From Sulfurimonas aquatica (GTDB lineage Bacteria > Campylobacterota > Campylobacteria > Campylobacterales > Sulfurimonadaceae): a stretch of DNA of 64,000 bases. Under the pieces are notes generated by a model. That model was not told the origin of the DNA and ran no database searches. It was given only the letters and a program-made list of their open reading frames with translations. Location of the stretch: contig NZ_CP046072.1 in assembly GCF_017357825.1 (NCBI RefSeq), positions 2,232,001-2,296,000 on the forward strand. The letters run 5' to 3'. Numbering within the stretch: the first letter of the stretch is position 1; the number at the start of each line of letters is the position of its first letter. Position numbers and translations under genes: made by a program. Of this stretch, positions 1-64,000 are shown piece after piece.

Positions 1-1
1 T

Positions 2-859
2 GGTGCTTGTGGTGGCAAGAGTAGTCTTCCAAATAATAGAGCACTCTGTATGATTGCAAACTCACAAGAAGTACGAGAGGCTATAGCAAAAAAAGGTATT
101 ATAATCCCTGAAGATGTGAGGTTTATACCATCTCTACACATTACTACTACAGATCAAATAGAGTTTCACGATACAGATATTTTAACACAAGCAGAGATGA
201 AAAGATTTTCTGTAGTTATGAAAGATTTTGAAAAAGCATCAGCTATTGCACGTTATGAAAGAGTGGCACAACTTCCATATACAAAAACTCAAAATGATAT
301 TATGATCAAATCTATGGATTGGTCAGAAACTAGACCAGAATGGGGATTAGCAGGTGTTATGGGTGTTTTTGCAGGTCCTAGAAAGTCTATCAAGCATATG
401 CCTTTTGGCAATAGACTTTTTATGCATTCGTATGATTCAAAACTAGATAATGAAGATGCTGACATACTTACACGTATTTTTGATGGTCCACTTGTAGTTG
501 GAGAGTGGATTAACCTAGAACACTATTTTGCTACCGTAGACAATGCCATATATGGAGCTGGATCTAAGGTATATCATAATGTTGTTTCAAAAGTTGGTGT
601 ATTTAATGGAAACTATAGTGATCTAAAAATTGGTTTGCCAACACAATCTGTACTTTTAGAAGGTCAAGCATACCATGAACCTGTAAGACTTCTTACTTAT
701 ATGGAAGCACCTTTAGAACTAGTAGGAAAAGCAGTAGAAAAATCAGTAGCTAAAGAGTTCATTCTTAATGAATGGATACGACCTATCATTGTTGATAAAG
801 CGGCTGGAAAAGTTTATTCATTTGAATCTGGTGACTTTAAGGTTATTAAAGAATTTTAA
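2..859 (+). CDS. dabA: DabA inorganic-carbon transporter subunit, C-terminal part (cut by window edge)
   Basis: The reading frame is open from base 2, so the gene begins upstream of the window. The visible part is the C-terminal third of a DUF2309/UPF0753 protein. The first residues read GACGGKSS, the Cys/Gly motif of the carbonic-anhydrase-like metal site of DabA, followed by the family pattern VREAIAKKGIIIPEDV and SLHITTTD. DabA pairs with the membrane protein DabB to take up CO2 or bicarbonate by energy-coupled hydration; DabB is not in the window. In an autotroph this would supply carbon to the oxidoreductases encoded further on. The inner ATG at base 50 is not the true start, because the conserved motif lies upstream of it in the same frame. 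Confidence 0.88.
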   Translation, partial: GACGGKSSLPNNRALCMIANSQEVREAIAKKGIIIPEDVRFIPSLHITTTDQIEFHDTDILTQAEMKRFSVVMKDFEKASAIARYERVAQLPYTKTQNDIMIKSMDWSETRPEWGLAGVMGVFAGPRKSIKHMPFGNRLFMHSYDSKLDNEDADILTRIFDGPLVVGEWINLEHYFATVDNAIYGAGSKVYHNVVSKVGVFNGNYSDLKIGLPTQSVLLEGQAYHEPVRLLTYMEAPLELVGKAVEKSVAKEFILNEWIRPIIVDKAAGKVYSFESGDFKVIKEF

Positions 860-893
860 TAACCTTACCTTAAGACAAGAGATAAACAAAGAA

Positions 894-929
894 AGCACTG
901 AGTCAAACTAAAGTTCTGAGTGCTATAAT
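894..929 (+). promoter_or_regulatory. Inverted repeat overlapping a promoter of the small Cys-protein gene
   Basis: The arms AGCACTGAG (894-902) and CTGAGTGCT (916-924) are complementary at eight of nine positions and run directly into a perfect TATAAT (924-929), 27 bases before the start codon at 957. The palindrome covers the -35 to -10 interval, so it may be an operator. It is kept in the second copy at 13662-13697. Confidence 0.5.
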
Positions 930-956
930 TTCAAAATAATATTAAAAGGAAAGAAT

Positions 957-1295
957 ATGTATACAATTGAGATTGATGATCCTTGTAGTTGTTTTAAGAA
1001 AAGTGGTATGGATCAGACTATGACTTTTGAGAATAGAGAAGATGCACACATGAGAGCTAAAGTATTAGAGTGTCGCATGAATCAAGAGTTTTGTCTTACA
1101 CACTACTTTACTGCAGTAGATCTTGGTGAAAAAATTCTTATTACTAAAATAGTACGTCCAGTAGATGAAGATGAAGACTATGACTATGAAGATGTAAAAA
1201 AGCTTATAGCAAACAGTAATGTAAAAATAGGTTTTGATGATGCTGAAGAGACTCCAAATGGTGACAAACGCGGAAAAACTAGTACTCATAGTTAA
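957..1295 (+). CDS. Small Cys-containing protein of unknown function, copy 1
   Basis: This 112-residue protein belongs to no family I recognise. It has C10-x-C12-F-K-K-S near the start and C46-x2-H49 after a conserved MN-x-EFC segment; these four side chains would suit a metal or Fe-S site, but that is inference. The C-terminal half is very acidic (DEDEDYDYED). It is identical in protein sequence to the gene at 13725-14063. A third relative at 14254-14526 aligns over the first 51 residues without a gap. The start follows AAAGGAAAGA, and the gene has its own TATAAT promoter and a downstream hairpin, so it is probably monocistronic. Confidence 0.85.
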   Translation: MYTIEIDDPCSCFKKSGMDQTMTFENREDAHMRAKVLECRMNQEFCLTHYFTAVDLGEKILITKIVRPVDEDEDYDYEDVKKLIANSNVKIGFDDAEETPNGDKRGKTSTHS

Positions 1296-1318
1296 GCTAC
1301 TTCAATTAGAACAAAAAA

Positions 1319-1346
1319 ACTCTCTTTAACTTACTTTAAAGAGAGT
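1319..1346. terminator. Hairpin after the small Cys-protein gene, copy 1
   Basis: Perfect 11-bp arms ACTCTCTTTAA (1319-1329) and TTAAAGAGAGT (1336-1346) enclose a six-base loop, 23 bases after the stop codon. A run of seven A precedes it, so it has a U-tract only when read on the minus strand; on the plus strand it is followed by a pyrimidine-rich stretch. In the second copy one stem base changes to a G-U pair, so the fold is retained. Confidence 0.6.
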
Positions 1347-1497
1347 CTCCTCTTTAACAAAAACAACTCCCTTAAACTACTTAAAGTCTAAATAAACTTT
1401 TAAAACATTATTAATAGAATAGGTTAGCTTCTATTATTATTACAATTACGATAATTTAATGCTAAAATACGAAAAATTATTGTGGGGATATTATAAT

Positions 1498-2112
1498 ATG
1501 CAAGATGAGAATACTAAACGTTTACTAGAGTTACAAATGGAAGAACTAAAGGCCACTTATGCATTAGATACACAAGAAGCAGCTCCTGAAAAAACTATAG
1601 ATGATGAAAAAGCAGAACTAGCAAAAAAGAAAAAAAATGAAAAAGATGCAGCTCTGGCTAAATTATATGAAGATGCTGCAGAATATGAAGAAGAATTAGA
1701 ATCTTTTGAAAATGAGTTAGCAGTAGTTAAAGCTAATGAAATTAAGGATATCCCTGAAGCACTTAGTAAGGAGCTTCCGAATGAAGAACGAGACTATTCA
1801 ACTGAATTACAAGCAATTTTGATAGCACACTGGACACATTTAGTCGAAGTTCAAAAGACGAATGAATTAGGTGAATTAGAAATCATTAAAACATCAAACT
1901 TTTCTGATGTTGTTGAAAAGCTTACTAATTCATATCCAAACTATGAAGGTAACTTTGAAATAGATATTAAAAATATATTAATTAAAAGATTAGAAACTCT
2001 TATCGCTATAAAAAAAGAACATATTGAAGAAGAGATGGATGAGATTTACATTGCAGGGCTTAAACCAAGTTTTGTAAAAAGAATTTATAAACAATATCAT
2101 GGAATAAAATAA
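1498..2112 (+). CDS. Charged coiled-coil protein of unknown function
   Basis: I start the gene at the ATG at 1498, giving 204 residues, because GGGGATA lies at a good distance upstream. The earlier in-frame ATG at 1459 overlaps a promoter-like stretch and has no ribosome site. The protein is rich in Glu, Lys and Ala, with a predicted coiled coil over about residues 10-90, then a less charged region with a single Trp (AHWTHLVEV) and a basic C-terminus. No signal peptide or membrane segment is seen. It stands alone before the trigger-factor-like gene; no function can be assigned. Confidence 0.7.
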   Translation: MQDENTKRLLELQMEELKATYALDTQEAAPEKTIDDEKAELAKKKKNEKDAALAKLYEDAAEYEEELESFENELAVVKANEIKDIPEALSKELPNEERDYSTELQAILIAHWTHLVEVQKTNELGELEIIKTSNFSDVVEKLTNSYPNYEGNFEIDIKNILIKRLETLIAIKKEHIEEEMDEIYIAGLKPSFVKRIYKQYHGIK

Positions 2113-2300
2113 AATATATTTAATACACCAACTATTTAGTACCACATAAATATATATTTTTTAGAAATCCAATTTCACATTGGAATTCTATACCCTCAGC
2201 AAAAATTAAAACAAAATTTCTCTAATTAACTTACTTTATTCAAAATCTTAGTTTTAGACAATAATGCTAAAATTACATTATTAAAATAAAAAGGATTATA

Positions 2301-3554
2301 GTGAATATTACAGTAGAAAAATTAGATGATATTAACTACATAATTAGTGGAAGTGTAGAAAACAGTACGATAGAAGATAAAGTAGCTAAACTTAAAGAAG
2401 AAGCTGGAAATGACTCAGCTAACGATAATCAGAGTGCTGAAAAGTTTGAACATGATGCTGCTGGTCTAGTATTCAATGAGTTTGTAGATGCTGGAATTAC
2501 AAAAGCTAATATTGAAGTAGAAACTCTTCTTGGTCAGCCAGGACTAAAAAAGTATGAGAGACTCGAAAATGGTATATACTTTGAAGTACAATTGTCTACA
2601 AGTCCCGAGATTAATGTCGATGTTGAGTTTATGGATATAGTACCTAAATTTACTAAACCAAAAGCAGATCCTGATGCGGTAGAAGCAAAGCTATTAGAGT
2701 TTGCTACACAACAAGCACCTTTTGTAAAAATTCCAGAGGCAAAAACTCTTGAAAATAATGATGTTGCTGTTATAAATTTTATAGGTTATTTAGATGATAA
2801 ACCATTTGAAGGTGGTAGTGCAGATAATTTTAATCTTAAAATAGGATCTAAATCATTTATTCCAGGATTCGAAGAACAACTAATTGGCATGGAGTATAAT
2901 GATGAGAGAACAATATCAGTTACTTTTCCTAAGGATTATCAATCAGAAGAACTAGCAGGTAAAGAAACTAAATTTGTTGTAAAACTTCTTGAGATTCAAG
3001 AGCAAAAAGCAGAAACACCTGATGATGCATTTGCAAAAAGAATCTTAAATGATACAACAGCTACCCTTGATACATTAAAAGCTAAACTTGAAGATCAGAT
3101 AACATCTGAAGAGATTTCTCAACTTTATATGTCTGAACTAAAACCAAAACTAATAGAAGGTCTACTTACAAAATTTAACTTTACACTACCTAACAATATA
3201 GTAGAACAAGAGATGGATGCAAAAGTACGTGAAAAAACAAAAAACTTTACTCAAGAGCAACATAAACCATATGTAGAAGATAAAGATAAATTTCGTGAAC
3301 TCAGAGAATCAGTACGTGATGAAGCAAGAAATGGAATTAAAATAGCAATGATTGTTGAAGCCTTAGCTAAAAAAATGAATGTTGATGTTGATGAGCAAGA
3401 AGTAATAGCAGCACTTACATATCAAGCAATGATGGCAGGTCAGGATGCTCAAGAGCTTGTTAAGTACTACAGAGACAACAACTTAATGGTATCAGCAAAG
3501 CTAGGACTCACAGAAGACAAACTATTTGGTCAAATCTTAGGATTTAATAGATAA
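2301..3554 (+). CDS. Trigger-factor-like chaperone lacking the ribosome-docking signature
   Basis: The 417-residue protein has the trigger factor layout. There is an N-terminal domain (1-115), an FKBP-type prolyl isomerase domain at about 145-240 (GYLDDKPFEGG, IGSKSFIPGFEEQLIGM, VTFPKDY) and a helical C-terminal domain ending in EDKLFGQILG. The start is GTG with AAGGA six bases upstream. The oddity is the first domain. Family members carry GFRxGKVP, which binds ribosomal protein L23; here the equivalent stretch is acidic and polar (DSANDNQSAEKFEHD), while the following GQPGLKKYER region aligns normally. It may therefore be a ribosome-independent holdase or isomerase. Whether the genome has a second, normal tig is not visible here. 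Confidence 0.85.
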   Translation: MNITVEKLDDINYIISGSVENSTIEDKVAKLKEEAGNDSANDNQSAEKFEHDAAGLVFNEFVDAGITKANIEVETLLGQPGLKKYERLENGIYFEVQLSTSPEINVDVEFMDIVPKFTKPKADPDAVEAKLLEFATQQAPFVKIPEAKTLENNDVAVINFIGYLDDKPFEGGSADNFNLKIGSKSFIPGFEEQLIGMEYNDERTISVTFPKDYQSEELAGKETKFVVKLLEIQEQKAETPDDAFAKRILNDTTATLDTLKAKLEDQITSEEISQLYMSELKPKLIEGLLTKFNFTLPNNIVEQEMDAKVREKTKNFTQEQHKPYVEDKDKFRELRESVRDEARNGIKIAMIVEALAKKMNVDVDEQEVIAALTYQAMMAGQDAQELVKYYRDNNLMVSAKLGLTEDKLFGQILGFNR

Positions 3555-3571
3555 GTAAGAAGGTTATAGAT

Positions 3572-4240
3572 TTGATTAATAAAATAGGTGATGGGGCAAT
3601 ACAGAAAATATTAAATTGGGCAGATGAAAATAAGATCCCCAATCTAAAATGGATAGAACATGACTCCTATTTAAAAGGTGGCTACTTTAAAGGTATACCA
3701 AGAGATAGAGATAAATTAGTAAAATTAACTGAGCTAAATCTTCTTGGTTATCAACTAGACAGCCTACCAAAAGAGATATGTGACCTTAGAGATATAACTA
3801 AGCTCTATTTATCAGGTAACAAGCTTTCTAAGCTCCCTATAGAAATCGGTAAGCTAATAAATCTACAAGAGCTATATATTCCAGGGAATCACTTAACACA
3901 TTTACCAAAAGAGATATCTTCACTAACTAATTTAGAAGTTCTTAGCATTCAAGAAAATCAAATTTTTGAGATACCAAAAGAAATAGGTAATTTATCAAAC
4001 TTAACTATTTTAGAAGTTGGAAGGAATCAACTTACTTCCCTTCCAAAAGAAATTGGAAAGCTTACAAAATTAACAAGACTTACTTTATGGAAAAATAAAC
4101 TTACAAAGTTACCTAATGAAATTGTCAATCTTATAAATTTAAAAGAACTAGATTTTCTTTATAATAAACTAGAGCTAAGCCAACAAGATGTTATATGGCT
4201 AGAAAAGTTATTGGAAAACAATTGTGAGGTTTCTATATAG
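3572..4240 (+). CDS. Leucine-rich-repeat protein
   Basis: This 222-residue protein has about six tandem LRRs of 23 residues (pattern LTxLxLxxNxLxxLPxEIGxL) over roughly residues 45-200, preceded by a short helical N-terminal cap and followed by a capping helix. No signal peptide or membrane segment is present, so it is probably a cytoplasmic binding protein. The start is TTG with AAGAAGG in front; it begins 17 bases after the trigger-factor-like gene and is probably co-transcribed with it. LRR units are very regular and the partner cannot be predicted. Confidence 0.8.
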   Translation: MINKIGDGAIQKILNWADENKIPNLKWIEHDSYLKGGYFKGIPRDRDKLVKLTELNLLGYQLDSLPKEICDLRDITKLYLSGNKLSKLPIEIGKLINLQELYIPGNHLTHLPKEISSLTNLEVLSIQENQIFEIPKEIGNLSNLTILEVGRNQLTSLPKEIGKLTKLTRLTLWKNKLTKLPNEIVNLINLKELDFLYNKLELSQQDVIWLEKLLENNCEVSI

Positions 4241-4276
4241 TAAGTTATTTTTTTGGGGAAAAGAGTAGATAAATAT

Positions 4277-4303
4277 TAGCAGATAGTAAAATACTATCTG
4301 CTA
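4277..4303. terminator. Bidirectional hairpin between convergent operons
   Basis: Perfect 12-bp arms TAGCAGATAGTA (4277-4288) and TACTATCTGCTA (4292-4303) with a three-base loop lie between the LRR gene and the end of the minus-strand oxidoreductase cluster. The place and strength suit a shared terminator, although there is no long T run on either side. Confidence 0.65.
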
Positions 4304-4337
4304 GAGACATCCCGAAGAATGACTCTAGGAAAAGAGC

Positions 4338-4565
4338 TTAAACTTCTTTAGCTTCAGCCATTTCCATTGAAATACAATCACGGTTAAGAAGATCAGAACA
4401 AACGTATACACAAAGTGCACACCCTTTACATCTATCTTCATCAACCCATGAAGTATTATTTTCTTTATCGAACATAAGCGTATTAGCTTCTGGACAATAA
4501 AGTGTACACATATTACATTTGTGCTCAGCACACTTGTCTGAATCAACTTTTGCTACATAATACAT
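4338..4565 (-). CDS. 2x[4Fe-4S] ferredoxin (delta) subunit of 2-oxoacid:ferredoxin oxidoreductase, cluster 1
   Basis: This 75-residue protein has two cluster motifs: C12-x4-C17-x2-C20-x3-C24-P and C46-x2-C49-x2-C52-x3-C56. The first spacing, with four residues between the first two Cys, is unusual for bacterial ferredoxins. It would pass electrons between the beta-subunit cluster and external ferredoxin. It is the last gene of the E-A-B-G-D cluster, 13 bases after G. The copy at 13109-13336 differs at only two residues while the catalytic subunits of the two clusters have diverged strongly. The size fits the small D subunit of the five-subunit enzymes known from Hydrogenobacter. Confidence 0.9.
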   Translation of the reverse strand: MYYVAKVDSDKCAEHKCNMCTLYCPEANTLMFDKENNTSWVDEDRCKGCALCVYVCSDLLNRDCISMEMAEAKEV

Positions 4566-4578
4566 TCATAAATTCCTT

Positions 4579-5283
4579 TTATACGTCAATTTGGGTAATT
4601 AAATCACCAGATTCTAAATCTACTTTAGCAGCCATGTCAAATGTCCACTTGATAACATTCATGTTAGCTTCAAGTAATTGCTCTTTTTTCTTGAATTTCT
4701 TCTCAATTGCAGAATCCAGCATAGCTGTACCACCTGAAGAAACGAAAGAAGTTCCTAGGAATCTTTCTCTAACAGCAGCTTCGATATGCTCTGTAGTAAC
4801 AAGCTTAGTAAGACCAAGTAACATACCCATCATTGCCATATTTGTTGCAAGTTCAGTACCTGCAATTTTTTGTGCTAGTTTAGTAGCATCAAATTGAACA
4901 ACAGTAGCATTTAAGTCACGAAGTACTTGCTTATCTTCCTCTTCAAGAACATTAAACTCTGAGTTAATAATAATTAAACTATTTGGTTTAAGACCTGTAT
5001 AAAAAGGCATTGTATATGATTTACCATGAGTTACAACTTGTGAATGGTAAATCATAATAATATCAGGATAAACAACTTCCCCAACTTCATAAATTGGCTC
5101 TGAAGAAGCTCTTACATAAGCTTCAACAGGTGCCATTCTTTTTTCAGAACCGAAAAATGGAACCAAAGATGCATATTTACCTGCATTATCCATAGTTGAA
5201 CCAAGAATGTGTGCAGTAGTAACAACACCCTGGCCACCAAGACCAGAAATACGTATGTTATATCTTTTTTTATCTGTTGCCAT
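4579..5283 (-). CDS. 2-oxoacid:ferredoxin oxidoreductase gamma subunit, cluster 1
   Basis: The 234-residue protein starts with the gamma-subunit signature GLGGQGVVTTAHILG (residues 14-28) and contains SEKRMAPVEAYVR and ELATNMAMMGMLLG, all typical of this domain, which contributes to the CoA-binding side of the enzyme. It starts one base after the beta gene and is followed by the ferredoxin gene. About 40 C-terminal residues (KKFKKKEQLLEANM and beyond) make it longer than the 185-residue PorG encoded at 49031. The closest relative in the window is the gamma subunit at 9633-10349. The substrate (pyruvate or 2-oxoglutarate) cannot be read from the sequence. Confidence 0.9.
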   Translation of the reverse strand: MATDKKRYNIRISGLGGQGVVTTAHILGSTMDNAGKYASLVPFFGSEKRMAPVEAYVRASSEPIYEVGEVVYPDIIMIYHSQVVTHGKSYTMPFYTGLKPNSLIIINSEFNVLEEEDKQVLRDLNATVVQFDATKLAQKIAGTELATNMAMMGMLLGLTKLVTTEHIEAAVRERFLGTSFVSSGGTAMLDSAIEKKFKKKEQLLEANMNVIKWTFDMAAKVDLESGDLITQIDV

Positions 5284-5284
5284 A

Positions 5285-6190
5285 CTAGTTTGCCTCCGCT
5301 CTTGCAGCTTTTAATGCTTTCTTAGCTGCTTTTTCTTCGCCTTCTACACGCTCTATAACTTCTTTAGAAGCATCAGTCATATATTCGTAAAATGCGAAAC
5401 GACCTTTTTCTTTCTCTTTAGCATCTGCAAATACTTCTTCAGTAGGGATTGAATACTCAATATTACATGAAGTGTATGCATGGATAAATGTAGGACCAAC
5501 TTCACGAGCTACAAAAATAGCTCTTCTGATGATCTGCGCCGCTTTTTTGATATTTGTAGGAGACATTCTTACAACATATACACAACCAGCAGCAATTGCT
5601 AAGTCTGTAGCTGGCATTTTTTCGCCTTTCTTACCTAATGGAGCCATTTTAAGAACAGCACCCTTAGGAGACATACCTGACTCTTGTCCACCAGTGTTTC
5701 CATAAACTTCATTATCAAGCATGATTGTAGTGAATTTCTCACCACGAATCCATGAGTGCATAGTCATTGAGAAACCGATATCCATAGTACCACCGTCACC
5801 GGCAATAGTAATAACATCTTTTGTTTTATCTGGAAAACGTAATCTGAATGCACGAGTTAAACCAGAAGCCATTGCATTTTGGTCACCGTAGTTACCATAA
5901 ATAAATGGAACAGCAGCTTGAGAAATCGCTAGACGACCACAACCAGCTGTACCTAATGTTACTGTCTCTTCCGGACATGGAAGTGAAGCAAATATTAGTC
6001 TGATGTAATAAGCCATCCAACAACCAGAACACATTGGGTGCTCTTCAACTAACTCTTTGAATTGACCCATATTTTGAGGACCAGCTTCTTCTTGAGTCTT
6101 TCCAAATGGACCGTAATCAACTAATTCAACATAATCTTTTGGCAAATATCTTTTAAATACTTTTGCCGGAGTTACATATTTTAAACTCAT
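5285..6190 (-). CDS. 2-oxoacid:ferredoxin oxidoreductase beta subunit (TPP and Fe-S), cluster 1
   Basis: The 301-residue catalytic subunit binds thiamine pyrophosphate through GDG (131-133) and the downstream LDNEVYGNTGGQ motif. Four Cys would hold the [4Fe-4S] cluster: C54 and C57 in HPMCSGC, C84 in TAGC, and one in AYTSCNIE. It catalyses reversible oxidative decarboxylation of a 2-oxoacid, or CoA-dependent carboxylation when run backwards. The gene follows the alpha gene by 15 bases. Compared with cluster 2 it has an Ala/Lys/Glu-rich C-terminal tail (EKAAKKALKAARAEAN). Ribosome site AAGGGGAT is present. Confidence 0.93.
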   Translation of the reverse strand: MSLKYVTPAKVFKRYLPKDYVELVDYGPFGKTQEEAGPQNMGQFKELVEEHPMCSGCWMAYYIRLIFASLPCPEETVTLGTAGCGRLAISQAAVPFIYGNYGDQNAMASGLTRAFRLRFPDKTKDVITIAGDGGTMDIGFSMTMHSWIRGEKFTTIMLDNEVYGNTGGQESGMSPKGAVLKMAPLGKKGEKMPATDLAIAAGCVYVVRMSPTNIKKAAQIIRRAIFVAREVGPTFIHAYTSCNIEYSIPTEEVFADAKEKEKGRFAFYEYMTDASKEVIERVEGEEKAAKKALKAARAEAN

Positions 6191-6205
6191 TCTATCCCCT
6201 TTACT

Positions 6206-7396
6206 TTATAATTTAAGATCGTACTCTAAACCTAGAGCAGTATAAATTTCTTTCATGATAAGTTCAACAGGTAGTGTCATACCACCGTATACTCTTGGAC
6301 CTTCTACAACAATACCACCATTAGGAATTGCCGCTTTAACCTCTTTAGATAACCAACCAATAATATTGTGCTCAGGAACGATAAGTGTCTTAGCATTCTT
6401 AACCGCTGCATTGATTTCATCAATTGGGAATGGTCTAATTGCTCTAACTTTAATTAGACCAACGTTTAAGTTTTCTTCTTCAGCATATCTTTGTGCTTCT
6501 CTACCTTGAGCAGCAGCACAACCAGATGCGATAACAAATACGTCAGCATCAGGATTAACAACTTCAATTGGTCCACCTAGATATTGGTAGATATACTTCA
6601 TTGCGCGACGATTTGAATCCCAAATCTCTTGCTGCCATACTGAGTGAATCAGGTAAGACATAAAGTTTGACTTTTGAACCGGAGCATCTCTTTGAATTCT
6701 AGCTGGTGGAGTTTCATTATCCATAGCTGGAACTGGAGCTGCAACTGAATCAAAATCTTTGTATGCTAAGTCTTCAGACATCATGTCAACATAACCCTTA
6801 GCGTGAGTAACAAAGAAACCTTCTGTTGAAACAGATACAGGAATATAAACATCAACTTTTTCAGTAATAGCAAATGCTGCTAATGTCATGTCAAATGTAT
6901 CTTGCTGATTTTCAGCATGTAACATTACAGCACCACAATGCATTAAATATGCCATTTCTATATTATCAGGTTGAATTGATAATGGTGCGTTTACAACACG
7001 AGTAAGAACACCTAATACCGCTGGAACACGGTGACCTGGCCAAGAAGCAATAGCTTCAAGACCTCTTAAAAGCCCTGGTCCTGAAGTTGCAGTAAACAGA
7101 CGTACACCTGCTCTAGCTGCACCAGCGATTGCTGACATTGTACCAAGCTCTTCTTCAGCTCTATAGTACTCTTTAAGGTGACCTTGAGCATAAATATCAC
7201 CAACAAGGTGCATTACCTCAGATTGTGGTGTAATAGGATAAGCAATTGCCATATCAACATTTGCTCTTTTAACAGCTTCCGCCATTGCTTGAGCACCTGT
7301 GATAAAATGCTGCTCTCTTGGAGCCTCATGTAATAGGTAATCCATATCTACGAATGTTTTTGTCTTGTTTGGTTGTGGTCTTTCTATTGCGCTCAT
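6206..7396 (-). CDS. 2-oxoacid:ferredoxin oxidoreductase alpha subunit, cluster 1
   Basis: This 396-residue subunit has the pyrimidine-binding domain with YPITPQSE at 53-60, TATSGPGLLRGLEA, and a C-terminal transketolase-like domain with KVRAIRPFPIDEI. It joins the beta subunit to complete the TPP site. Its motif YPITPQSE matches the cluster 2 alpha subunit and differs from YPITPSTP in the PorA at 49996. It follows the E gene by 10 bases and the spacing suggests one mRNA. The N-terminal 20 residues before LLHEAPRE are an extension shared with cluster 2. Confidence 0.93.
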   Translation of the reverse strand: MSAIERPQPNKTKTFVDMDYLLHEAPREQHFITGAQAMAEAVKRANVDMAIAYPITPQSEVMHLVGDIYAQGHLKEYYRAEEELGTMSAIAGAARAGVRLFTATSGPGLLRGLEAIASWPGHRVPAVLGVLTRVVNAPLSIQPDNIEMAYLMHCGAVMLHAENQQDTFDMTLAAFAITEKVDVYIPVSVSTEGFFVTHAKGYVDMMSEDLAYKDFDSVAAPVPAMDNETPPARIQRDAPVQKSNFMSYLIHSVWQQEIWDSNRRAMKYIYQYLGGPIEVVNPDADVFVIASGCAAAQGREAQRYAEEENLNVGLIKVRAIRPFPIDEINAAVKNAKTLIVPEHNIIGWLSKEVKAAIPNGGIVVEGPRVYGGMTLPVELIMKEIYTALGLEYDLKL

Positions 7397-7406
7397 TTAT
7401 TCTCCT

Positions 7407-8120
7407 TTATTCGACATCAGTAACATGCTCACCTTTTTTTGTCATGATGAGACTTCTATACTCACCATAATCAGCAGGTGATAATGAACTATTGTCCTCT
7501 TTTTGTAAAGATGGATTTTCTGGTGGTAGAGTAGTTTCCCACTCAATGCCTAATTTATTTCTTTCTTCAATAACGATTTCTTTGAATCTAGTAATGTTTT
7601 CTGCATGTAAATCTCTGATTGACGCCATTGCTTCTTCATGTCCCATATAAGCACATAGAGCAATTGTATAACAATCAGTACCAGCACGAATCATTCTTAA
7701 TGAAAGATTTGCATAGTGACAGTGAACACCAACAAAGATACATGCTTTAATTTTATTATCTAAAATCGTTAAATTCGGGTGATTTGGATTAATTTCAGCC
7801 TTAACATCAATTTTTGGATATTTAGGTCTGTAATCTGGCATTGGAATAATTTTACAGTTTGGAATTTCAGATGCAAGCTCTAAAAGTGCTGCTGCTTTAG
7901 CTGCAACGTCTTCTTTCCAGTCCCATAACACTTGAGGACCAGGGAAGATAGTTGGGTTTTCTTTTGTAAGCATAGCTCTTGCTGCATCTCTCATTGCCTC
8001 TTCTTCTTCGACAATGTTTCCATAGAGAAGTGCTTTACCTGTTGGTGCTAGCTCAACTCCCATAGATGGTGCTGACTGTGGCATATACCCAGCAGGACCC
8101 TCTGTGATAATTTTTGACAT
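7407..8120 (-). CDS. Accessory E subunit resembling CO dehydrogenase/acetyl-CoA synthase epsilon, cluster 1
   Basis: The 237-residue product is not a standard oxidoreductase subunit. Its central part (IFPGPQVL, then NHPNLTI and ACIFVGVHCHYANLSLRMIR) resembles the CdhB/epsilon family of CO dehydrogenase-acetyl-CoA synthase, a nucleotide-binding-fold protein, and it matches the 189-residue protein at 12424 over most of its length. Five-subunit enzymes of Hydrogenobacter also have an E subunit of unclear role. This copy has about 45 extra C-terminal residues (from ETTLPPENPS), rich in Ser, Pro and Glu. It is the first gene of the cluster; its role as a structural, gating or regulatory subunit is inference. 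Confidence 0.75.
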   Translation of the reverse strand: MSKIITEGPAGYMPQSAPSMGVELAPTGKALLYGNIVEEEEAMRDAARAMLTKENPTIFPGPQVLWDWKEDVAAKAAALLELASEIPNCKIIPMPDYRPKYPKIDVKAEINPNHPNLTILDNKIKACIFVGVHCHYANLSLRMIRAGTDCYTIALCAYMGHEEAMASIRDLHAENITRFKEIVIEERNKLGIEWETTLPPENPSLQKEDNSSLSPADYGEYRSLIMTKKGEHVTDVE

Positions 8121-8557
8121 AGTTTTCTCCTTTATTTACGAAACGATTTTGTAAAATACACAAAAAATGCATAAAACATTTTTAAATTCTATACCTAATA
8201 ACAAATCTTAAAGATTAGATATAACGTCTTTCAGAATAGATGTACCACCTGATACATTCCATACATATGAAATACATGAATTTGGGAAATACTATCGTAT
8301 AAAATCTTTGAGATACATGAATTTAGTTAGAAGTAGTAATTTGTAACATATTGATAATAGTATTGGGCAAAATTGAAACATATTTTACTTATGTATATTA
8401 TTAAACAGAATGATTTTAATAGGATTAATGAAGAATTACATATTAAATTTATGGAGGTAACTAATAAGATTCTATTTTTACACACTATAGAGATTAAGAA
8501 GAGTATATATGGCTTACTAATCTTTAAATTGGCTATAAAGATTAGTATGTTAAATTT
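8121..8557. promoter_or_regulatory. 437-bp intergenic region upstream of cluster 1
   Basis: This stretch lies between the end of the GTPase gene and the first gene of cluster 1, both on the minus strand, so it should hold the cluster 1 promoter. It contains a 12-base direct repeat ATACATGAATTT at 8272-8283 and 8313-8324 (41 bases apart) and a hairpin with 10-bp arms, CTAATCTTTA (8517-8526) and TAAAGATTAG (8536-8545), just after the GTPase stop codon, probably its terminator. I see no convincing gene in it. Confidence 0.5.
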
Positions 8558-9529
8558 TTACTTTGCGAGTCTAAATTTAGGAAGGTTCATAAACTCGAAC
8601 TTTTCAGTTAATAATAGTACATCATCATCTATAGATTCCCCTATAAATATCAGAATCGACTTTTCACTATAACCTTCTAACTCATCGTATGATACATTAC
8701 CAAATGAATAATTGATAACTAGAGGATTGGGCACATCCAGTGTTCTCACAATACCTTTAACTCTATAAATACTTTTAGGAATATTTTGTAATACTTCATC
8801 AATATCGTTAAAATTGATATTTTCTTTAAGGTAAACAACTTTCTGAGTTATTGAGTCCTCAGTAGTATGATCAAGATGATTATAATCTTTTGCTAAACCA
8901 ATGATTTCTTCAGTTTTAAAAACCCCGTTAAAAATATCTTTTTTTACTACACCCTGTTGAGCATTATCAACAACATAATTAGTAAATATCATTTTGCCTG
9001 TAAGGTTATTTTTGATATTAAATTTTTCTTTAATTTCGATAACCTCTTTCCTTGCATGCTCTAACTCGAGCTCACTAACCAAGTCGGTCTTGTTTAAAAT
9101 AATAATATTTGAACCACCAATTTGATATTTTGCAGTTGAATTATCTTTGTAGGAATCTAAATTTTTGGCATCAACCACACAGATAACGCCCTCAACGGAA
9201 ATACCAAGATTTTGTAAAGATAAAAAGATAGGAAAGGGCTCTGATGCTCCCGAAGTCTCAACAAATATAATCTCTGGATTATATTTATTCATAATCTCAA
9301 TTACACCACTTTCAAACTCTTCTGCCAATTGACAGCAAATACAGCCTTCTGATATCTCCAATACTTCACTGTAAACATTGCTTAGGATATTTCCATCTAT
9401 TCCTATATCTCCAAACTCGTTTACGATAATAGCTACTTTTTTATCACTAAAATGCTCTTTAACTGTATTGGTCAACATAGTTGTTTTTCCAACACCTAGA
9501 AATCCAGTAATTACGAATGATTGTATCAT
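8558..9529 (-). CDS. CobW/COG0523-family G3E GTPase (putative metallochaperone)
   Basis: The 323-residue protein has the P-loop GFLGVGKT at 9-16, the family metal motif GCICC (C63, C65, C66), the switch region EIIFVETSGASEPFPI and the guanine motif NKTD. It ends with the CobW C-terminal domain, reduced to about 90 residues. Members insert or deliver Zn, Co, Ni or Fe to client enzymes using GTP. It lies alone between the two 2-oxoacid oxidoreductase clusters on the same strand, about 100 bases after cluster 2, so a role in maturing those Fe-S/TPP enzymes or in metal supply is suggested by position only. No Zur-type operator was recognised. Confidence 0.88.
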   Translation of the reverse strand: MIQSFVITGFLGVGKTTMLTNTVKEHFSDKKVAIIVNEFGDIGIDGNILSNVYSEVLEISEGCICCQLAEEFESGVIEIMNKYNPEIIFVETSGASEPFPIFLSLQNLGISVEGVICVVDAKNLDSYKDNSTAKYQIGGSNIIILNKTDLVSELELEHARKEVIEIKEKFNIKNNLTGKMIFTNYVVDNAQQGVVKKDIFNGVFKTEEIIGLAKDYNHLDHTTEDSITQKVVYLKENINFNDIDEVLQNIPKSIYRVKGIVRTLDVPNPLVINYSFGNVSYDELEGYSEKSILIFIGESIDDDVLLLTEKFEFMNLPKFRLAK

Positions 9530-9605
9530 GAGGGAACCTTAAAATAATATTTGATTGAATTAGTATTTGTAAATGCGAAATGCATCTTGTGTAGATAGAG
9601 AGTAA

Positions 9606-9626
9606 AACCGTGCCAAAGACACGGTT
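9606..9626 (-). terminator. Terminator after oxidoreductase cluster 2
   Basis: Arms AACCGTG (9606-9612) and CACGGTT (9620-9626) form a 7-bp GC-containing stem seven bases after the stop codon of the gamma gene. Read on the minus strand the stem is followed by TTACTCTCT. It would separate cluster 2 from the GTPase gene. Confidence 0.6.
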
Positions 9627-9632
9627 AAAAGA

Positions 9633-10349
9633 TTACTTGTTACCGTTGTTGTTTTTAGAAGGTTCAAGAATTGGCTCAAGTCCAACTTCTTTAGCCCATG
9701 CAGCTGTTAAATCATAAGCAGCTGATGCAGTATCAAGATTCTTTTGAATTAGTTCTTGTTTCTTCTTAAACTTTTTCTCAATAACTGAGTCAAGTGTAGC
9801 AGTACCACCAGATGCAGTATATTTCTTAAGGAATCTATCTTTAATTCCCTCTTCAATTGCAGCTTTAGAAACTGTACCAAGAGCACCAAACAGTGCACCT
9901 AACATAGCCATGTTAGTTGCAAGTTCAGTACCAGCTTGATCGATAGCAAACTGAGTAAAGTCTTTAGTAAGAACCTTAACATTTAAGTCAGATAAAACTT
10001 TCTTATCGTGTTCAGTTAAAAGCTCTACTTCAGAGTTAATGATAACTAAACCATTCTCTTTAATACCAGCGTAAAAAGGCATAGTGTATGATTTACCCAT
10101 AGTAATAACTTGTGGGTGGAAAATCATAACAATATCAGGATAAATTACTTCCCCTCTATCGTAAATAGGCACTGTACCTATTCTTGCATAAGACTCTGAT
10201 GGAGCCATACGTTTTTCAGCACCAAAGAATGGATTTGAAACAGCATAGTAACCATCAGTATCAGCAGCAGTTGCAGCAATGTGAGCTGCAGTAACTGCAC
10301 CTTGACCACCAAGACCCGGAAGTCTTACTTTAATTGAATCTTTTGCCAT
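9633..10349 (-). CDS. 2-oxoacid:ferredoxin oxidoreductase gamma subunit, cluster 2
   Basis: The 238-residue subunit has GLGGQGAVTAAHIAA at 12-26, AEKRMAPSESYAR and ELATNMAMLGALFG, the gamma-domain hallmarks. It also has the long C-terminal tail seen in cluster 1 (KKFKKKQELIQKNL). Its start codon overlaps the stop codon of the beta gene by one base (TAATG), pointing to translational coupling. It is the last gene of cluster 2 and is followed by a terminator. It is clearly paralogous to 4579-5283. Confidence 0.9.
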   Translation of the reverse strand: MAKDSIKVRLPGLGGQGAVTAAHIAATAADTDGYYAVSNPFFGAEKRMAPSESYARIGTVPIYDRGEVIYPDIVMIFHPQVITMGKSYTMPFYAGIKENGLVIINSEVELLTEHDKKVLSDLNVKVLTKDFTQFAIDQAGTELATNMAMLGALFGALGTVSKAAIEEGIKDRFLKKYTASGGTATLDSVIEKKFKKKQELIQKNLDTASAAYDLTAAWAKEVGLEPILEPSKNNNGNK

Positions 10350-11218
10350 TATAAACGTCCTTCTTCTTTACATTTTGCTAAAAACTCTTCAGCTTCTGGT
10401 GAAATATATTTGTAAGACTCAAATCTATCTTTGTCTTGCTCTTTCATTTCTCCAAGTCCTTCATTAGCACTTAGTCCAATTTCAAGAATACATGGTGTAT
10501 AGATGTTAAGGAAAGTTGGTCCGATTTCTCTTGCAACTAATATCGCTTCTCTAACTGCTTTAGCAACTGCTTTAGGAGCAGAAGCTGTCATGTTTATAGA
10601 ATAGTGACATCCTGATGTAGTAGCTAGCTTCCACATTGGCACTTTATCGAACTTTTTACCAGTTGGAGCCATTTTAAATACTTGACCTTTTGGTGTAGCA
10701 CCTGATTCTTGTCCACCAGTATTTGCGTAAACTTCATTATCGAAACAGATTGTTGTAATGTTTTCTTGTCTAAAGAAAGATTGAAGTGTATAGTCAAGAC
10801 CGATATCAACAGTAGCACCGTCTCCCGCTAAAACAACAACATCTTTTTCAGTATCTGGAAATCTCCAGTCAAGAACTCTTTTGATACCAGTTGCAACAGC
10901 ATTTTGGTTACCAAATAGTGAGTGCACAGTATGTAGTGCAATATGTGGGAACATTAATGAAGTACAACCAGTTGAGTTAACAATGATAGTCTCTTCAGGT
11001 TTAGGAAGTGCAGAAAGTACATATCTCAATGCAGCAGCTTCTGGACAACCAGCACATAAAGAGTGCTCTTCTAATAACTCTTTTGATTGTGGAAGTTCTT
11101 TAATACCACGAGGCTTGTCTTGATTTTGAGCCCATGTAGCTTTTTCCTCAAGATCAATAATCTCTTGAGGCATAATGTCTCTAAATTCTGGATTGATTTT
11201 ATAGATATCTATTGCCAT
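10349..11218 (-). CDS. 2-oxoacid:ferredoxin oxidoreductase beta subunit (TPP and Fe-S), cluster 2
   Basis: The 289-residue subunit carries GDG at 132-134 and FDNEVYANTGGQ for TPP-Mg binding. Four Cys would hold the [4Fe-4S] cluster: C55 and C58 in LCAGC, C85 in STGC, and one in YTPCILE. It lacks the Ala/Lys tail of its cluster 1 paralogue. It follows the alpha gene by a single base. The window gives no direct clue to whether pyruvate or 2-oxoglutarate is the substrate; the diverged active-site surroundings (NSTGCTSLMFPH here, LGTAGCGRLAIS in cluster 1) suggest the two clusters do not have the same one. Confidence 0.93.
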   Translation of the reverse strand: MAIDIYKINPEFRDIMPQEIIDLEEKATWAQNQDKPRGIKELPQSKELLEEHSLCAGCPEAAALRYVLSALPKPEETIIVNSTGCTSLMFPHIALHTVHSLFGNQNAVATGIKRVLDWRFPDTEKDVVVLAGDGATVDIGLDYTLQSFFRQENITTICFDNEVYANTGGQESGATPKGQVFKMAPTGKKFDKVPMWKLATTSGCHYSINMTASAPKAVAKAVREAILVAREIGPTFLNIYTPCILEIGLSANEGLGEMKEQDKDRFESYKYISPEAEEFLAKCKEEGRL

Positions 11219-11219
11219 A

Positions 11220-12422
11220 CTATGCTCCTTTACCTGGATTGATTTTTTCCATAACTTCTTTAATAATTGCTTCAGCAGGCATACTCATACCACCAGCAAC
11301 TCTAGGTCCGCCAACGATGTCCGCTTCAGTTTTTTTGTAAAGTGCTTTTTTCACTTCTTTTTCTAACCAACCAACAACATTAAACTCAGGTACAAATATA
11401 TGTTTTACACCTTCTAGTGCTGTAATAAGTTCTTCTTCTGGGAATGGTCTAATAGTTCTTAACTTAATAACTTTAGATTTGATTCCAAGTTTCATTAGTT
11501 CTCTTTCAGCCTCTTTAGCTTGATGAGAAGCAGTACCACAAGTAACAAATGCGATTTCAGCGTCTTCACTACCTGTTGTATGAACTAGACCATCTAGGAA
11601 GTGCTCAGCATATGGACGTGAACGTTCAACTGCAGATCTAATTTCAAACTGCCAAGAAGCATGTGTTGCATAAGAGATATAGTTAGACTTCATTACGAAT
11701 GGATCTCTTAAGAAACGTCCCGGAGGTGTTTCTGAATCAATCGGAGGTAATGGAGACTTATATGGCTCATATGGGAAGAGTGCGATATCATCAGCAGGAA
11801 GCATTACTGCCTCTCTAGTGTGAGATACAAAGAATCCATCAACTACAGTAATAATAGGCACATGAACATCAGGCTTTTCAGCTACAACGAATGCTGCAAT
11901 TGACATGTCAAAAAGTTCTTGAACATTTTCAGCATACCAAATCTGGCATCCAGTCTCTAGCATATAAGAAACTTCCAAGTTATCTGGTTGAATAGTAAGT
12001 GGTGAGTTAATACCACGAGCCATTAGAATCAGTTGACATGGAATTCTAGTTCCTGACCACTGAGCAAAGTTTTCCATTGCTCTTAGTGTACCTGGACCTG
12101 AAGTAGTTGTAATTGTTCTAGCACCTGCCATTGCACAACCTGCAACTTCAGACATAACACCAAACTCATTCTCTCCACGGAAGTATGTACCTACATAACC
12201 CTCTGCCCATAGTTCACCGATAAGGTGAGCTGCTTCAGATTGTGGTGTAATTGGGTACGATACTGATGCATCAACTGTACATCTTTTTACCGCTTCTTTT
12301 AAAACTTCAGAACCTGTCATGAAGTGTTTTTCTCTTGGTGCTTCAAATAATAATTCGTCCGCTGTAACTAGTCTTTGTCCAGACCAGTTATGCGTATCTG
12401 TCATATCAGTAATTTTACTCAT
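11220..12422 (-). CDS. 2-oxoacid:ferredoxin oxidoreductase alpha subunit, cluster 2
   Basis: The 400-residue alpha subunit shows YPITPQSE at 56-63, TTTSGPGTLRAMEN, and the C-terminal KLRTIRPFPEEEL. It shares the N-terminal LLFEAPREKHFMTG segment with cluster 1. It starts one base after the E gene and one base separates it from beta, so these subunits are tightly coupled. It pairs with the beta subunit for the TPP site and with gamma for CoA. Confidence 0.93.
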   Translation of the reverse strand: MSKITDMTDTHNWSGQRLVTADELLFEAPREKHFMTGSEVLKEAVKRCTVDASVSYPITPQSEAAHLIGELWAEGYVGTYFRGENEFGVMSEVAGCAMAGARTITTTSGPGTLRAMENFAQWSGTRIPCQLILMARGINSPLTIQPDNLEVSYMLETGCQIWYAENVQELFDMSIAAFVVAEKPDVHVPIITVVDGFFVSHTREAVMLPADDIALFPYEPYKSPLPPIDSETPPGRFLRDPFVMKSNYISYATHASWQFEIRSAVERSRPYAEHFLDGLVHTTGSEDAEIAFVTCGTASHQAKEAERELMKLGIKSKVIKLRTIRPFPEEELITALEGVKHIFVPEFNVVGWLEKEVKKALYKKTEADIVGGPRVAGGMSMPAEAIIKEVMEKINPGKGA

Positions 12423-12423
12423 A

Positions 12424-12993
12424 TTATAATCCTAGTTCTTTTTTTACTTCTCTAGCTATTTTATTGAATTTTTCAAGTTCTGATGAATGCTGGTCTCTTA
12501 ATGTAGCCATAGCATCTTCGTGTCCTGATAAACCACAAATAGCAACTGTATAACAATCTGTCTCTGATCTAACCATTTTTAATGCAACATTTGCATAGTG
12601 ACAGTGAACACCGATAAATATCGCTGCTTTAATATTGTTATGCCAAATTGTTAAGTTTGGGTGATTTGGATTGATCTCAACTTCTGCATCAATTTTTGGA
12701 TACTTTGGTCTGTAATCATACATTGGAATCATGTTAGCGTTAAGAATTTCTGACATCTCTTTTATAAGAGTAGCTTTCTTTTTAGCTTCTTCGTTAAATC
12801 CGTATAGTACTTGTGGACCAGGGAAAATTGTTGCATTCTCTTTAGTCAACATAACTTTTGCAATTTCTCTCATTGCAATTTCTTCATCTACTATCTCTTC
12901 TAGTAAAAGTGCTTTTCCTTCTGGTGGTGTAATTACACCTTCATACGTAGCCGCAGGATACGGTGAATAATACGCGGGACCTTGGTTTGCCAT
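12424..12993 (-). CDS. Accessory E subunit resembling CO dehydrogenase/acetyl-CoA synthase epsilon, cluster 2
   Basis: The 189-residue protein aligns with the first 190 residues of 7407-8120: GKALLLEEIVDEEIAMREIA, MLTKENATIFPGPQVL, MYDYRPKYPKIDAEVEINPN, and AAIFIGVHCHYANVALKMVR. The last motif resembles the CdhB/epsilon family of CO dehydrogenase-acetyl-CoA synthase. No catalytic Cys set or nucleotide motif is obvious. It is translated right before alpha (one base apart) and lies 115 bases after the ferredoxin gene. The shorter length here suggests that the C-terminal tail of the cluster 1 copy is dispensable. Confidence 0.75.
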   Translation of the reverse strand: MANQGPAYYSPYPAATYEGVITPPEGKALLLEEIVDEEIAMREIAKVMLTKENATIFPGPQVLYGFNEEAKKKATLIKEMSEILNANMIPMYDYRPKYPKIDAEVEINPNHPNLTIWHNNIKAAIFIGVHCHYANVALKMVRSETDCYTVAICGLSGHEDAMATLRDQHSSELEKFNKIAREVKKELGL

Positions 12994-13075
12994 AAGTTCT
13001 CCTATGATTTTTTTTAACTGTATTTTGAATTAAGTCTAAATTCTATACTTGTTTTTTTTAGTTTGAGCCATTTTT

Positions 13076-13092
13076 ATCGAGATTTACTCTCG
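13076..13092 (-). promoter_or_regulatory. Hairpin between ferredoxin and E genes of cluster 2
   Basis: A perfect 6-bp stem TCGAGA/TCTCGA (13076-13081 and 13087-13092) with a five-base loop lies 17 bases after the ferredoxin stop codon, inside the 115-bp gap before the E gene. On the minus strand it is followed by A-rich sequence, not U, so it is less likely a terminator than an mRNA-processing or stabilising element that lets ferredoxin be made in excess. Confidence 0.4.
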
Positions 13093-13108
13093 ACAATAGA
13101 ATGGGAGC

Positions 13109-13336
13109 TTAAACTTCTTTTGCTTCAGCCATTTCCATCGAAATACAATCTCGATTAAGTAGGTCAGAACATACGTACACACACAGTGCACACCCTTTAC
13201 ATCTATCTTCATCGACCCAAGATGTATTTCCAACTTTATCGAACATTAGCGTATTAGCTTCTGGACAATATAGTGTACACATATTACATTTATGCTCAGC
13301 ACACTTGTCTGAATCAACTTTTGCTACATAATACAT
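13109..13336 (-). CDS. 2x[4Fe-4S] ferredoxin (delta) subunit of 2-oxoacid:ferredoxin oxidoreductase, cluster 2
   Basis: The 75-residue ferredoxin has the same eight cluster Cys as 4338-4565 (C12, C17, C20, C24 and C46, C49, C52, C56) and differs only where VG replaces EN near residue 35. At DNA level the two genes differ at many silent sites, so the protein is held by selection rather than by very recent copying. It is the first gene of cluster 2, the reverse of its place in cluster 1, so the two ferredoxin genes stand at the outer ends of the whole array. Confidence 0.9.
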   Translation of the reverse strand: MYYVAKVDSDKCAEHKCNMCTLYCPEANTLMFDKVGNTSWVDEDRCKGCALCVYVCSDLLNRDCISMEMAEAKEV

Positions 13337-13659
13337 TTATTTACTCCTCATAATAACTTAAACATTGTTATTAAACCTGACAATAATATTTAACTGTCAA
13401 GTCCAATAATTCGCGATGTAGCCTCAAAAAAACTATAAATAAATCTATTAGTCAGCTACATTTTATGTTTTATAAAAAGAATTCTACTCAAAAAACCTTT
13501 GACTTTTCTTTAAGAATATATAAACTTAATTGATACGAATGATAAATTAACATAATTTTATATTCATTAAATATTAACAAAAATGGGCTTTTATATATTT
13601 AATAAATTTTTATTCTAAATTATATCTCTTTCTTAACTTAAATAAAAAAACAACTCTAA
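13337..13659. promoter_or_regulatory. AT-rich gap between cluster 2 and repeat copy 2
   Basis: This gap between divergent genes is very AT-rich, with many T and A runs, and must hold the promoter of the minus-strand cluster 2. I see no gene, tRNA or clear operator in it. The plus-strand promoter for the next gene lies just beyond it, inside the repeat. Confidence 0.4.
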
Positions 13660-14170
13660 AAAGCACTGAGTGAAACTAAAGTTCTGAGTGCTATAATTTC
13701 AAAATAATATTAAAAGGAAAGAATATGTATACAATTGAGATTGATGATCCTTGTAGTTGTTTTAAGAAAAGTGGTATGGATCAGACTATGACTTTTGAGA
13801 ATAGAGAAGATGCACACATGAGAGCTAAGGTATTAGAGTGTCGCATGAATCAAGAGTTTTGTCTTACACATTACTTTACTGCAGTAGATCTTGGTGAAAA
13901 AATTCTTATTACTAAAATAGTACGTCCAGTAGATGAAGATGAAGACTATGACTATGAAGATGTAAAAAAGCTTATAGCAAACAGTAATGTAAAAATAGGT
14001 TTTGATGATGCTGAAGAGACTCCAAATGGTGACAAACGCGGAAAAACTAGTACTCATAGTTAAGCTACTTGAATTAGAACAAAAAAACTCTCTTTAACTT
14101 GCTTTGAAGAGAGTCTCCTCTTTAACAAAAACAACTCCCTTAAACTACTTAAAGTCTAAATAAACTTTTA
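13660..14170 (+). repeat. 511-bp direct repeat, copy 2
   Basis: This is the second copy of 892-1402, in the same orientation, ending within a shared run of TTTTA. The copies diverge abruptly on both sides. It carries the promoter palindrome (13662-13692), TATAAT (13692-13697), the gene for the small Cys protein and the hairpin. Confidence 0.95.
13725..14063 (+). CDS. Small Cys-containing protein of unknown function, copy 2
   Basis: The 112-residue product is identical to that of 957-1295, with C10-x-C12, C39, C46-x2-H49 and an acidic C-terminal half. The two genes differ only at silent positions, indicating recent duplication or gene conversion. It is followed after 190 bases by a diverged family member, so three related genes lie in the window, two of them side by side here. 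No function is known to me. Confidence 0.85.
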   Translation: MYTIEIDDPCSCFKKSGMDQTMTFENREDAHMRAKVLECRMNQEFCLTHYFTAVDLGEKILITKIVRPVDEDEDYDYEDVKKLIANSNVKIGFDDAEETPNGDKRGKTSTHS

Positions 14171-14218
14171 TAAAAATAAAGTACTTTTAAATCCTATCTT
14201 TGTTTTGGCTTTAATCAC

Positions 14219-14224
14219 TATAAT
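14219..14224 (+). promoter_or_regulatory. -10 box for the Cys-rich small protein
   Basis: A perfect TATAAT stands 29 bases before the start codon at 14254, with a T-rich stretch (TTTGTTTTGG) upstream in place of a clear -35 box. The leader has AAAGGA as ribosome site. Confidence 0.45.
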
Positions 14225-14253
14225 TCGAAAATTAAAGATAAAAGGATAGATTT

Positions 14254-14526
14254 ATGAATACAGTAGAAATGGCATATGAATGTGCATGTTTTAAAAAAAG
14301 TGAATATGAAGCAAAAAAAGCATTTGATAATCAACAAGATGCATACAATTATGCAAATGTACTAGCAGAACTTATGAATGAAGAGTTCTGCTCTACACAC
14401 CAATTTGTTTCTCAAAAAACTGAAGATGATAACTTTATCATTGGAGTATTTGACAATCCTAATGCAGGTAGCTGTGGAACAGGTTCTAGTGACAGCAGTT
14501 GTGACTCTGGAAGCTGTGGCTGCTAA
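14254..14526 (+). CDS. Cys-rich small protein, third member of the family
   Basis: The 90-residue protein aligns with residues 1-51 of the duplicated 112-residue proteins without a gap. C10-x-C12-F-K-K-S, F24, D29-A30, M41-N42-x-E44-F45-C46 and T48-H49 are all conserved. The C-terminus is different: instead of the acidic tail it has a Gly/Ser/Cys tail with C74, C83, C88 and C90 (ending GSCGC). Such a tail could bind Fe, Cu or Zn. The shared CxC...C..H core plus a variable tail suggests a metal-handling or Fe-S-related family; this is inference. Confidence 0.8.
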   Translation: MNTVEMAYECACFKKSEYEAKKAFDNQQDAYNYANVLAELMNEEFCSTHQFVSQKTEDDNFIIGVFDNPNAGSCGTGSSDSSCDSGSCGC

Positions 14527-14562
14527 TCCATCAAATTAAAATTTTATCTTCAAAATAGAATG

Positions 14563-14597
14563 ATAGAGTTGTTATATTTCAATAACTTCTCTATTTT
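14563..14597 (+). terminator. Hairpin after the Cys-rich small protein gene
   Basis: A stem of ATAGAG/CTCTAT (14563-14568 with 14589-14594) continues after a small internal loop as GTTAT/ATAAC around a short loop, and is followed by TTTATT. This resembles an intrinsic terminator before the haemoglobin gene. Confidence 0.5.
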
Positions 14598-14652
14598 ATT
14601 CCCCCCAAATATACCTTTTGCTATACTTTAGTTATTAATTACAGGAGAGATT

Positions 14653-15051
14653 ATGCCTTATGATACAGTAGATAGAGGAAAGATAGAAGAGATGGTACGT
14701 CTTTTTTATGGCACTGTTCTTGAAGATGATATTTTAGCACCTATTTTCATTAAATCTTTAGGTGATGACTTAAATAATGGTAAATGGCATGAGCACTTAA
14801 ATACTTTATACAAATTTTGGGACCTTATGATGACTGGAAAGTTTGGCTATGGTGGAAACCCCTTTCCGCCACATGCTTTCATGGGACCTCTTACTCGTGA
14901 ACATTTTGAACGTTGGTTATTGCTGTTTAAAGCAACGGTAAATGAACTTTTTATTCCAGAGATAGCTGATAAGTTTTATACAAAGGCAGATAGACTAGCC
15001 GAACAATTTATAGACAATCTTGGTATTGACGATGAAGATGAAGATGACTAA
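14653..15051 (+). CDS. Group III truncated haemoglobin (Ctb-like)
   Basis: The 132-residue protein fits class III 2-on-2 globins. It has the N-terminal MVRLFYGTVLEDDILAPIF (helix B with Tyr at B10), KFWDLMMTGKFGYGGNPFPPH leading to the haem-binding region HAFMGPLTREHFERW, which has a His in the F-helix zone, then the helix G/H segment. Campylobacter Ctb, its relative, handles oxygen or NO under microaerobic conditions. The C-terminus ends in an acidic stretch (DDEDEDD). AGGAGAG precedes the start. It is separate from its neighbours. Confidence 0.88.
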   Translation: MPYDTVDRGKIEEMVRLFYGTVLEDDILAPIFIKSLGDDLNNGKWHEHLNTLYKFWDLMMTGKFGYGGNPFPPHAFMGPLTREHFERWLLLFKATVNELFIPEIADKFYTKADRLAEQFIDNLGIDDEDEDD

Positions 15052-15062
15052 ACAAATACTTT

Positions 15063-15500
15063 TTATACTCTAGAGTATCCATAATAGTCATTTTTACTAT
15101 CATACATTTTGATATCAGCTAAGTTTGATAGTTGCTCAAAGCTAGTACCCTCATCTGGAAAAGATGCATACCCAATGCTAATGCTTATATGCAGTTCTGA
15201 CTTACTTTCAAGACAAACAACTGGAAAATTTGATTTAATCTTTTCAATAATTTCAGATGCTTCATCTGTATTTTCTATATGTTCAAGTAAAATCATAAAC
15301 TCATCCCCTCCATAGCGTGATACAGTATCAGTAACTCTCACAATCTCTTGAAGTTTTCTAGAGACCATTTTTAAGATCTTATCCCCTATGTTATGTCCGT
15401 AAGTATCATTAATCTCTTTAAATTCATTTAAGTCACACTTTTTAGCAAAATAATCAGCATCTACTAAGATATTACTTCGTGAACATATCATTCTAACCAT
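15063..15500 (-). pseudogene. Degraded GGDEF-domain (diguanylate cyclase) remnant
   Basis: The 145-residue reading frame is only part of a GGDEF domain: CDLNEFKEINDTYGHNIGDKIL, RYGGDEFMILLEH and ISISIGYASFPDEG are intact. The beginning is damaged. SRSNILVDADYFAKK looks like the segment following the usual LTGLxNR, joined directly to CDLNEFK, so about 20 residues with the first strand are missing, and no sensor domain or upstream frame is left. The active-site GGDEF itself is preserved, so a small expressed protein cannot be excluded, but a lone incomplete domain is best read as a decaying gene. It is convergent with the haemoglobin gene, 11 bases away. Confidence 0.65.
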
Positions 15501-15667
15501 ATGTCGTCCTATTCCATTTCCTTTCCTACATATTCCAATTTTTATAACGAAATTAAATTTAATTATATAATTAGCAATAATTTTAATAAAGAAACATAAT
15601 TTAAGCTAATACATAGAAAAATTTAGGATATAATATTTTGTTATAAAATAATCATAAGGGGTTTACA

Positions 15668-16099
15668 ATGGGTACAATGTTATTAACACTTGGTGCAGGA
15701 CTATTTTTTGGTCTAATTGTTTTTTTTACATGTGAAGAGAAATCACTTAAAGATGCTGATTTTTCTGACATGAAAGGTCTTTTTACTCAAGAGCTAAAAG
15801 CAACGGAATGTATTGGACAGTTTCAAACTATTCGCTATATGCTTATCTATTTCATTAGTTTAGTGATTTTTGATTTAATGATTATACATTTTGTTTATGT
15901 TCCAAATGAACTCTTTGCACTTAAAGAAGTTGCGTTAGCATATACTTTTATACCTTCACTATTAGGTTCATGGGTAATTTTACTTGTAAAATGGACTTAT
16001 CAACCTGTAATAAAACTCGCTTCGTCATTTATGTATGGATCAGTTTTCATTGCAGCTTCTGTAATTGCATATGTTCTGTCTTACCTTATAATAGGCTAA
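15668..16099 (+). CDS. Small integral membrane protein of unknown function
   Basis: The 143-residue protein has about four hydrophobic segments (near 2-21, 55-77, 86-108 and 117-141) with a charged loop between the first and second. The stretch ATECIGQFQTIRYMLIYFISLVIFD faintly recalls subunit A of NADH-quinone oxidoreductase, but length and topology differ and no other nuo gene is near, so I do not assign it. A TATAAT at 15629-15634 precedes it. It stands before the TPR gene with a 122-base gap. Confidence 0.7.
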   Translation: MGTMLLTLGAGLFFGLIVFFTCEEKSLKDADFSDMKGLFTQELKATECIGQFQTIRYMLIYFISLVIFDLMIIHFVYVPNELFALKEVALAYTFIPSLLGSWVILLVKWTYQPVIKLASSFMYGSVFIAASVIAYVLSYLIIG

Positions 16100-16221
16100 T
16101 TCAAACTCTCTCTAGTCTTTTAGGGCTAGAAGAGCTTTTAAATCGTAAGTTTACCTCTATCTAAAGCAAAAATTAATCATCTAGATAATAGACTATATTA
16201 TGAAAACATTCAAGGTAATAA

Positions 16222-18558
16222 ATGGCTGATTTAGAAGAAGAGATAATAATTATTGAAGATAGTGAAGCCGCCGAGAACTTACATCCCACTGAGGAAAAAG
16301 TAGAGGAGTCATTAGATAGCTCTAAAAAGAAAAAAATAATTATTTTTGCTGCACTTGGTCTGCTTCTCATATTAATCATAATTCTTACTATTGTACTTCT
16401 TAGTAAATCTCCTCAAAAAGTAATACCACTTGATATGGATCTTTTAGATGAAAAACTTGAAAATCAAACAGAGGAAAAAATAGAACCGAGTAAACTAGAA
16501 AACATGATAGCAAAAGCAAACTATCTTTATACGAATGGTTCTAAAGAAAAAGCACTCTCACTTTATGAAAATATAGCTCACTACAGTGAAGCAATCTCTG
16601 AATACAACTTAGGAGTAGCTCAACTAAAAAACGAGCAGTATGCTTTGGCGTTAAAAACATTTACAAGAGCAATTAAAAACGATGAAAAAAGATGTGTAAG
16701 CGCTATAAATGCTGCAGTCTGCTCTTTACATTTAAAAGATCAAGAGAGTTTTAAATACTATATAGATTTAGCCTATGCTTACCTTCCATATGAAGTTAAT
16801 TCACCTCTATACTCATACTACTACACTCTTATAAGTTACTATAATCAAGATTATATCAATGCACTTAATTCACTTAAAAACGCAACTTCAAATGAGTATG
16901 AAACTACCCAGAAAAACCTCGCTGCAAGAATTAACGCTCTTTATGGGAATGACTATGAAGCTATTGATATCATTGAAAAAAACAATGAGCACCTTGATGA
17001 CTTTTCGCTTGGTCTCTTATATGCGAGGATAGGAGATTTTGCACTTGCAAATAACCATTTTGATGAAGCAATCATAAAAAATATTCAGCCTGTAAAAGCA
17101 CAACTTGCACTTGCTCTTATTAGTCTCAAGTCTGGTCAGCTAAAACGCTCTGCATCTAAAATAAAAAATGTAACCGATATGTATCCAGAGGAAGTTTATG
17201 AGCACTATCCAATAAAAGTCAAACTTAAAGATTCTCTTTTTGATACTCAAAAAGCACAAAAGCTCTACCGAGATAAAATCATTCATTCAAAGAGCACTAT
17301 ATTTCAGAAAATATTTACTTTTTCTCCCTATAAAGTTTTTAACGCTAATAAAACAATTAGCTATATTAGGAAAGGAAATGCCAATATTTACATAGATAAT
17401 ATTCAAGCGGCAAAAGAGTATCTAAAAACAAGTTCATCATCATCAAATGTAAATATCGGTATTACAAGGGCCATTAAAAAAGCATTAAACCTTCAAATAA
17501 GAGAGGCAAACCTTGATTTACAAGAGCTTATCAAGATTCAGCCAAAACACTCAATATTACACTATAATTTAGCTCTTACTTATGCTCAAATGGGAGATAA
17601 TAAAAAGGCTCATGAGCACTTCTTACGTTCATACTACCTTGATGCAAAAAACTATCTCTCAGGTGTTTATGCAGTTATGACCTCACAGTTGATACATAAA
17701 GAGTCAAAAAAACTAAAATCTATCCTTATTGATTCTATTACAAGTGAAGAAGCGAGTGAAGAAAAAGAGCTTTACAAAACACTTCTGTATATCAGTGAGA
17801 ACAACTATGTATCTGCTATAGAGTGGCTGGATAATGATTATAAACAACGCCCCCTTTATCTAACTCTTAATACTATTATCGCATTAAAACTAAACCGTTT
17901 AGATATAGCTAAACAAGCTACAAACAAGCTCACAGTTTTATTACCAAATGATATACTCCCTCATCTAATGTATATAGATACTCATTTTAGTGAGTATAAA
18001 CCAAAAGAGTATGCGAATGAGGTACTTAATTACTTAAAAAAACAAGACTTTAATTTTAATGATCTCTACCATGGTCCATATATTACACGCTATTTATATA
18101 TACAAGAAAACCTAATAACGGGTAAACTCTACTTTTTACGTGAACAACTTAAAAAAGTTCTTCAAACAACAGATACAAATACACATGAAATAGAGAGTGC
18201 CCTTGCTCTTGCATCACTTTATGATAAGCAGTTTGAAGAGTCTTACACTCTTTATAACCACATTATTGATGACTTACAAGTGAGGGATTCTTATACTCTA
18301 TTTATGGGAGCGGTTGCTTCAACCGCTGCGGGACACCACGAAAATGCAATAGCACTCCTGGAACTATCAAAATTAAAAGACAGTGATTTCTTTGAGAGCC
18401 GCTATGCACTTGCTCTACTATACTTAGAGGTTAAAAATAATGCAGGAGCTGTAATTCAACTCTCTAGAATAGAAGAAGATGGTTTTATTTCGCAGTATTT
18501 TGATTTTAGTATAAATACAAATGAGTTACTCTTCAAGAAGCAACATCCAAAAGAGTAG
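16222..18558 (+). CDS. Large TPR protein with one N-terminal membrane segment (PflB-like candidate)
   Basis: The 778-residue protein has an acidic cytoplasmic N-terminus (LEEEIIIIEDSE), one membrane helix at about 38-62 (KKKKIIIFAALGLLLILII) and then more than 700 residues of helical repeats. These include recognisable TPRs (YNLGVAQLKNEQYALALKTFTRAI, LHYNLALTYAQMGDNKKAHEHF). By topology these are periplasmic. This matches in size and layout the flagellar motor disc protein PflB of Campylobacter, but I see no flagellar neighbour, so the name is only a suggestion. It ends three bases from the convergent psd-like gene. Confidence 0.65.
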   Translation: MADLEEEIIIIEDSEAAENLHPTEEKVEESLDSSKKKKIIIFAALGLLLILIIILTIVLLSKSPQKVIPLDMDLLDEKLENQTEEKIEPSKLENMIAKANYLYTNGSKEKALSLYENIAHYSEAISEYNLGVAQLKNEQYALALKTFTRAIKNDEKRCVSAINAAVCSLHLKDQESFKYYIDLAYAYLPYEVNSPLYSYYYTLISYYNQDYINALNSLKNATSNEYETTQKNLAARINALYGNDYEAIDIIEKNNEHLDDFSLGLLYARIGDFALANNHFDEAIIKNIQPVKAQLALALISLKSGQLKRSASKIKNVTDMYPEEVYEHYPIKVKLKDSLFDTQKAQKLYRDKIIHSKSTIFQKIFTFSPYKVFNANKTISYIRKGNANIYIDNIQAAKEYLKTSSSSSNVNIGITRAIKKALNLQIREANLDLQELIKIQPKHSILHYNLALTYAQMGDNKKAHEHFLRSYYLDAKNYLSGVYAVMTSQLIHKESKKLKSILIDSITSEEASEEKELYKTLLYISENNYVSAIEWLDNDYKQRPLYLTLNTIIALKLNRLDIAKQATNKLTVLLPNDILPHLMYIDTHFSEYKPKEYANEVLNYLKKQDFNFNDLYHGPYITRYLYIQENLITGKLYFLREQLKKVLQTTDTNTHEIESALALASLYDKQFEESYTLYNHIIDDLQVRDSYTLFMGAVASTAAGHHENAIALLELSKLKDSDFFESRYALALLYLEVKNNAGAVIQLSRIEEDGFISQYFDFSINTNELLFKKQHPKE

Positions 18559-18560
18559 AT

Positions 18561-19196
18561 TTAAGAAAAATAGCCTAAAAGTGTCTCTGAAGATTTAATC
18601 TCACTTGAAATATTTACATCAAGTCTAAAATTACTTGGAAGATATATACTTGTAACTCCACAAAGTATAACACCATATCTAGATGTTTGATGTAGTTGTT
18701 GTGAAACTTTAAGATCAAAAGATATTGGAGCAAAACTTTGAGAGAGTCTATGCATTACTTTTACTCTATTGTTAGACTCATCTCTAAAGACCACAGTACA
18801 GCTCTCATTAATACTTGAAAATAGCTTACTATTTTTTGAAACTCTTGTCCCATTTACTAGATTTATTGCTTCAACTTTAGAATTCATGGGAGCTCTTAAT
18901 ATAGAGATATCACTATACCCACTCTCGACATCCACTCTATAGCTATATTCCCTATCATCTTCTAGTTCTACTATTGCACTTACTACACCATCACAAGGAG
19001 CTACTACACTAAAGTTTGCAAACATAGGTAATTGGCGTTCTGGATTTCTATATACATAAACTAAAAAAAGAACTATGGTAAGTGATACAAGAGAGAGAAA
19101 AGAGAGATCTAAAAGAGAGAAGAGTATAAACGCAACTAAGGAATAAGATATATATATCCAACCCTCTTTTGCTACAGGAAGAAGATTACTCTTCAT
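18561..19196 (-). CDS. Phosphatidylserine-decarboxylase-like membrane protein without the self-cleavage Ser
   Basis: With start at the ATG 19196 the protein has 211 residues; the alternative TTG at 19220 lies deeper in ftsH and is less likely. It has a double membrane segment at about 15-60, then YRNPER, VAPCDGVVSAI, RAPMNSKVEAI and RYGVILCGVTSIYLP, which line up with short (A-type) phosphatidylserine decarboxylases. Those enzymes cut themselves at a Gly-Ser in the segment before YLP to make the pyruvoyl group; here it reads CGVTSIYLP, with no Gly-Ser, so activity is doubtful. The position after cheY-prmA-ftsH is the same as in Campylobacter and Helicobacter, where pssA follows; pssA is absent here. 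Confidence 0.75.
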   Translation of the reverse strand: MKSNLLPVAKEGWIYISYSLVAFILFSLLDLSFLSLVSLTIVLFLVYVYRNPERQLPMFANFSVVAPCDGVVSAIVELEDDREYSYRVDVESGYSDISILRAPMNSKVEAINLVNGTRVSKNSKLFSSINESCTVVFRDESNNRVKVMHRLSQSFAPISFDLKVSQQLHQTSRYGVILCGVTSIYLPSNFRLDVNISSEIKSSETLLGYFS

Positions 19197-21153
19197 CACT
19201 CGGTCCAGCTTTTTTATCAATCATAGATGCATCATCCTTTAACTCTTCACTTATATCATCAGAGCTTTTAACAACTTTTGATTCCATCTCATTATCTTTT
19301 TCAAAGTCAATTATGATTTTTACTACTTCTTCGCCTGTAATATTTTCTTTCTTGTAAAGAAGAGCTACCATCTTTTCTATAGCACCTCTATACTCTTCAA
19401 GTCTAGCTAAAACAACTGCATATCTTTCGCTTAAAGATGTTTTTATAAACTCATCCATATTTTCAGCCATCTTATCACTATACTCACGAGTTGATTGCAT
19501 ACCACCTCCACTCAAGAATGATTGTCTACTTTTTTCTAAAACCATTAGACCAGCAATATCACTCATTCCATATGTTTGAACCATAGATTTTATAATATCT
19601 GTAGCACGCTCAAGATCATTTCCAGCACCTGTAGATATCTCACCTATGAAAACTTCTTCAGCAGCACGACCACCAAGAAGCACATCTACTTCTGCCCAAA
19701 GTTCATGGCGTTGCATCATGAACTTATTTTCTTCAGGTTTGTTTAGTGTATACCCAAGTGCGGCTAAACCACGTGGAACTATAGATACTTTAGATACTTT
19801 CTTAGCACCAACAGTAGTTTCTGCAAGAAGTGCATGTCCACTTTCGTGATAAGCTACTATCTTTTTCTCTTTAGGGTTAATTCTGCGAGACTTTTTAGCT
19901 AGCCCTGCTAAGGCACGCTCAACTGACTCAAAAAGATCTTGTTGCTTAACTGTTTTTTGACTTTTTCTACCAGCTAATAGTGCAGCTTCATTGATAATAT
20001 TTGCCAAATCAGCACCTGCAAGTCCTGCAGTAAGACGAGCAACCTCTTCAAGTTCTACGTCAGAGTCCATCTTAACACCCTTAACGTGAACTTTAAGAAT
20101 CTTAACTCTACCCTCAAAATCTGGTTTGTCAACTAACACTTGTCTATCAAAACGCCCAGGTCTTAAAAGTGCTTGATCTAATACTTCAGGTCTATTTGTA
20201 GCAGCTAAAATAATAATTGGAGTATCTGTACCAAATCCATCCATCTCTGCAAGAAGCTGATTTAGCGTTTGCTCACGTTCATCATTTCCACCCATGCTTG
20301 CACCACTTGCTCGACTCTTACCAATAGCATCTATCTCATCTATAAATATAATACTTGGAGCATCTTTTTTTGCTTGCTCAAACAGATCACGAACACGAGC
20401 TGCACCAACACCAACAAACATCTCAATGAAACTAGAACCACTTACCGAGAAGAATGGCACTTCAGCTTCACCAGCAACTGCCTTAGCAAGAAGTGTTTTA
20501 CCAGTACCTGGACTACCTACAAGAAGAACTCCTTTAGGAATCTTCGCACCTATTTCAACATAACGAGCAGGATATTTTAAAAAGTCAACTATCTCTTGAA
20601 CTTCTTCTTTAGCCTCTTCAACACCTGCTACATCATCAAACTTAGTTTTAGGTTTTTCAGAATTTACCATCTTTTTTGAGTTACCCATGCCGAGTAAACC
20701 GCCACCCATACTTTTTTGCATACGCCCAGCAAAAAACATCCAGATAGCTATGATTATTAAAAATGGAAATAACCAACCAAACATTTCTGTAAACCAGTTT
20801 GTCTCGCTAAAACCGCTATATTCTATACCTTGTTTATCAAGTGATTCCACAAGTTTTGTATCACCCTTAACAATTCTAGTTGTATATACTTTTGTACCAT
20901 CAGAGGAAGTAGCTTTGATGTAACTCTGACCAATTTCTACTTTGCCTACACTTCTTGAATCAACAAGCGATTTTAACTCAGAGTAACTTACTTGCTTTAC
21001 TCTTGTGTTTCCACCTAGAGCTGCAGTACTAGAACCACCACCTTCACCTACTAAGACTTTAAAAAGCAAAATAATTACTACGGAAAATATAGCAAATGTT
21101 ATGAGTGGATTTTTATTAAAAAAATTATTGTTGTTGTTTTCTTGTTTTGACAT
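19186..21153 (-). CDS. ftsH: ATP-dependent zinc metalloprotease FtsH
   Basis: The 655-residue protein has two N-terminal membrane helices (about 15-35 and 125-145) around a periplasmic domain, the AAA+ module with [14 protein letters not shown] and the second region of homology [21 protein letters not shown], and the Zn site HESGHA. It degrades membrane and short-lived regulatory proteins. The C-terminal tail is acidic ([10 protein letters not shown]). It lies 20 bases after prmA and its end overlaps the next gene by 11 bases, in an order conserved in the phylum. Confidence 0.97.
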
Positions 21154-21173
21154 TTTGATTTATCTCTTTTGTA

Positions 21174-22001
21174 TTATTTTCTTTTTAAAATTAAAGTAAC
21201 CCATTCATCTTGAGCTATTTTTTCGACTATTTCACAATCTTTATAAAAGTTTAAAACTTTATCTTCATATTTATCTAAAATACCTGACAAGATAAGAATA
21301 GCATCTTCTTTTAAGGCATTTTTTAAATCATTGGCTATAAAAGTTAAAACATCTGCGACTATATTTGCTACAACTAAGTTATATTTTTTAGATATAAGTG
21401 AAGATGAGCCTTCCCATATATTATCAAATACTAACTCATTAAGTTTTGCATTTTCTACTGAGTTATTAACCGAAATAGGATCTGTATCACATGCGTCTAC
21501 ACTCGCACCTAATTTCATTGCTGCGATACCAAGTATTCCACTGCCGCAACCAACATCTAAAACATCATCACCTTTTTTTACATAGTGTGATATAGCTTTT
21601 AGAGCTGAAGCTGTTGTAGGATGATGCCCCGTTCCAAAAGCTAATGCAGGATCAATAACAATGTTTATTAGTTCTGGATTCGCTTTACTCCATGTTGGAT
21701 GAATATAGAATTTATCAATAGCGAGAGGTTCTATACTTTTCTGGTAGGACTCTACCCAATCACTATTTTGAAGTTTTGTTTGAGTACACTCAATATCTAT
21801 CTCTTGCTTTAGGGCTTTTTGGAGAGCTTCAGCAAACTGCTCAAGTCCCCATACTATAGTCTCAAGTTCATCCTCACTTCGAATAATAAAGCCATCACTA
21901 TTTTCTTCAAAACCTACAGGAAGTGTATCTGATAAAAAGTCGGAAAAAAGTGAGTGGTGGGAGGAAACTTTAACTACTAACTCGAAGTAGTGCTCTTGCA
22001 T
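21174..22001 (-). CDS. prmA: Ribosomal protein L11 methyltransferase
   Basis: The 275-residue protein has the PrmA pattern: an N-terminal substrate-recognition part, DPALAFGTGHHPTT before the SAM site DVGCGSGILGIAAMKLGA, and the catalytic-loop segment VVANIVADVL. It trimethylates L11. Its ATG overlaps the cheY stop codon, giving translational coupling, the arrangement also seen in Helicobacter and Campylobacter. Confidence 0.95.
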   Translation of the reverse strand: MQEHYFELVVKVSSHHSLFSDFLSDTLPVGFEENSDGFIIRSEDELETIVWGLEQFAEALQKALKQEIDIECTQTKLQNSDWVESYQKSIEPLAIDKFYIHPTWSKANPELINIVIDPALAFGTGHHPTTASALKAISHYVKKGDDVLDVGCGSGILGIAAMKLGASVDACDTDPISVNNSVENAKLNELVFDNIWEGSSSLISKKYNLVVANIVADVLTFIANDLKNALKEDAILILSGILDKYEDKVLNFYKDCEIVEKIAQDEWVTLILKRK

Positions 22002-22375
22002 TACTCCGCAACACCCATTACTGCACCAAGTTTTTCTTTTAAAACTTGTGGAGTAAATGGTTTAACAATATAGTTGTTTACACCCGCTTTTAATGCTGTT
22101 ATAACTTCTGCTTTACCACCCTCAGTAGTTACCATAATAATTGGAACATCAGTGAATCTTTCATCAGCACGAACTTTTTTAACAAGTTCTAAGCCATTCA
22201 TCTCAGGCATATTCCAGTCGGTAATAAGCATATCTATATCAGGATTTGCATCCATCGCTGCCCAACCTTCAAGACCATCAGCACCCTCTAAAATGTCTTT
22301 ATATCCAAGACGAGCTAGTGTATTTTTAATAATACGACGCATTGTAGAGCTATCATCAACAACAAGTAATTTCAA
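22001..22375 (-). CDS. cheY: Chemotaxis response regulator CheY
   Basis: The 124-residue single receiver domain has D7, D8, phosphoacceptor D53 (ITDWNMP), T83 and K105 (VKPF), all key residues of CheY. It would carry the phosphoryl signal to the flagellar switch. The start is TTG, preceded by AAGGA at proper distance. It heads the cheY-prmA-ftsH-psd-like unit. Confidence 0.93.
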   Translation of the reverse strand: MKLLVVDDSSTMRRIIKNTLARLGYKDILEGADGLEGWAAMDANPDIDMLITDWNMPEMNGLELVKKVRADERFTDVPIIMVTTEGGKAEVITALKAGVNNYIVKPFTPQVLKEKLGAVMGVAE

Positions 22376-22443
22376 GAGGAAATCCTTTTCAAAAATTTAT
22401 AAATTTAGTCTCTAATAATATCGAAATTTTGTTTGTTTTACTA

Positions 22444-23154
22444 TTAATCAAGTAATTTAAACATTTTTGGAAGGTCTAATCTTCCTTCATAATAAGCTTT
22501 CCCGATGATAACGCCATCTACTTCTTTCGTAGCAATTAAGGCAGTGATATCATCTTCATCTTTAACACCACCACTCGCAATTGTACTAACGCCACTCGCA
22601 CGAGCAATGTCTAGAGTAAACTCAACATTAACACCACTTAGAGTTCCATCTTTACCAACATCTGTACAGATAATCGCTTCAACACCAGCATTAGCGAACT
22701 CACGAGCAAGGTCTGTCGCTTTCATTGTACTAACCTCTCCCCATCCTTCTACTGCTACATATCCATCTATTGCATCTATTCCAACTGCGATTGGATATTT
22801 TGAAGCCATATCTCTTACAAATTGTGGATTTTTAACTGCAATAGAGCCTAAAATAATTCTATCAATGCCTATCTCTAACATTTTCTTGATGGTCTCTTCA
22901 TCACGAATCCCACCACCAAGTTCAAGCTTAACATTACAGTTTTCTCTAATTTTAATAATTGAATCTAAGTTTTTTGGCTCTCCTGCAAATGCACCATTTA
23001 AGTCAACTAAGTGTACCCATTCTGCACCCATCTCCTCAAATTTTTTTACAAGTTCATAAGGTTCACTTGAATAAACTTTTGCGCTATCCATAAGACCCTT
23101 CGTAAGTCTAACCGCCTGTCCATCTTTTAAATCTATCGCTGGGTATAAAGTCAT
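22444..23154 (-). CDS. hisA: Phosphoribosylformimino-AICAR ribotide isomerase
   Basis: The 236-residue TIM barrel has [14 protein letters not shown] with the catalytic Asp at the start, [12 protein letters not shown], and the second phosphate-binding region [14 protein letters not shown]. It performs the Amadori isomerisation of histidine synthesis. It follows hisH by five bases, as in other members of the phylum. Confidence 0.96.
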
Positions 23155-23159
23155 TGTTA

Positions 23160-23771
23160 TTATAATCCTATAAAGTTTTCTAAAATTTTAAGTCCATTTT
23201 CATGGCTTTTCTCAGGGTGAGGTTGAATCCCCATAATATTCCCATGAGCTACTGCTGAAGTAAATTCATATCCATACTCTGTTCGTCCTATTATGTCATT
23301 CTCATTCTCACAGTTAACATGAAAAGTATGTACAAAATATAGGTAGTGTTCTTCATCTAAGTTATTAAACAGTGGATGCTCAGTTGTGAACATTCTATTC
23401 CAGCCCATATGTGGAATTTTAAGTGGTTCACTAAACTTAGAACTATCAAAAGGAGTCACTTTTCCTTTTATAAGTCCAAGTCCCTCATGATCTCCAAACT
23501 CCTCACTACTATCAAAAAGAAGCTGCATGCCAAGACAAATGCCAAGCATAGGCTTGCTACTCGCAGCAAACTCTCTTATAGCATCTATCATATCACGTTC
23601 ACGAAGATGCTCCATTGCATCCCCAAATGCGCCAACGCCAGGAAGTATTAACTTATCGTACTCTTTAAACTTCTTAGGGTCACTCTCCACTACGGTATCT
23701 TTTCCAAGTTTAGCAAAAGCATTTTTTACACTCGCTAAATTTCCCATATTGTAATCAACTATTGCAATCAT
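23160..23771 (-). CDS. hisH: Imidazole glycerol phosphate synthase glutaminase subunit
   Basis: The 203-residue class I amidotransferase starts [18 protein letters not shown] and has the nucleophile Cys in [10 protein letters not shown] and the His in IQPHPEKS. It feeds ammonia to HisF, which is not in this window. Its start overlaps the end of the preceding PDC-domain gene by four bases (ATGA type). Confidence 0.96.
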
Positions 23772-24673
23772 TCATCTATCTTTAATTTAGTAAATCTAAT
23801 GTATACTGCCAAGCCGATCAGTAGCATCGCCACTCCAGCTACGATATACATTGCATATATTAGTTTACTTGGGTCGGTTATCGCAAACTTAAATACAAGC
23901 ATTAAAGCTTCGATAGAGAGTGCAATAATTATAGAACCCAAGAAACGCACCATAGTCTTATGCGGACCCGATATGTTGTTTTCTTTATGCCGCCCCATTA
24001 TCTCTTCTTCTATAAGGGTCTTGGCAAGATCAAATATGGCCAGCGATAATGTAAGCAAGATAGTTGCCTCAAAAACATTTTTAATTTCAAAATGTTCAGG
24101 TGTAATTTCATAAACAAAAAAGCTATCTATACCTTTTAAAAATAGGAGCATTGCCACGGCAATAAGTGCTACAGCAAAAATAGCATATGAATATTTGAAA
24201 AATATACCAAAAAATGAATCTAAAGTATTTAAACGAGCTATTTCAATAACGGAATTAAATGGCATGTCAAGACATGCTACAAACTTAATCTTTCCATCTT
24301 CAGAGTAAATTGGTGCAGAAGCCGTAACAGTAAGCCCATTCGTTATTAGCGATGGATATGGATCGGTGATACTACATCGCCCTTCCCTTATAGCACGGTA
24401 ATAATAGGCACGCTCTGCTCTAATCTTCCCTATATCTTCTTCGATCTCTTTATTTTTTGTGTATGTAGGACTTACTTGAACTCCTGCATTATCTAAAAGG
24501 TAAACACCTTCACAGTTCTCTAAATCTGCTTTTATTTTGAGTAGATTAGGTATTACCATCTCTTGAGTTAAGGAGGGTAGTCTGTTTGGGATATTTTTAG
24601 AAAATAGGTAACAAAAGTATGCACGAACCTTTGTTCTTCCCATCGCAAAATTTTGTATATCTGAAGCAACCAT
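23768..24673 (-). CDS. PDC-sensor (Cache-like) domain membrane protein
   Basis: The 301-residue protein begins with a Cache/PDC-like sensor region (about 1-135) with VYLLDNAGVQVSPTY, GRCSITDPYPSLITNGLTVTASAPIY and VACLDMPF. It is followed by four or five membrane helices (about 155-180, 205-225, 240-262, 270-292). There is no N-terminal membrane helix or signal peptide and no output domain such as a kinase or methyl-accepting region, so its signalling role is unknown. It is coupled to hisH by a four-base overlap. Confidence 0.7.
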   Translation of the reverse strand: MVASDIQNFAMGRTKVRAYFCYLFSKNIPNRLPSLTQEMVIPNLLKIKADLENCEGVYLLDNAGVQVSPTYTKNKEIEEDIGKIRAERAYYYRAIREGRCSITDPYPSLITNGLTVTASAPIYSEDGKIKFVACLDMPFNSVIEIARLNTLDSFFGIFFKYSYAIFAVALIAVAMLLFLKGIDSFFVYEITPEHFEIKNVFEATILLTLSLAIFDLAKTLIEEEIMGRHKENNISGPHKTMVRFLGSIIIALSIEALMLVFKFAITDPSKLIYAMYIVAGVAMLLIGLAVYIRFTKLKIDE

Positions 24674-24736
24674 TCTTTTAGCCTTCTAAAATATTTATGT
24701 TTTTAAAATTATATCAAAGCGATAGTTAGAGCTAAA

Positions 24737-25228
24737 TTATTTTACTTCAAAATCACTTGTATGTTCACCTATATCTTTATGTGTATGTTCTGGCTGGTGA
24801 GTAAGGCTAGGTCCAAATACTTTTTTAATGATTGATTTAAAACCTTTTTCATTCTCTTCATACTCTCTCTCAGTCTCCTGAAGTGACATCTCCCAAGCTG
24901 ATGAAAAACCGGGAGCTTTAAGCATCATTTTTCGTAATGCTCCATCATATATATTTAAAAGTCTAAGTTCAGCACGACCAGGCTTTTGCCCTAATGACTG
25001 TACTGAAATTCTAAGATTCTCATTCTCTTTTTTAAGAGTAGTGAGTTCATTTTCTAAATTTTTACTTCCCTCACTTGTAATCTTCATCTGACGATTTAAG
25101 TGCTCTTTATACTCTTTTATCTCTTTTTTGTAAGCTCTTAACTCAAATCTAGACTTTATATAACTCAAAAACCAACCTACAACAGCTGCACCGATAATCA
25201 ATAAAATTCCTAGGTAACTTAATTCCAT
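24737..25228 (-). CDS. Membrane-anchored coiled-coil protein
   Basis: The 163-residue protein has one N-terminal membrane helix (about 4-24) followed by a charged coiled coil (about 28-80, with repeating Glu/Lys) and a mixed C-terminal part ending in a His-rich stretch (HQPEHTHKDIGEHTS) that might bind metal. No known family is recognised. It stands between the his genes and a divergent phosphoesterase gene. Confidence 0.65.
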   Translation of the reverse strand: MELSYLGILLIIGAAVVGWFLSYIKSRFELRAYKKEIKEYKEHLNRQMKITSEGSKNLENELTTLKKENENLRISVQSLGQKPGRAELRLLNIYDGALRKMMLKAPGFSSAWEMSLQETEREYEENEKGFKSIIKKVFGPSLTHQPEHTHKDIGEHTSDFEVK

Positions 25229-25324
25229 ATATAACTCCTTAATAATTAACTTAGTGTAACAAAATTCTGTTAATAATTAACTTTGCACTGCTATACTTCA
25301 TCATAAAAATATAAGGATATAGTT

Positions 25325-26161
25325 ATGCCAAAAATATCAAGACGTGGTTTTATGAAAAGTGCTCTGGCTATGGGTGCATTACCTCTTATGGCAAATTCTA
25401 GCAAATCCGAAACTCTAAGATTTATACACATAACCGATTCCCATATGGACTTGGGTGATAGTGATAGTGTAGATGCGATGAAGTTAATGGCTACGTTTAT
25501 CAATGAAAACTACAAAGATTTAGACTTTGTACTCTTTGGTGGTGACAACTTCAACAATAATGTTATTGGAAATAAAGATGCTCTAGTTTTTAAAGAGATT
25601 ATAGAAACTCTCCACTGCAGGGCACTTGTAGTTCGGGGAAATAAAGAATCTTCTCCTAAACCAAACGACTCTATTCATTTAGAAGAGTTTAAAACACTTT
25701 TTCATACAGCAAAAAATCTCAAAGTGTTTGGTAAAGATTGGCTATATGAAGTAAAAGGATACAATGTTTTAGGACTAGATAGCTGTATATATGGAAAGAA
25801 CAATGGCCTTTATACCGAGGAGACACTTAAATTCGCAGAAAAAACTCTTCAAAATAAAAAACCAACACTCATTCTAAACCATCATCCATATACAAATTAT
25901 TGGGGTGGCACTGAATCAGCTGATATACAGAAGTATGTCTTAGGAAACTCTAATGAAGTTCAAAAAAGACTCTTTAGATATCATAACCTTATCCTAACAC
26001 TATCAGGGCATAAACATATAGATTCTGTAAAAGATTTGGATCACACAAAGATGGTAGTCACTCGAGGCTTTGTGAGACCACTTGATTTAGACATGTACCC
26101 AATGCGTTATGTTGAACTAAATGGAAATAAAATAAGTGAAAAATTAATTTATACTTCTTAA
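25325..26161 (+). CDS. Tat-exported calcineurin-type metallophosphoesterase
   Basis: The 278-residue protein starts with a twin-arginine signal (SRRGFMKSALAMGALPL). The mature part has the metallophosphoesterase motifs in order: HITDSHMD, FGGDNFN, VRGNKES, NHHPYTN and SGHKH. These bind two metal ions. The substrate is unknown; the signal places it in the periplasm. It is followed 15 bases later by waaC, but the two need not be functionally related. Confidence 0.85.
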   Translation: MPKISRRGFMKSALAMGALPLMANSSKSETLRFIHITDSHMDLGDSDSVDAMKLMATFINENYKDLDFVLFGGDNFNNNVIGNKDALVFKEIIETLHCRALVVRGNKESSPKPNDSIHLEEFKTLFHTAKNLKVFGKDWLYEVKGYNVLGLDSCIYGKNNGLYTEETLKFAEKTLQNKKPTLILNHHPYTNYWGGTESADIQKYVLGNSNEVQKRLFRYHNLILTLSGHKHIDSVKDLDHTKMVVTRGFVRPLDLDMYPMRYVELNGNKISEKLIYTS

Positions 26162-26176
26162 GATATAATATCATTA

Positions 26177-27178
26177 ATGAATAAAGATATTTACAAAATA
26201 GCGATAGTAAGACTCTCTGCGCTTGGTGACATTGTTAACAGTGCTATTGTCTTGCAATTTATACATGCTAAATATCCTAATGCTCAGATAGAGTGGATAG
26301 CTGAAGAGGTTTTTTCACCTCTTCTAAACAATCATCCACTTTTAAATGCAGTACACACTCTTAATCTTAAAAAGTTTAAAAAAGAGAAGAGTCTTAAAAG
26401 CCTAAATGAAAATCTCAAGAAAATCAAATCCTTTGGTCAATTTGATCTAATTATAGATATGCAAGGACTTATAAAGTCAGCAATTGTCTCGCGTTTACTA
26501 GGAAAAGAGACACACGGCTTTAATAAGAACTCTACAAGAGAATCACTGGCAGCCTGTTTTTACAAAACCTCAACAAATATCTCATATGAGAGCGGTGTTG
26601 TTAAACGTAATACTTTTTTGATAGCGGATGCTTTAGGGTTTGAAATATCACAAGAGATGATTTTAAATAAAAAATCCATCTTCGAAATAAATAAAAAATT
26701 TGACCTCGATAAAACAACTAAAAATGTAGCTTTTGTCATAGGAGCATCTTGGGAATCAAAAATCTATCCTAAAGAGATGGTAGTAGATATATGTAATGAT
26801 TTAAAACTAAATGCTTTTATAATCTGGGGAAATGCACAAGAAAAAGAGAATGCTGAGTGGATAGTAGAGAATTCGAACTATGCCTCTTTAGCTCCTGAAC
26901 TTGCCTTGGATGAACTAGTCTCTTTTATCTCTAACATGGACTTAGTTATTGGAAACGATACTGGCCCAACACATATGGCTTGGGCACAAAATATTCCTTC
27001 CATTACGCTTTTAGGTCCGACTACAACAAGAATGATTCAAGAGACACCCTTAAATATCGGTATAAAATCACCTTCAAATGTCGATTTACTAAAGATAAAC
27101 AAAAATGACTTCTCCATAAGAGAGATACCATATGAAACAATAGTACAAAAAGCAAAGGAACTTATAGATGGGATTTAA
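26177..27178 (+). CDS. waaC: Lipopolysaccharide heptosyltransferase I
   Basis: The 333-residue glycosyltransferase family 9 protein has VRLSALGDIVNSAIVLQFI at the start, LIIDMQGLIKSA in the middle and VIGNDTGPTHMAWA with LLGPTT near the end, as in WaaC. It adds the first heptose to Kdo of the LPS core. It overlaps the acyltransferase gene by 11 bases; the waaC-htrB pair is typical at the start of Campylobacter LOS loci. Confidence 0.9.
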   Translation: MNKDIYKIAIVRLSALGDIVNSAIVLQFIHAKYPNAQIEWIAEEVFSPLLNNHPLLNAVHTLNLKKFKKEKSLKSLNENLKKIKSFGQFDLIIDMQGLIKSAIVSRLLGKETHGFNKNSTRESLAACFYKTSTNISYESGVVKRNTFLIADALGFEISQEMILNKKSIFEINKKFDLDKTTKNVAFVIGASWESKIYPKEMVVDICNDLKLNAFIIWGNAQEKENAEWIVENSNYASLAPELALDELVSFISNMDLVIGNDTGPTHMAWAQNIPSITLLGPTTTRMIQETPLNIGIKSPSNVDLLKINKNDFSIREIPYETIVQKAKELIDGI

Positions 27179-28049
27179 ACTACTTCTTGTTTTAGAAATA
27201 ATTTTAATGGCTCTACCAAAAAAAATTAGAAAGTCATTTTTTCTTTTACTCGCTTACTTAGGGTATAAATTTTCTAAAAGATATAGAGATGTAGCACGAG
27301 CGAACCTAAACTTTGTTTTTGATGGTAGTATGAGTGAAGAAGAGATAGAAAGTATAGTTAAATATAGTTTTAAAAATCTTCTACTTAATTTCCTTCATGT
27401 TATGGAACTGCGTCATATGTCTCTAAAAGAGCTAGAAGCAACAGTGAGTGTTGAAAATATTGAAGCTGTCAATAAAGTGCATGCAGAAAATCGTGCTGTC
27501 ATCTATGTTACCTCACACTACTCTTCTTGGGAGTTAGGTGGAGCATCTCTTGGTGCTTTTGTTGAGCCACTTGCTGCAGTTTATAAAAGAATGAAAAATA
27601 GCATTTATGAAGAGTGGCTACTTGAAGCACGTGCACATTTTGGAAATACAAACCTTGAAAAAACTGGTGTTGTAAAGCCTCTTGTTAAGCTTATAAAAGA
27701 GAAAAAAGCGAGCGGAATTTTAATAGATACAAACATCAGTCCTAAAGAGGGTGTCATTGTAGAATTTATGGGTAAAAATATCCGTCAAACTTACTCACCT
27801 GCTTATCTTGCAAGAAAGTTTAACGCAGCTATTATCCCTGTAACTATTAGAACTGACGATGAAGAGCACTACACACTAAAGCTTTACGATGAGATTCCAG
27901 TTGAAAATACGGATGATGAAAAAGCAGATATTTTAAAAGCGACACAACTTCAAGCGGATTGGTTAAGTAAGCTTATTACTGAAGAGCCAAAGTTTTGGTT
28001 TTGGCTCCATAGAAGATTCAAAAATGATTATCCTGAGATATATAACTAA
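27168..28049 (+). CDS. htrB: Lipid A late acyltransferase (HtrB/LpxL family)
   Basis: The 293-residue protein has an N-terminal membrane-associated helix and the acyltransferase signature VTSHYSSWELGG (H-x4-E), then DTNISPKEGVIVEFMGKN and FWFWLHRRFKN at the end, all as in LpxL/HtrB proteins. It adds a secondary acyl chain to lipid A. AAAGGA inside the waaC end serves as ribosome site. Confidence 0.9.
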   Translation: MGFKLLLVLEIILMALPKKIRKSFFLLLAYLGYKFSKRYRDVARANLNFVFDGSMSEEEIESIVKYSFKNLLLNFLHVMELRHMSLKELEATVSVENIEAVNKVHAENRAVIYVTSHYSSWELGGASLGAFVEPLAAVYKRMKNSIYEEWLLEARAHFGNTNLEKTGVVKPLVKLIKEKKASGILIDTNISPKEGVIVEFMGKNIRQTYSPAYLARKFNAAIIPVTIRTDDEEHYTLKLYDEIPVENTDDEKADILKATQLQADWLSKLITEEPKFWFWLHRRFKNDYPEIYN

Positions 28050-28058
28050 AAAACTTTA

Positions 28059-29114
28059 CTAAATATTTTTATTATTATCTTCACACTCTTTAGTTCTAGC
28101 CTCAAATAATTTTAAAATCGTTAAGAAAAATGCAGTAATTGCAGGCCCAAGTATCATTCCCCAAAAGCCAAACGTTGTTAGTCCTGCGATAATAGAAAAG
28201 AATATAACTAACTCATTCATTTTTGCGTCATCATCTTCGAGTAGTCTTTGGTTTATCTCTTTAATGATAATAGGTTTTATAAACGTATCAGCAATAATTG
28301 AAATAACTATAATAGAATAGAGCGCGATAAAAATAGCGTTTGAATCATTCCCTAATGAAAACTCATATAACATAAATGGAAGCCACATAAGGGCTCCTCC
28401 CACTACAGGGATAAGTGAAGCAAACCCATACATAACGCCAAAGAGCAATCCGTTATAGCCTACAAAAGAGATTGCAACTCCAAAAAGCACTCCTTGAAAC
28501 ATTGCGTTTGCTATGATAGAGTAAAAAACAACACTCATAACAGATGAGAGTTCCTTAGCGAGTGTACTGCTCTCATCAACCGACATCTGAACAACACGCT
28601 TTATAAATTCAACAATTGTTGCACCATTAAACTGCGCAAAAAAGTAAAATATAATGACTAAAAAAGCATTTTTCACAAAACCTGCACTAAAAGAGCCAAT
28701 AGTCCCAGCCATACTGATTGCATACTTAGTAATACCATTCATATCAACATCTTTAACGGACTCATTTAAGTAAGGTTTTAAAAACTGCATATACTCAGGT
28801 GGAGTTGCAACAAACTCTCTTATCATTAACTCTATTTTTTGAATCATTTCAGGGGATATAGAGTTTAGTTTTATAGTTAGTGTAGCTAAGAAATAGCCAA
28901 GAGGTGCAAAAAACAGAACTGCTAAAAGAAAACTAGAAAAAATAGCCGCTAAAAATTTATTTTTCAGTAGTGATTCTAAATAATTTTGAATATTTGCTGT
29001 AGATATTGCTAGTAATGCCGCAATTGTGATGACAAGTAAAAATGGAGTATATAAAAGGTACATCCAATAGAGTGAGGTAGCAAATAAAATTGCGATTAAG
29101 TATTGAGGTTTCAT
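28059..29114 (-). CDS. AI-2E family permease
   Basis: The 351-residue protein has about eight membrane helices with the family features: an N-terminal pair, a long periplasmic loop with ELMIREFVATPPEYMQFL, and the conserved GLLFGVMYGFASLIPVVGGALMWLPF followed by IIADTFIKPIIIKEINQRL. The family includes Na+/H+ antiporters and a few proposed signal exporters; the substrate cannot be told. It directly follows ruvB on the same strand. Confidence 0.85.
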   Translation of the reverse strand: MKPQYLIAILFATSLYWMYLLYTPFLLVITIAALLAISTANIQNYLESLLKNKFLAAIFSSFLLAVLFFAPLGYFLATLTIKLNSISPEMIQKIELMIREFVATPPEYMQFLKPYLNESVKDVDMNGITKYAISMAGTIGSFSAGFVKNAFLVIIFYFFAQFNGATIVEFIKRVVQMSVDESSTLAKELSSVMSVVFYSIIANAMFQGVLFGVAISFVGYNGLLFGVMYGFASLIPVVGGALMWLPFMLYEFSLGNDSNAIFIALYSIIVISIIADTFIKPIIIKEINQRLLEDDDAKMNELVIFFSIIAGLTTFGFWGMILGPAITAFFLTILKLFEARTKECEDNNKNI

Positions 29115-30128
29115 TTAAAAAAGTGTCCCATCTGCATTTACATACTCCATGTTTAATATATCATAAGTAGCTCTAGTCGCTCGCCTACCTTTTGCCGTTC
29201 TCTCTAAATAGCCATTTGCTATTAGATAAGGCTCTAGTACATCTTCAACGGTCCCTTCATCTTCACTCAAAGCTGCAGCAATTGTGCTTAGACCCATCGC
29301 CCGACCATTAGCAGCGACAAGAAGATTTAGAAGTCTAATATCCATCTCATCAAAACCATGGGAGTTAATACCTAGTTCATCAAGTGCATACTGCGTGCGT
29401 TTATGGTCAATATGTAACTCATCTGCAACTTCAGCAAAATCACGAACACGACGAAGTAAACGCAGAGCTATACGAGGAGTTCCGCGGCTGCGTTTAGCAA
29501 TTTCATGAGAGGCCTCTTTTACAATTTCTTTGTCTAGTTTATTTGAAGCTTGAACTATAATTTTAGCAAGTTCTTCTGAAGAGTAAAAATTCATTCGAAA
29601 ACTCATACCAAATCTATCACGTAGTGGATTTGATAACATTCCTGCACGAGTGGTAGCACCTATAAGTGTAAAACGCGGTAGGTCTATCTTTACTGTTTGA
29701 GCAGCAGGGCCACTTCCTATAATGATATCAATACGGTAATCTTCCATAGAGGAGTAAAGTATCTCTTCGACTGCAGGTGAAAGACGATGAATCTCATCTA
29801 TAAAAAGTATGTCGCCCTCTTCTAGGTTTGTTAGAATTGCAGCTAGGTCACCACTTTTTTCTATCATTGGAGCAGCAGTCACTTTAATGTTTGTATTCAT
29901 CTCATTTGCAATAATAAGCGCTAATGTAGTTTTTCCAAGTCCAGGAGGTCCATAAAACAGAACATGATCTAATGCTTCTTGGCGCTTTTTACTCGCCTCT
30001 ATAAAAACACCAAGATTCTTTTTAATCTGCTCTTGACCTATATATTCACTCCAAGCATCAGGGCGTAGCGTTACTTCACTACTCTCTTCATCCATGCTAA
30101 ATGTTTCTATCTCTACAAGTCTATCCAT
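29115..30128 (-). CDS. ruvB: Holliday junction branch-migration helicase RuvB
   Basis: The 337-residue AAA+ protein has [18 protein letters not shown], Walker A GPPGLGKT, Walker [22 protein letters not shown], the sensor and arginine-finger region [15 protein letters not shown], and the C-terminal winged helix ([17 protein letters not shown]). It drives branch migration with RuvA. It follows panB by 14 bases. Confidence 0.97.
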
Positions 30129-30142
30129 TAGAATTTATCCAT

Positions 30143-30934
30143 TTAATATGTATGTTCCTCTTTAGGAAATTCTCTATTTGAAACTTCATCAGCATATTTA
30201 CCAACGGCATACCTAACTAAAGTTGCACCATCCATGTATTTTTTTACAAATTTAGGTGTGAACTCTTCAAATAGACCAAGCATATCTGAGAAAACTAGTA
30301 CCTGTCCATCAACATCAACGCCAGCACCTATTCCAATTACAGGGATAGAAACACTCGATGCAACTTCTTTGGCTACATCTGCTTTTACCCCTTCTATAAC
30401 CATACAAAAAGCACCCGCTTCTTCTATAGCTTTAGCATCACGAAGCAGTTGCTCTTTTTCTTCTAATGTTTTACCCTTTACTTTATAGCCGCCTTCACTT
30501 CTCACTGATTGAGGTAGAAGTCCAATATGGCCACAAACTGCAATTCCATTATCTGTTAAATGCTTTACAATATGAGCTTTATCTTCCCCTCCTTCAACTT
30601 TTACACAATCAGCCTGCGTTTGCTGAAATACTTGTATAGAATTCAAAAGTGCACTCTGTGCATCTACATATGTACCAAAGGGCATATCACATATCACAAA
30701 GCTCTCAGGAGCACCAGCACAAACAGCATTAGTATGGTATATCATCTGCTCTAGTGTAGCACTTATCGTATCACTTTTACCAGCAAAACTCATGTTTAAT
30801 GAATCACCTACTAGTATCATGTCTGCACTATCTGACACTAACTTAGAAAATAGTGCATCATAAGCTGTAATCATTACTAAGGGCGTATTCCCTTTACTCT
30901 TTTTTATTGAAGATATAGTTAACTTTTTACTCAT
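30143..30934 (-). CDS. panB: 3-methyl-2-oxobutanoate hydroxymethyltransferase
   Basis: The 263-residue protein has VMITAYDALFSKLVSDSAD, ILVGDSLNMSFAGKSDT, CDMPFGTY, VKVEGG and IPVIGIGAGVDVDGQVLVF, the standard PanB blocks with metal-binding Asp residues. It makes ketopantoate for CoA synthesis. It is transcribed away from the Hpt gene. Confidence 0.97.
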   Translation of the reverse strand: MSKKLTISSIKKSKGNTPLVMITAYDALFSKLVSDSADMILVGDSLNMSFAGKSDTISATLEQMIYHTNAVCAGAPESFVICDMPFGTYVDAQSALLNSIQVFQQTQADCVKVEGGEDKAHIVKHLTDNGIAVCGHIGLLPQSVRSEGGYKVKGKTLEEKEQLLRDAKAIEEAGAFCMVIEGVKADVAKEVASSVSIPVIGIGAGVDVDGQVLVFSDMLGLFEEFTPKFVKKYMDGATLVRYAVGKYADEVSNREFPKEEHTY

Positions 30935-30981
30935 TTAAATACTCTTTTTTATATAATAAAAGTATTTTAACCAAATATTGC

Positions 30982-30987
30982 TATAAT
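30982..30987 (+). promoter_or_regulatory. -10 box for the Hpt-trpA pair
   Basis: A perfect TATAAT lies 26 bases before the start codon at 31014; AGGAG at 31000-31004 is the ribosome site. It lies in the short divergent space between panB and the Hpt gene. Confidence 0.45.
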
Positions 30988-31013
30988 TTGAAGCATATTA
31001 GGAGAATTATCAT

Positions 31014-31415
31014 ATGGGTGTACGAAGTGAGTTAGATGCTAACTTTGATTTTGAAATTGTAGATGAGTTTCTAGATCACTATTCTATGATGGTCGACAGT
31101 ATGGAAGTGATGATTATTGACCTCTCAAAGCCCAATATGTATGAAAGAAGTGTGAATGAACTTTTTCGTGTCTTTCACAACATAAAATCTGCTTCTGGTT
31201 ACCTAAAAATAGAACCTATGGCAAAGCTTGCAGCTTTTGTTGAAGATGAGCTTGAAGAACTTAGAGAAAAAAAACCACCCATTAGTGAAGAGAGTATTAA
31301 TTGGCTTCTTGCCATTAGTGATATGTTCGCGGCTTGGCATGATGACCTAAAAGCAGACAGAGAACTCTCTAAAATAAAATACTTTTTACTTAAAACACCT
31401 GACTTGGAAAAATAA
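31014..31415 (+). CDS. Hpt (histidine phosphotransfer) domain protein
   Basis: The 133-residue single-domain protein has the Hpt signature FRVFHNIKSASGYL with phosphoacceptor H55, inside a predicted four-helix bundle. It would pass phosphoryl groups between receiver domains. No hybrid kinase or partner regulator is adjacent; the orphan PAS kinase at 43896 has no receiver domain. It lies two bases before trpA, an unexpected pairing. Confidence 0.85.
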   Translation: MGVRSELDANFDFEIVDEFLDHYSMMVDSMEVMIIDLSKPNMYERSVNELFRVFHNIKSASGYLKIEPMAKLAAFVEDELEELREKKPPISEESINWLLAISDMFAAWHDDLKADRELSKIKYFLLKTPDLEK

Positions 31416-31417
31416 AT

Positions 31418-32158
31418 TTGAAAAACTTAGTAGCATATATTACATCTGGATATCCAGAAAAATCATTTAGCATAGACTTAGCCTTAGCTCTTGGAGAAAA
31501 TGGTGTTGATACACTTGAATTTGGTGTTCCATTTTCTGACCCTGTTGCAGATGGCCCACTTATTGAAAAAGCAAACCACAAAGCACTTGAACTTGGTTTT
31601 AAATTTCAAGACCTTTTAGAGATATCACGTGAGGTCGCACCAAAAGTAGATACACTTTGGATGGGTTACTTTAACAGTTTTTATCAGCAAAACATGCAAG
31701 AACTTATTCCATTAGCCCAAAAGCTTGGAGTAAATGGACTCATAATCCCAGACTTACCACATGAAGAAGCACTCCTTTACAGAGAGTTATTCTCTTCTAA
31801 TAATGTAGCAAACATCTCTTTTGTTGCACCAACTGATTCAGAGTCAAGAATTAAAGAAGTAGTAAGTGAAGCTCAAAAATTTATATATATGGTTGCATAT
31901 ACAGGAATAACAGGTTCAGGCAAAGCTGAAGATCTCCAGCCATTTTTATCATCTATAAAAAAATATACTCAAACACCAGTATACGTCGGGTTTGGAGTGA
32001 ATGCTAAAACAGCTAAAGATAAGGTTATAGGTGCTGATGGTGTGATAGTCGGAAGTGCCTTTGTTGACATACTTTTAAAAGAGGGTATTCCTTACTCTGT
32101 AAAGATTAAAGAGTGCTCTGAGTTAGCTCAAATTATCAAAAATGAAATCAATCTATGA
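31418..32158 (+). CDS. trpA: Tryptophan synthase alpha subunit
   Basis: The 246-residue TIM barrel has AYITSGYPEKSFSIDLALAL, TLEFGVPFSDPVADGPLIE with the catalytic Glu and Asp, LIIPDLPHEE, and GFGVNAKTAKD near the phosphate site. It cleaves indole glycerol phosphate. The start is TTG right after the Hpt gene, in the context GGAAAAATAAATTTG; trpB is not in the window. Confidence 0.95.
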   Translation: MKNLVAYITSGYPEKSFSIDLALALGENGVDTLEFGVPFSDPVADGPLIEKANHKALELGFKFQDLLEISREVAPKVDTLWMGYFNSFYQQNMQELIPLAQKLGVNGLIIPDLPHEEALLYRELFSSNNVANISFVAPTDSESRIKEVVSEAQKFIYMVAYTGITGSGKAEDLQPFLSSIKKYTQTPVYVGFGVNAKTAKDKVIGADGVIVGSAFVDILLKEGIPYSVKIKECSELAQIIKNEINL

Positions 32159-32285
32159 CTCACCTTTTCTAAAGTTATAGGATAATTCATCAATTTTAAA
32201 AATATTTATGTTTAGAGATTGTATAATTCAATTCATATTTAGACACTTACTTAAAAGTGACAAAAAAAGCACCACAAGGTAGACT

Positions 32286-33869
32286 ATGAAGTTAGAAGAG
32301 TTAGAAGCACTAGGACTTAAAGATATAGGGAATGTTTTTCATAACCTAAGTTACGATGAATTAATTCAACATGAATTGAAAAATGGTGAAGTGAAACAAA
32401 CGAACAAGGGTGCTACAGCTGTAGATACTGGTATATTTACAGGTCGCTCACCAAAAGACAAATACTTCGTAGACCGTGACCCATCAAACAAGTATATCGC
32501 TTGGGGTGATGTAAATAAAAAAGTTTCTTCTAAAATATTTGACGAACTTCTAGTTGTTGCTCAAGAGCAACTTTCTAGCACTGACTTATATGTTACAGAT
32601 GTATTTTGTGGTTCATCTATCGCTTCTAAGAGATCTGTTCGTTTTGTATCTGAAATAGCTTGGCAATCTCACTTTGTAAAAAACATGTTTATCCGTCCAA
32701 CAGAGCCTGAACTTGAAGTATTTAAATCTGATTTTGTTGTTTTAAATGCTTGTAAAGCAGTAAATGATAAATGGAAAGAGCATGGACTAAACTCTGAAGT
32801 CTTTGTACTTTTTGATGTTGAAAATAACATAGCAATCATCGGTGGAACTTGGTATGGTGGAGAGATGAAAAAAGGAATTTTTTCTATGATGAACTACTGG
32901 TTACCACTCGAAGGAAAACTTCCTATGCACTGTTCTGCTAATGTTGGAGATGATGGTGACACTGCACTTTTCTTTGGTCTAAGTGGAACTGGTAAGACAA
33001 CTCTCTCAACTGATCCGCATCGTGCACTTATTGGTGATGATGAGCATGGATGGGATAATCATGGTGTCTTTAACTTTGAGGGTGGATGTTATGCAAAAGT
33101 AATTAACCTTGATGGTAAAAGTGAACCGGAAATTTACGGAGCAATCAAAAAAGATGCTTTGCTTGAAAATGTAGTAATGTATGGTGATGGTGAAGTAGAT
33201 TATGAGGATGGTTCTAAAACAGAAAACACCCGTGTATCTTATCCAATTGAACACATTGCAAACCACGAACCAGGTTTAAATGGTGGCCATCCTAAGAATA
33301 TTATCTTTTTAACTGCGGATGCATTTGGTGTGCTTCCTCCTGTTTCTAAGCTTACTAAAGAGCAAGCGATGTACTACTTTTTAAGTGGCTATACTGCAAA
33401 AGTAGCTGGAACAGAGCGTGGTATAACTGAACCAGTTGCAACATTCTCTGCTTGTTTTGGGGAGGCTTTCTTACCTCTTCACCCAACTGTTTATGCAAAG
33501 CTACTTGGTGAAAAAATTGATGAGCATGGAGTAAATGTCTACCTTGTAAACACAGGTTGGACAGGTGGCGTTTACGGTGTTGGTAAACGTATGAGTATCA
33601 AAAATACACGTGCTTGTATTAATGCTATTCTTGATGGTAGTATTCAAAATAGTGAATTTAATGTCACTAAAACATTTAGACTTCAAGTTCCAAAAACTTT
33701 AGGCGATATCAACCCTGATATTTTAAACCCTCGTAATGCTTGGGCAGATAAAGACCTTTTTGACAAGACAAGAGATGATCTTGCTGATATGTTTATAGCA
33801 AACTATAAAAAATATCAAGATGAAAACCATACAGACTATGCTCCATATGGTCCAGTTGTAGGAAGTTAA
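32286..33869 (+). CDS. pckA: ATP-dependent phosphoenolpyruvate carboxykinase
   Basis: The 527-residue protein has [15 protein letters not shown], the oxaloacetate site region [15 protein letters not shown], the P-loop [11 protein letters not shown], the metal site IGDDEHGW and [10 protein letters not shown], typical of the ATP-using class. It interconverts oxaloacetate and PEP, giving gluconeogenesis from rTCA intermediates or the reverse. AAGGTAG precedes the ATG; it appears monocistronic. Confidence 0.97.
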
Positions 33870-33880
33870 AACTTCCTACA
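33857..33880. terminator. Hairpin over the pckA stop codon
   Basis: Arms TGTAGGAAGTT (33857-33867) and AACTTCCTACA (33870-33880) form an 11-bp stem that includes the pckA stop codon. The T run is present only for the minus strand, so it may serve mainly as an mRNA 3'-end stabiliser or weak terminator. Confidence 0.5.
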
Positions 33881-34093
33881 AAAACAGACCCTCTCTCTTA
33901 AATATTCCAGTAAAATAATTTCACAAAACATAACTATCTCATAAAGAAAAAATAATATTTACTTATGCAAGATGTGCTGTAAGTACCTTAATGCTACATT
34001 TTAGAATCACTCTTAATATTTAGCATAGACTTAAGTACCATGCAACAACTAAAATGATAGTATTTGTTAATTTTATACTATCCTGGAGTTTGA

Positions 34094-34846
34094 ATGATAC
34101 AAAAATTTCTACTAATAAGTTTAATATCTATAAATTTATTTGCAATTACGAATGAAGAAGTTGCAAAAAAAACAGAATCTATTATGAGTGGATTTGAGGA
34201 CTCAAGTTCTGAAATGACAATGACTCTTATAAATGCAAATGCTCAAAAACGTATACGTAAAATGAAGATGCAAGTTCTTGAAAAAGAGTCTGGTGACAAA
34301 TCTTTAATGACTTTTTTATCTCCTGCGGATGTTAAGGGAACAAAATTTTTAAAATATGAACATATAGATAAAGATGATGAACAGTGGCTTTATCTTCCTG
34401 CACTAAAGCGCGTAAAACGCATAGCATCAAAAAATAAATCTGGATCATTTATGGGAAGTGAATTTTCTTATGAGGATTTGAGTTCATTTAGTGTCGATAA
34501 ATATAATTTTAAAGGTGATGCTGAAGTTGTTACACTCGATGGCATAGAGTTTTACAAAGGTCAAAGAGATCCTATAAGTAAAAACTCTGGCTACACAAAG
34601 CAGATATCATGGGTGGATACAAAAAGCTTTCTTATTAAAAAAGTTGAATATTATGACCGTAAACATGAGCTGCTTAAAACTGCTACTTTTGAAGATTATA
34701 AAAAAATTTCCAATATATGGCGTGTTGGAAAGATGACAATGCTAAATCATCAAAATGATAAACAAACTATACTAGTCTGGAAAAATGAAACAATCAGAAA
34801 TAGTTTAAAAGAGAAAAGTTTTCATAAAAGAATTTTAAAGAAATAA
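34094..34846 (+). CDS. Periplasmic LolA-like lipoprotein-sorting-family protein
   Basis: The 250-residue protein has a signal peptide (KFLLISLISINLFA) and the COG2834 pattern: ESGDKSLMTFLSPADVKGTKFL, DDEQWLYLPALKRVKRIAS, and GSFMGSEFSYEDLSS, then a C-terminal beta-rich part. This family has the half-barrel fold of LolA, but proteins of this type are usually encoded beside MMPL/RND permeases rather than with the Lol system. It is the first gene of a three-gene run (gaps of 13 and 0 bases), so a role carrying a lipid between the two membranes is likely. Confidence 0.82.
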   Translation: MIQKFLLISLISINLFAITNEEVAKKTESIMSGFEDSSSEMTMTLINANAQKRIRKMKMQVLEKESGDKSLMTFLSPADVKGTKFLKYEHIDKDDEQWLYLPALKRVKRIASKNKSGSFMGSEFSYEDLSSFSVDKYNFKGDAEVVTLDGIEFYKGQRDPISKNSGYTKQISWVDTKSFLIKKVEYYDRKHELLKTATFEDYKKISNIWRVGKMTMLNHQNDKQTILVWKNETIRNSLKEKSFHKRILKK

Positions 34847-34859
34847 GGGATAAATATAA

Positions 34860-36500
34860 ATGCGTTTTATCCTTTTACTGTTTTTAACAACTGCTATTTT
34901 ATATGCAAAATCAAAAGATACTTGTTTTTCTGTTCAACTCACTAGCTTCATAGTAAAAGAGAGTTCAAAATACAACTTTGAAGAACAAGAATATCCAAGA
35001 TCTTGTCAACTCATCTCATTTACAAATATGAATGCAGTAAGATGTGGCTGTCATGAAAGATATAGTGATGCTAAAAAGAAGCAGAAAAAACTTACTCAGC
35101 ACTATAAAAATACTATGATTGTAACTACATATAGCTATAGGTTTGCGCCTAAAAAATCTATAGTCCATATCAAACCTAAAGTAGCAGCAGTTATAGATTT
35201 AAAAGAGAACAATAAATTCGTCGTTCAAGAGCTAAACCAAACACAGACACAAACTCATCTAGAAGTAGATACTCAAAAAGCTCCCGATATATCTTCTTTT
35301 GAGGTATCTTCATTTATTGAAGATATTGTTATGCAAGGAAATATCAACTTAACCACTCAAGCATATATAACAAAACCAAGTACAAGACACTCTTCTAACT
35401 ATACTCTTTCTGGAGAACTTGAACTAGCATATAATAAAGATAATTTTAAAGCTTTTACAAAGTTAAAGGCTCAACAAGACTACCATGATATTTCAGGTGG
35501 AAGTGATGCTACTAAAAGAAGTTATTTAAGACTCAATGAGTTATATTTGCAATATGAGCTTGAAGATTCTCAAATTATGTTTGGAAAAAATATTAGATTT
35601 TGGGGTGCACTAGAGGTTAATAATATTACAGATAATTTTAATATTAGTGAATTTCGCTCCGATCCCGTTGAAAATGATAAAATCGGTTCATGGAATGCAA
35701 GCTATACACACTATACTGATAGTGGTGAAATGTCTCTCATCGCAAAATTTTATGAGCCCAATAGAGAGATGTCAGCTTTACCATATATCTACTACCCTTT
35801 TACAACTAATGTAATTCAATATGATGCAAGTTTAATTACCAAAAAGTCTGTAAATAGACCTAGTGTTTATCTAAAATACTCTGGTTCTACAGATGATGAA
35901 TATACCCTCGATTATTCTGTCATATTTGAAGATGGATATGACTCTCAACGCTACTATACTTTACCTACATCTCCAACAGGTACAATCAATGAAAATGCCT
36001 ACTTAGTCAATAAAATCATCACATATAACACATTAGTACTCGGAGCTACTCTTTATAAGTTAGAAGCTGTCTATGCTGATGTTGTTGATGATGATGAGAT
36101 TTCAGACTACTACAATATTGGTCTTGGTATTGAGCATACACTTACTCAAGTATATAAAGAAGCTGACTTAGGTCTTTTAGCAGAGTATTATAAGTATGCA
36201 ACTCTTGAGGATACTAAACGCGACGATCTAGAACTTTTTGAAATTTTTCAAAATGATCTTTTTTTGGGGCTTAGATATAGTTTTAATGATGGAAATGATG
36301 CGACCATAGTAGGTGGGGCTATTTTAGACCTAGAGTACAATGAACAAGTCTACTATATTGAATACGAAGCAAGAGTCTATGATATATTGAAACTCAACTT
36401 AGACTATCGTCAAGTTGAACCATCTAGTAGTGATAAAACAGCATTTAATCAGATGGGTAAACAAAAAAGAATAAGTCTAAAACTAGGATACTTTTTTTAA
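34860..36500 (+). CDS. Outer-membrane barrel protein with N-terminal SPOR-like domain
   Basis: The 546-residue protein has a signal peptide (1-16), then a SPOR-like region at about 20-100 (CFSVQLTSFIV, VRCGCHERYSDAKKKQKK, TMIVTTYSY) with several Cys. A linker follows and then, from about 160, alternating beta strands to the end (ending QKRISLKLGYFF, with a C-terminal aromatic). The second part looks like a DUF1302-type or porin-like barrel, with NIRFWGALEVNNITDNFN as a conserved-looking strand. A SPOR fold would bind peptidoglycan. It lies between the LolA-like and MMPL genes and is a good candidate for the outer-membrane part of an export system. Confidence 0.7.
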   Translation: MRFILLLFLTTAILYAKSKDTCFSVQLTSFIVKESSKYNFEEQEYPRSCQLISFTNMNAVRCGCHERYSDAKKKQKKLTQHYKNTMIVTTYSYRFAPKKSIVHIKPKVAAVIDLKENNKFVVQELNQTQTQTHLEVDTQKAPDISSFEVSSFIEDIVMQGNINLTTQAYITKPSTRHSSNYTLSGELELAYNKDNFKAFTKLKAQQDYHDISGGSDATKRSYLRLNELYLQYELEDSQIMFGKNIRFWGALEVNNITDNFNISEFRSDPVENDKIGSWNASYTHYTDSGEMSLIAKFYEPNREMSALPYIYYPFTTNVIQYDASLITKKSVNRPSVYLKYSGSTDDEYTLDYSVIFEDGYDSQRYYTLPTSPTGTINENAYLVNKIITYNTLVLGATLYKLEAVYADVVDDDEISDYYNIGLGIEHTLTQVYKEADLGLLAEYYKYATLEDTKRDDLELFEIFQNDLFLGLRYSFNDGNDATIVGGAILDLEYNEQVYYIEYEARVYDILKLNLDYRQVEPSSSDKTAFNQMGKQKRISLKLGYFF

Positions 36501-38795
36501 ATGAGAAAATTTGTAAATAGCATAATACACTTTCGTTGGTTCATTGCCTTAATCATCCCAATACTTACTATAGTTCTTGCATTTGAACTTAGAAATATAG
36601 AATTTGAAGGCTCATATAGAGTATGGTTTTCAGAAGAATCTGAGTCATTAAAAAAGTATGATAGATTTAGAGCTGTCTTTGGAAATGATGATGCAATTAT
36701 CATTACATTTAGTGATGAAAATGGAATAATGAATCCAAAAGCACTTGGAGTTATAGATAGACTTACAAACAAGCTTTGGGAAACAAAAAATATTGCTAGA
36801 GTTGATTCTCTAACTAATTACCAGTATGTTCACTCAAATCCTGAGGAGCCAGATGATATTATAGTTGAGGACTTCTTTGAAGATATTAGCTCTTTAACAG
36901 CTTTAGAGTTTAAGCAAAAAGAGGAGATAGCACTCAAAGAGGACCTACTTGTAAACCGCATTATCAGTAGTGATGGTAAAACCACTATGATAGTGGGGAG
37001 ATTAACACCTAAAGTAGGTGATATCTTTGGAGCAGTAAAAGAAGTAGGACGAACTGTTCAAGGGTATGTTGATGAAGAGTCAAAAAACAATGGCTACGAG
37101 TTTCATCTAGCTGGTGGTCCTATCTTAAACCTGACATTTTCTACACTTGGTAAATCTGATATTACCACTTTTACTCCAATCATACTGCTTATTGCAATGA
37201 TTCTCTTATGGATTATATTTAGACGATCATCGGGTATGTTGCTGAGCATTGCTGTTGTGATGTTTACATTTATAATTGTTCTAGCTATACAGGTATTACT
37301 AGGATATAAGATAAATAATTTTACAGCAAATATGCCTGTATTTATTATTGCCATAGGAATAGCAGATGCTATGCACCTTTACTGGATTTATCTCATCGGC
37401 AGAAAAAAAGGCCTTGATAATCACGAAGCTATACACTATAGTGTAGAAAAGAACTTTCTTCCTATATTTCTTACTTCTGTCACTACTGCTGTTGGATTCG
37501 CTTCACTTAGTATTTCTGCTATAGTGCCTATAGAAACATTAGGAGTTGCAACTGCAAATGCTGCTCTTCTTGCATTTGCGCTTACTGTGCTATTTGTCCC
37601 TGCTGTCCTTGCGATTATAAATCCAAAAGTCAAAGAAAAAGAGATAAAGAGTAGTGAGGAAAAACCAAATAAGATAGCCCTCTTATATGCAGAGTTTATA
37701 ATCAAACACGATACAAAAATAATACTTGCTACGGTCATTATTTTTGGCATTATAGGTTTTGGCTTAACAAAACTACAAATAGACTCTAACACTGTACGCT
37801 ATTTTAATGAGGATGTACCCTTTAGAAAAACTGTTACTTTTATAGAAGACAAGCTTACTGGGCCTATGTCATATGAAATAGTACTTGATTCAAAAATAAA
37901 AGATGGTATTAAATCATCTGAATTTATGCATATGGTTGAGAAATTTTCAAATGAGTTTAAAAGCAAATATCCTGATGTAAGACACACATCATCCCTTGTA
38001 GATGTTGTAAAAAAATTTAATGAGGTTATGACTGGAGAAAAAAATATACCAGATAACCAAAACCTCATCGCACAATACCTTCTTCTGTACTCCTTATCGC
38101 TTCCTCAAGGAATGGAGATAAATGATAAAATGGATGTTGATGAGAGGTTCTTGCGTTTAACTGCTTCGATGAATATAGTCGATACATCTTTAGATCTAGA
38201 AATGATAAAGTGGGCTGAGGAGTGGTGGAAAACTACACCATACAGTGTAAGTATAAATGGTCAAACGGTAATGTTTGCACATATGCAACATGATGTAACT
38301 GACACTTTAGTAGAGTCTATTATCTTAGCTATTAGTGTAGTCTCCATTATGATGTTACTCATATTTAAGAGTTTTCGTATGGTTCCTCTTTTCATCATTC
38401 CAAATATATTACCAATTGTTCTAGTAGTTGGGGTAATGGGATGGTTAGGAATTACAGTTGATATTGGGGTTGCTATATCAGGTGCGATTATCCTTGGTGT
38501 TGCAGTTGATGATACTATACACTTTTTGGTTAAGTACAAAGAGGCGAGGAAGAAAGGCTATAACTTCAAGGACTCCTTAGTATACATCATGCACTATGCT
38601 GGTTCAGCAATTATATTTACCACTATTATTCTAAGTACCTCATTTATGATTTTTAGCTTTTCACAGTTTAATCCAAATGTAAATTTTGGTATTGTGACGG
38701 CAATTGCATTAATTATTGCAGTTGCCGTCGACTTAATAATGCTCCCTGCAATCTTAAGTCGATATGATGGAAAAGAGAAGAGCTTTTTGAGTTAA
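36501..38795 (+). CDS. MMPL/RND-family permease
   Basis: The 764-residue protein has the RND duplication: a first membrane helix at about 13-32, a periplasmic loop, then a block of helices at 220-375, and again a helix at about 410 with a second loop and helices at 605-750. The motifs GIADAMHLYWIY and GVAVDDTIHFLVKYKE carry the membrane Asp residues of the proton relay. Similar proteins move lipids or hopanoids (HpnN, MmpL). Its start directly follows the stop codon of the barrel gene, so all three proteins are probably made together. Confidence 0.88.
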   Translation: MRKFVNSIIHFRWFIALIIPILTIVLAFELRNIEFEGSYRVWFSEESESLKKYDRFRAVFGNDDAIIITFSDENGIMNPKALGVIDRLTNKLWETKNIARVDSLTNYQYVHSNPEEPDDIIVEDFFEDISSLTALEFKQKEEIALKEDLLVNRIISSDGKTTMIVGRLTPKVGDIFGAVKEVGRTVQGYVDEESKNNGYEFHLAGGPILNLTFSTLGKSDITTFTPIILLIAMILLWIIFRRSSGMLLSIAVVMFTFIIVLAIQVLLGYKINNFTANMPVFIIAIGIADAMHLYWIYLIGRKKGLDNHEAIHYSVEKNFLPIFLTSVTTAVGFASLSISAIVPIETLGVATANAALLAFALTVLFVPAVLAIINPKVKEKEIKSSEEKPNKIALLYAEFIIKHDTKIILATVIIFGIIGFGLTKLQIDSNTVRYFNEDVPFRKTVTFIEDKLTGPMSYEIVLDSKIKDGIKSSEFMHMVEKFSNEFKSKYPDVRHTSSLVDVVKKFNEVMTGEKNIPDNQNLIAQYLLLYSLSLPQGMEINDKMDVDERFLRLTASMNIVDTSLDLEMIKWAEEWWKTTPYSVSINGQTVMFAHMQHDVTDTLVESIILAISVVSIMMLLIFKSFRMVPLFIIPNILPIVLVVGVMGWLGITVDIGVAISGAIILGVAVDDTIHFLVKYKEARKKGYNFKDSLVYIMHYAGSAIIFTTIILSTSFMIFSFSQFNPNVNFGIVTAIALIIAVAVDLIMLPAILSRYDGKEKSFLS

Positions 38796-38906
38796 TAGTA
38801 TAAAAATTACTAATTGTAACAAAGAAAATTTAATCACATTCAGTACTAATAAAACCTACTACTTTATAAGACATTTGAATATAATGACTTATATAAGAGA
38901 GGTAGT

Positions 38907-41123
38907 ATGTCAAAGATTAGAGAAACGTTTTATAGTAAATTTCCAAACTTAGTAAAAAAATTGCCCAAGCCTATAACAAACTTTATAATTAAATTATTTC
39001 AAGCTCTGTTTCATGAACAAACATATATTAATATACTGAGTAAAAACCAACACTTTCATGGTGTAGCTTTCGTTGAACATGTACTTGATAGTTTAAACAT
39101 CTCCTCGACAGTCAAGCAAAATGAACTACAAAATATTCCAAAAACAGGTCGACTGCTTGTTATTGCAAATCATCCTACTGGTGCGCAGGACTCCTTCTCT
39201 TTAGTGCAGCTCATAGCAAATATGCGAGAAGATAAAAAAGTAAAAATTTTAATTAATGATATTATGATGGGTATCACTCAAGCAGCAGAGTTAATTATAC
39301 CAGTAAACAATCTAACCGGTTCGATAACTAAAGCAAGTCTAAAGTCCATAAATGAAGCTTTAGAAAACGAGGAAGCTGTAATCATCTTTCCAGCAGGTCT
39401 AGTAAATAGACTCTCTGTTAATGGCTTAAGAGATACTCAGTGGAAATCTAGTTTTATCAAGATTGCTAAAAGAACATCTACACCTATACTCCCCATAAAA
39501 GTCACAGGTAGGAATAGCTTTTTATTTTATCTTGTCTCTATGATACTGCCATTAAAGGTTAGTGGACTTATGCTAGCTCACGAATTTGCGACAGCTGGTA
39601 AAAGAAAGCCCTTACACTTTACTATAGGTAAGGTTATTCCAGTAAGTTCATTTTCAGAGAAAATCATCTCTATTGAAGAGTATATAACTATTTTTTATAA
39701 CCATATATATACTTTAGGCACAAAAAAAGAGCAAGTACTTCAAACAGAAGTTACTATAGGTGAAGCAAAAAATAGACAACTACTAAAGCAAGAGATTAAA
39801 CAGGCTGAATTTTTAGGGACAACCATTGATGGTAAAAAGATTGTTCTAGCAGACTCTATTCATTCACCTTTTCTTTTACGTGAATTAGGTCGCGTTAGGG
39901 AGATATCATTTCGTGCAATTGGTGGAGGAACAGGAACAGCAAGGGATAATGACCTCTACGATACTTACTATAGACACCTAATACTTTGGGATGATGAAGA
40001 ACTTGAGATTGTTGGAGCATACAGAATTGGCGAATGCAAGGATATAATTGATAAGAAAGGCAAGGAAGGACTTTATACTTATAACCTATGTAATTTTAAT
40101 GAGCACTTTCAAGACTATTGTGAAAACTCAGTAGAGCTTGGAAGAAGTTTTGTTCAACCTAAATACTGGGGTTCACGTGCACTTGACAATCTTTGGCAGG
40201 GTGTTGGAGCATATTTAGCACACAATCCTAAAATTAATTATACATACGGAACCGTCACGATTAATGCAGATACTCCACAAAAAGCTGTTGCTGCGTTAGT
40301 ATATTTTTATTCCTATCATTTTTCATGTTCAACAAATATGATGAAGGCAAAAACACCTTATGTAATGTCCAAAGAGGATCAAGTTGAGTTAGATGCTCTT
40401 TTTAAAGACTTATCATACAAAGATGGTTTTGTTGTACTTAAAAAGTATCTTAAAGATTTAGGTACATCGGTTCCAACACTGTTTAAACAGTATGCTGAGC
40501 TTTATGAAGAAGGAGCTGTGCGATTTTTCGACTTTAATATTAATACAAAATGGGGTGGAGTTATTGAAGGTTTTATTATAGCGGACAACTCTAGAATGAA
40601 GCCATTAAAAAGAAAACGCTATATAGAAAGCTATCAAAAACTGCAGATAAGTGACTCTCTTACAGGCTTGTATAATCGTGCACACTTTAGTGACATCATA
40701 AATACTACAATTAAAAATCAAAGAAAAGTAGATATAAATTTCGCATCACTTATTGTTGAGATAGATAATTATGATTCTATCTATGAAAATGAAGAGAGTA
40801 AAACTGCAGATAAAACAGTTATAACAGTTGCAAAGAGACTCAAAAAGCTCTTAAGAGATAATGACATCATAGCAAGATGGGATGATAAAAAGTTTGTTAT
40901 TATCTTGAAGAATGTGACAACAGATGAAGCAGAGATAGTGAGTAAAAAATTATGTCAATCTGTTAAAAATATAAAAATAACAGATACATTAAATACTACA
41001 TGCTCTTTTGGTCTTACAATGTATAAAGCAAATGAGAATATAAATGATACTTTTACTCGTTCGGAGAGTGCATTAAATCAGGTAAGAAATAACATTGACA
41101 ATAAAGTTGCTTCTGTTGCATAA
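38907..41123 (+). CDS. Triple fusion: PlsC-type acyltransferase, OlsB-type N-acyltransferase, degenerate GGDEF
   Basis: The 738-residue protein has three parts. Residues about 80-260 are a PlsC/OlsA-like O-acyltransferase (VIANHPTGAQD, FPAGLVNR). Residues about 290-570 match the hemolysin/OlsB-type N-acyltransferase of ornithine lipid synthesis (RVREISFRAIGGGTGTARDND, LGRSFVQPKYWGSRAL). Residues about 575-738 are a GGDEF-type domain with LTGLYNRAHFSD and SFGLTMYKANENIND. The GGDEF signature itself is replaced by WDDKKF, so it is unlikely to make c-di-GMP. The first two parts recall bifunctional OlsF. It starts 111 bases after the permease gene. A lipid acyltransferase with a regulatory GGDEF-like domain is the natural reading. 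Confidence 0.8.
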   Translation: MSKIRETFYSKFPNLVKKLPKPITNFIIKLFQALFHEQTYINILSKNQHFHGVAFVEHVLDSLNISSTVKQNELQNIPKTGRLLVIANHPTGAQDSFSLVQLIANMREDKKVKILINDIMMGITQAAELIIPVNNLTGSITKASLKSINEALENEEAVIIFPAGLVNRLSVNGLRDTQWKSSFIKIAKRTSTPILPIKVTGRNSFLFYLVSMILPLKVSGLMLAHEFATAGKRKPLHFTIGKVIPVSSFSEKIISIEEYITIFYNHIYTLGTKKEQVLQTEVTIGEAKNRQLLKQEIKQAEFLGTTIDGKKIVLADSIHSPFLLRELGRVREISFRAIGGGTGTARDNDLYDTYYRHLILWDDEELEIVGAYRIGECKDIIDKKGKEGLYTYNLCNFNEHFQDYCENSVELGRSFVQPKYWGSRALDNLWQGVGAYLAHNPKINYTYGTVTINADTPQKAVAALVYFYSYHFSCSTNMMKAKTPYVMSKEDQVELDALFKDLSYKDGFVVLKKYLKDLGTSVPTLFKQYAELYEEGAVRFFDFNINTKWGGVIEGFIIADNSRMKPLKRKRYIESYQKLQISDSLTGLYNRAHFSDIINTTIKNQRKVDINFASLIVEIDNYDSIYENEESKTADKTVITVAKRLKKLLRDNDIIARWDDKKFVIILKNVTTDEAEIVSKKLCQSVKNIKITDTLNTTCSFGLTMYKANENINDTFTRSESALNQVRNNIDNKVASVA

Positions 41124-41140
41124 TAGAAAAGAAGAGTTAA

Positions 41141-41704
41141 TCAAACTCTTCTTTTTGTAACTTTTTCCATATACATCCACAAACCACCTACAAATATCAC
41201 TAACAACAGTGGTGCTATCCAAGGTCTATCTCCTATGACCCCTGCTGCTTTTACTAAAACACTCCCAGAGTAATAACTTCCTAACCCAATAGCTAAAGCC
41301 CAAACTACAGAACTTAATGTATTGATAAATATAAACTTTTTAAAGTCATACTTTGTAAGTCCAATTGCTATTGGGATAAGTGTTTTAATGCCATAAACAA
41401 ACTTTTGTATAAGAATAATCCAAGAGCCATACTTTTTCATAAGTACATGTGAAAGTGCAAGTTTTCTTCTATGCTTTTTTAAGCTATCCATCATCATAGT
41501 TTTTTGGTAACGTGCAAGGTATACAAGCATAACATCACCAAGAGCATTTGCTACAAATGCAATAGCTATAGAAGTAGTTAGGTCCATCTTTCCCATGTAT
41601 GAAAGAACGCCAGCACCTAACAGCGCTACAAATCCTCCACCTAGTGAGTAGAGAAAGAGTCCTATATATCCGTATGTCGCTAAATTACTAAATGTATCTT
41701 CCAT
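41141..41704 (-). CDS. DedA/SNARE-associated family membrane protein
   Basis: The 187-residue protein has about five hydrophobic segments and DedA features: GLFLYSLGGGFVALLGAGVLSYMGKMD, VANALGDVMLVYLARY and YGSWIILIQKFVYGIKTLIPIAIGL. Family members act in lipid or small-molecule transport across the inner membrane. It is short compared with most DedA proteins (about 200-220). It is convergent with the acyltransferase fusion gene. Confidence 0.85.
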   Translation of the reverse strand: MEDTFSNLATYGYIGLFLYSLGGGFVALLGAGVLSYMGKMDLTTSIAIAFVANALGDVMLVYLARYQKTMMMDSLKKHRRKLALSHVLMKKYGSWIILIQKFVYGIKTLIPIAIGLTKYDFKKFIFINTLSSVVWALAIGLGSYYSGSVLVKAAGVIGDRPWIAPLLLVIFVGGLWMYMEKVTKRRV

Positions 41705-41807
41705 TATTCTACCTATAGTTTATATCATAGTAATTGTTTGCTAGTTTTTAGACTCAGACCAAAGGGAGGATTTGCTCTAAAAACTAGTATACGATTACGG
41801 TTTATTT

Positions 41808-43790
41808 TTATAACTGCTTTATTTTTGTTATCTCATCACGAAGACGAGCAGCCTCTTCAAAGTTCAACTCTTTAGCTGCTTGCTTCATCTTTAACATCAG
41901 CTCTTTTGTTAAAGCTTTTCTTTCTGATGCTGGCATTTTATCCATTTTTTTATGTTTTTGGTAAATATCCCCATACTCTTCAACCTTTAAATTCTCATCA
42001 AGGCTACGTTTAGTTGTAGTTGGCGTTATGCCATGCTCTTTGTTGTATGCTTCTTGAATCTCTCTTCTTGCTGTGGTCTTTTCTATAGCTCTTTGCATCG
42101 AGCCTGTAATCCTGTTCGCATACAAAATAACGCGACCATTCTCATTTCTTGCCCCTCTACCTATAGTTTGAACAAGTGCAGTTTCACTTCTTAAGAAACC
42201 CTCTTTATCTGCGTCTAAAATCGCGACTAAACTCACCTCAGGTAAGTCTAATCCCTCTCGAAGAAGATTGATTCCTATAAGTACATCAAACTCACCTAAA
42301 CGCAAGGCTCGAATGATTTGATTTCGCTCTATAGTGTCAATATCTGAATGCATATACTGCACTTTAATACCTAAGTCAGCGAGATATTTTGTCAAAGCCT
42401 CAGCCATCTTTTTTGTAAGTACCGTGATTAAGACTCTTTCGTCTTTAACTATGATGCCTTTAATCTCATCATGGATGTCTTCAACTTGATTATCTGATGG
42501 TTTTATCTCTATAATAGGGTCTAGCAATCCTGTTGGACGAATGATTTGGGTAGCTTTTACTTGTGACATCTCTAGTTCATACGGTGCAGGTGTAGCTGAG
42601 ACAAAAAGATAATGTGGTGCTTTGTCTATGTACTCATCCGCCTTAAGAGGACGGTTATCTAAAGCTGAAGGTAGTCTAAACCCATAATCGACAAGAACCT
42701 CTTTTCTAGCTCTATCTCCTGCATACATACCACGATACTGAGGAAGAGAAACATGTGACTCATCTACTATAACAAGGTACTCTTTGTTGTTTTGAGCGAA
42801 GTAATCAAGTAGTGTAAAAGGAGCCTCTCCAGGTTTCTTATCTGTAAGTAAACGCGAGTAGTTCTCAACACCTTTACACATTCCTGTAGTCTCGAGCATT
42901 TCCAAGTCAAACTCTACACGCTGTTTCAAACGCTGGTATTCTAAAAGCTTCCCCTCTTTTGTAAAGTAGGCAAGTCTCTCATCAAGCTCCTCTTCTATGC
43001 GTTTAACCGCTCGAGCCATTTTATCTTGAGAAACGCTAAACTGAGAACAAGCATAGATAGTAAAGCTTTTATGGTCTTCAAGTCGTTTGTTGTCTATAAC
43101 TTCAAATGTAAAAATAGCTTCTATCTCATCGCCAAAAAACTCTATACGAATAGCTTCTTGCTCAAAATATGGAGGGTAAATATCTAAGCTCTCACCATTA
43201 ACGCGAATATGTCCTGAGTCAAAATAAGAATCATTTCGAGAGTATCCCATCTCCACTAAACGCAGTAATAGTTTCTTCTGACTTATCTCATCCCCTACTT
43301 CTAAAGCCTGTACCATGTTAAGATACTCTTCTGGATCACCGAGCCCATAGTTTGCAGAAACTGAAGCTATGACTATAACATCATCATAAGAGAGAAGATT
43401 TGCAGTTGAGCTCAAACGCATGCGCTCTAGCTCATCATTTATAGCACTATCTTTTTCTATGAAAAGATCTTGACGAGGTATGTAAGCCTCCGGCTGATAA
43501 TAATCATAGTAGGACACAAAGTACTCAACGTGATTGTTTGGGAAGAACTGACGAAATTCAGAATAGAGTTGAGCTGCAAGAGTTTTGTTATGAGTCATAA
43601 CTATAGTAGGCATTTTTACATTCTCTATGACTCTCGCCATAGTGTGCGTTTTACCACTTCCCGTTACACCTTCTAATGTTTGGTAGCGATTACCTTTTAG
43701 TATAGACTCTGAGAGTTCTTTGATGGCAGTAGGCTGATCACCTGCTGGCTGATAAGGAGATACTACTTTAAATTCTGGTTTCTTTTTCAT
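41808..43790 (-). CDS. uvrB: Excinuclease ABC subunit B
   Basis: The 660-residue helicase-like protein has Walker A GVTGSGKT, the beta-hairpin region [55 protein letters not shown] and the C-terminal UVR motif [15 protein letters not shown]. It hands damaged DNA to UvrC. It is complete; part of its N-terminal region seems to have a decayed copy at about 46455-46520. Confidence 0.97.
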
Positions 43791-43895
43791 TGATGGAATT
43801 ATAGCTAAATTGCTGTTTATTGGCTGATTTGACTTACTTTTTGAGAGGTGTAGCTGTGAAATGACTGCCGAGAATTTTCTGCTACAGTAAAATTT

Positions 43896-45410
43896 TTAGT
43901 CGAAAAACTCTATTGTAAAGCAGACCCCATTATCTTGATTAAAAACATTTAATATGGCATTATGATGCTCTTCAATAATCATTTTTGACATATAAAGACC
44001 AAGACCAGTTCCATCTTTTTCACATTTTGTTGAGAAGTATGGGTCAAATATTTTTTCTAAAATATTATCAGCTATGCCACCTCCATTATCACTTATAGAG
44101 ATATAATTCTTTTTGGTTGAAATGTTAATTCTTGCTTTTTCTATATTTTTTTCTTTAAAATTATCTTGTGAGTTCTTTAAGATATTTAAAAGAACTTGTT
44201 TAATCTCATTGTCAAATAGGCTAATTTCTATATCTGAAGAGTAATCCGAAGTTATTCTGATATTATCATTCTCAAGAGAATTACCAATAATATTTAATGC
44301 TTTTTGAATTACATTATCAAGTGTAACTAAAGCTTGTTTTTTGTTTGGTTTATAAAAATCCCTAAAATCATCTATAGTAGATGAAAGATGTTTTGAAAGT
44401 TCTCCTATATCATTGAGTCGCTGTTGAAAGAAATCCTCTCTGTATTTATCCATCGTAATGTCAAGACTTAATGTTGCAGATATCGCAGCAATAGAGGATA
44501 ATGGCTGTCTCCATTGGTGTGCAATCATACTTATCATTTCACCCATTTGAGCTAATCTTGATTGATTTAAGATATGCTGGTCTTTTTTCCTATTTTTCTC
44601 AACTTCTTCTTCAATTTTACTGTTTAGTTGGTCTGTATAGTTTTGAAGTTCTATCTCCATTGCCTTATTTTTTGAAATATCTCTCCAAACAACATGAATA
44701 ATATCCTTATCTCCGAGTGATATAGGGGTTAACACTATCTCAGCCCAGAAGTGTTCACCATTTGCTCTTATATGCATCCATTCAAAAATATGTCCTTCAT
44801 TTTTAATGGCTAAGTTCATCATCTGTTCAGCTTTTTTAAATGAGCTTTGCCCATCTGGTTGAAATTCAGGAGATAATTTTGAAGGATGTATATCCAGTAA
44901 CTCTTTTTTAGATTGATAGCCCAGTATAGAAACAATTTTTTCATTATGCTGTATAAAGTGATTATTCTCTAAAATAGACACCCCATCTGATGACTTTTCA
45001 AACAGTATCTCAAGAACATCTTTTTGTTTTTGTAATTCTCTCTCTATTCTTTTAGAGTTTGTAATGTCTCTATCTAAACCTTGATAACCAAGTAAATTAC
45101 CATCCTTATCTATAATTGGAATAGCATTTGTAGTTACTGTAACCTCTGAACCATTTTTATGAAGATGTGTATTTTCAAGGTCAATTATATTTTCCTTCTT
45201 ATCGATATAATTTAAGAAAATCTGACCGACTCTTTTTTTTTCCTCTTCACTCATAAAATCAAAAGGAGTTTTACCTATTACTTCATGAGAATGAAATCCC
45301 AAAAAATGGTACACATTCTCACTACAAAATGTGTATGTACCATTCTTATCAACTTCCCATAAGCAATCACTTACATTGGTAATTAATTCTTTATATTTAA
45401 TTTTATCCAT
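43896..45410 (-). CDS. PAS-sensor histidine kinase (orphan)
   Basis: The 504-residue cytoplasmic kinase has PAS domains at about 5-120 ([39 protein letters not shown]) and 130-250 ([23 protein letters not shown]). A coiled linker follows, then the H-box region [20 protein letters not shown] and the ATPase domain with N-box [19 protein letters not shown] and [12 protein letters not shown]. No membrane helix or receiver domain is present and no response-regulator gene is next to it. The H-box variant is common in Campylobacterota. Confidence 0.9.
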
Positions 45411-45635
45411 TTGAATCCATATGTTTACATTATATAAAACAGACCATTCTATATGATATAAACTTATTTAATTATTATATGTAATCAAGATGAAAAACAT
45501 AAAGGTTATAAAGATATATAAGGGAGCAGATAATAGTGTATGTTATAGCTCTTCTAGTGTGGTTTCTTATTACTTCTATAGGTAAGAAGTTTCTATCTAT
45601 TGAGCATTGTAATTTTTAAATCAAGATATTTTAGA
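45411..45635. other. Gap with no supported gene
   Basis: The 225-bp space between the histidine kinase and the next minus-strand gene holds an AT-rich promoter region for the kinase. It also has a possible 27-codon plus-strand frame from GTG 45535 (hydrophobic, VIALLVWFLITSIGKKFL) after AGGGAG. The peptide could be a small membrane protein, but length and lack of context leave it unsupported. Confidence 0.3.
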
Positions 45636-45941
45636 CTAAAAAGACATTTTCTTAAAGTCGTTTACACCTTTTTGGGTTAGTACAAGAGTAAGACCATCCT
45701 CTTGTAACTCTATATAGCCATCTTTATTAAGTTCTTTTATCGCAATTTCAAGTGAATTTTCTTGCTTTGAAGTTAATTTTGTAATAATGTTTCTTACTAT
45801 ATCTTGCTTACTCATAACATAACCAACCCTGTTATGATTTTTAAACCAATCACTGAACATCTGTTTAACTTGGTTTTTGTAATTCACATCCCCATTACTT
45901 TTTGGAGGTGCTTTTCTTTTTTTATTTTGAGAGGACTTCAT
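45636..45941 (-). CDS. Small basic protein, possibly winged-helix
   Basis: The 101-residue protein has a Lys-rich start (KKRKAPPKSN) and a predicted alpha/beta arrangement with SKQDIVRNIITKLTSKQENSLEIAIKELNKDGYIEL followed by LVLTQKGVNDF. The latter resembles the recognition helix and wing of winged-helix DNA-binding proteins. No further family can be named. It is divergent from the gene at 46215, with a 273-bp space that contains an imperfectly explained 7-bp hairpin (ACTAAGT 46045-46051, ACTTAGT 46059-46065). Confidence 0.6.
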   Translation of the reverse strand: MKSSQNKKRKAPPKSNGDVNYKNQVKQMFSDWFKNHNRVGYVMSKQDIVRNIITKLTSKQENSLEIAIKELNKDGYIELQEDGLTLVLTQKGVNDFKKMSF

Positions 45942-46214
45942 GTTCTACCTTATAATTGTACTATTGTTTAAGTTCATTGATACCTCATGATCGTAAAATT
46001 CTAGTTTCTTTATCATTAATAGAATTATAGCAGTTTGTAGTAAGACTAAGTGATTTTTACTTAGTTTCAAAATCTTTCTTTTTACTTATCCCTTGATCCC
46101 AATAAATATTGTTTGTAAAATAGTATACTAAACACAGTTATAAATATTAATGGAACACTTAGGAACTCCATACATAAAGATTCCGCATCAAACTCCTATC
46201 TAAAGAGACAAATA

Positions 46215-46439
46215 ATGAGTAGTAAACAACAAGTTGAGTTAAGAAGAGAGTACTGGAAAGATAGAAAAAGTGACTTTGTTATACTCCTCAATAACTGGCT
46301 TAAGCACGAGAACAAAGCTTTAAGTATATCTGTAGATATACTTTATGATGCATACCTTGGAACAGGTGTAGAAGCATTTGAGTTGTCTGAGTACAAATAT
46401 GGAAAAGACTTACAAAAATGGTTCGACAACAATCTATAG
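46215..46439 (+). CDS. Small hypothetical protein
   Basis: The 74-residue protein is charged and mostly helical (REYWKDRKSDFVILLNNWLKHENKALSISVDILYDAYLG). No signal peptide or known motif is seen. The ribosome site AAAGAGA is weak. It stands alone between divergent and convergent neighbours; function unknown. Confidence 0.55.
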   Translation: MSSKQQVELRREYWKDRKSDFVILLNNWLKHENKALSISVDILYDAYLGTGVEAFELSEYKYGKDLQKWFDNNL

Positions 46440-46454
46440 GTAGTACCTTGTTTT

Positions 46455-46520
46455 TTGAGGGTTTTGCTATAAGTCATAACAATAGTAGCTGCACTCTTTA
46501 TAACTAAAAGTGGGTGTATC
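46455..46520 (-). pseudogene. Possible uvrB fragment
   Basis: On the minus strand this stretch can be read as VIKSAATIVMTYSKTL, which parallels Uvr[19 protein letters not shown]. By eye, 25 of 28 bases match the uvrB gene over GTTTTG...ATAGTAG (43582-43609). Further upstream the match breaks into short indels. It has no start or frame and lies in the 142-bp gap between convergent genes. A chance match is possible; a decayed duplication is more likely given the long identity. Confidence 0.45.
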
Positions 46521-46581
46521 TACAGATAATGAAAAGATTCTTTTTCAGCAGATTTAAAAATTTAATATAAAACGAAACCCT

Positions 46582-47196
46582 TTACTGCTTAGCACCATTA
46601 AGAAAAATATCCAATGTTTTATCAACAATCTGTTCAGATGAGCATTGACCAGAAAAATGACTAACAATAAAGCCATCTGAAAGTTTTTTAAAAAGAATTG
46701 CTAAATGTTCATGATTCGTGTTTTCATAAGGAAGAAGAAGACGAAGCTGCCTAGTTAGATACTGATATATTTCATCAACAACTTTATGATTTAAAATTTC
46801 CAACTTATGAAAAAAATAAGAGTCATTTGTAGTCGTTGGCTCATTGGTAATGTATTTTGCATATTTATATTCCAAATAAACCCTTAGGTTTTCAAGTGGA
46901 TCACTTCCCTCATTCTCTTTTAGATTTCCAAGAAATATTTCCAGTTTTAAAACTAGGTATTGGACATATAGCTTTTCTTTTGAGTCGAACAGATTATAAA
47001 TTGTTCCTACTGATGTCTCAAGTTCTTTTGCTAAATCAGATATTTTAAATTCCTTATATCCTACTTCATCAAAATAACGAGCTGCAGCATTAAGATAGAG
47101 CTCTTTTTTTACACGGCTTAGCTCTTCATTGATTACTTGTTTCAAATCTTTTCCTATATTTTTTAAAATAATATCGAAAATATCATCTATTTTCAA
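46582..47196 (-). CDS. TetR/AcrR-family transcriptional regulator
   Basis: The 204-residue protein has the TetR helix-turn-helix at about 33-75 (AAARYFDEVGYKEFKISDLAKELETSVGTIYNLFDSKEKLY). It is preceded by an unusual N-terminal extension of about 30 residues and followed by a helical ligand domain. The start appears to be TTG without a clear ribosome site, so the true start is uncertain. It is divergent from the SulP gene and the shared 100-bp region has a palindrome, so it probably controls itself and SulP, perhaps also porGDAB. Confidence 0.85.
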   Translation of the reverse strand: MKIDDIFDIILKNIGKDLKQVINEELSRVKKELYLNAAARYFDEVGYKEFKISDLAKELETSVGTIYNLFDSKEKLYVQYLVLKLEIFLGNLKENEGSDPLENLRVYLEYKYAKYITNEPTTTNDSYFFHKLEILNHKVVDEIYQYLTRQLRLLLPYENTNHEHLAILFKKLSDGFIVSHFSGQCSSEQIVDKTLDIFLNGAKQ

Positions 47197-47220
47197 TTAA
47201 ATAAAATCATATATATATAA

Positions 47221-47235
47221 TTGAACTTAATTCAA
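47221..47235. promoter_or_regulatory. Palindrome in the TetR-SulP intergenic region
   Basis: TTGAA-N5-TTCAA (TTGAACTTAATTCAA) stands between the divergent start codons and is a likely TetR operator. It lies 24 bases before the regulator start and 62 before the SulP start. Confidence 0.45.
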
Positions 47236-47296
47236 TATTAAGAACTTGCACACTATACTGTCGAAATTAAAAAATCTTAGAAGGATAAATTTACTG

Positions 47297-48982
47297 ATGT
47301 TCCAATTATTTAAAGATTCACTCGAACCTAAACTGATAACTTTATGGCGGCTTCAAGGATATTCAAAATCAGATTTTTATGCAGATTTAGTCGCCGGACT
47401 TGTGGTTGCTATCGTGGCACTTCCACTTGCTATGGCTATTGCTATAGCATCTAACCTCCCACCGGAAAGAGGTCTATTTACGGCAATTGTTGCCGGTTTT
47501 ATTATATCTGCACATGGAGGTAGCCGTTATCAAATAGGAGGGCCAACAGCTGCATTTGTAGTAACAGTGTCAATGGTTGCTATGGAACATGGATATGAAG
47601 GTTTAGTCCTCGCTACTATGATGGCTGGGATTATATTGATGATTATGTCATTTGTTCATGCAGGAGAGTTAATCAAGTTTATTCCTTATCCTGTTGTTAT
47701 TGGATTTACTTCAGGAATTGCACTTCTCATTGCCTTTTCTCAAGTACGAGACTTTTTTGGTCTTAAAGTAGAGAGTGTACCACCAGACTTTATCCATAAG
47801 TTTATGCTTTATATTTCTCATTTAGACGATATGAACATTTATGCAGTTATCGTCTCTCTTGTCTCAGTTGGCATCATCCTCTTTTTTAAACGCTATATTC
47901 CAAAGGTTCCTGGACCAATTGTAGTAGTTGTTTTTGCAGGAGTTGCAGTCTGGATGTTTAATCTACCTATTGAAACCATAGAGAGTCGGTTTGGTCCTAT
48001 TCCATCTATGCTTCCCTCACCTACATGGCCAGATATATCCTTTGAAAAATTACGTCAATTAATGCCTGATGCAATTACGATTGCAATCCTTGCTGCAATT
48101 GAATCACTTCTCTCAGCTGTAGTTGCAGATGGCATGACAGGAACTCATCACAAATCAAATGCTGAGTTGTTTGGGCAAGGCATAGCAAATATTGCTTCTG
48201 GTTTTTTTGGAGGGCTTCCAGCTACGGGTGCGATTGCAAGAACTGCTACAAACATTAAAGCAGGTGCACGCACACCTGTGGCAGGGATTATGCATGCTTT
48301 TTGGCTTTTTGTATTTATGTTGTTTCTAACGCCATTAATTATAAAAATTCCCCTTGCTGCGTTAGCTGCTATCTTGATAGTTGTAGCATGGAATATGTCT
48401 GAAGTTAAGCATATTAAAGAGATTATGAAAGCACCAAGAAGCGACCGTATTATTTTAATCGTTACATTTATCTTAACCATACTAGTCGATCTAAATTTTG
48501 CTATTCAAACAGGTATTGCATTAGCTTCAATCCTCTTTATCGACTCTATGATGAAAACAACGAAAATTCGTATATTTGAGAATGAAGAAGATCCAGACTC
48601 AATCGATCGTAAAACTCTTCCTCAAGATGTCGAAGTGTATGAAATTCAGGGTCCGCTATTTTTTGGTATTGCTGAAAAGCTTATAGATGTCCTAAATCTG
48701 TTTGAGCATCCTCCTATAGTCTTTATATTAAGAATGAGATATGTTCCATATATCGATGCAGCAGGACTTCATGCACTTGAAATTTTACATGAACGTCTTA
48801 CAAAACAGCAGACAGTTCTCATACTTTCTGGTGTAGGTCCAGAAGTTCAGTCTCACATTGTAAAAGCATCATTAAACAGACTTATCGGAAATGAAAATAT
48901 TGTTGATCATATCAGCAAGGCATTAACAAGAGCCTCTCAAATTACAGATAAAACTCAAACATATAATAAAGGAGGTGTTTAA
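47297..48982 (+). CDS. SulP/SLC26-family anion transporter with STAS domain
   Basis: I start at ATG 47297 (561 residues), preceded by AGAAGGA; an in-frame TTG at 47246 has no ribosome site. The protein has about 10-14 membrane helices with DLVAGLVVAIVALPLAMAIAIAS, the family motif GGSRYQIGGPTAAFVV and ESLLSAVVADGMTGTHHKSN, and a C-terminal STAS domain at about 440-550 (VEVYEIQGPLFFGIA, YIDAAGLHALE). SulP proteins carry sulfate, bicarbonate or other anions. It lies 48 bases before porGDAB and has a TetR gene in front; bicarbonate supply for pyruvate synthesis is an attractive but unproven idea. Confidence 0.9.
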   Translation: MFQLFKDSLEPKLITLWRLQGYSKSDFYADLVAGLVVAIVALPLAMAIAIASNLPPERGLFTAIVAGFIISAHGGSRYQIGGPTAAFVVTVSMVAMEHGYEGLVLATMMAGIILMIMSFVHAGELIKFIPYPVVIGFTSGIALLIAFSQVRDFFGLKVESVPPDFIHKFMLYISHLDDMNIYAVIVSLVSVGIILFFKRYIPKVPGPIVVVVFAGVAVWMFNLPIETIESRFGPIPSMLPSPTWPDISFEKLRQLMPDAITIAILAAIESLLSAVVADGMTGTHHKSNAELFGQGIANIASGFFGGLPATGAIARTATNIKAGARTPVAGIMHAFWLFVFMLFLTPLIIKIPLAALAAILIVVAWNMSEVKHIKEIMKAPRSDRIILIVTFILTILVDLNFAIQTGIALASILFIDSMMKTTKIRIFENEEDPDSIDRKTLPQDVEVYEIQGPLFFGIAEKLIDVLNLFEHPPIVFILRMRYVPYIDAAGLHALEILHERLTKQQTVLILSGVGPEVQSHIVKASLNRLIGNENIVDHISKALTRASQITDKTQTYNKGGV

Positions 48983-49030
48983 TCAAACACTTAATTAAAT
49001 ATCCAAAAGAAATATTAACTAGGAGAGAAT

Positions 49031-49588
49031 ATGCTTGAAATTAGATGGCACAGTCGTGCTGGTCAAGGTGCAGTTACAGGGGCTAAAGGTTTAGCAGATG
49101 TTGTAGCATCTACAGGAAAAGATGTGCAGGCGTTTGCATTTTATGGTTCTGCAAAACGCGGAGCTGCCATGATGGCGTTTAACCGTTTTGATGACAAGGT
49201 GATCTTAAATCATGAGAAGTTCATGCAACCAGATTATATACTTGTTATTGACCCTGCATTGGTCTACTCAATAGATATTACTGAAAATGAGAAAGAGAAT
49301 ACTGTGTACATTATTACTACACATTTAACTACTGAGGAGCTGATTGTATCTCAGCCAAAGCTTGCAGGGAAAAAAGTTTTCACGGTTGATTGTATTAAAA
49401 TCTCTCAAGAAACAATTGGAAAAGCGATACCAAACACACCTATGCTAGGTGCGTTTATGAAAGTCTCAAAAATGTATGAAATTGACTTCTTTCAAAAGAG
49501 CATGTTGAAGGTTCTTAATAAACTTCCTCAAAAAATAATTGATGCCAATATGATAGCTATAGAACGTGCATACAATGAAGTTAAATAA
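49031..49588 (+). CDS. porG: Pyruvate:ferredoxin oxidoreductase gamma subunit
   Basis: The 185-residue subunit begins IRWHSRAGQGAVTGAKGLAD and has FAFYGSAKRGAAMMAFNRFDD, with the length and order of Helicobacter PorG (about 186). It lies at the head of porG-D-A-B. It lacks the longer tail of the gamma subunits of clusters 1 and 2. AGGAGAG gives a strong ribosome site. Confidence 0.92.
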   Translation: MLEIRWHSRAGQGAVTGAKGLADVVASTGKDVQAFAFYGSAKRGAAMMAFNRFDDKVILNHEKFMQPDYILVIDPALVYSIDITENEKENTVYIITTHLTTEELIVSQPKLAGKKVFTVDCIKISQETIGKAIPNTPMLGAFMKVSKMYEIDFFQKSMLKVLNKLPQKIIDANMIAIERAYNEVK

Positions 49589-49597
49589 GGAGATAAA

Positions 49598-49996
49598 ATG
49601 CTAGAAAATGGATGGGATACTTTTGAAATAGGTACGATACTCAGACCTTTTGAAGGAGCAGTAACAGATATTGTAAATACACTACCAGAGCATAGAAACT
49701 ACTCAAAATCAAACTCGTTTAGTATAAGTGTAGCCGATTGGCGTATTGAAAAGCCATTGCTCAATTTAGAGGAGTGTATACATTGTCAATTCTGCTGGAT
49801 TTATTGTCCTGATATGTCAATAATTTCTCGTGAGAAAAAAATGGTTACTATAGATTTTGATCACTGTAAAGGGTGTGGAATTTGTGTTGAAGTTTGTCCA
49901 ACAAATGCGCTTTTAATGTTTCCTGAACAAATGGATGAAGCAGAGGCATTATCGAACTGGCCCCAAGAAGAGAATACAAAAGTAAAGGAAAACTAA
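49598..49996 (+). CDS. porD: Pyruvate:ferredoxin oxidoreductase delta subunit (2x[4Fe-4S])
   Basis: The 132-residue subunit has an N-terminal segment with GWDTFEIGTILRPFEGAV and VADWRIEKP. Two cluster motifs follow, CIHCQFCWIYCP and CKGCGICVEVCP. It is larger than the 75-residue D subunits of clusters 1 and 2. Its stop codon overlaps the porA start codon. Confidence 0.93.
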   Translation: MLENGWDTFEIGTILRPFEGAVTDIVNTLPEHRNYSKSNSFSISVADWRIEKPLLNLEECIHCQFCWIYCPDMSIISREKKMVTIDFDHCKGCGICVEVCPTNALLMFPEQMDEAEALSNWPQEENTKVKEN

Positions 49997-51216
49997 TGGC
50001 AGATATATTTGAACTAAAAGATATTGAAGTATGGGATGGAAATATGGCGGCAAGTCATGCACTTCGTCAAGCACAAGTGGACGTAGTCGCTGCATATCCT
50101 ATTACCCCATCTACTCCAATTGTTGAAAACTATGGAAACTTTATGGCAAACGGCTATGTTGATGGCGAGTATGTAATGGCAGAATCAGAACATGGTGCTA
50201 TGTCATGCTGTATCGGAGCAGCAGCAGCAGGTGGCCGTGTTGCAACTGCTACGAGTTCACAAGGTTTTGCGCTTATGCTTGAGACTCTTTACTCTGCATC
50301 TGGTATGCGACTTCCAATCTTGCTCAATGTTGTAAACCGTGCTATTGCTGCACCTCTGAATGTAAATGGTGACCACTCAGATATGTACATGGGGCGTGAT
50401 AGTGGCTGGATTCAAATAGACTGCTATAACCCACAAGAGGTTTATGATATGAATCTTGTCGCGTTTCACGTAGCGGAAGATCATGATATTCGTCTTCCTG
50501 CAATGGTGCATCAAGATGGCTTTATGACATCGCATACAGCACAGAGAGTAAAAACACTTAGTGATGAGCAGGCATATAATTTTGTTGGCGAGTTCAAACC
50601 TATGAATGATATGCTTGATCTTGACAATCCTGTAACACATGGAGCTCAAACTGAAGAAGATTGGCACTTTGAACACAAAGCACCTCAACATCACGCACTT
50701 ATGAGCGCTGTTTTACCAAAAATTCAAGCAGCGTTTGATGAACTAAAATCACTCACTGGCCGTGAATACAACTTTGTAGAAGAGTACAACATGGATGATG
50801 CTGAGCTTGCTATAGTTTGCATGGGGACATCTGTAGAGACTGCTATAGAAGTCTCAAATGAACTTCGTGAACAAGGTGTTAAAGCAGGTGTAGTTGGCAT
50901 AAGAGTTTTTCGTCCTTTTCCACTTGAGCAAATTGCTGATGCACTTAAAAATACTAAGGCGATTGCTACACTTGATAGATCAAGTCCAAATGGTACAGTG
51001 GGAATGCTCTACAACGAAATCACAGGAGCACTTTTTAACACTAGCACAAACACAGTGGTAAATAACTACATTTATGGTTTAGGTGGACGTGATTTAACAA
51101 AAGTAAATCTTCATACTGTCTATCGTGACCTCGCAAAAAATGCGCAAAATGGAAAGCTTATGACTCCATTACAGCAATTTATAGGTCTTCGTGGACCAAA
51201 ACTTTCGTTTTTTTAA
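49996..51216 (+). CDS. porA: Pyruvate:ferredoxin oxidoreductase alpha subunit
   Basis: The 406-residue subunit has AAYPITPSTPIVENYGNFMANG, TATSSQGFALMLETLYSASGMRLPILL and VVGIRVFRPFPLEQIADAL. The YPITPSTP motif is that of true pyruvate enzymes in Helicobacter and relatives. With the beta subunit it forms the TPP site for reversible acetyl-CoA carboxylation. Confidence 0.94.
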   Translation: MADIFELKDIEVWDGNMAASHALRQAQVDVVAAYPITPSTPIVENYGNFMANGYVDGEYVMAESEHGAMSCCIGAAAAGGRVATATSSQGFALMLETLYSASGMRLPILLNVVNRAIAAPLNVNGDHSDMYMGRDSGWIQIDCYNPQEVYDMNLVAFHVAEDHDIRLPAMVHQDGFMTSHTAQRVKTLSDEQAYNFVGEFKPMNDMLDLDNPVTHGAQTEEDWHFEHKAPQHHALMSAVLPKIQAAFDELKSLTGREYNFVEEYNMDDAELAIVCMGTSVETAIEVSNELREQGVKAGVVGIRVFRPFPLEQIADALKNTKAIATLDRSSPNGTVGMLYNEITGALFNTSTNTVVNNYIYGLGGRDLTKVNLHTVYRDLAKNAQNGKLMTPLQQFIGLRGPKLSFF

Positions 51217-51225
51217 GGATTATAT

Positions 51226-52185
51226 ATGACTCAAATAAAAGCAAAAACAAAAAATCTCAAAAATTTTTCAACATCTACAGAACGTTTTGAGGGTTCAAAC
51301 CTTCTCTGCCCTGGATGTGCTCACTCTATTATAGTTCGTGAAGTCTTAAACGCGACGGACGATAATCTGATTCTCGCGGCTTCAACTGGATGTCTTGAAG
51401 TTTGTACAGCTGTTTATCCGCACACTTCATGGGATGCTTCTTGGATTCATATAGGGTTTGAGAATGGTTCTTCTGCAGTAGCAGGTGCTGAAGCTATGCA
51501 CAAAGCACTTAAAAAGAAAGGTCGTCTCAAGCAACCAGAACGCACACCTAAATTTGTGGCGTTTGGTGGTGATGGGGCAACATATGACATCGGTTTTCAG
51601 TGGATTTCTGGATGTTTTGAACGCGGACACGATATGATGTATGTCTGTTTAGACAACGAAGTTTATGCAAATACTGGAGGACAACGCTCCTCTTCAACTC
51701 CAATCGGTGCATCGGCGACTACATCTCCTGCTGGACGCACGAGCTATGGTGAAAAACGAAACAAAAAAGACATCATGGCAATTATGGCAGCACATGGTGC
51801 ACCCTATGTGGCACAAGTGGCTCCAAACAAATGGAAAGATATGGTTAAAAAAATTCAAACAGGTTTTGCAACTGAGGGTCCAGTATTTATAAACGCCATG
51901 TCCGCATGTACAACAGAATGGAAATTTGCACCTGAAGATACTATTGCCATCTCTGACTTAGCTACAGAATCTTTAGTTTTTCCACTTTATGAGATAATTG
52001 ATGGTACTGAGCTAAACATCACATACCGTCCAAAAAATGTTATTCCTGTTCGTGATTATTTAGGTGCACAAGGGCGTTTTAAACATCTTTTTAGCAAACA
52101 GTACGAATATCTCATAGATGAGTGGCAAAGCCGTGTTGATGCAAAATGGGAATATTTACAACGTCGTGAAGAGGCTCGCGTTTAA
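51226..52185 (+). CDS. porB: Pyruvate:ferredoxin oxidoreductase beta subunit
   Basis: The 319-residue subunit has LLCPGCAHSIIVREV (two cluster Cys), STGCLEVC, GDGATYDIG and LDNEVYANTGGQRSSSTPIG for TPP, and SACTTEWKF with a further Cys. It closes the porGDAB operon. Size and motifs match the Helicobacter enzyme, which uses pyruvate and reduces flavodoxin; in this autotroph it may run towards pyruvate. Confidence 0.94.
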   Translation: MTQIKAKTKNLKNFSTSTERFEGSNLLCPGCAHSIIVREVLNATDDNLILAASTGCLEVCTAVYPHTSWDASWIHIGFENGSSAVAGAEAMHKALKKKGRLKQPERTPKFVAFGGDGATYDIGFQWISGCFERGHDMMYVCLDNEVYANTGGQRSSSTPIGASATTSPAGRTSYGEKRNKKDIMAIMAAHGAPYVAQVAPNKWKDMVKKIQTGFATEGPVFINAMSACTTEWKFAPEDTIAISDLATESLVFPLYEIIDGTELNITYRPKNVIPVRDYLGAQGRFKHLFSKQYEYLIDEWQSRVDAKWEYLQRREEARV

Positions 52186-52324
52186 TAAATAATAAATAGA
52201 AAAGCCATTCACCTTAGTGTTGAGTGGTTCCATTAAACCTGAGTTATATAAGAGAGCACTTTTTTATGTTTGCTTTTTTCTTTAAATATGCTAAAGTAAT
52301 TATTACTTAATTACAAGAGGCCAT

Positions 52325-54142
52325 ATGTTCAAAAGTTTATTGATTTTTATTTTTTTACTCATATGGACACTTATTGCTGAGACAACTCCCTGCATAATTT
52401 TTGTACTTTATATCTTAGGGACAACTACTCTACTTACTATCGCACTCTCTGAAATAAAAATCATCAATAACTATCTCATAGCAGATAGAGTATTCTATAA
52501 CACAGCTTCACTATTTCATATAGTAAAAAGTGTATGGCTTACTTTATTATTATCCTTACTTGTAGCCTTTAGTGCATCAACCATCTTATTATTACAAACT
52601 ATTTACATTGACCAAGCAGTTATACTTATTTTGGGTATGGATGTTATAGTGATATGGCTAATACATAATAGAATAAAAAATAAGCTAAGTCTCACTGTTA
52701 AAGGAGCATTTTTAGATGCTATAGCAAGAAGAATGACTGTGTGGATTAATACTGCACTACTCATTATAGTTTTTGTTACATATCAATTTTATACGACTCC
52801 AACTACAGAAATTCATACTATTGATTGTAATTTTTTAGATTTCTTATCGAGTACCTTAAGGTATAGAGAACTAGTAGAGTGGAAAGTAGTTAGTTTATCA
52901 ATGCAGAATATGGATGACAATTATGCTTTTTATAGTTGGTTATTTTATCTGTTTATGACTCAAGGTATCTTTGCATGGGCGTATTCAAAGTTACTACTGA
53001 GTATAAATATCTCTAAATCTGTTCTAGAAATAGGTAAGAGAGGAGAAACTAAAAACTATTTCCTCATAGGCTTTATAGGTGCTATTGTACTTCTTCTAAT
53101 TTCAACATTGTTTGTCAATCATCTATACGAAAAACATCATATTCAAAAAATGGAGAAACTAGTTAAAAAAGCCTATAGCGAAATTGATACTAGACTTAAT
53201 CAACAATTGAAGTCTAGTGAGCAAAAGATACTCGATGATATAGATACAATTATAGACAAGCAAATAGAGATTGCATTTGTGCCAGTGTATGATGCAATAC
53301 CGGGTTTATCTAATTATTACTACTCATTAAAAGGTGAATATACTAGGATAGCGTTAAAAGGTCATGACCTCTATTGTGAATATAAAAATGCAACACTGCT
53401 TCCCTACTATAATAAATTCTTGCCAACTGGATATAAACTAAAAAAATGCAATGAACAAATGCTCCACAATGAGATACAATCTAGAATAAACAGCCATCTA
53501 TTTGTTCAAAATAATTTTAGCACAAGAATAAGAACTACTTCAGAAATTGTCAATAGCAGTATTATAAGTAATATTAGCAACCTCAGAGGTAGTTTAAAGA
53601 GTACTATGGAGTCCTTTGAGAGTAATGAAAGTATCTCTGAAAATAAACAAATACAGTTGCAACTGCATAATATAAATGCTAAGTTTAATGATATTTTTGA
53701 CTCTTCATCAAGAGACATAGCCAAAAAAAGTCTCAGTGGAGTAGGAACAATAGTACTGAGCACTTCTATTTCTAAAGCAATAATGTCTAAAATGCTTTTA
53801 AAAATAGGTGCTAAAAGTGCTGGCAAGGCAGCGAGTTTCGTGGCGGGTTCAGCGACTGGTTTAACAGTATGTTCTCCCTCTGGTCCATGGGCGTTACTTT
53901 GTGGCGTTATAACTGGAACAGCGAGTTGGATAGGCGTAGACGCGGCTCTAACTGAAATCGATCAGGCCTTTAATGAGGATGATTTTCAACTGAGCGTAAA
54001 AAAAATGATAGACTCAGAAAAGCACACCTTAAAAACTCTAATGAAAGATTCCTATCATCAATGGGTGCTTGATATTTTTAAAAACCTTAATAGAAATTCG
54101 CAAAGCTTACAATCACCTCATAAGCAGTTACAGCAAAAATGA
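52325..54142 (+). CDS. Large membrane protein with coiled coil and Gly-rich hydrophobic C-terminal region
   Basis: The 605-residue protein has about six N-terminal membrane helices (within 1-262), then a long helical, probably coiled region (about 265-490) that would be outside or inside the membrane as one piece. A hydrophobic, Gly/Ala-rich segment follows near 510-565 (KSAGKAASFVAGSATGL, CSPSGPWALLCGVITGTASW, then VDAALTEIDQAF). I recognise no named family. The last segment could insert as a membrane hairpin. The gene overlaps the Nudix gene by four bases, although a common role is not evident. Confidence 0.7.
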   Translation: MFKSLLIFIFLLIWTLIAETTPCIIFVLYILGTTTLLTIALSEIKIINNYLIADRVFYNTASLFHIVKSVWLTLLLSLLVAFSASTILLLQTIYIDQAVILILGMDVIVIWLIHNRIKNKLSLTVKGAFLDAIARRMTVWINTALLIIVFVTYQFYTTPTTEIHTIDCNFLDFLSSTLRYRELVEWKVVSLSMQNMDDNYAFYSWLFYLFMTQGIFAWAYSKLLLSINISKSVLEIGKRGETKNYFLIGFIGAIVLLLISTLFVNHLYEKHHIQKMEKLVKKAYSEIDTRLNQQLKSSEQKILDDIDTIIDKQIEIAFVPVYDAIPGLSNYYYSLKGEYTRIALKGHDLYCEYKNATLLPYYNKFLPTGYKLKKCNEQMLHNEIQSRINSHLFVQNNFSTRIRTTSEIVNSSIISNISNLRGSLKSTMESFESNESISENKQIQLQLHNINAKFNDIFDSSSRDIAKKSLSGVGTIVLSTSISKAIMSKMLLKIGAKSAGKAASFVAGSATGLTVCSPSGPWALLCGVITGTASWIGVDAALTEIDQAFNEDDFQLSVKKMIDSEKHTLKTLMKDSYHQWVLDIFKNLNRNSQSLQSPHKQLQQK

Positions 54143-54555
54143 TTAATCAGCCAAATAAAACAATAAAAGCAGTCGGTGTCATCATTATCAATAAAGATAA
54201 AAAAGTCTTAATAGCTAAAAGAAAGCCAGATAAACCTATGCCTAATAAGTGGGAGTTTCCCGGTGGTAAGCTTGAAGCAAATGAGACACTCAAAGAGTGT
54301 GGAATTCGAGAGATAAAAGAAGAGTTAGATTTAGATATATTAATCGATAAATACATTGGTTTTGAAGATTTGGAATATGCCAATAAAAAATTCCGTTTAC
54401 ATATCTACACCGCTCATAAGGTAGATGAAGAGCAAAAGCTCCACCTGAATGAACATACTGATTCTGCATGGGTAAATATCAATGAGTTAGTTAATTATGA
54501 CTTTCCAGCAATCGACTTGCCCTTTGTCAAAAAAATAGAGAGTATGGCCTTATAA
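54139..54555 (+). CDS. MutT-type Nudix hydrolase
   Basis: The 138-residue protein has a complete Nudix box, GGKLEANETLKECGIREIKEELDL (G-x5-E-x7-REUxEExGU with final G replaced by D), after the entry strand GVIIINKDKKVLIAKRKPDKPMPNKWEFPGG. It is similar to MutT, which removes 8-oxo-dGTP, but Asp in the last position of the box makes other substrates possible. Its ATGA overlaps the stop codon of the previous gene. Confidence 0.88.
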   Translation: MINQPNKTIKAVGVIIINKDKKVLIAKRKPDKPMPNKWEFPGGKLEANETLKECGIREIKEELDLDILIDKYIGFEDLEYANKKFRLHIYTAHKVDEEQKLHLNEHTDSAWVNINELVNYDFPAIDLPFVKKIESMAL

Positions 54556-54561
54556 ATATAA

Positions 54562-54927
54562 TCACTTAACCGTTTTAAAACCTTTATCTAACCAACCCCA
54601 ATTAATGCCGCCATCTAATTCATAAACATTTGCATACTTAAGCTGTAACGCCAGTAATCTACCAACCGCTTTAGTTCTTCTTGCATGAGCGCAAACTAAG
54701 ATAAACGGTTGCTCTTTGTCTGTAACAACCTGGGTGAAGGCTTCTAAAAATGCATCAGCATCATATCCACCCTCTTCATCAAAGAATGTAATCTTATGAC
54801 TTCCCTCAATAACTCCATAATATTCCCACTCATCAGCTCTTCTGATGTCTATTATTTTATATCCTTGCTCCACTTTCTCATTAAATTCATCTGCAGAGAG
54901 AGATATAAAAGGTCCAGTATCCAACAT
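54562..54927 (-). CDS. Single-domain rhodanese-like protein
   Basis: The 121-residue protein has IIDIRRADEWEYYGVIEGSH, the active-site loop CAHARRTKAVGRLLA with the catalytic Cys, and VYELDGGINWGW at the end, as in rhodanese folds. It could transfer sulfane sulfur, apt for a sulfur-oxidising relative, but no sulfur gene is adjacent. No signal peptide is seen. Confidence 0.88.
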   Translation of the reverse strand: MLDTGPFISLSADEFNEKVEQGYKIIDIRRADEWEYYGVIEGSHKITFFDEEGGYDADAFLEAFTQVVTDKEQPFILVCAHARRTKAVGRLLALQLKYANVYELDGGINWGWLDKGFKTVK

Positions 54928-55050
54928 AAATATCCTTTATTTAATTACTGAGCAGATTTTATGTGACTTAGACAAAATATCTCCACTCTTTATGAATATA
55001 ACAGATAAACTAAAGAGTAGTATAAGGGTAAAAAATTTTATAAGTACGAA

Positions 55051-55653
55051 TTATCGTTTCTTCGTTTGATTTGTAATAAACTCTTGTTTGCTTACTTTTC
55101 CATCATTATTTGTATCTATATTAGCGAACTTAGTTTGATTAGCACTATTTCTTAGTAGCTTACCTTGAGATACTTTTTGCTCGATTCTCTTAGCTCTAGC
55201 TTGACTCATCTCATTTTCAGTCAAATATCCATCCCTATTTAGGTCATAACTTTCAAAAATAGGCATATTACGATTCATATCTTGCATCTTACGCCTTTGA
55301 CCTTTTTGTCCCTGTCTTTTATTGGCTCTGTTATTTTGCATCTGCTGATTTTGACCTTCTAGCAGTTCAAGCTTAGTTAACTTGCCATCATTGTCTCTAT
55401 CTAAAGTGTTAAAGTCGGGAGCATTTTCAGCATTTCTCATGGGCATATTCTGACTTGCTTTGTTAGACATCCTAGTAGCTCTGGTATCATAAAACTCACT
55501 TTCACTTACTGAACCATCTTTATTTATGTCGTATGATGTAAATGGGATAGGACCTCTATCTGGTAAATCTTCTGCCATTGCAACAGCTGATATTACAGAC
55601 AAAGAGCTAGCAACTACTAAACTTAATTTTATTATTTGTAATAAATTACTCAT
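55051..55653 (-). CDS. Exported EF-hand protein
   Basis: With start at ATG 55653 (GGAGG and GAGG upstream) the protein has 200 residues and a signal peptide (IIKLSLVVASSLSVISAVAMA). Upstream in-frame Met codons would put it behind a non-signal segment. Four EF-hand loops follow: DINKDGSVSESE, DRDNDGKLTKLE, DLNRDGYLTENE and DTNNDGKVSKQE, in two pairs separated by a Gln/Asn/Arg-rich linker. It would bind Ca2+ in the periplasm. Function beyond that is unknown. Confidence 0.85.
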   Translation of the reverse strand: MSNLLQIIKLSLVVASSLSVISAVAMAEDLPDRGPIPFTSYDINKDGSVSESEFYDTRATRMSNKASQNMPMRNAENAPDFNTLDRDNDGKLTKLELLEGQNQQMQNNRANKRQGQKGQRRKMQDMNRNMPIFESYDLNRDGYLTENEMSQARAKRIEQKVSQGKLLRNSANQTKFANIDTNNDGKVSKQEFITNQTKKR

Positions 55654-55807
55654 AACCTCATCCTCCATTTTGTATATACCAAAGTATACTCCCTCTATAC
55701 TTAATTTTATTTTCTGCACAGAAATTTTGCTTTTTCAAAACCTGATAAAACTTAGGTGTCATACTTCTTAAGACCTAAAATAAAAGTATTAAGGTAGAAT
55801 AATAACA

Positions 55808-56842
55808 ATGAAAAAATATTTAACTACTATAATCGTCATTATTGTGAGTATTGTTATTTTATCTGTATTACTATTGAGTGACTATAGATTTTCCATTTTA
55901 GTAAAAGTTATTTTTATTATTTCTACTTCATTGCTTATTGGATACTTATTTAATAAAAAGGCACACACAGAAGACAGTGTAGAAACATCAAAAAACATAC
56001 TTAACTCTATTATAAACTCTACGGATGACCTTATTTTCTATAAAGATAAAGACTTAAACTATCTAGGTTGCAATGAAGCATATTTGAAATACATTGATAA
56101 AAAGAAAGAAGAGATAATTGGTCGAAGTGATTTCGAACTCTTTGATGAAAAAATTGCATTACAATATAGAGAAACAGATCAAAGTATGCTAGAAAAGAAT
56201 GAAATATCTTCTCATGAAAAATGGGTTCCTTTCATAAATAATCAAGAGCATTACTTGTTAATTAAAAAAATACCATTTCATTACAATGAGACTAGCATAG
56301 GTGTTTTAGGAATAACTCGAGACATTACAGAACGTTATTTATCTCAGAAAAAAATGCAATTACAGTCTTATGAAGATGAATTAACAAAACTAAAAAATCG
56401 TAAATCTTATAATGGAAAGATATTAGAGTTGTTTTCTCTAAAAAAGCGATATAAGACTTCATTTTCAATGATTATGTATGATATAGATAACTTTAAAAGT
56501 ATAAATGATACATATGGACATAAGGTAGGAGATGATGTTTTAATTGAAATGAGTAAATTAATAGCATCTCATCTCAGAGAAAATGATTATATATTTCGCA
56601 TTGGTGGAGAAGAGTTTATTATTTTACTCTCAGAAGCTCATTTAGATGATGCTAAAAAAGTTGCACAAAAGATTTGTACTAGTGTCGAAAAAGATTTGAA
56701 AAATATTACAGGTAATAAAATTACAATTAGTATTGGAGTTTCAGAAGCAAATGAAAATGATAGTGAAGATACAATTTTTAAAAGAGTAGATAGTTTATTG
56801 TATAAATCTAAAAATAGTGGCAAAAATAGGATTTCGTACTAG
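55808..56842 (+). CDS. Membrane PAS-GGDEF diguanylate cyclase
   Basis: The 344-residue protein has two membrane helices (about 5-24 and 29-48), a PAS domain at about 60-178 (IINSTDDLIFYKDKDLNYLGCN, GVLGITRDITER) and a GGDEF domain at about 185-344 with DELTKLKNRKSY, YDIDNFKSINDTYGHKVGDD and RIGGEEFIILL. The active-site GGEEF and metal Asp are intact, so it should make c-di-GMP. It appears monocistronic. Confidence 0.93.
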   Translation: MKKYLTTIIVIIVSIVILSVLLLSDYRFSILVKVIFIISTSLLIGYLFNKKAHTEDSVETSKNILNSIINSTDDLIFYKDKDLNYLGCNEAYLKYIDKKKEEIIGRSDFELFDEKIALQYRETDQSMLEKNEISSHEKWVPFINNQEHYLLIKKIPFHYNETSIGVLGITRDITERYLSQKKMQLQSYEDELTKLKNRKSYNGKILELFSLKKRYKTSFSMIMYDIDNFKSINDTYGHKVGDDVLIEMSKLIASHLRENDYIFRIGGEEFIILLSEAHLDDAKKVAQKICTSVEKDLKNITGNKITISIGVSEANENDSEDTIFKRVDSLLYKSKNSGKNRISY

Positions 56843-56962
56843 TTTATAAATTACATTTATACCTAAAAGCATCGTAGCTAAGAGGTCCAGATATGCTTTA
56901 GTGTATAATACAACTAGGGTCAATAAAAAAGCTCAACGCTAATATAAAAAAGAGGATACTAC

Positions 56963-57295
56963 ATGGCTATAGATAATTCGTTATATGATTCACTAGAAAA
57001 CACCTATATTAAGATAAAAGAGTATTTTGACAATACTCAACTTGGACGAGAGCATTCGACTATGATAATAAAACATGAGGAGTTGTCTGAACTATTGGAG
57101 ACATTTGATATTGAAGCACTTGAAGAACAATCAAATGATATAAATTCACTGCATAAACAGCTTGATGATATAAAAGAGATTAGTACTAACATAGTTGAGA
57201 ACCTTAATAATAAAGTCGATTCTATCTCTACAGCAGATAAAGTTGTTAGCGGATTAGATAAAGTATTCACAAAAATCACCAAACTAGTTCTATAA
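56963..57295 (+). CDS. Small helical protein of unknown function
   Basis: The 110-residue acidic protein is almost entirely helical, with heptad-like regions (HEELSELLETFDIEALEEQSNDINSL region and a following coiled segment). It ends in a more hydrophobic part (VVSGLDKVFTKITKLVL). No family is recognised. AGAGGAT precedes the start. Confidence 0.55.
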   Translation: MAIDNSLYDSLENTYIKIKEYFDNTQLGREHSTMIIKHEELSELLETFDIEALEEQSNDINSLHKQLDDIKEISTNIVENLNNKVDSISTADKVVSGLDKVFTKITKLVL

Positions 57296-57469
57296 AAAGA
57301 ATTTTCAGTTTCTGTCATAGAGTTATGTTAAAAATATTACTCAAAAAAGTTTATTGTCTCTAAAAATCATTTTCCCTATACTATAGTATAATCTATATAA
57401 TAATAATTTATTATTTTTATAGTACATCATTATGTACTGAAATAGATTGCTTTAACAAAAGGATATAAA

Positions 57470-58057
57470 ATGATAAAAAACATAATAATAGGACTTACAA
57501 TCCTTGGCTTTTCACTTTTTGCTACAGGATGTTCTACTGCACATATGGGATGGACCGCTGTAACACAACAGCATAAACTGGATGATGGAGCAATGCCTGC
57601 ATACGACAATATGTTTAGTAATGTTGCTGAGTATGGTGATGCAGCTCGTGCTATGATGAAAGAGTTTAAAGTAGCGGAAGATGTTGAAAATGAAGATGTT
57701 GCTGATTCAATACTGGCACTTGCAGAAGAGTACAACATGCGTATAACTGGTGACATTAAAATGTACACAAAAGATGATGCGGCACCAGCTGAAGTAAAAC
57801 ATGCAAGAATTTTCTCTTTATGTTCACTTCAAATTGCAAAAGTATTTTTAAATCACTCCAGATACTATGGTGGCTTCATGCCATGTAGAATCATGCTTAT
57901 CGAGTATGGAAATGGTGATAGATTCCTTATTACTATGGATATGACACTTGCGATTCATGGTGGGTTTCCACTTCCAAAAGAGATGCTAGAACTTGGACTA
58001 AGTGTTAAAAAAGCGATGGAAGAGATTCCTGCGCGTGCTGCTAATGGTGACTTTTAG
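57470..58057 (+). CDS. Lipoprotein with DUF302-like domain
   Basis: The 195-residue protein has a lipoprotein signal peptide with lipobox LFATGCS (acylated C21 in LFATGC). The C-terminal part, HARIFSLCSLQIAKVF and MPCRIMLIEYGNGDRFLITMDM, resembles the DUF302 domain; this match is by pattern only. The position of the Cys suggests an outer- or inner-membrane anchored periplasmic protein. It is preceded by a promoter-like stretch (TATAATCTATATAAT near 57386) and followed by a strong terminator, so it is monocistronic. Confidence 0.65.
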   Translation: MIKNIIIGLTILGFSLFATGCSTAHMGWTAVTQQHKLDDGAMPAYDNMFSNVAEYGDAARAMMKEFKVAEDVENEDVADSILALAEEYNMRITGDIKMYTKDDAAPAEVKHARIFSLCSLQIAKVFLNHSRYYGGFMPCRIMLIEYGNGDRFLITMDMTLAIHGGFPLPKEMLELGLSVKKAMEEIPARAANGDF

Positions 58058-58073
58058 ACACTTTCAAAACTAT

Positions 58074-58103
58074 AAAAACACCTCTTTGTGGGGTGTTTTT
58101 TTT
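58074..58103 (+). terminator. Intrinsic terminator after the lipoprotein gene
   Basis: Arms AAAAACACC (58074-58082) and GGTGTTTTT (58092-58100) around a nine-base loop are followed by further T, giving a run of eight T. This is the clearest intrinsic terminator in the window. Confidence 0.88.
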
Positions 58104-58182
58104 CATATTTTTCTTTATACTCTGATAAAAAAGAAGTACTCTCTATGTAATACTCCAGCTTGTAATATAAAGTTTGAGTAAC

Positions 58183-58425
58183 TTAATATGAATCTTTAAG
58201 AGCTATGATTCGAGTAAGTTGACTTTCATTATTTATAAAATCCCTTAACACAGAAACAGTATAATAATTACCCATCGCCTTAGCTTGTACTTCATGAGCA
58301 CCGTTATTTATTTCTTTTTCAATAGCTAGTTCACTATACTTTTTATAAAGCTCAGCATATCCAGCTGCCGTTGACTTTGGTGTATTTTTTAGTTCATTAA
58401 GAAACTCTTCTTGTAAACTTTTCAT
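58183..58425 (-). CDS. Small hypothetical protein
   Basis: The 80-residue helical protein (LQEEFLNELKNTPKSTAAGY, AIEKEINNGAHEVQAKAMGNYY) has no recognised motif. AAAGGAT precedes the start codon. It lies downstream of a large gap from the convergent terminator and next to the MATE gene; function unknown. Confidence 0.55.
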   Translation of the reverse strand: MKSLQEEFLNELKNTPKSTAAGYAELYKKYSELAIEKEINNGAHEVQAKAMGNYYTVSVLRDFINNESQLTRIIALKDSY

Positions 58426-58501
58426 TTTTCTATCCTTTTTTATAATGCAATTTTACACTTTTTTTTCTAAGCTTTCTATTCTCCTGCCTCAGATTGAATC
58501 T

Positions 58502-59854
58502 TTAAGCTTTTAAACGAGCGAGTTCTAATTGTCTCTTCATATATAACTTCATATACACTGCTGCACTAGTGATGATAATAAACATACTCACCCATAAATA
58601 TATAATAGATAAATCAAATATATTCACAACCACATAAAAGAAAATAAGAGGCATAAATATCTGTCTATAAAAACTTACATAGGGTATTATAAATGGGTTT
58701 TTAATACCCTGAAGAGTAGAAACAGATATAAATAGCGTTATAAATGAGAAGAATATAAAACTTTCAAAAATTATATATGGATAAGCAATGTCTATAACTT
58801 CAATATCTGTATCAAAAACCATAATCATATACTTACCAAAGAACACTATTAAAGCGACACCTATAGCACTCATTATATAACCATACTTTAACGATTTATG
58901 AATAACTTCATCTATTCTATCAAAATTCTTAGCACCAAAGTTATTTGAGACTATAGATATGACAGCTGTATTGAGTCCAAGCATAGGAAGTAAAATAATC
59001 TGTTCTACCCTGTAGCCTATCCCAAATGCAGCTACAGCCTTAAACCCATAAGTCGATACAAAATACATTGTGATAACACTTCCAAAAGACATTAGAAGCA
59101 TATTGGCACTTGTAGGAATAGCTTGCCTAGTTAAATCTTTAAAAGCTCTTATATTTGGAGATGATTTAAAAAATGTAGATATGCTAAAAAGAGTCGTTTT
59201 GTAAAGTTTGTACATCATATAAATCAGTGTTATATACTGAATCAGTACTGTTGCAAGTGCAACTCCACCTACTCCAAGTGCAGGTATAAAATAAAAGCCA
59301 TATATAAATAATGGATCAAAAATAAGATTTAAAAAAAAACCAATTATTAAAATATTTCTATAACTTTTTGTATCTCCAAGTGCTATCAAGGCTGCATTTG
59401 CACCTAATCCTATTAACATTGGAACAATGCCTAAGAGTATTATGTAAGTATATTCAAGTGAGTATTCTAAGACTTGGGCCGTGGCACCCATTAAAACAAA
59501 TATTTTTTCTAAAAGTAAAAAGCTTACTATAGATAGAATAAAAGAGATAAGCATAAAGAGGCTTATGCCATTTGATACATAGATTTTCGCCATAGCTCTC
59601 TTGTGTTTGCCTAGTGCTCCACCTACATATGCAGTGATAGCAGATGACAATCCGAAACTTATTGATAAAAGCATAAAGAAAATCATAAAACTATATGTTA
59701 ATGCAGAGATAGCTTCTGTAGATATTTTACCTACATAAAATGTATCTACTACATTATACATCGTGTTGAAAAACATCCCTATACTTGAGGGTATTGCAAT
59801 TTGAAAGATTAGTCGTTTAATATCTTTTGTAATTAGTTCATTCTTATTTTTCAT
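58502..59854 (-). CDS. MATE-family efflux transporter
   Basis: The 450-residue protein has twelve membrane helices and MATE features in both halves: IFQIAIPSSIGMFFNTMYNVVDTFYVGKI at the start, GLGANAALIALGDTKSYRNI, and LTRQAIPTSANMLLMSFGSV at the second-half start. Cation-coupled export of drugs or organic cations is the usual role; the substrate is not predictable. It lies in tandem with two small genes on the same strand. Confidence 0.93.
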   Translation of the reverse strand: MKNKNELITKDIKRLIFQIAIPSSIGMFFNTMYNVVDTFYVGKISTEAISALTYSFMIFFMLLSISFGLSSAITAYVGGALGKHKRAMAKIYVSNGISLFMLISFILSIVSFLLLEKIFVLMGATAQVLEYSLEYTYIILLGIVPMLIGLGANAALIALGDTKSYRNILIIGFFLNLIFDPLFIYGFYFIPALGVGGVALATVLIQYITLIYMMYKLYKTTLFSISTFFKSSPNIRAFKDLTRQAIPTSANMLLMSFGSVITMYFVSTYGFKAVAAFGIGYRVEQIILLPMLGLNTAVISIVSNNFGAKNFDRIDEVIHKSLKYGYIMSAIGVALIVFFGKYMIMVFDTDIEVIDIAYPYIIFESFIFFSFITLFISVSTLQGIKNPFIIPYVSFYRQIFMPLIFFYVVVNIFDLSIIYLWVSMFIIITSAAVYMKLYMKRQLELARLKA

Positions 59855-59904
59855 AAGCAGAACTATACTCTAATACTCTTTATATGGTATTAGATATTTG
59901 CCAA

Positions 59905-60114
59905 TTACATTTTTACTGAAGCTTGATTACAAGTATCCATTCTAATGCGATCATCATAAAAGACTTGAAGCCATTCTTCAATATGCTCTTGAGTTAAAAC
60001 AACAGCACCTTTTTTCTCTTTTACTTTTGCCTTACTTACTGGCTTTACATCTTCAAAGTACATTTTAGCTTCTTTTAAAAGAGTTACTTGTGCCTTTATA
60101 TCTAATCTACTCAT
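59905..60114 (-). CDS. Small basic protein of unknown function
   Basis: I place the start at ATG 60114 (69 residues) because AAAGGA stands six bases in front; an in-frame ATG at 60138 has no usable ribosome site. The product is Lys-rich in the middle (VSKAKVKEKKGAVVL) and has EEWLQVFYDDRIRMDTC near the end. No domain is recognised. It precedes the MATE gene by 50 bases on the same strand. Confidence 0.5.
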   Translation of the reverse strand: MSRLDIKAQVTLLKEAKMYFEDVKPVSKAKVKEKKGAVVLTQEHIEEWLQVFYDDRIRMDTCNQASVKM

Positions 60115-60353
60115 ATCTAATCCTTTAAGTTTTTTCATCCTAATTTTAAATTCTAACCAATTTATACATTGTAAAGCTTTAATAAATCATTTTTTTTATG
60201 ATTCTAAGTAAAATATAGAATATTTATCAATGTAAGTACCTACAATGTCTCAAATTATTAAACTTAGCTGTTCATACTTAAGTCGGCTTATAAATATATT
60301 TTTCTTAAAATGACTCCTTGATATACTAATAGTTAAAATAAAAAAGGGCCTTT

Positions 60354-60914
60354 ATGGAATATTATATTTTTGATGCAATATCACCGAACGATAATGCACC
60401 TTTTCTGGAACTTCCTGCAGAAATAGATCTCATAGAATCAATAATGGGGAAAAAACCAGATTTTGACAAGCTACCAATTAAAATACTAGCAGAGATAGAA
60501 GAAGATGAAGAGGTAGTTTATACAGATATTATAAACCCTGGAGTTCCACTATTCTCAGAGAAGATGAAGTCATCACTAGATGAGCTTGGGATTAATAATA
60601 TTGATTATTATCCAGTAGATATAGTTGATTGGGATACACAAGAAATATTAGCTAAATACTGGCTAGCTATTGTAAAAGAGATAATATCTTGTATCGATAT
60701 TGATAAAAGTCAGGTTGAAAAGAGTAGTGCTGGATTGTCCGTAGTTACTCAATTCTCAATTGATCATAGTAAAACGGCAGGGTCGAGGCTATTTAGATTT
60801 CACAATATACCGGGTTTAATAATTATCAATGAAGAGTTAAAAGATAAGTTATCCAAAGTAATGTTTAAGGGAGTGAGTTTTTTACATACAAAAGAGTATA
60901 GTAGAAAAGTTTAA
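60354..60914 (+). CDS. Imm11/DUF1629-like protein (orphan immunity protein candidate)
   Basis: The 186-residue protein has the features I associate with the MXAN_0049/Imm11 family (DUF1629): NPGVPLFSEKMKSSLDELGINNIDYYPVDI in the middle, then a segment starting YWLAIVKEIISCID, RLFRFHNIPGLIIINEELKDKL and KGVSFLHTKEY at the end. Family members act as immunity partners for secreted toxins in polymorphic toxin systems. No toxin, secretion or Rhs-like gene is nearby, so it may be a solitary immunity gene or have another role. Confidence 0.6.
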   Translation: MEYYIFDAISPNDNAPFLELPAEIDLIESIMGKKPDFDKLPIKILAEIEEDEEVVYTDIINPGVPLFSEKMKSSLDELGINNIDYYPVDIVDWDTQEILAKYWLAIVKEIISCIDIDKSQVEKSSAGLSVVTQFSIDHSKTAGSRLFRFHNIPGLIIINEELKDKLSKVMFKGVSFLHTKEYSRKV

Positions 60915-60961
60915 AAAATGTAGATCTATACTATGCCCTAAATGAGCATAGTATATAAAGT

Positions 60962-61978
60962 TTATTTAATTTTTGAAGCGATATGTTTTACAGCGTCACT
61001 TGCATGGTTGAAAGCAAGTGCAATACTACCTTGATCTGTTACAACATCACCAATAGTATAAAGACCTTCTACATTTGTTTCAAATGTCTCTTCACTATAT
61101 ACAGGAACATCCCATTCACCAGTTTTAACACCAGAGTTTACAAGAATGTCTTTTGGAGTTGTACCACCAAGTGCATAAACAGCTCTATCATATTCAGCAG
61201 TTGTTCCATCTGTAAAATTTACTTGAATCTTACCAGCTGGTGAAGGTTCAACACTCTCGATATCTACACCCATTTTATTAAGGATTTTCCCATTATCAAG
61301 ATACTTATTACACATTTCAGTGTTTATAGGGTTCATACGTGTAATTTCAGCTTTTCTGTAGTTTAGAGTTACAACACAATCTTCCATATCTTCTAGTTCA
61401 ACTAAACCATAAGCATACTCACCAGCAGTATCTCCACCACCAACTATCATAACATGCTCACCATTTTGAACTTTAGAAAGGTTGAAGTTTAGTACATCCT
61501 TAAGTTCTCTTCCAAATTTATACTTTGGCTTATTTGGTTTGCCCATACGACCAACAGAGAGGATAACATTTCTAGCTTTCATAGTTTCAACACCTTCAGA
61601 AGTTGCATCACTATCAAAAACCATTTCAAAAAGGCCATCTTCACCTTTTGTTACTCTTTTTATTTCATGGTTATATTCAAACTTGTCAAGTACGCCTGCA
61701 GCATTTAGTTTGTCGTCCATCTGCTGGATATACTCTTCTTTAGAACACTCATCAAATGTTACATTACCTGTAAATTCAAACTTGATTCCCATCCAGTCTT
61801 TATCAACACGCTTACCTTTTTTGTAAAACTTGTGAATCATATCATTATGGTGAGGTGCTTTGTCAATAACAACAATATTTTCTATTCCAGCAAGTTTTGC
61901 TTCGATAGCAGATGCCATACCGCCAGGTCCTGCTCCAATAATTGCTATATCTACGACTTTTCCGTTCTCTTGAATCAT
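60962..61978 (-). CDS. FqrB-like flavodoxin/ferredoxin:NADP flavoprotein
   Basis: The 338-residue flavoprotein has an FAD site IIGAGPGGMASAIEA near residue 13, an NADP site MIVGGGDTAGEYAYG near 176 and the final FAD contact YTIGDVVTDQGSIALAF. It is built like thioredoxin reductase but has no redox CxxC, which matches FqrB of Helicobacter and Campylobacter. There FqrB exchanges electrons between NADP(H) and the flavodoxin reduced by pyruvate and 2-oxoglutarate oxidoreductases. If so it would link the oxidoreductases of this window to the NADP pool. The assignment rests on overall pattern, and other NADPH-dependent flavoproteins remain possible. Confidence 0.65.
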   Translation of the reverse strand: MIQENGKVVDIAIIGAGPGGMASAIEAKLAGIENIVVIDKAPHHNDMIHKFYKKGKRVDKDWMGIKFEFTGNVTFDECSKEEYIQQMDDKLNAAGVLDKFEYNHEIKRVTKGEDGLFEMVFDSDATSEGVETMKARNVILSVGRMGKPNKPKYKFGRELKDVLNFNLSKVQNGEHVMIVGGGDTAGEYAYGLVELEDMEDCVVTLNYRKAEITRMNPINTEMCNKYLDNGKILNKMGVDIESVEPSPAGKIQVNFTDGTTAEYDRAVYALGGTTPKDILVNSGVKTGEWDVPVYSEETFETNVEGLYTIGDVVTDQGSIALAFNHASDAVKHIASKIK

Positions 61979-62223
61979 TTTTTATCCTTCAGAAAATTAT
62001 TTAGCGAATTATACTAAAATATTCATATAATGTCTTCCACATATTTGTTCCAATAATGTTCTATTCTTGATATAAAAATACATAATAGTCTATTATATTA
62101 TTATCTATTATTGTTATTTTATACATATCTTTAGCCATATTAAACTACTGATTATCTCTGTTTAATACTCCATCTCAATGTTTTAGTATAATACCTTTTA
62201 AAATTTATATAGAGGTTTGATTT

Positions 62224-63114
62224 ATGGGTGGATTTGCCGGTGGGGACGAAGGTGGTTACTGGGATGAAGAGAGTGTACCTACTTCAAAAAATAAAAAAAA
62301 TGCTAATATCAATAGAGAAAAATTAAAGATAGACAAAAATGATTCTAGCTACAGTATCAAGGCACATGCAAAAGTAAATATATTTTTAAAATTCACTGAC
62401 TTTGAAGATACAAAAGAGACTCTACTTTCGCGTGTTGTACGTGTAGACAATTTATATGACACAATAAGCTTTATCCCTTGTAAATGCAAGGCTTTTACTA
62501 TTGAAGGATGCGATGAAATCCCCTTAGAATCTAACACTATCTATAAAGCATATACTGAACTAATAAATTCCACTATAGATTCAGATATAGAAGAGTTCTT
62601 TACTGAACATAAAGTTGTAGTGACAAAAAATATTCCAATTTCATCTGGTTTGGGAGGAGCATCTAGTAATGCTGCTGCTTTTATTCTTTTAGCCAAAGAG
62701 ATATGTAACCTTATACTAAGTACAAATGAACTAATAAAAATCGGAACTAAAATAGCTAGAGATGTACCTTTTTTTATATATAACTATTCATCTGCAAATG
62801 TATCAAGTTGTGGAGAGGTTGTAGAACAGTTTGAAGAGCAAGGTCTAAATTTTGATTTCTATAAACCAAATATAGTATATGATAAAACTAACCTTCATAA
62901 TAGATTAAAAAAAGATCTATTAATAGATCTCTCTTTAGCTTCTAATTGGTCTAAACTAGACTCAAGAAGCATATTAGAACTTGCTGCAGACCCTTTAATA
63001 CTTAATGACCTTTATGCTTCTTTAATTCTACTTCATCCAGAGTTAAAAGAAGAAGTAAAAAATAAATACTTTTTTTCTGGTTCTGGTCCTACATTTTTTA
63101 AGCTACTAAATTAA
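62224..63114 (+). CDS. ispE: 4-diphosphocytidyl-2-C-methyl-D-erythritol kinase with N-terminal extension
   Basis: The 296-residue GHMP kinase has SIKAHAKVNIFLKF, the ATP loop PISSGLGGASSNAAAF, RDVPFFIYN and the final FSGSGPTFFKL, so it is IspE of the non-mevalonate isoprenoid pathway. Unusually, the kinase domain is preceded by about 42 residues (MGGFAGGDEGGYWDEE, then a Lys/Asn-rich stretch), with no closer in-frame Met. AGAGG stands before the ATG. The extension may be a remnant or small regulatory tail. Confidence 0.88.
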   Translation: MGGFAGGDEGGYWDEESVPTSKNKKNANINREKLKIDKNDSSYSIKAHAKVNIFLKFTDFEDTKETLLSRVVRVDNLYDTISFIPCKCKAFTIEGCDEIPLESNTIYKAYTELINSTIDSDIEEFFTEHKVVVTKNIPISSGLGGASSNAAAFILLAKEICNLILSTNELIKIGTKIARDVPFFIYNYSSANVSSCGEVVEQFEEQGLNFDFYKPNIVYDKTNLHNRLKKDLLIDLSLASNWSKLDSRSILELAADPLILNDLYASLILLHPELKEEVKNKYFFSGSGPTFFKLLN

Positions 63115-63121
63115 TCTTATT

Positions 63122-63394
63122 TTATACAGTTAAAACTCTAATATCATTTGAAAGCATTCTTTGGAGAATATTTTGTATTGATGTGTGAGTACTGCCTGAA
63201 GATTCACAAGAAGTACAAGCTCCTTGATACTCTATATATACAAGAATAAGATCATTTTTTTCTTCTACATGCACAAGATCTAAATCACCGTTATCTTTTA
63301 CTAAAAAATCTCTAATTTTATCTATGATTACTTGATCAATTGCATTAATTTTTTCAACTAGTGTCTTCGCTTTAAACTCTTCTTCTTTACTCAT
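63122..63394 (-). CDS. NifU-like C-terminal (NFU) domain protein
   Basis: With start at ATG 63394 (AAAGGAA upstream) the protein has 90 residues. It is an NFU domain: an N-terminal helix with VEKINAIDQVIIDKIRDFLVKDNGDLDLV, then GACTSCESSGST with the CxxC that carries an Fe-S cluster, and a final helix and strand. It acts as an Fe-S carrier. It is convergent with ispE, seven bases away. Confidence 0.85.
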   Translation of the reverse strand: MSKEEEFKAKTLVEKINAIDQVIIDKIRDFLVKDNGDLDLVHVEEKNDLILVYIEYQGACTSCESSGSTHTSIQNILQRMLSNDIRVLTV

Positions 63395-63439
63395 ATTTAT
63401 TCCTTTGTTTATAATGGGAATTACCCATAAAGTTATCAA

Positions 63440-63744
63440 ATTATCTCTTTAGATATTTATATGATGCTATTATACCTCCAACAATTTAGGGATATATTAA
63501 TATTTTTCTATACTCTTATTATTAATATTAGAAGAAACAATGCTTAATTTTTCTCTTATAGATGTCTTGTACTTTATATTTTATTCAGATATAATTCGAA
63601 TAAGAAAAGATGATTCAAGTTACATCTTTAGTCTGCTTTATATTGATAACTTCTTGTTTACAGTACATTCACCTAAAAGAAAACTTTATATTAGATTTTT
63701 ACCACCTTAGAAATATGGTGTACTCAAACAAACAAGGATTTAAA
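63440..63744. promoter_or_regulatory. AT-rich region with the cold-shock gene leader
   Basis: The 300 bases before the cold-shock gene hold its promoter and probably a long 5' leader, as is usual for such genes. An in-frame extension to ATG 63610 exists but would add 45 residues with no match to the family, so I treat it as leader. No other gene is supported. Confidence 0.4.
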
Positions 63745-63963
63745 ATGGCAACATTATTAAATGGAACAGTTAAATGGTTCAACTCTGAAAAAGGTTTCGG
63801 TTTTATCGAACAAGAAGATGGCGGGAAAGATGTATTTGTACATTTTCGTCAAGTAAACAATAGTGGTTATGGTCGTGTATCACTAGATGAAGGTCAAAAA
63901 GTAACTTATGAAGTTGGTGAAGGCGAAAAAGGCCCACAAGCAGAAAACGTTACTGGTTTATAG
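63745..63963 (+). CDS. Cold-shock domain protein (CspA family)
   Basis: The 72-residue protein begins [21 protein letters not shown] and has the RNA-binding motifs KGFGFIEQ (RNP1) and VFVHF (RNP2), followed by the usual GQKVTYEV and GPQAENV. It is a single OB-fold RNA chaperone. AAGGA lies eight bases before the ATG. Confidence 0.95.
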
Positions 63964-63970
63964 TATCGTC

Positions 63971-64000
63971 TCAAGTAGCTTAGGCTGCTTGAACTTTTTA
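63971..64000 (+). terminator. Intrinsic terminator after the cold-shock gene
   Basis: Arms TCAAGTAGC (63971-63979) and GCTGCTTGA (63984-63992) pair with one G-U, with a four-base loop, and run into a T stretch at the window edge. Confidence 0.8.

Follow-up and report, generated by a model that had tools for sequence, protein, structure and literature searches.

ForDABGE and PorEDABG are the names of the five-subunit 2-oxoacid:ferredoxin oxidoreductases of Hydrogenobacter thermophilus. The five-subunit type is oxygen-tolerant in that organism, as cited by PMC10066037 and PMC8115632. Five-subunit OOR and POR are also known from Ca. Sulfurimonas pluma and Sulfurovum sp. AR (PMC10066037), where, in the account given there, the tree and operons are likewise Aquificales-like and oxygen tolerance is expected. 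In Aquifex aeolicus, activity-stained gel bands and mass spectrometry assign a cluster with the ferredoxin gene last and a 27.6-kDa delta subunit to 2-oxoglutarate oxidoreductase (OGOR; aq_1166-1171), and the same methods assign a cluster with the ferredoxin gene first and a 21.3-kDa delta subunit to pyruvate:ferredoxin oxidoreductase (PFOR; aq_1192a-1200), as reported in PMC10052474.

Results

The 64,000-nucleotide stretch of the Sulfurimonas aquatica genome analyzed here (the window) carries two intact, diverged sets of genes for such enzymes, cluster A at 4338-8120 and cluster B at 9633-13336, both on the minus strand. Because the literature already has five-subunit pairs from Ca. Sulfurimonas pluma and Sulfurovum AR, these are enzymes of a known kind. 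All ten genes are open frames. Cluster A encodes delta (7407-8120; 237 residues, CODH/ACS epsilon-like, PF02552 CO_dh, of the long type found in Aquifex OGOR), alpha (6206-7396; POR_N and PFOR_II), beta (5285-6190; TPP_enzyme_C, with a GDG motif), an OGOR-type gamma (4579-5283; PF01558 POR) and, as its last gene, a ferredoxin-like subunit of 75 residues (4338-4565) with two sets of four cysteines (2[4Fe-4S]). Cluster B begins with its ferredoxin-like gene (13109-13336), followed by delta (12424-12993; 189 residues, PF02552), alpha (11220-12422), beta (10349-11218) and a POR-type gamma (9633-10349). Each of the eight larger proteins has a Pfam match (POR, TPP_enzyme_C, POR_N or CO_dh) far above the cut-off, and the ferredoxins were judged by cysteine pattern alone. 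The frames, the Pfam matches and the 43% identity of the two alphas bear out the initial annotation, which had described two full and diverged alpha/beta/gamma/ferredoxin/E sets on one strand.

A CobW/G3E GTPase gene lies between the clusters (8558-9529, minus strand; PF02492 and CobW_C) and recurs in such neighborhoods. The protein passes the general G3E domain alone and falls below the equivalog cut-offs for CobW (110.6 of 332.1 bits) and ZigA (74.6 of 600 bits). Both clusters are bracketed by a 514-bp direct repeat on the plus strand (892-1405 and 13660-14173), whose copies differ at seven positions and each hold the same 112-residue frame (957-1295 and 13725-14063). A consensus scan places a terminator-like hairpin of 12 pairs (4277-4303, minus strand) behind the ferredoxin gene that ends cluster A, which is weak evidence because six such hairpins were found against 3.9 expected by shuffling; the promoter scan gave 34 matches, fewer than in shuffles (mean 37.7). 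Neighboring proteins of 246, 216, 217, 90, 112 and 132 residues had no Pfam match.

Both delta proteins match PF02552 strongly (E = 5.7e-45 and 4.6e-49). The predicted model of the cluster B delta (pLDDT 77.4) has a CODH/ACS-epsilon-like fold: CODH chains were the best Foldseek matches (E = 4.8e-5, rmsd 7.7), and VIA-align placed 1ytl at Z = 11.9 (rmsd 2.9 over 127 aligned residues), level with Sir2 (11.6) and behind formylmethanofuran dehydrogenase (Z = 13.3). A delta sequence profile searched against solved structures found no relative, only one chance match (E = 0.69), so that structural relatives come by fold only. PF02552 thus places delta in the CODH/ACS epsilon (CO_dh) family, and the modeled fold agrees with this placement without being decisive.

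Putative substrates were assigned from orthology and gene order after Aquifex and Hydrogenobacter. Cluster A combines a ferredoxin gene in last position with a long delta, and cluster B a ferredoxin gene in first position with a short delta, matching the OGOR and PFOR entries in table 2 of PMC10052474. In an alpha tree of 68 rows (a quick search, supported by SH-aLRT only, in which the outgroup branches are very long), the alphas of A and B separate into two clades, with Aquificota OGOR-type and POR-type alphas, respectively, the outcome that the initial annotation had proposed to look for; each clade also holds one cluster of a probable H. thermophilus genome (G209). Each alpha groups with Hydrogenothermaceae-like rows in a set of 16 (SH-aLRT 100 for A and 99 for B). 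Basal support is 94 for the A clade and 83 for the B clade; for the position of B within Aquificota the values are 85 and 89. Gene order, subunit sizes and this tree point to a 2-oxoglutarate enzyme for A and a pyruvate enzyme for B, both of which nest in Aquificota near Hydrogenothermaceae. None of the NCBIfam equivalog models reaches its cut-off for the alphas, betas or gammas of either cluster (for the OorA model NF007206, alpha A scores 59.7 and alpha B 65.3 bits against a cut-off of 579), and both gammas pass TIGR02175, a broad pyruvate/2-ketoisovalerate subfamily model. A different 2-oxoacid specificity, which had also been envisaged, was not seen, with branched-chain and aromatic enzymes entering the comparison through NCBIfam only and absent from the tree.

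The window also retains a four-subunit pyruvate enzyme (Por4; gamma, delta, alpha, beta, 49031-52185, plus strand), and a NifJ gene lies about 52 kb beyond its end. OorA was not found in the S. aquatica genome, where the best stretch (60.4 bits) is the Por4 alpha. Across the genus, OorA occurs in 4 of 20 five-subunit genomes versus 23 of 29 genomes without delta (Fisher p = 9e-5, shared ancestry uncorrected); the latter count takes matches over the cut-off only, so that a genome with a partial OorA (G014) is scored as lacking it. Por4 was seen by eye in at least 25 of these 29 genomes, three fragments included. A Kor-like alpha is present in 3 of the 20 five-subunit genomes (G028, G095, G113) and could be the 2-oxoglutarate supplier there.

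A third five-gene set (C), nearly identical to B, lies outside the window, 24.6 kb upstream. The duplicated unit is 3919 bp long (9595-13513, minus strand, and G000:C1:2216964-2220882). Its two copies differ at four positions, of which three fall within the final 13 bp and one lies away from the edge, and all five proteins are identical. C is flanked by cysK and by a gene for a 216-residue protein, then biotin carboxylase, both flanks being unlike those of B. By eye, no cause of the copying was seen in the 40-50 bases beyond each edge.

At the left end of the window is the 3' end of dabA (1-859, plus strand; PF10070), the 957-residue product of which starts upstream. DabA by the window scores 662 bits with PF10070, and its DabB partner was recognized by PF00361; SbtA and P-II genes, likewise for inorganic-carbon uptake, are also near the clusters. 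Tested against the ligands given in PMC13144422, the whole DabA has both Zn-site motifs, C-x-D-x-R and H-x14-C, as do 31 of 31 DabA proteins longer than 900 residues. Among 135 genomes of the genus, all 20 with the five-subunit type have DabA, close by in 18 (shared ancestry uncorrected). FtsH sets this genus apart from Sulfurovum: the S. aquatica protein shares 84-88% identity with those of 12 other genomes of the genus and 63-65% with those of four Sulfurovum genomes. Of 121 Aquificota genomes, 47 carry DabA, and every one of these is of the five-subunit type, with a distance of no more than 12 kb in 25; the count of 47 excludes a forty-eighth match, a 42-bit piece with a stop (G163). At least 67 Aquificota genomes are of the five-subunit type, a delta count that omits short fragments and frames of about 340 residues or more (most about 740), and 20 of the 67 listed, G163 among them, are without an intact DabA. 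On a Hydrogenothermus contig (L099) the order is delta (in two frames), alpha, beta, gamma, ferredoxin and CobW, with DabA, a split DabB part and DabB on the opposite strand, and in relatives (L124-L127) A, CobW, DAB and B lie within about 14.5 kb.

Discussion

We conclude, with a probability of roughly 0.85, that A is a five-subunit 2-oxoglutarate oxidoreductase and B a five-subunit pyruvate oxidoreductase, acquired horizontally from Aquificota together with the CobW GTPase and the DAB inorganic-carbon pump; the donor would have been of the Hydrogenothermaceae kind. The reductive TCA cycle has two carboxylations that depend on ferredoxin, and the two enzymes would perform both, A converting succinyl-CoA and CO2 to 2-oxoglutarate and B converting acetyl-CoA and CO2 to pyruvate. 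With subunit roles taken from Aquifex and Hydrogenobacter, alpha and beta would build the active site, with thiamine diphosphate and one [4Fe-4S] cluster, the two-cluster ferredoxin subunit would be the point of electron entry, and delta would be a structural or assembly subunit; gamma has a CoA-domain role in the family. By analogy with the same organisms, both enzymes are probably oxygen-tolerant. On this reading the five-subunit pair has largely replaced the native four-subunit enzymes, probably because it tolerates oxygen; in S. aquatica, Oor would have been lost and Por4 kept. Very recently, the pyruvate operon of S. aquatica appears to have been copied once more, which would raise its dose.

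Several other explanations need to be weighed. The initial annotation offered separate 2-oxoglutarate and pyruvate enzymes or, alternatively, conditionally expressed isoenzymes. The former is supported by the Aquifex-like order and sizes, the alpha tree, the lack of a detectable OorA and a citrate-binding ATP citrate lyase protein encoded in the genome. As isoenzymes, A and B would catalyze one and the same reaction, for example at low versus high oxygen, much as H. thermophilus swaps two Oor forms with oxygen (as described in PMC10066037), and the two are indeed paralogous at 43% identity. But they fall in separate clades, each represented in Aquificota, and match the separately assayed OGOR and PFOR of Aquifex. 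Moreover, no alpha of OorA size and no Kor-like alpha was found in 13 of the 20 five-subunit genomes (several of them drafts), S. aquatica included, which would leave one of the clusters as the necessary source of 2-oxoglutarate. We therefore reject this explanation as highly improbable. With Por4 and NifJ encoded as well, B may not be the sole pyruvate enzyme, and B and C would rather be isoenzymes of these two.

The persistence of NifJ and Por4 as further enzymes of the family, and the reversibility of 2-oxoacid:ferredoxin oxidoreductases in general, could also mean that A and B work mainly in the oxidative direction, on 2-oxoglutarate and pyruvate, with CO2 fixation not their main role. This seems very unlikely, as ATP citrate lyase is encoded and the adjacent SbtA, P-II, DabA and DabB genes point to autotrophy. 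For the third set, it could be argued that C is an assembly duplicate and that no real second pyruvate operon exists: among the 20 five-subunit genomes, S. aquatica alone has three delta genes, B and C differ by one base outside the edge, and the estimated contamination of the genome is 4.22%. C sits, however, 2.217 Mb into a contig of 2.76 Mb, in its own context of cysK, the 216-residue gene and biotin carboxylase, with flanks that differ from those of B, and we consider a duplicate of this sort unlikely.

The five-subunit enzymes themselves are already known; it is their regular company with the DAB pump that is worth testing. Five-subunit 2-oxoacid oxidoreductases take CO2. DAB produces bicarbonate (PMC13144422), and a direct supply link is thus not obvious; that the pump serves these enzymes is something we only infer. 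The five-subunit Aquificota genomes that have no intact DabA also count against it. A and B, with CobW and DAB, are best read as a CO2-fixation cassette that was gained by horizontal transfer and moves in company with a CO2 pump. The ferredoxin genes of the two enzymes, 90-91% identical in nucleotide sequence, repeatedly overwrite each other. More tentatively, and at somewhat less than even odds, OGOR, POR, CobW and DAB may constitute a transferable gene set with functionally coupled members, a CO2-concentrating mechanism that serves the reductive TCA cycle rather than Rubisco, whose parts stay together despite a swap to a divergent DAB and whose ferredoxin subunits are recopied over each other; it would allow autotrophs with this cycle to assimilate carbon in water that is oxygenated and poor in CO2. 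The reductive TCA cycle is usually regarded as a low-oxygen pathway. If portable, oxygen-tolerant carboxylases do move with a CO2 pump, this would help explain the moves of some Campylobacterota into oxic sea water, and CO2-concentrating mechanisms would extend beyond Rubisco.

Comparison with known systems

The OorDABC and PorGDAB enzymes of most Campylobacterota catalyze the same reactions and belong to the same superfamily as A and B but are without the CO_dh delta subunit. The Aquifex enzymes resemble A and B in all five subunits, in the sizes of delta and in where the ferredoxin gene lies; PFOR there has an extra Uma2 gene (PMC10052474). According to the same report, DabAB is also abundant in Aquifex membranes, but the dab genes (aq_863, aq_866) are, judged by locus tag, not beside the oxidoreductases, whereas in S. 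aquatica they are nearby; a further difference is that the B ferredoxin of S. aquatica tracks the A ferredoxin. The probable H. thermophilus genome has two clusters of the same layout as A and B, the OGOR-type one followed by CobW, DabB, DabA and a P-II-like gene (L136, L137); in the window, by comparison, the two clusters lie close to each other and their ferredoxin genes show the 90-91% DNA identity given above. The main text of PMC10066037 contains no match for dab or bicarbonate. Relative to the cases presented there, S. aquatica has a second, near-identical POR operon, keeps Por4 and NifJ, and has its pair in the DAB/CobW neighborhood described here.

Results

Two complete five-gene 2-oxoacid:ferredoxin oxidoreductase clusters lie in the window (C1:2232001–2296000) of the S. 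aquatica genome (2.85 Mb, two contigs); the initial annotation had placed both on one strand, and all subunit genes are indeed found on the minus strand. Cluster B is transcribed in the order ferredoxin–delta–alpha–beta–gamma (13336 to 9633) and is separated by a CobW/G3E GTPase gene (9529–8558, minus strand) from cluster A, transcribed in the order delta–alpha–beta–gamma–ferredoxin (8120 to 4338). After the last gene of cluster A stands a terminator-like hairpin (4303–4277), the longest in the stretch, called by match to consensus only. By motif inspection, the beta subunits have a GDG motif and cysteines fitting one [4Fe-4S] cluster, and the ferredoxins have two sets of four cysteines. A Pfam search assigns the fifth subunit (delta) of both clusters to PF02552, the CODH/ACS epsilon family.

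The alphas, betas, and gammas of the two clusters match no NCBIfam equivalog above its cut-off; both gammas pass TIGR02175, a broad subfamily model. The reactions can be approached through Aquifex aeolicus, where activity-stained gel bands and mass spectrometry tie clusters to substrates (PMC10052474, table 2). As described there, the 2-oxoglutarate cluster has a 27.6-kDa delta and its ferredoxin last, and the pyruvate cluster has a 21.3-kDa delta and its ferredoxin first, layouts matched by clusters A and B, respectively. In an alpha tree (68 rows, quick IQ-TREE run, SH-aLRT support), an A clade (94) stands apart from a B clade (83), each including Aquificota and Nitrospirota/Nitrospinota members, and G209, probably H. 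thermophilus TK-6, carries a cluster of either type (L136 and L137). Each window alpha falls within a 16-row set with Hydrogenothermaceae-like rows (support 100 and 99 for A and B, respectively); placement within Aquificota is well supported for alpha A (96, 96) and less so for alpha B (85, 89). The Aquifex-like layouts and the two alpha clades thus support the earlier proposal that the pair would be separate 2-oxoglutarate and pyruvate enzymes.

Of the native enzymes, OorA is not found in this genome (best NF007206 stretch 60.4 bits, cut-off 579), and the five POR_N proteins are those of A, B, the copy of B, the four-subunit Por alpha, and NifJ. Of the genus's 20 five-subunit genomes, four carry an alpha of OorA size (G010, G031, G073, and G118), versus OorA over the cut-off in 23 of 29 genus genomes without delta (Fisher p 9e-5). 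Three more have Kor-like alphas (G028, G095, and G113), and in 13 of 20 neither type was found. For the four-subunit Por alpha, the counts are 5 of 20 versus 25 of 29 delta-less genomes, the latter among matches listed (p 2e-5). Draft assemblies inflate the absences on both sides of these comparisons, and the p values ignore kinship. S. aquatica encodes an ATP citrate lyase protein (PF16114), as do 15 of the 20 five-subunit genomes and 17 of all 22 genomes searched. Directly upstream of the four-subunit Por genes is a SulP-family transporter with a STAS domain (47246–48982); in G139 (L160), another genome of the genus, a fragment of dabA likewise has a SulP gene as its neighbour.

The whole of cluster B recurs upstream of the window: 9595–13513 is found again at C1:2216964–2220882 (3919 bp, 99.9%), with four differences, three within the last 13 bp. 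Because the four large proteins and the ferredoxin are identical and the copied unit takes in 177 bp upstream of the ferredoxin gene, this third copy could work as a complete additional transcription unit. It is flanked by cysK on one side and by a 216-aa gene, then biotin carboxylase, on the other. S. aquatica is alone among the 20 five-subunit genomes in having three delta genes. As B adjoining CobW is the arrangement common to relatives, the upstream copy is the new one. Direct repeats of 514 bp (892–1405 and 13660–14173; 7 mismatches, 98.6% identical), each carrying the same 112-aa ORF, bracket clusters A and B, a layout that would permit excision or amplification of the segment via recombination. 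After the right copy comes a 90-aa ORF with a Cys-rich tail; homologues of both ORFs adjoin dabA in relatives.

Across 18 genomes of the genus, the ferredoxins do not separate into an A and a B clade; a topology constrained to keep all B ferredoxins in one group is rejected (p-AU 7e-40), and A and B ferredoxin DNA is 89–98% identical in seven of the eight genomes first compared (75% in G035). In five Hydrogenothermaceae-like loci (L124–L128) and in L143, the 700 bases preceding the B delta show no ferredoxin motif, and in two Sulfurovum loci (L045 and L046) the only such motif there is the A ferredoxin. On these grounds, the best reading is that the B ferredoxin of the genus arose by copying of the A ferredoxin and is often overwritten, by gene conversion or renewed duplication. 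Arguing against universal overwriting, the B ferredoxins of six genomes (G009, G028, G082, G113, G147, and G153) do group together.

The delta of cluster B was modelled from 15 sequences (pLDDT 77.4). The model is similar to epsilon chains of CODH/ACS (Foldseek E 4.8e-5; against 1ytl, Z 11.9, rmsd 2.9, 127 aligned), a fold widely shared: Sir2 and the thiamine-enzyme middle domain score nearly equally, and formylmethanofuran dehydrogenase chains reach Z 13.3. Across the 15 sequences, 20 of the 24 positions D93–I116 are invariant, as are H130, C131, H132, C147, C153, and H158; these residues could form a putative metal or cofactor site, part of the invariant loop being modelled at low confidence. 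The deltas at 12424–12993 and 7407–8120 share a strikingly conserved stretch, DYRPKYPKI...EINPNHPNLTI. The account in PMC3578206 gives delta no known prosthetic-group motif and has it needed for heterologous expression. Many Aquificota also have, among matches listed, longer frames (about 740 aa) that match PF02552 and are separate from this delta.

Discussion

An inorganic-carbon uptake island lies upstream of the window and runs into its start (13036–17998 of the upstream locus L006 and 1–859 of the window), with P-II, the SbtA bicarbonate transporter, DabB, a split DabB part, and DabA, whose gene starts upstream and reaches into the window by its 3' end. A 246-aa protein there, with no Pfam match, looks like the second half of the split DabB; one-piece DabB (753–790 aa) occurs in loci L134, L136, and L140. 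The motifs C-x-D-x-R and H-x14-C are present in 31 of 31 DabA over 900 aa, the window's included, and fit the zinc ligands that PMC13144422 names for DAB2.

Among 135 genomes of the genus, S. aquatica included, all 20 with delta are among the 22 with DabA (Fisher p 6e-22, ignoring kinship). The other two have different-looking DabA: a 1088-aa frame in G086 and, in G139, a DabA in two pieces with 39% and 30% identity to that of the window. Dab and For/Por genes share one stretch in 18 of the 20, the nearest measured pair lying 1.5–6.7 kb apart between gene mid-points in 17 of them; in S. aquatica, DabA is about 7.4 kb from alpha A, and in G061 and G072 the genes are on separate contigs. Of 121 Aquificota genomes drawn, 47 have DabA, and all 47 also have a 190- or 240-aa-type delta among matches listed, within 12 kb in 25; of the other 22, four have both on one contig >200 kb apart and the rest on different contigs. 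At least 67 Aquificota genomes are five-subunit, and 20 of the 67 listed lack an intact DabA. In one, Hydrogenobacter sp. KUB_Bin01 (G163:C28:6085–6348), a remnant-like dabA match containing a stop codon lies 4.8 kb from an OGOR-type delta, which would fit a loss of the pump in that genome. The order A, CobW, DAB, B fits within about 14.5 kb in Hydrogenothermaceae-like L124–L127; a Hydrogenothermus contig (L099) has A, CobW, and DAB, and all of A, B, CobW, and DAB are present on each of two Sulfurovum contigs, L046 and L045, the latter ending within A. Eight additional genomes have loci of the Nitrospira or Nitrospina type (one is labelled Nitrosospira), and DabA is present in five of them (presence count). 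DabA itself splits into two deep lineages at odds with the For/Por tree: by alpha, G028 belongs with G009, G082, G147, and G153, but by DabA it does not (p-AU 8e-74), and loci L042 and L043 have the same gene order despite the lineage conflict. DAB keeps its slot in the cassette, and its allele is exchanged.

Such proximity suggests that the enzymes may be functionally linked to the pump. These oxidoreductases use CO2. Because DAB yields bicarbonate (as stated in PMC13144422), the link would need an intermediate step, through a carbonic anhydrase or through a carboxylase that uses bicarbonate. The biotin carboxylase gene near the third copy is a candidate for the latter.

The five-subunit enzymes themselves are of a known kind. 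A five-subunit OOR/POR pair is described in Ca. Sulfurimonas pluma and read there as oxygen adaptation, with a synteny figure that also shows Sulfurovum AR and Aquificales (PMC10066037), and almost all Sulfurimonas strains compared in PMC12403661 are given four-subunit forms only. DabAB is listed as abundant in Aquifex (PMC10052474); in the open-licence literature searched, no report was found that links DAB genes with five-subunit oxidoreductases. As far as we have searched, three findings extend what is in print: the recent third copy, the overwriting among ferredoxin genes, and, in two phyla, the tight association with DAB.
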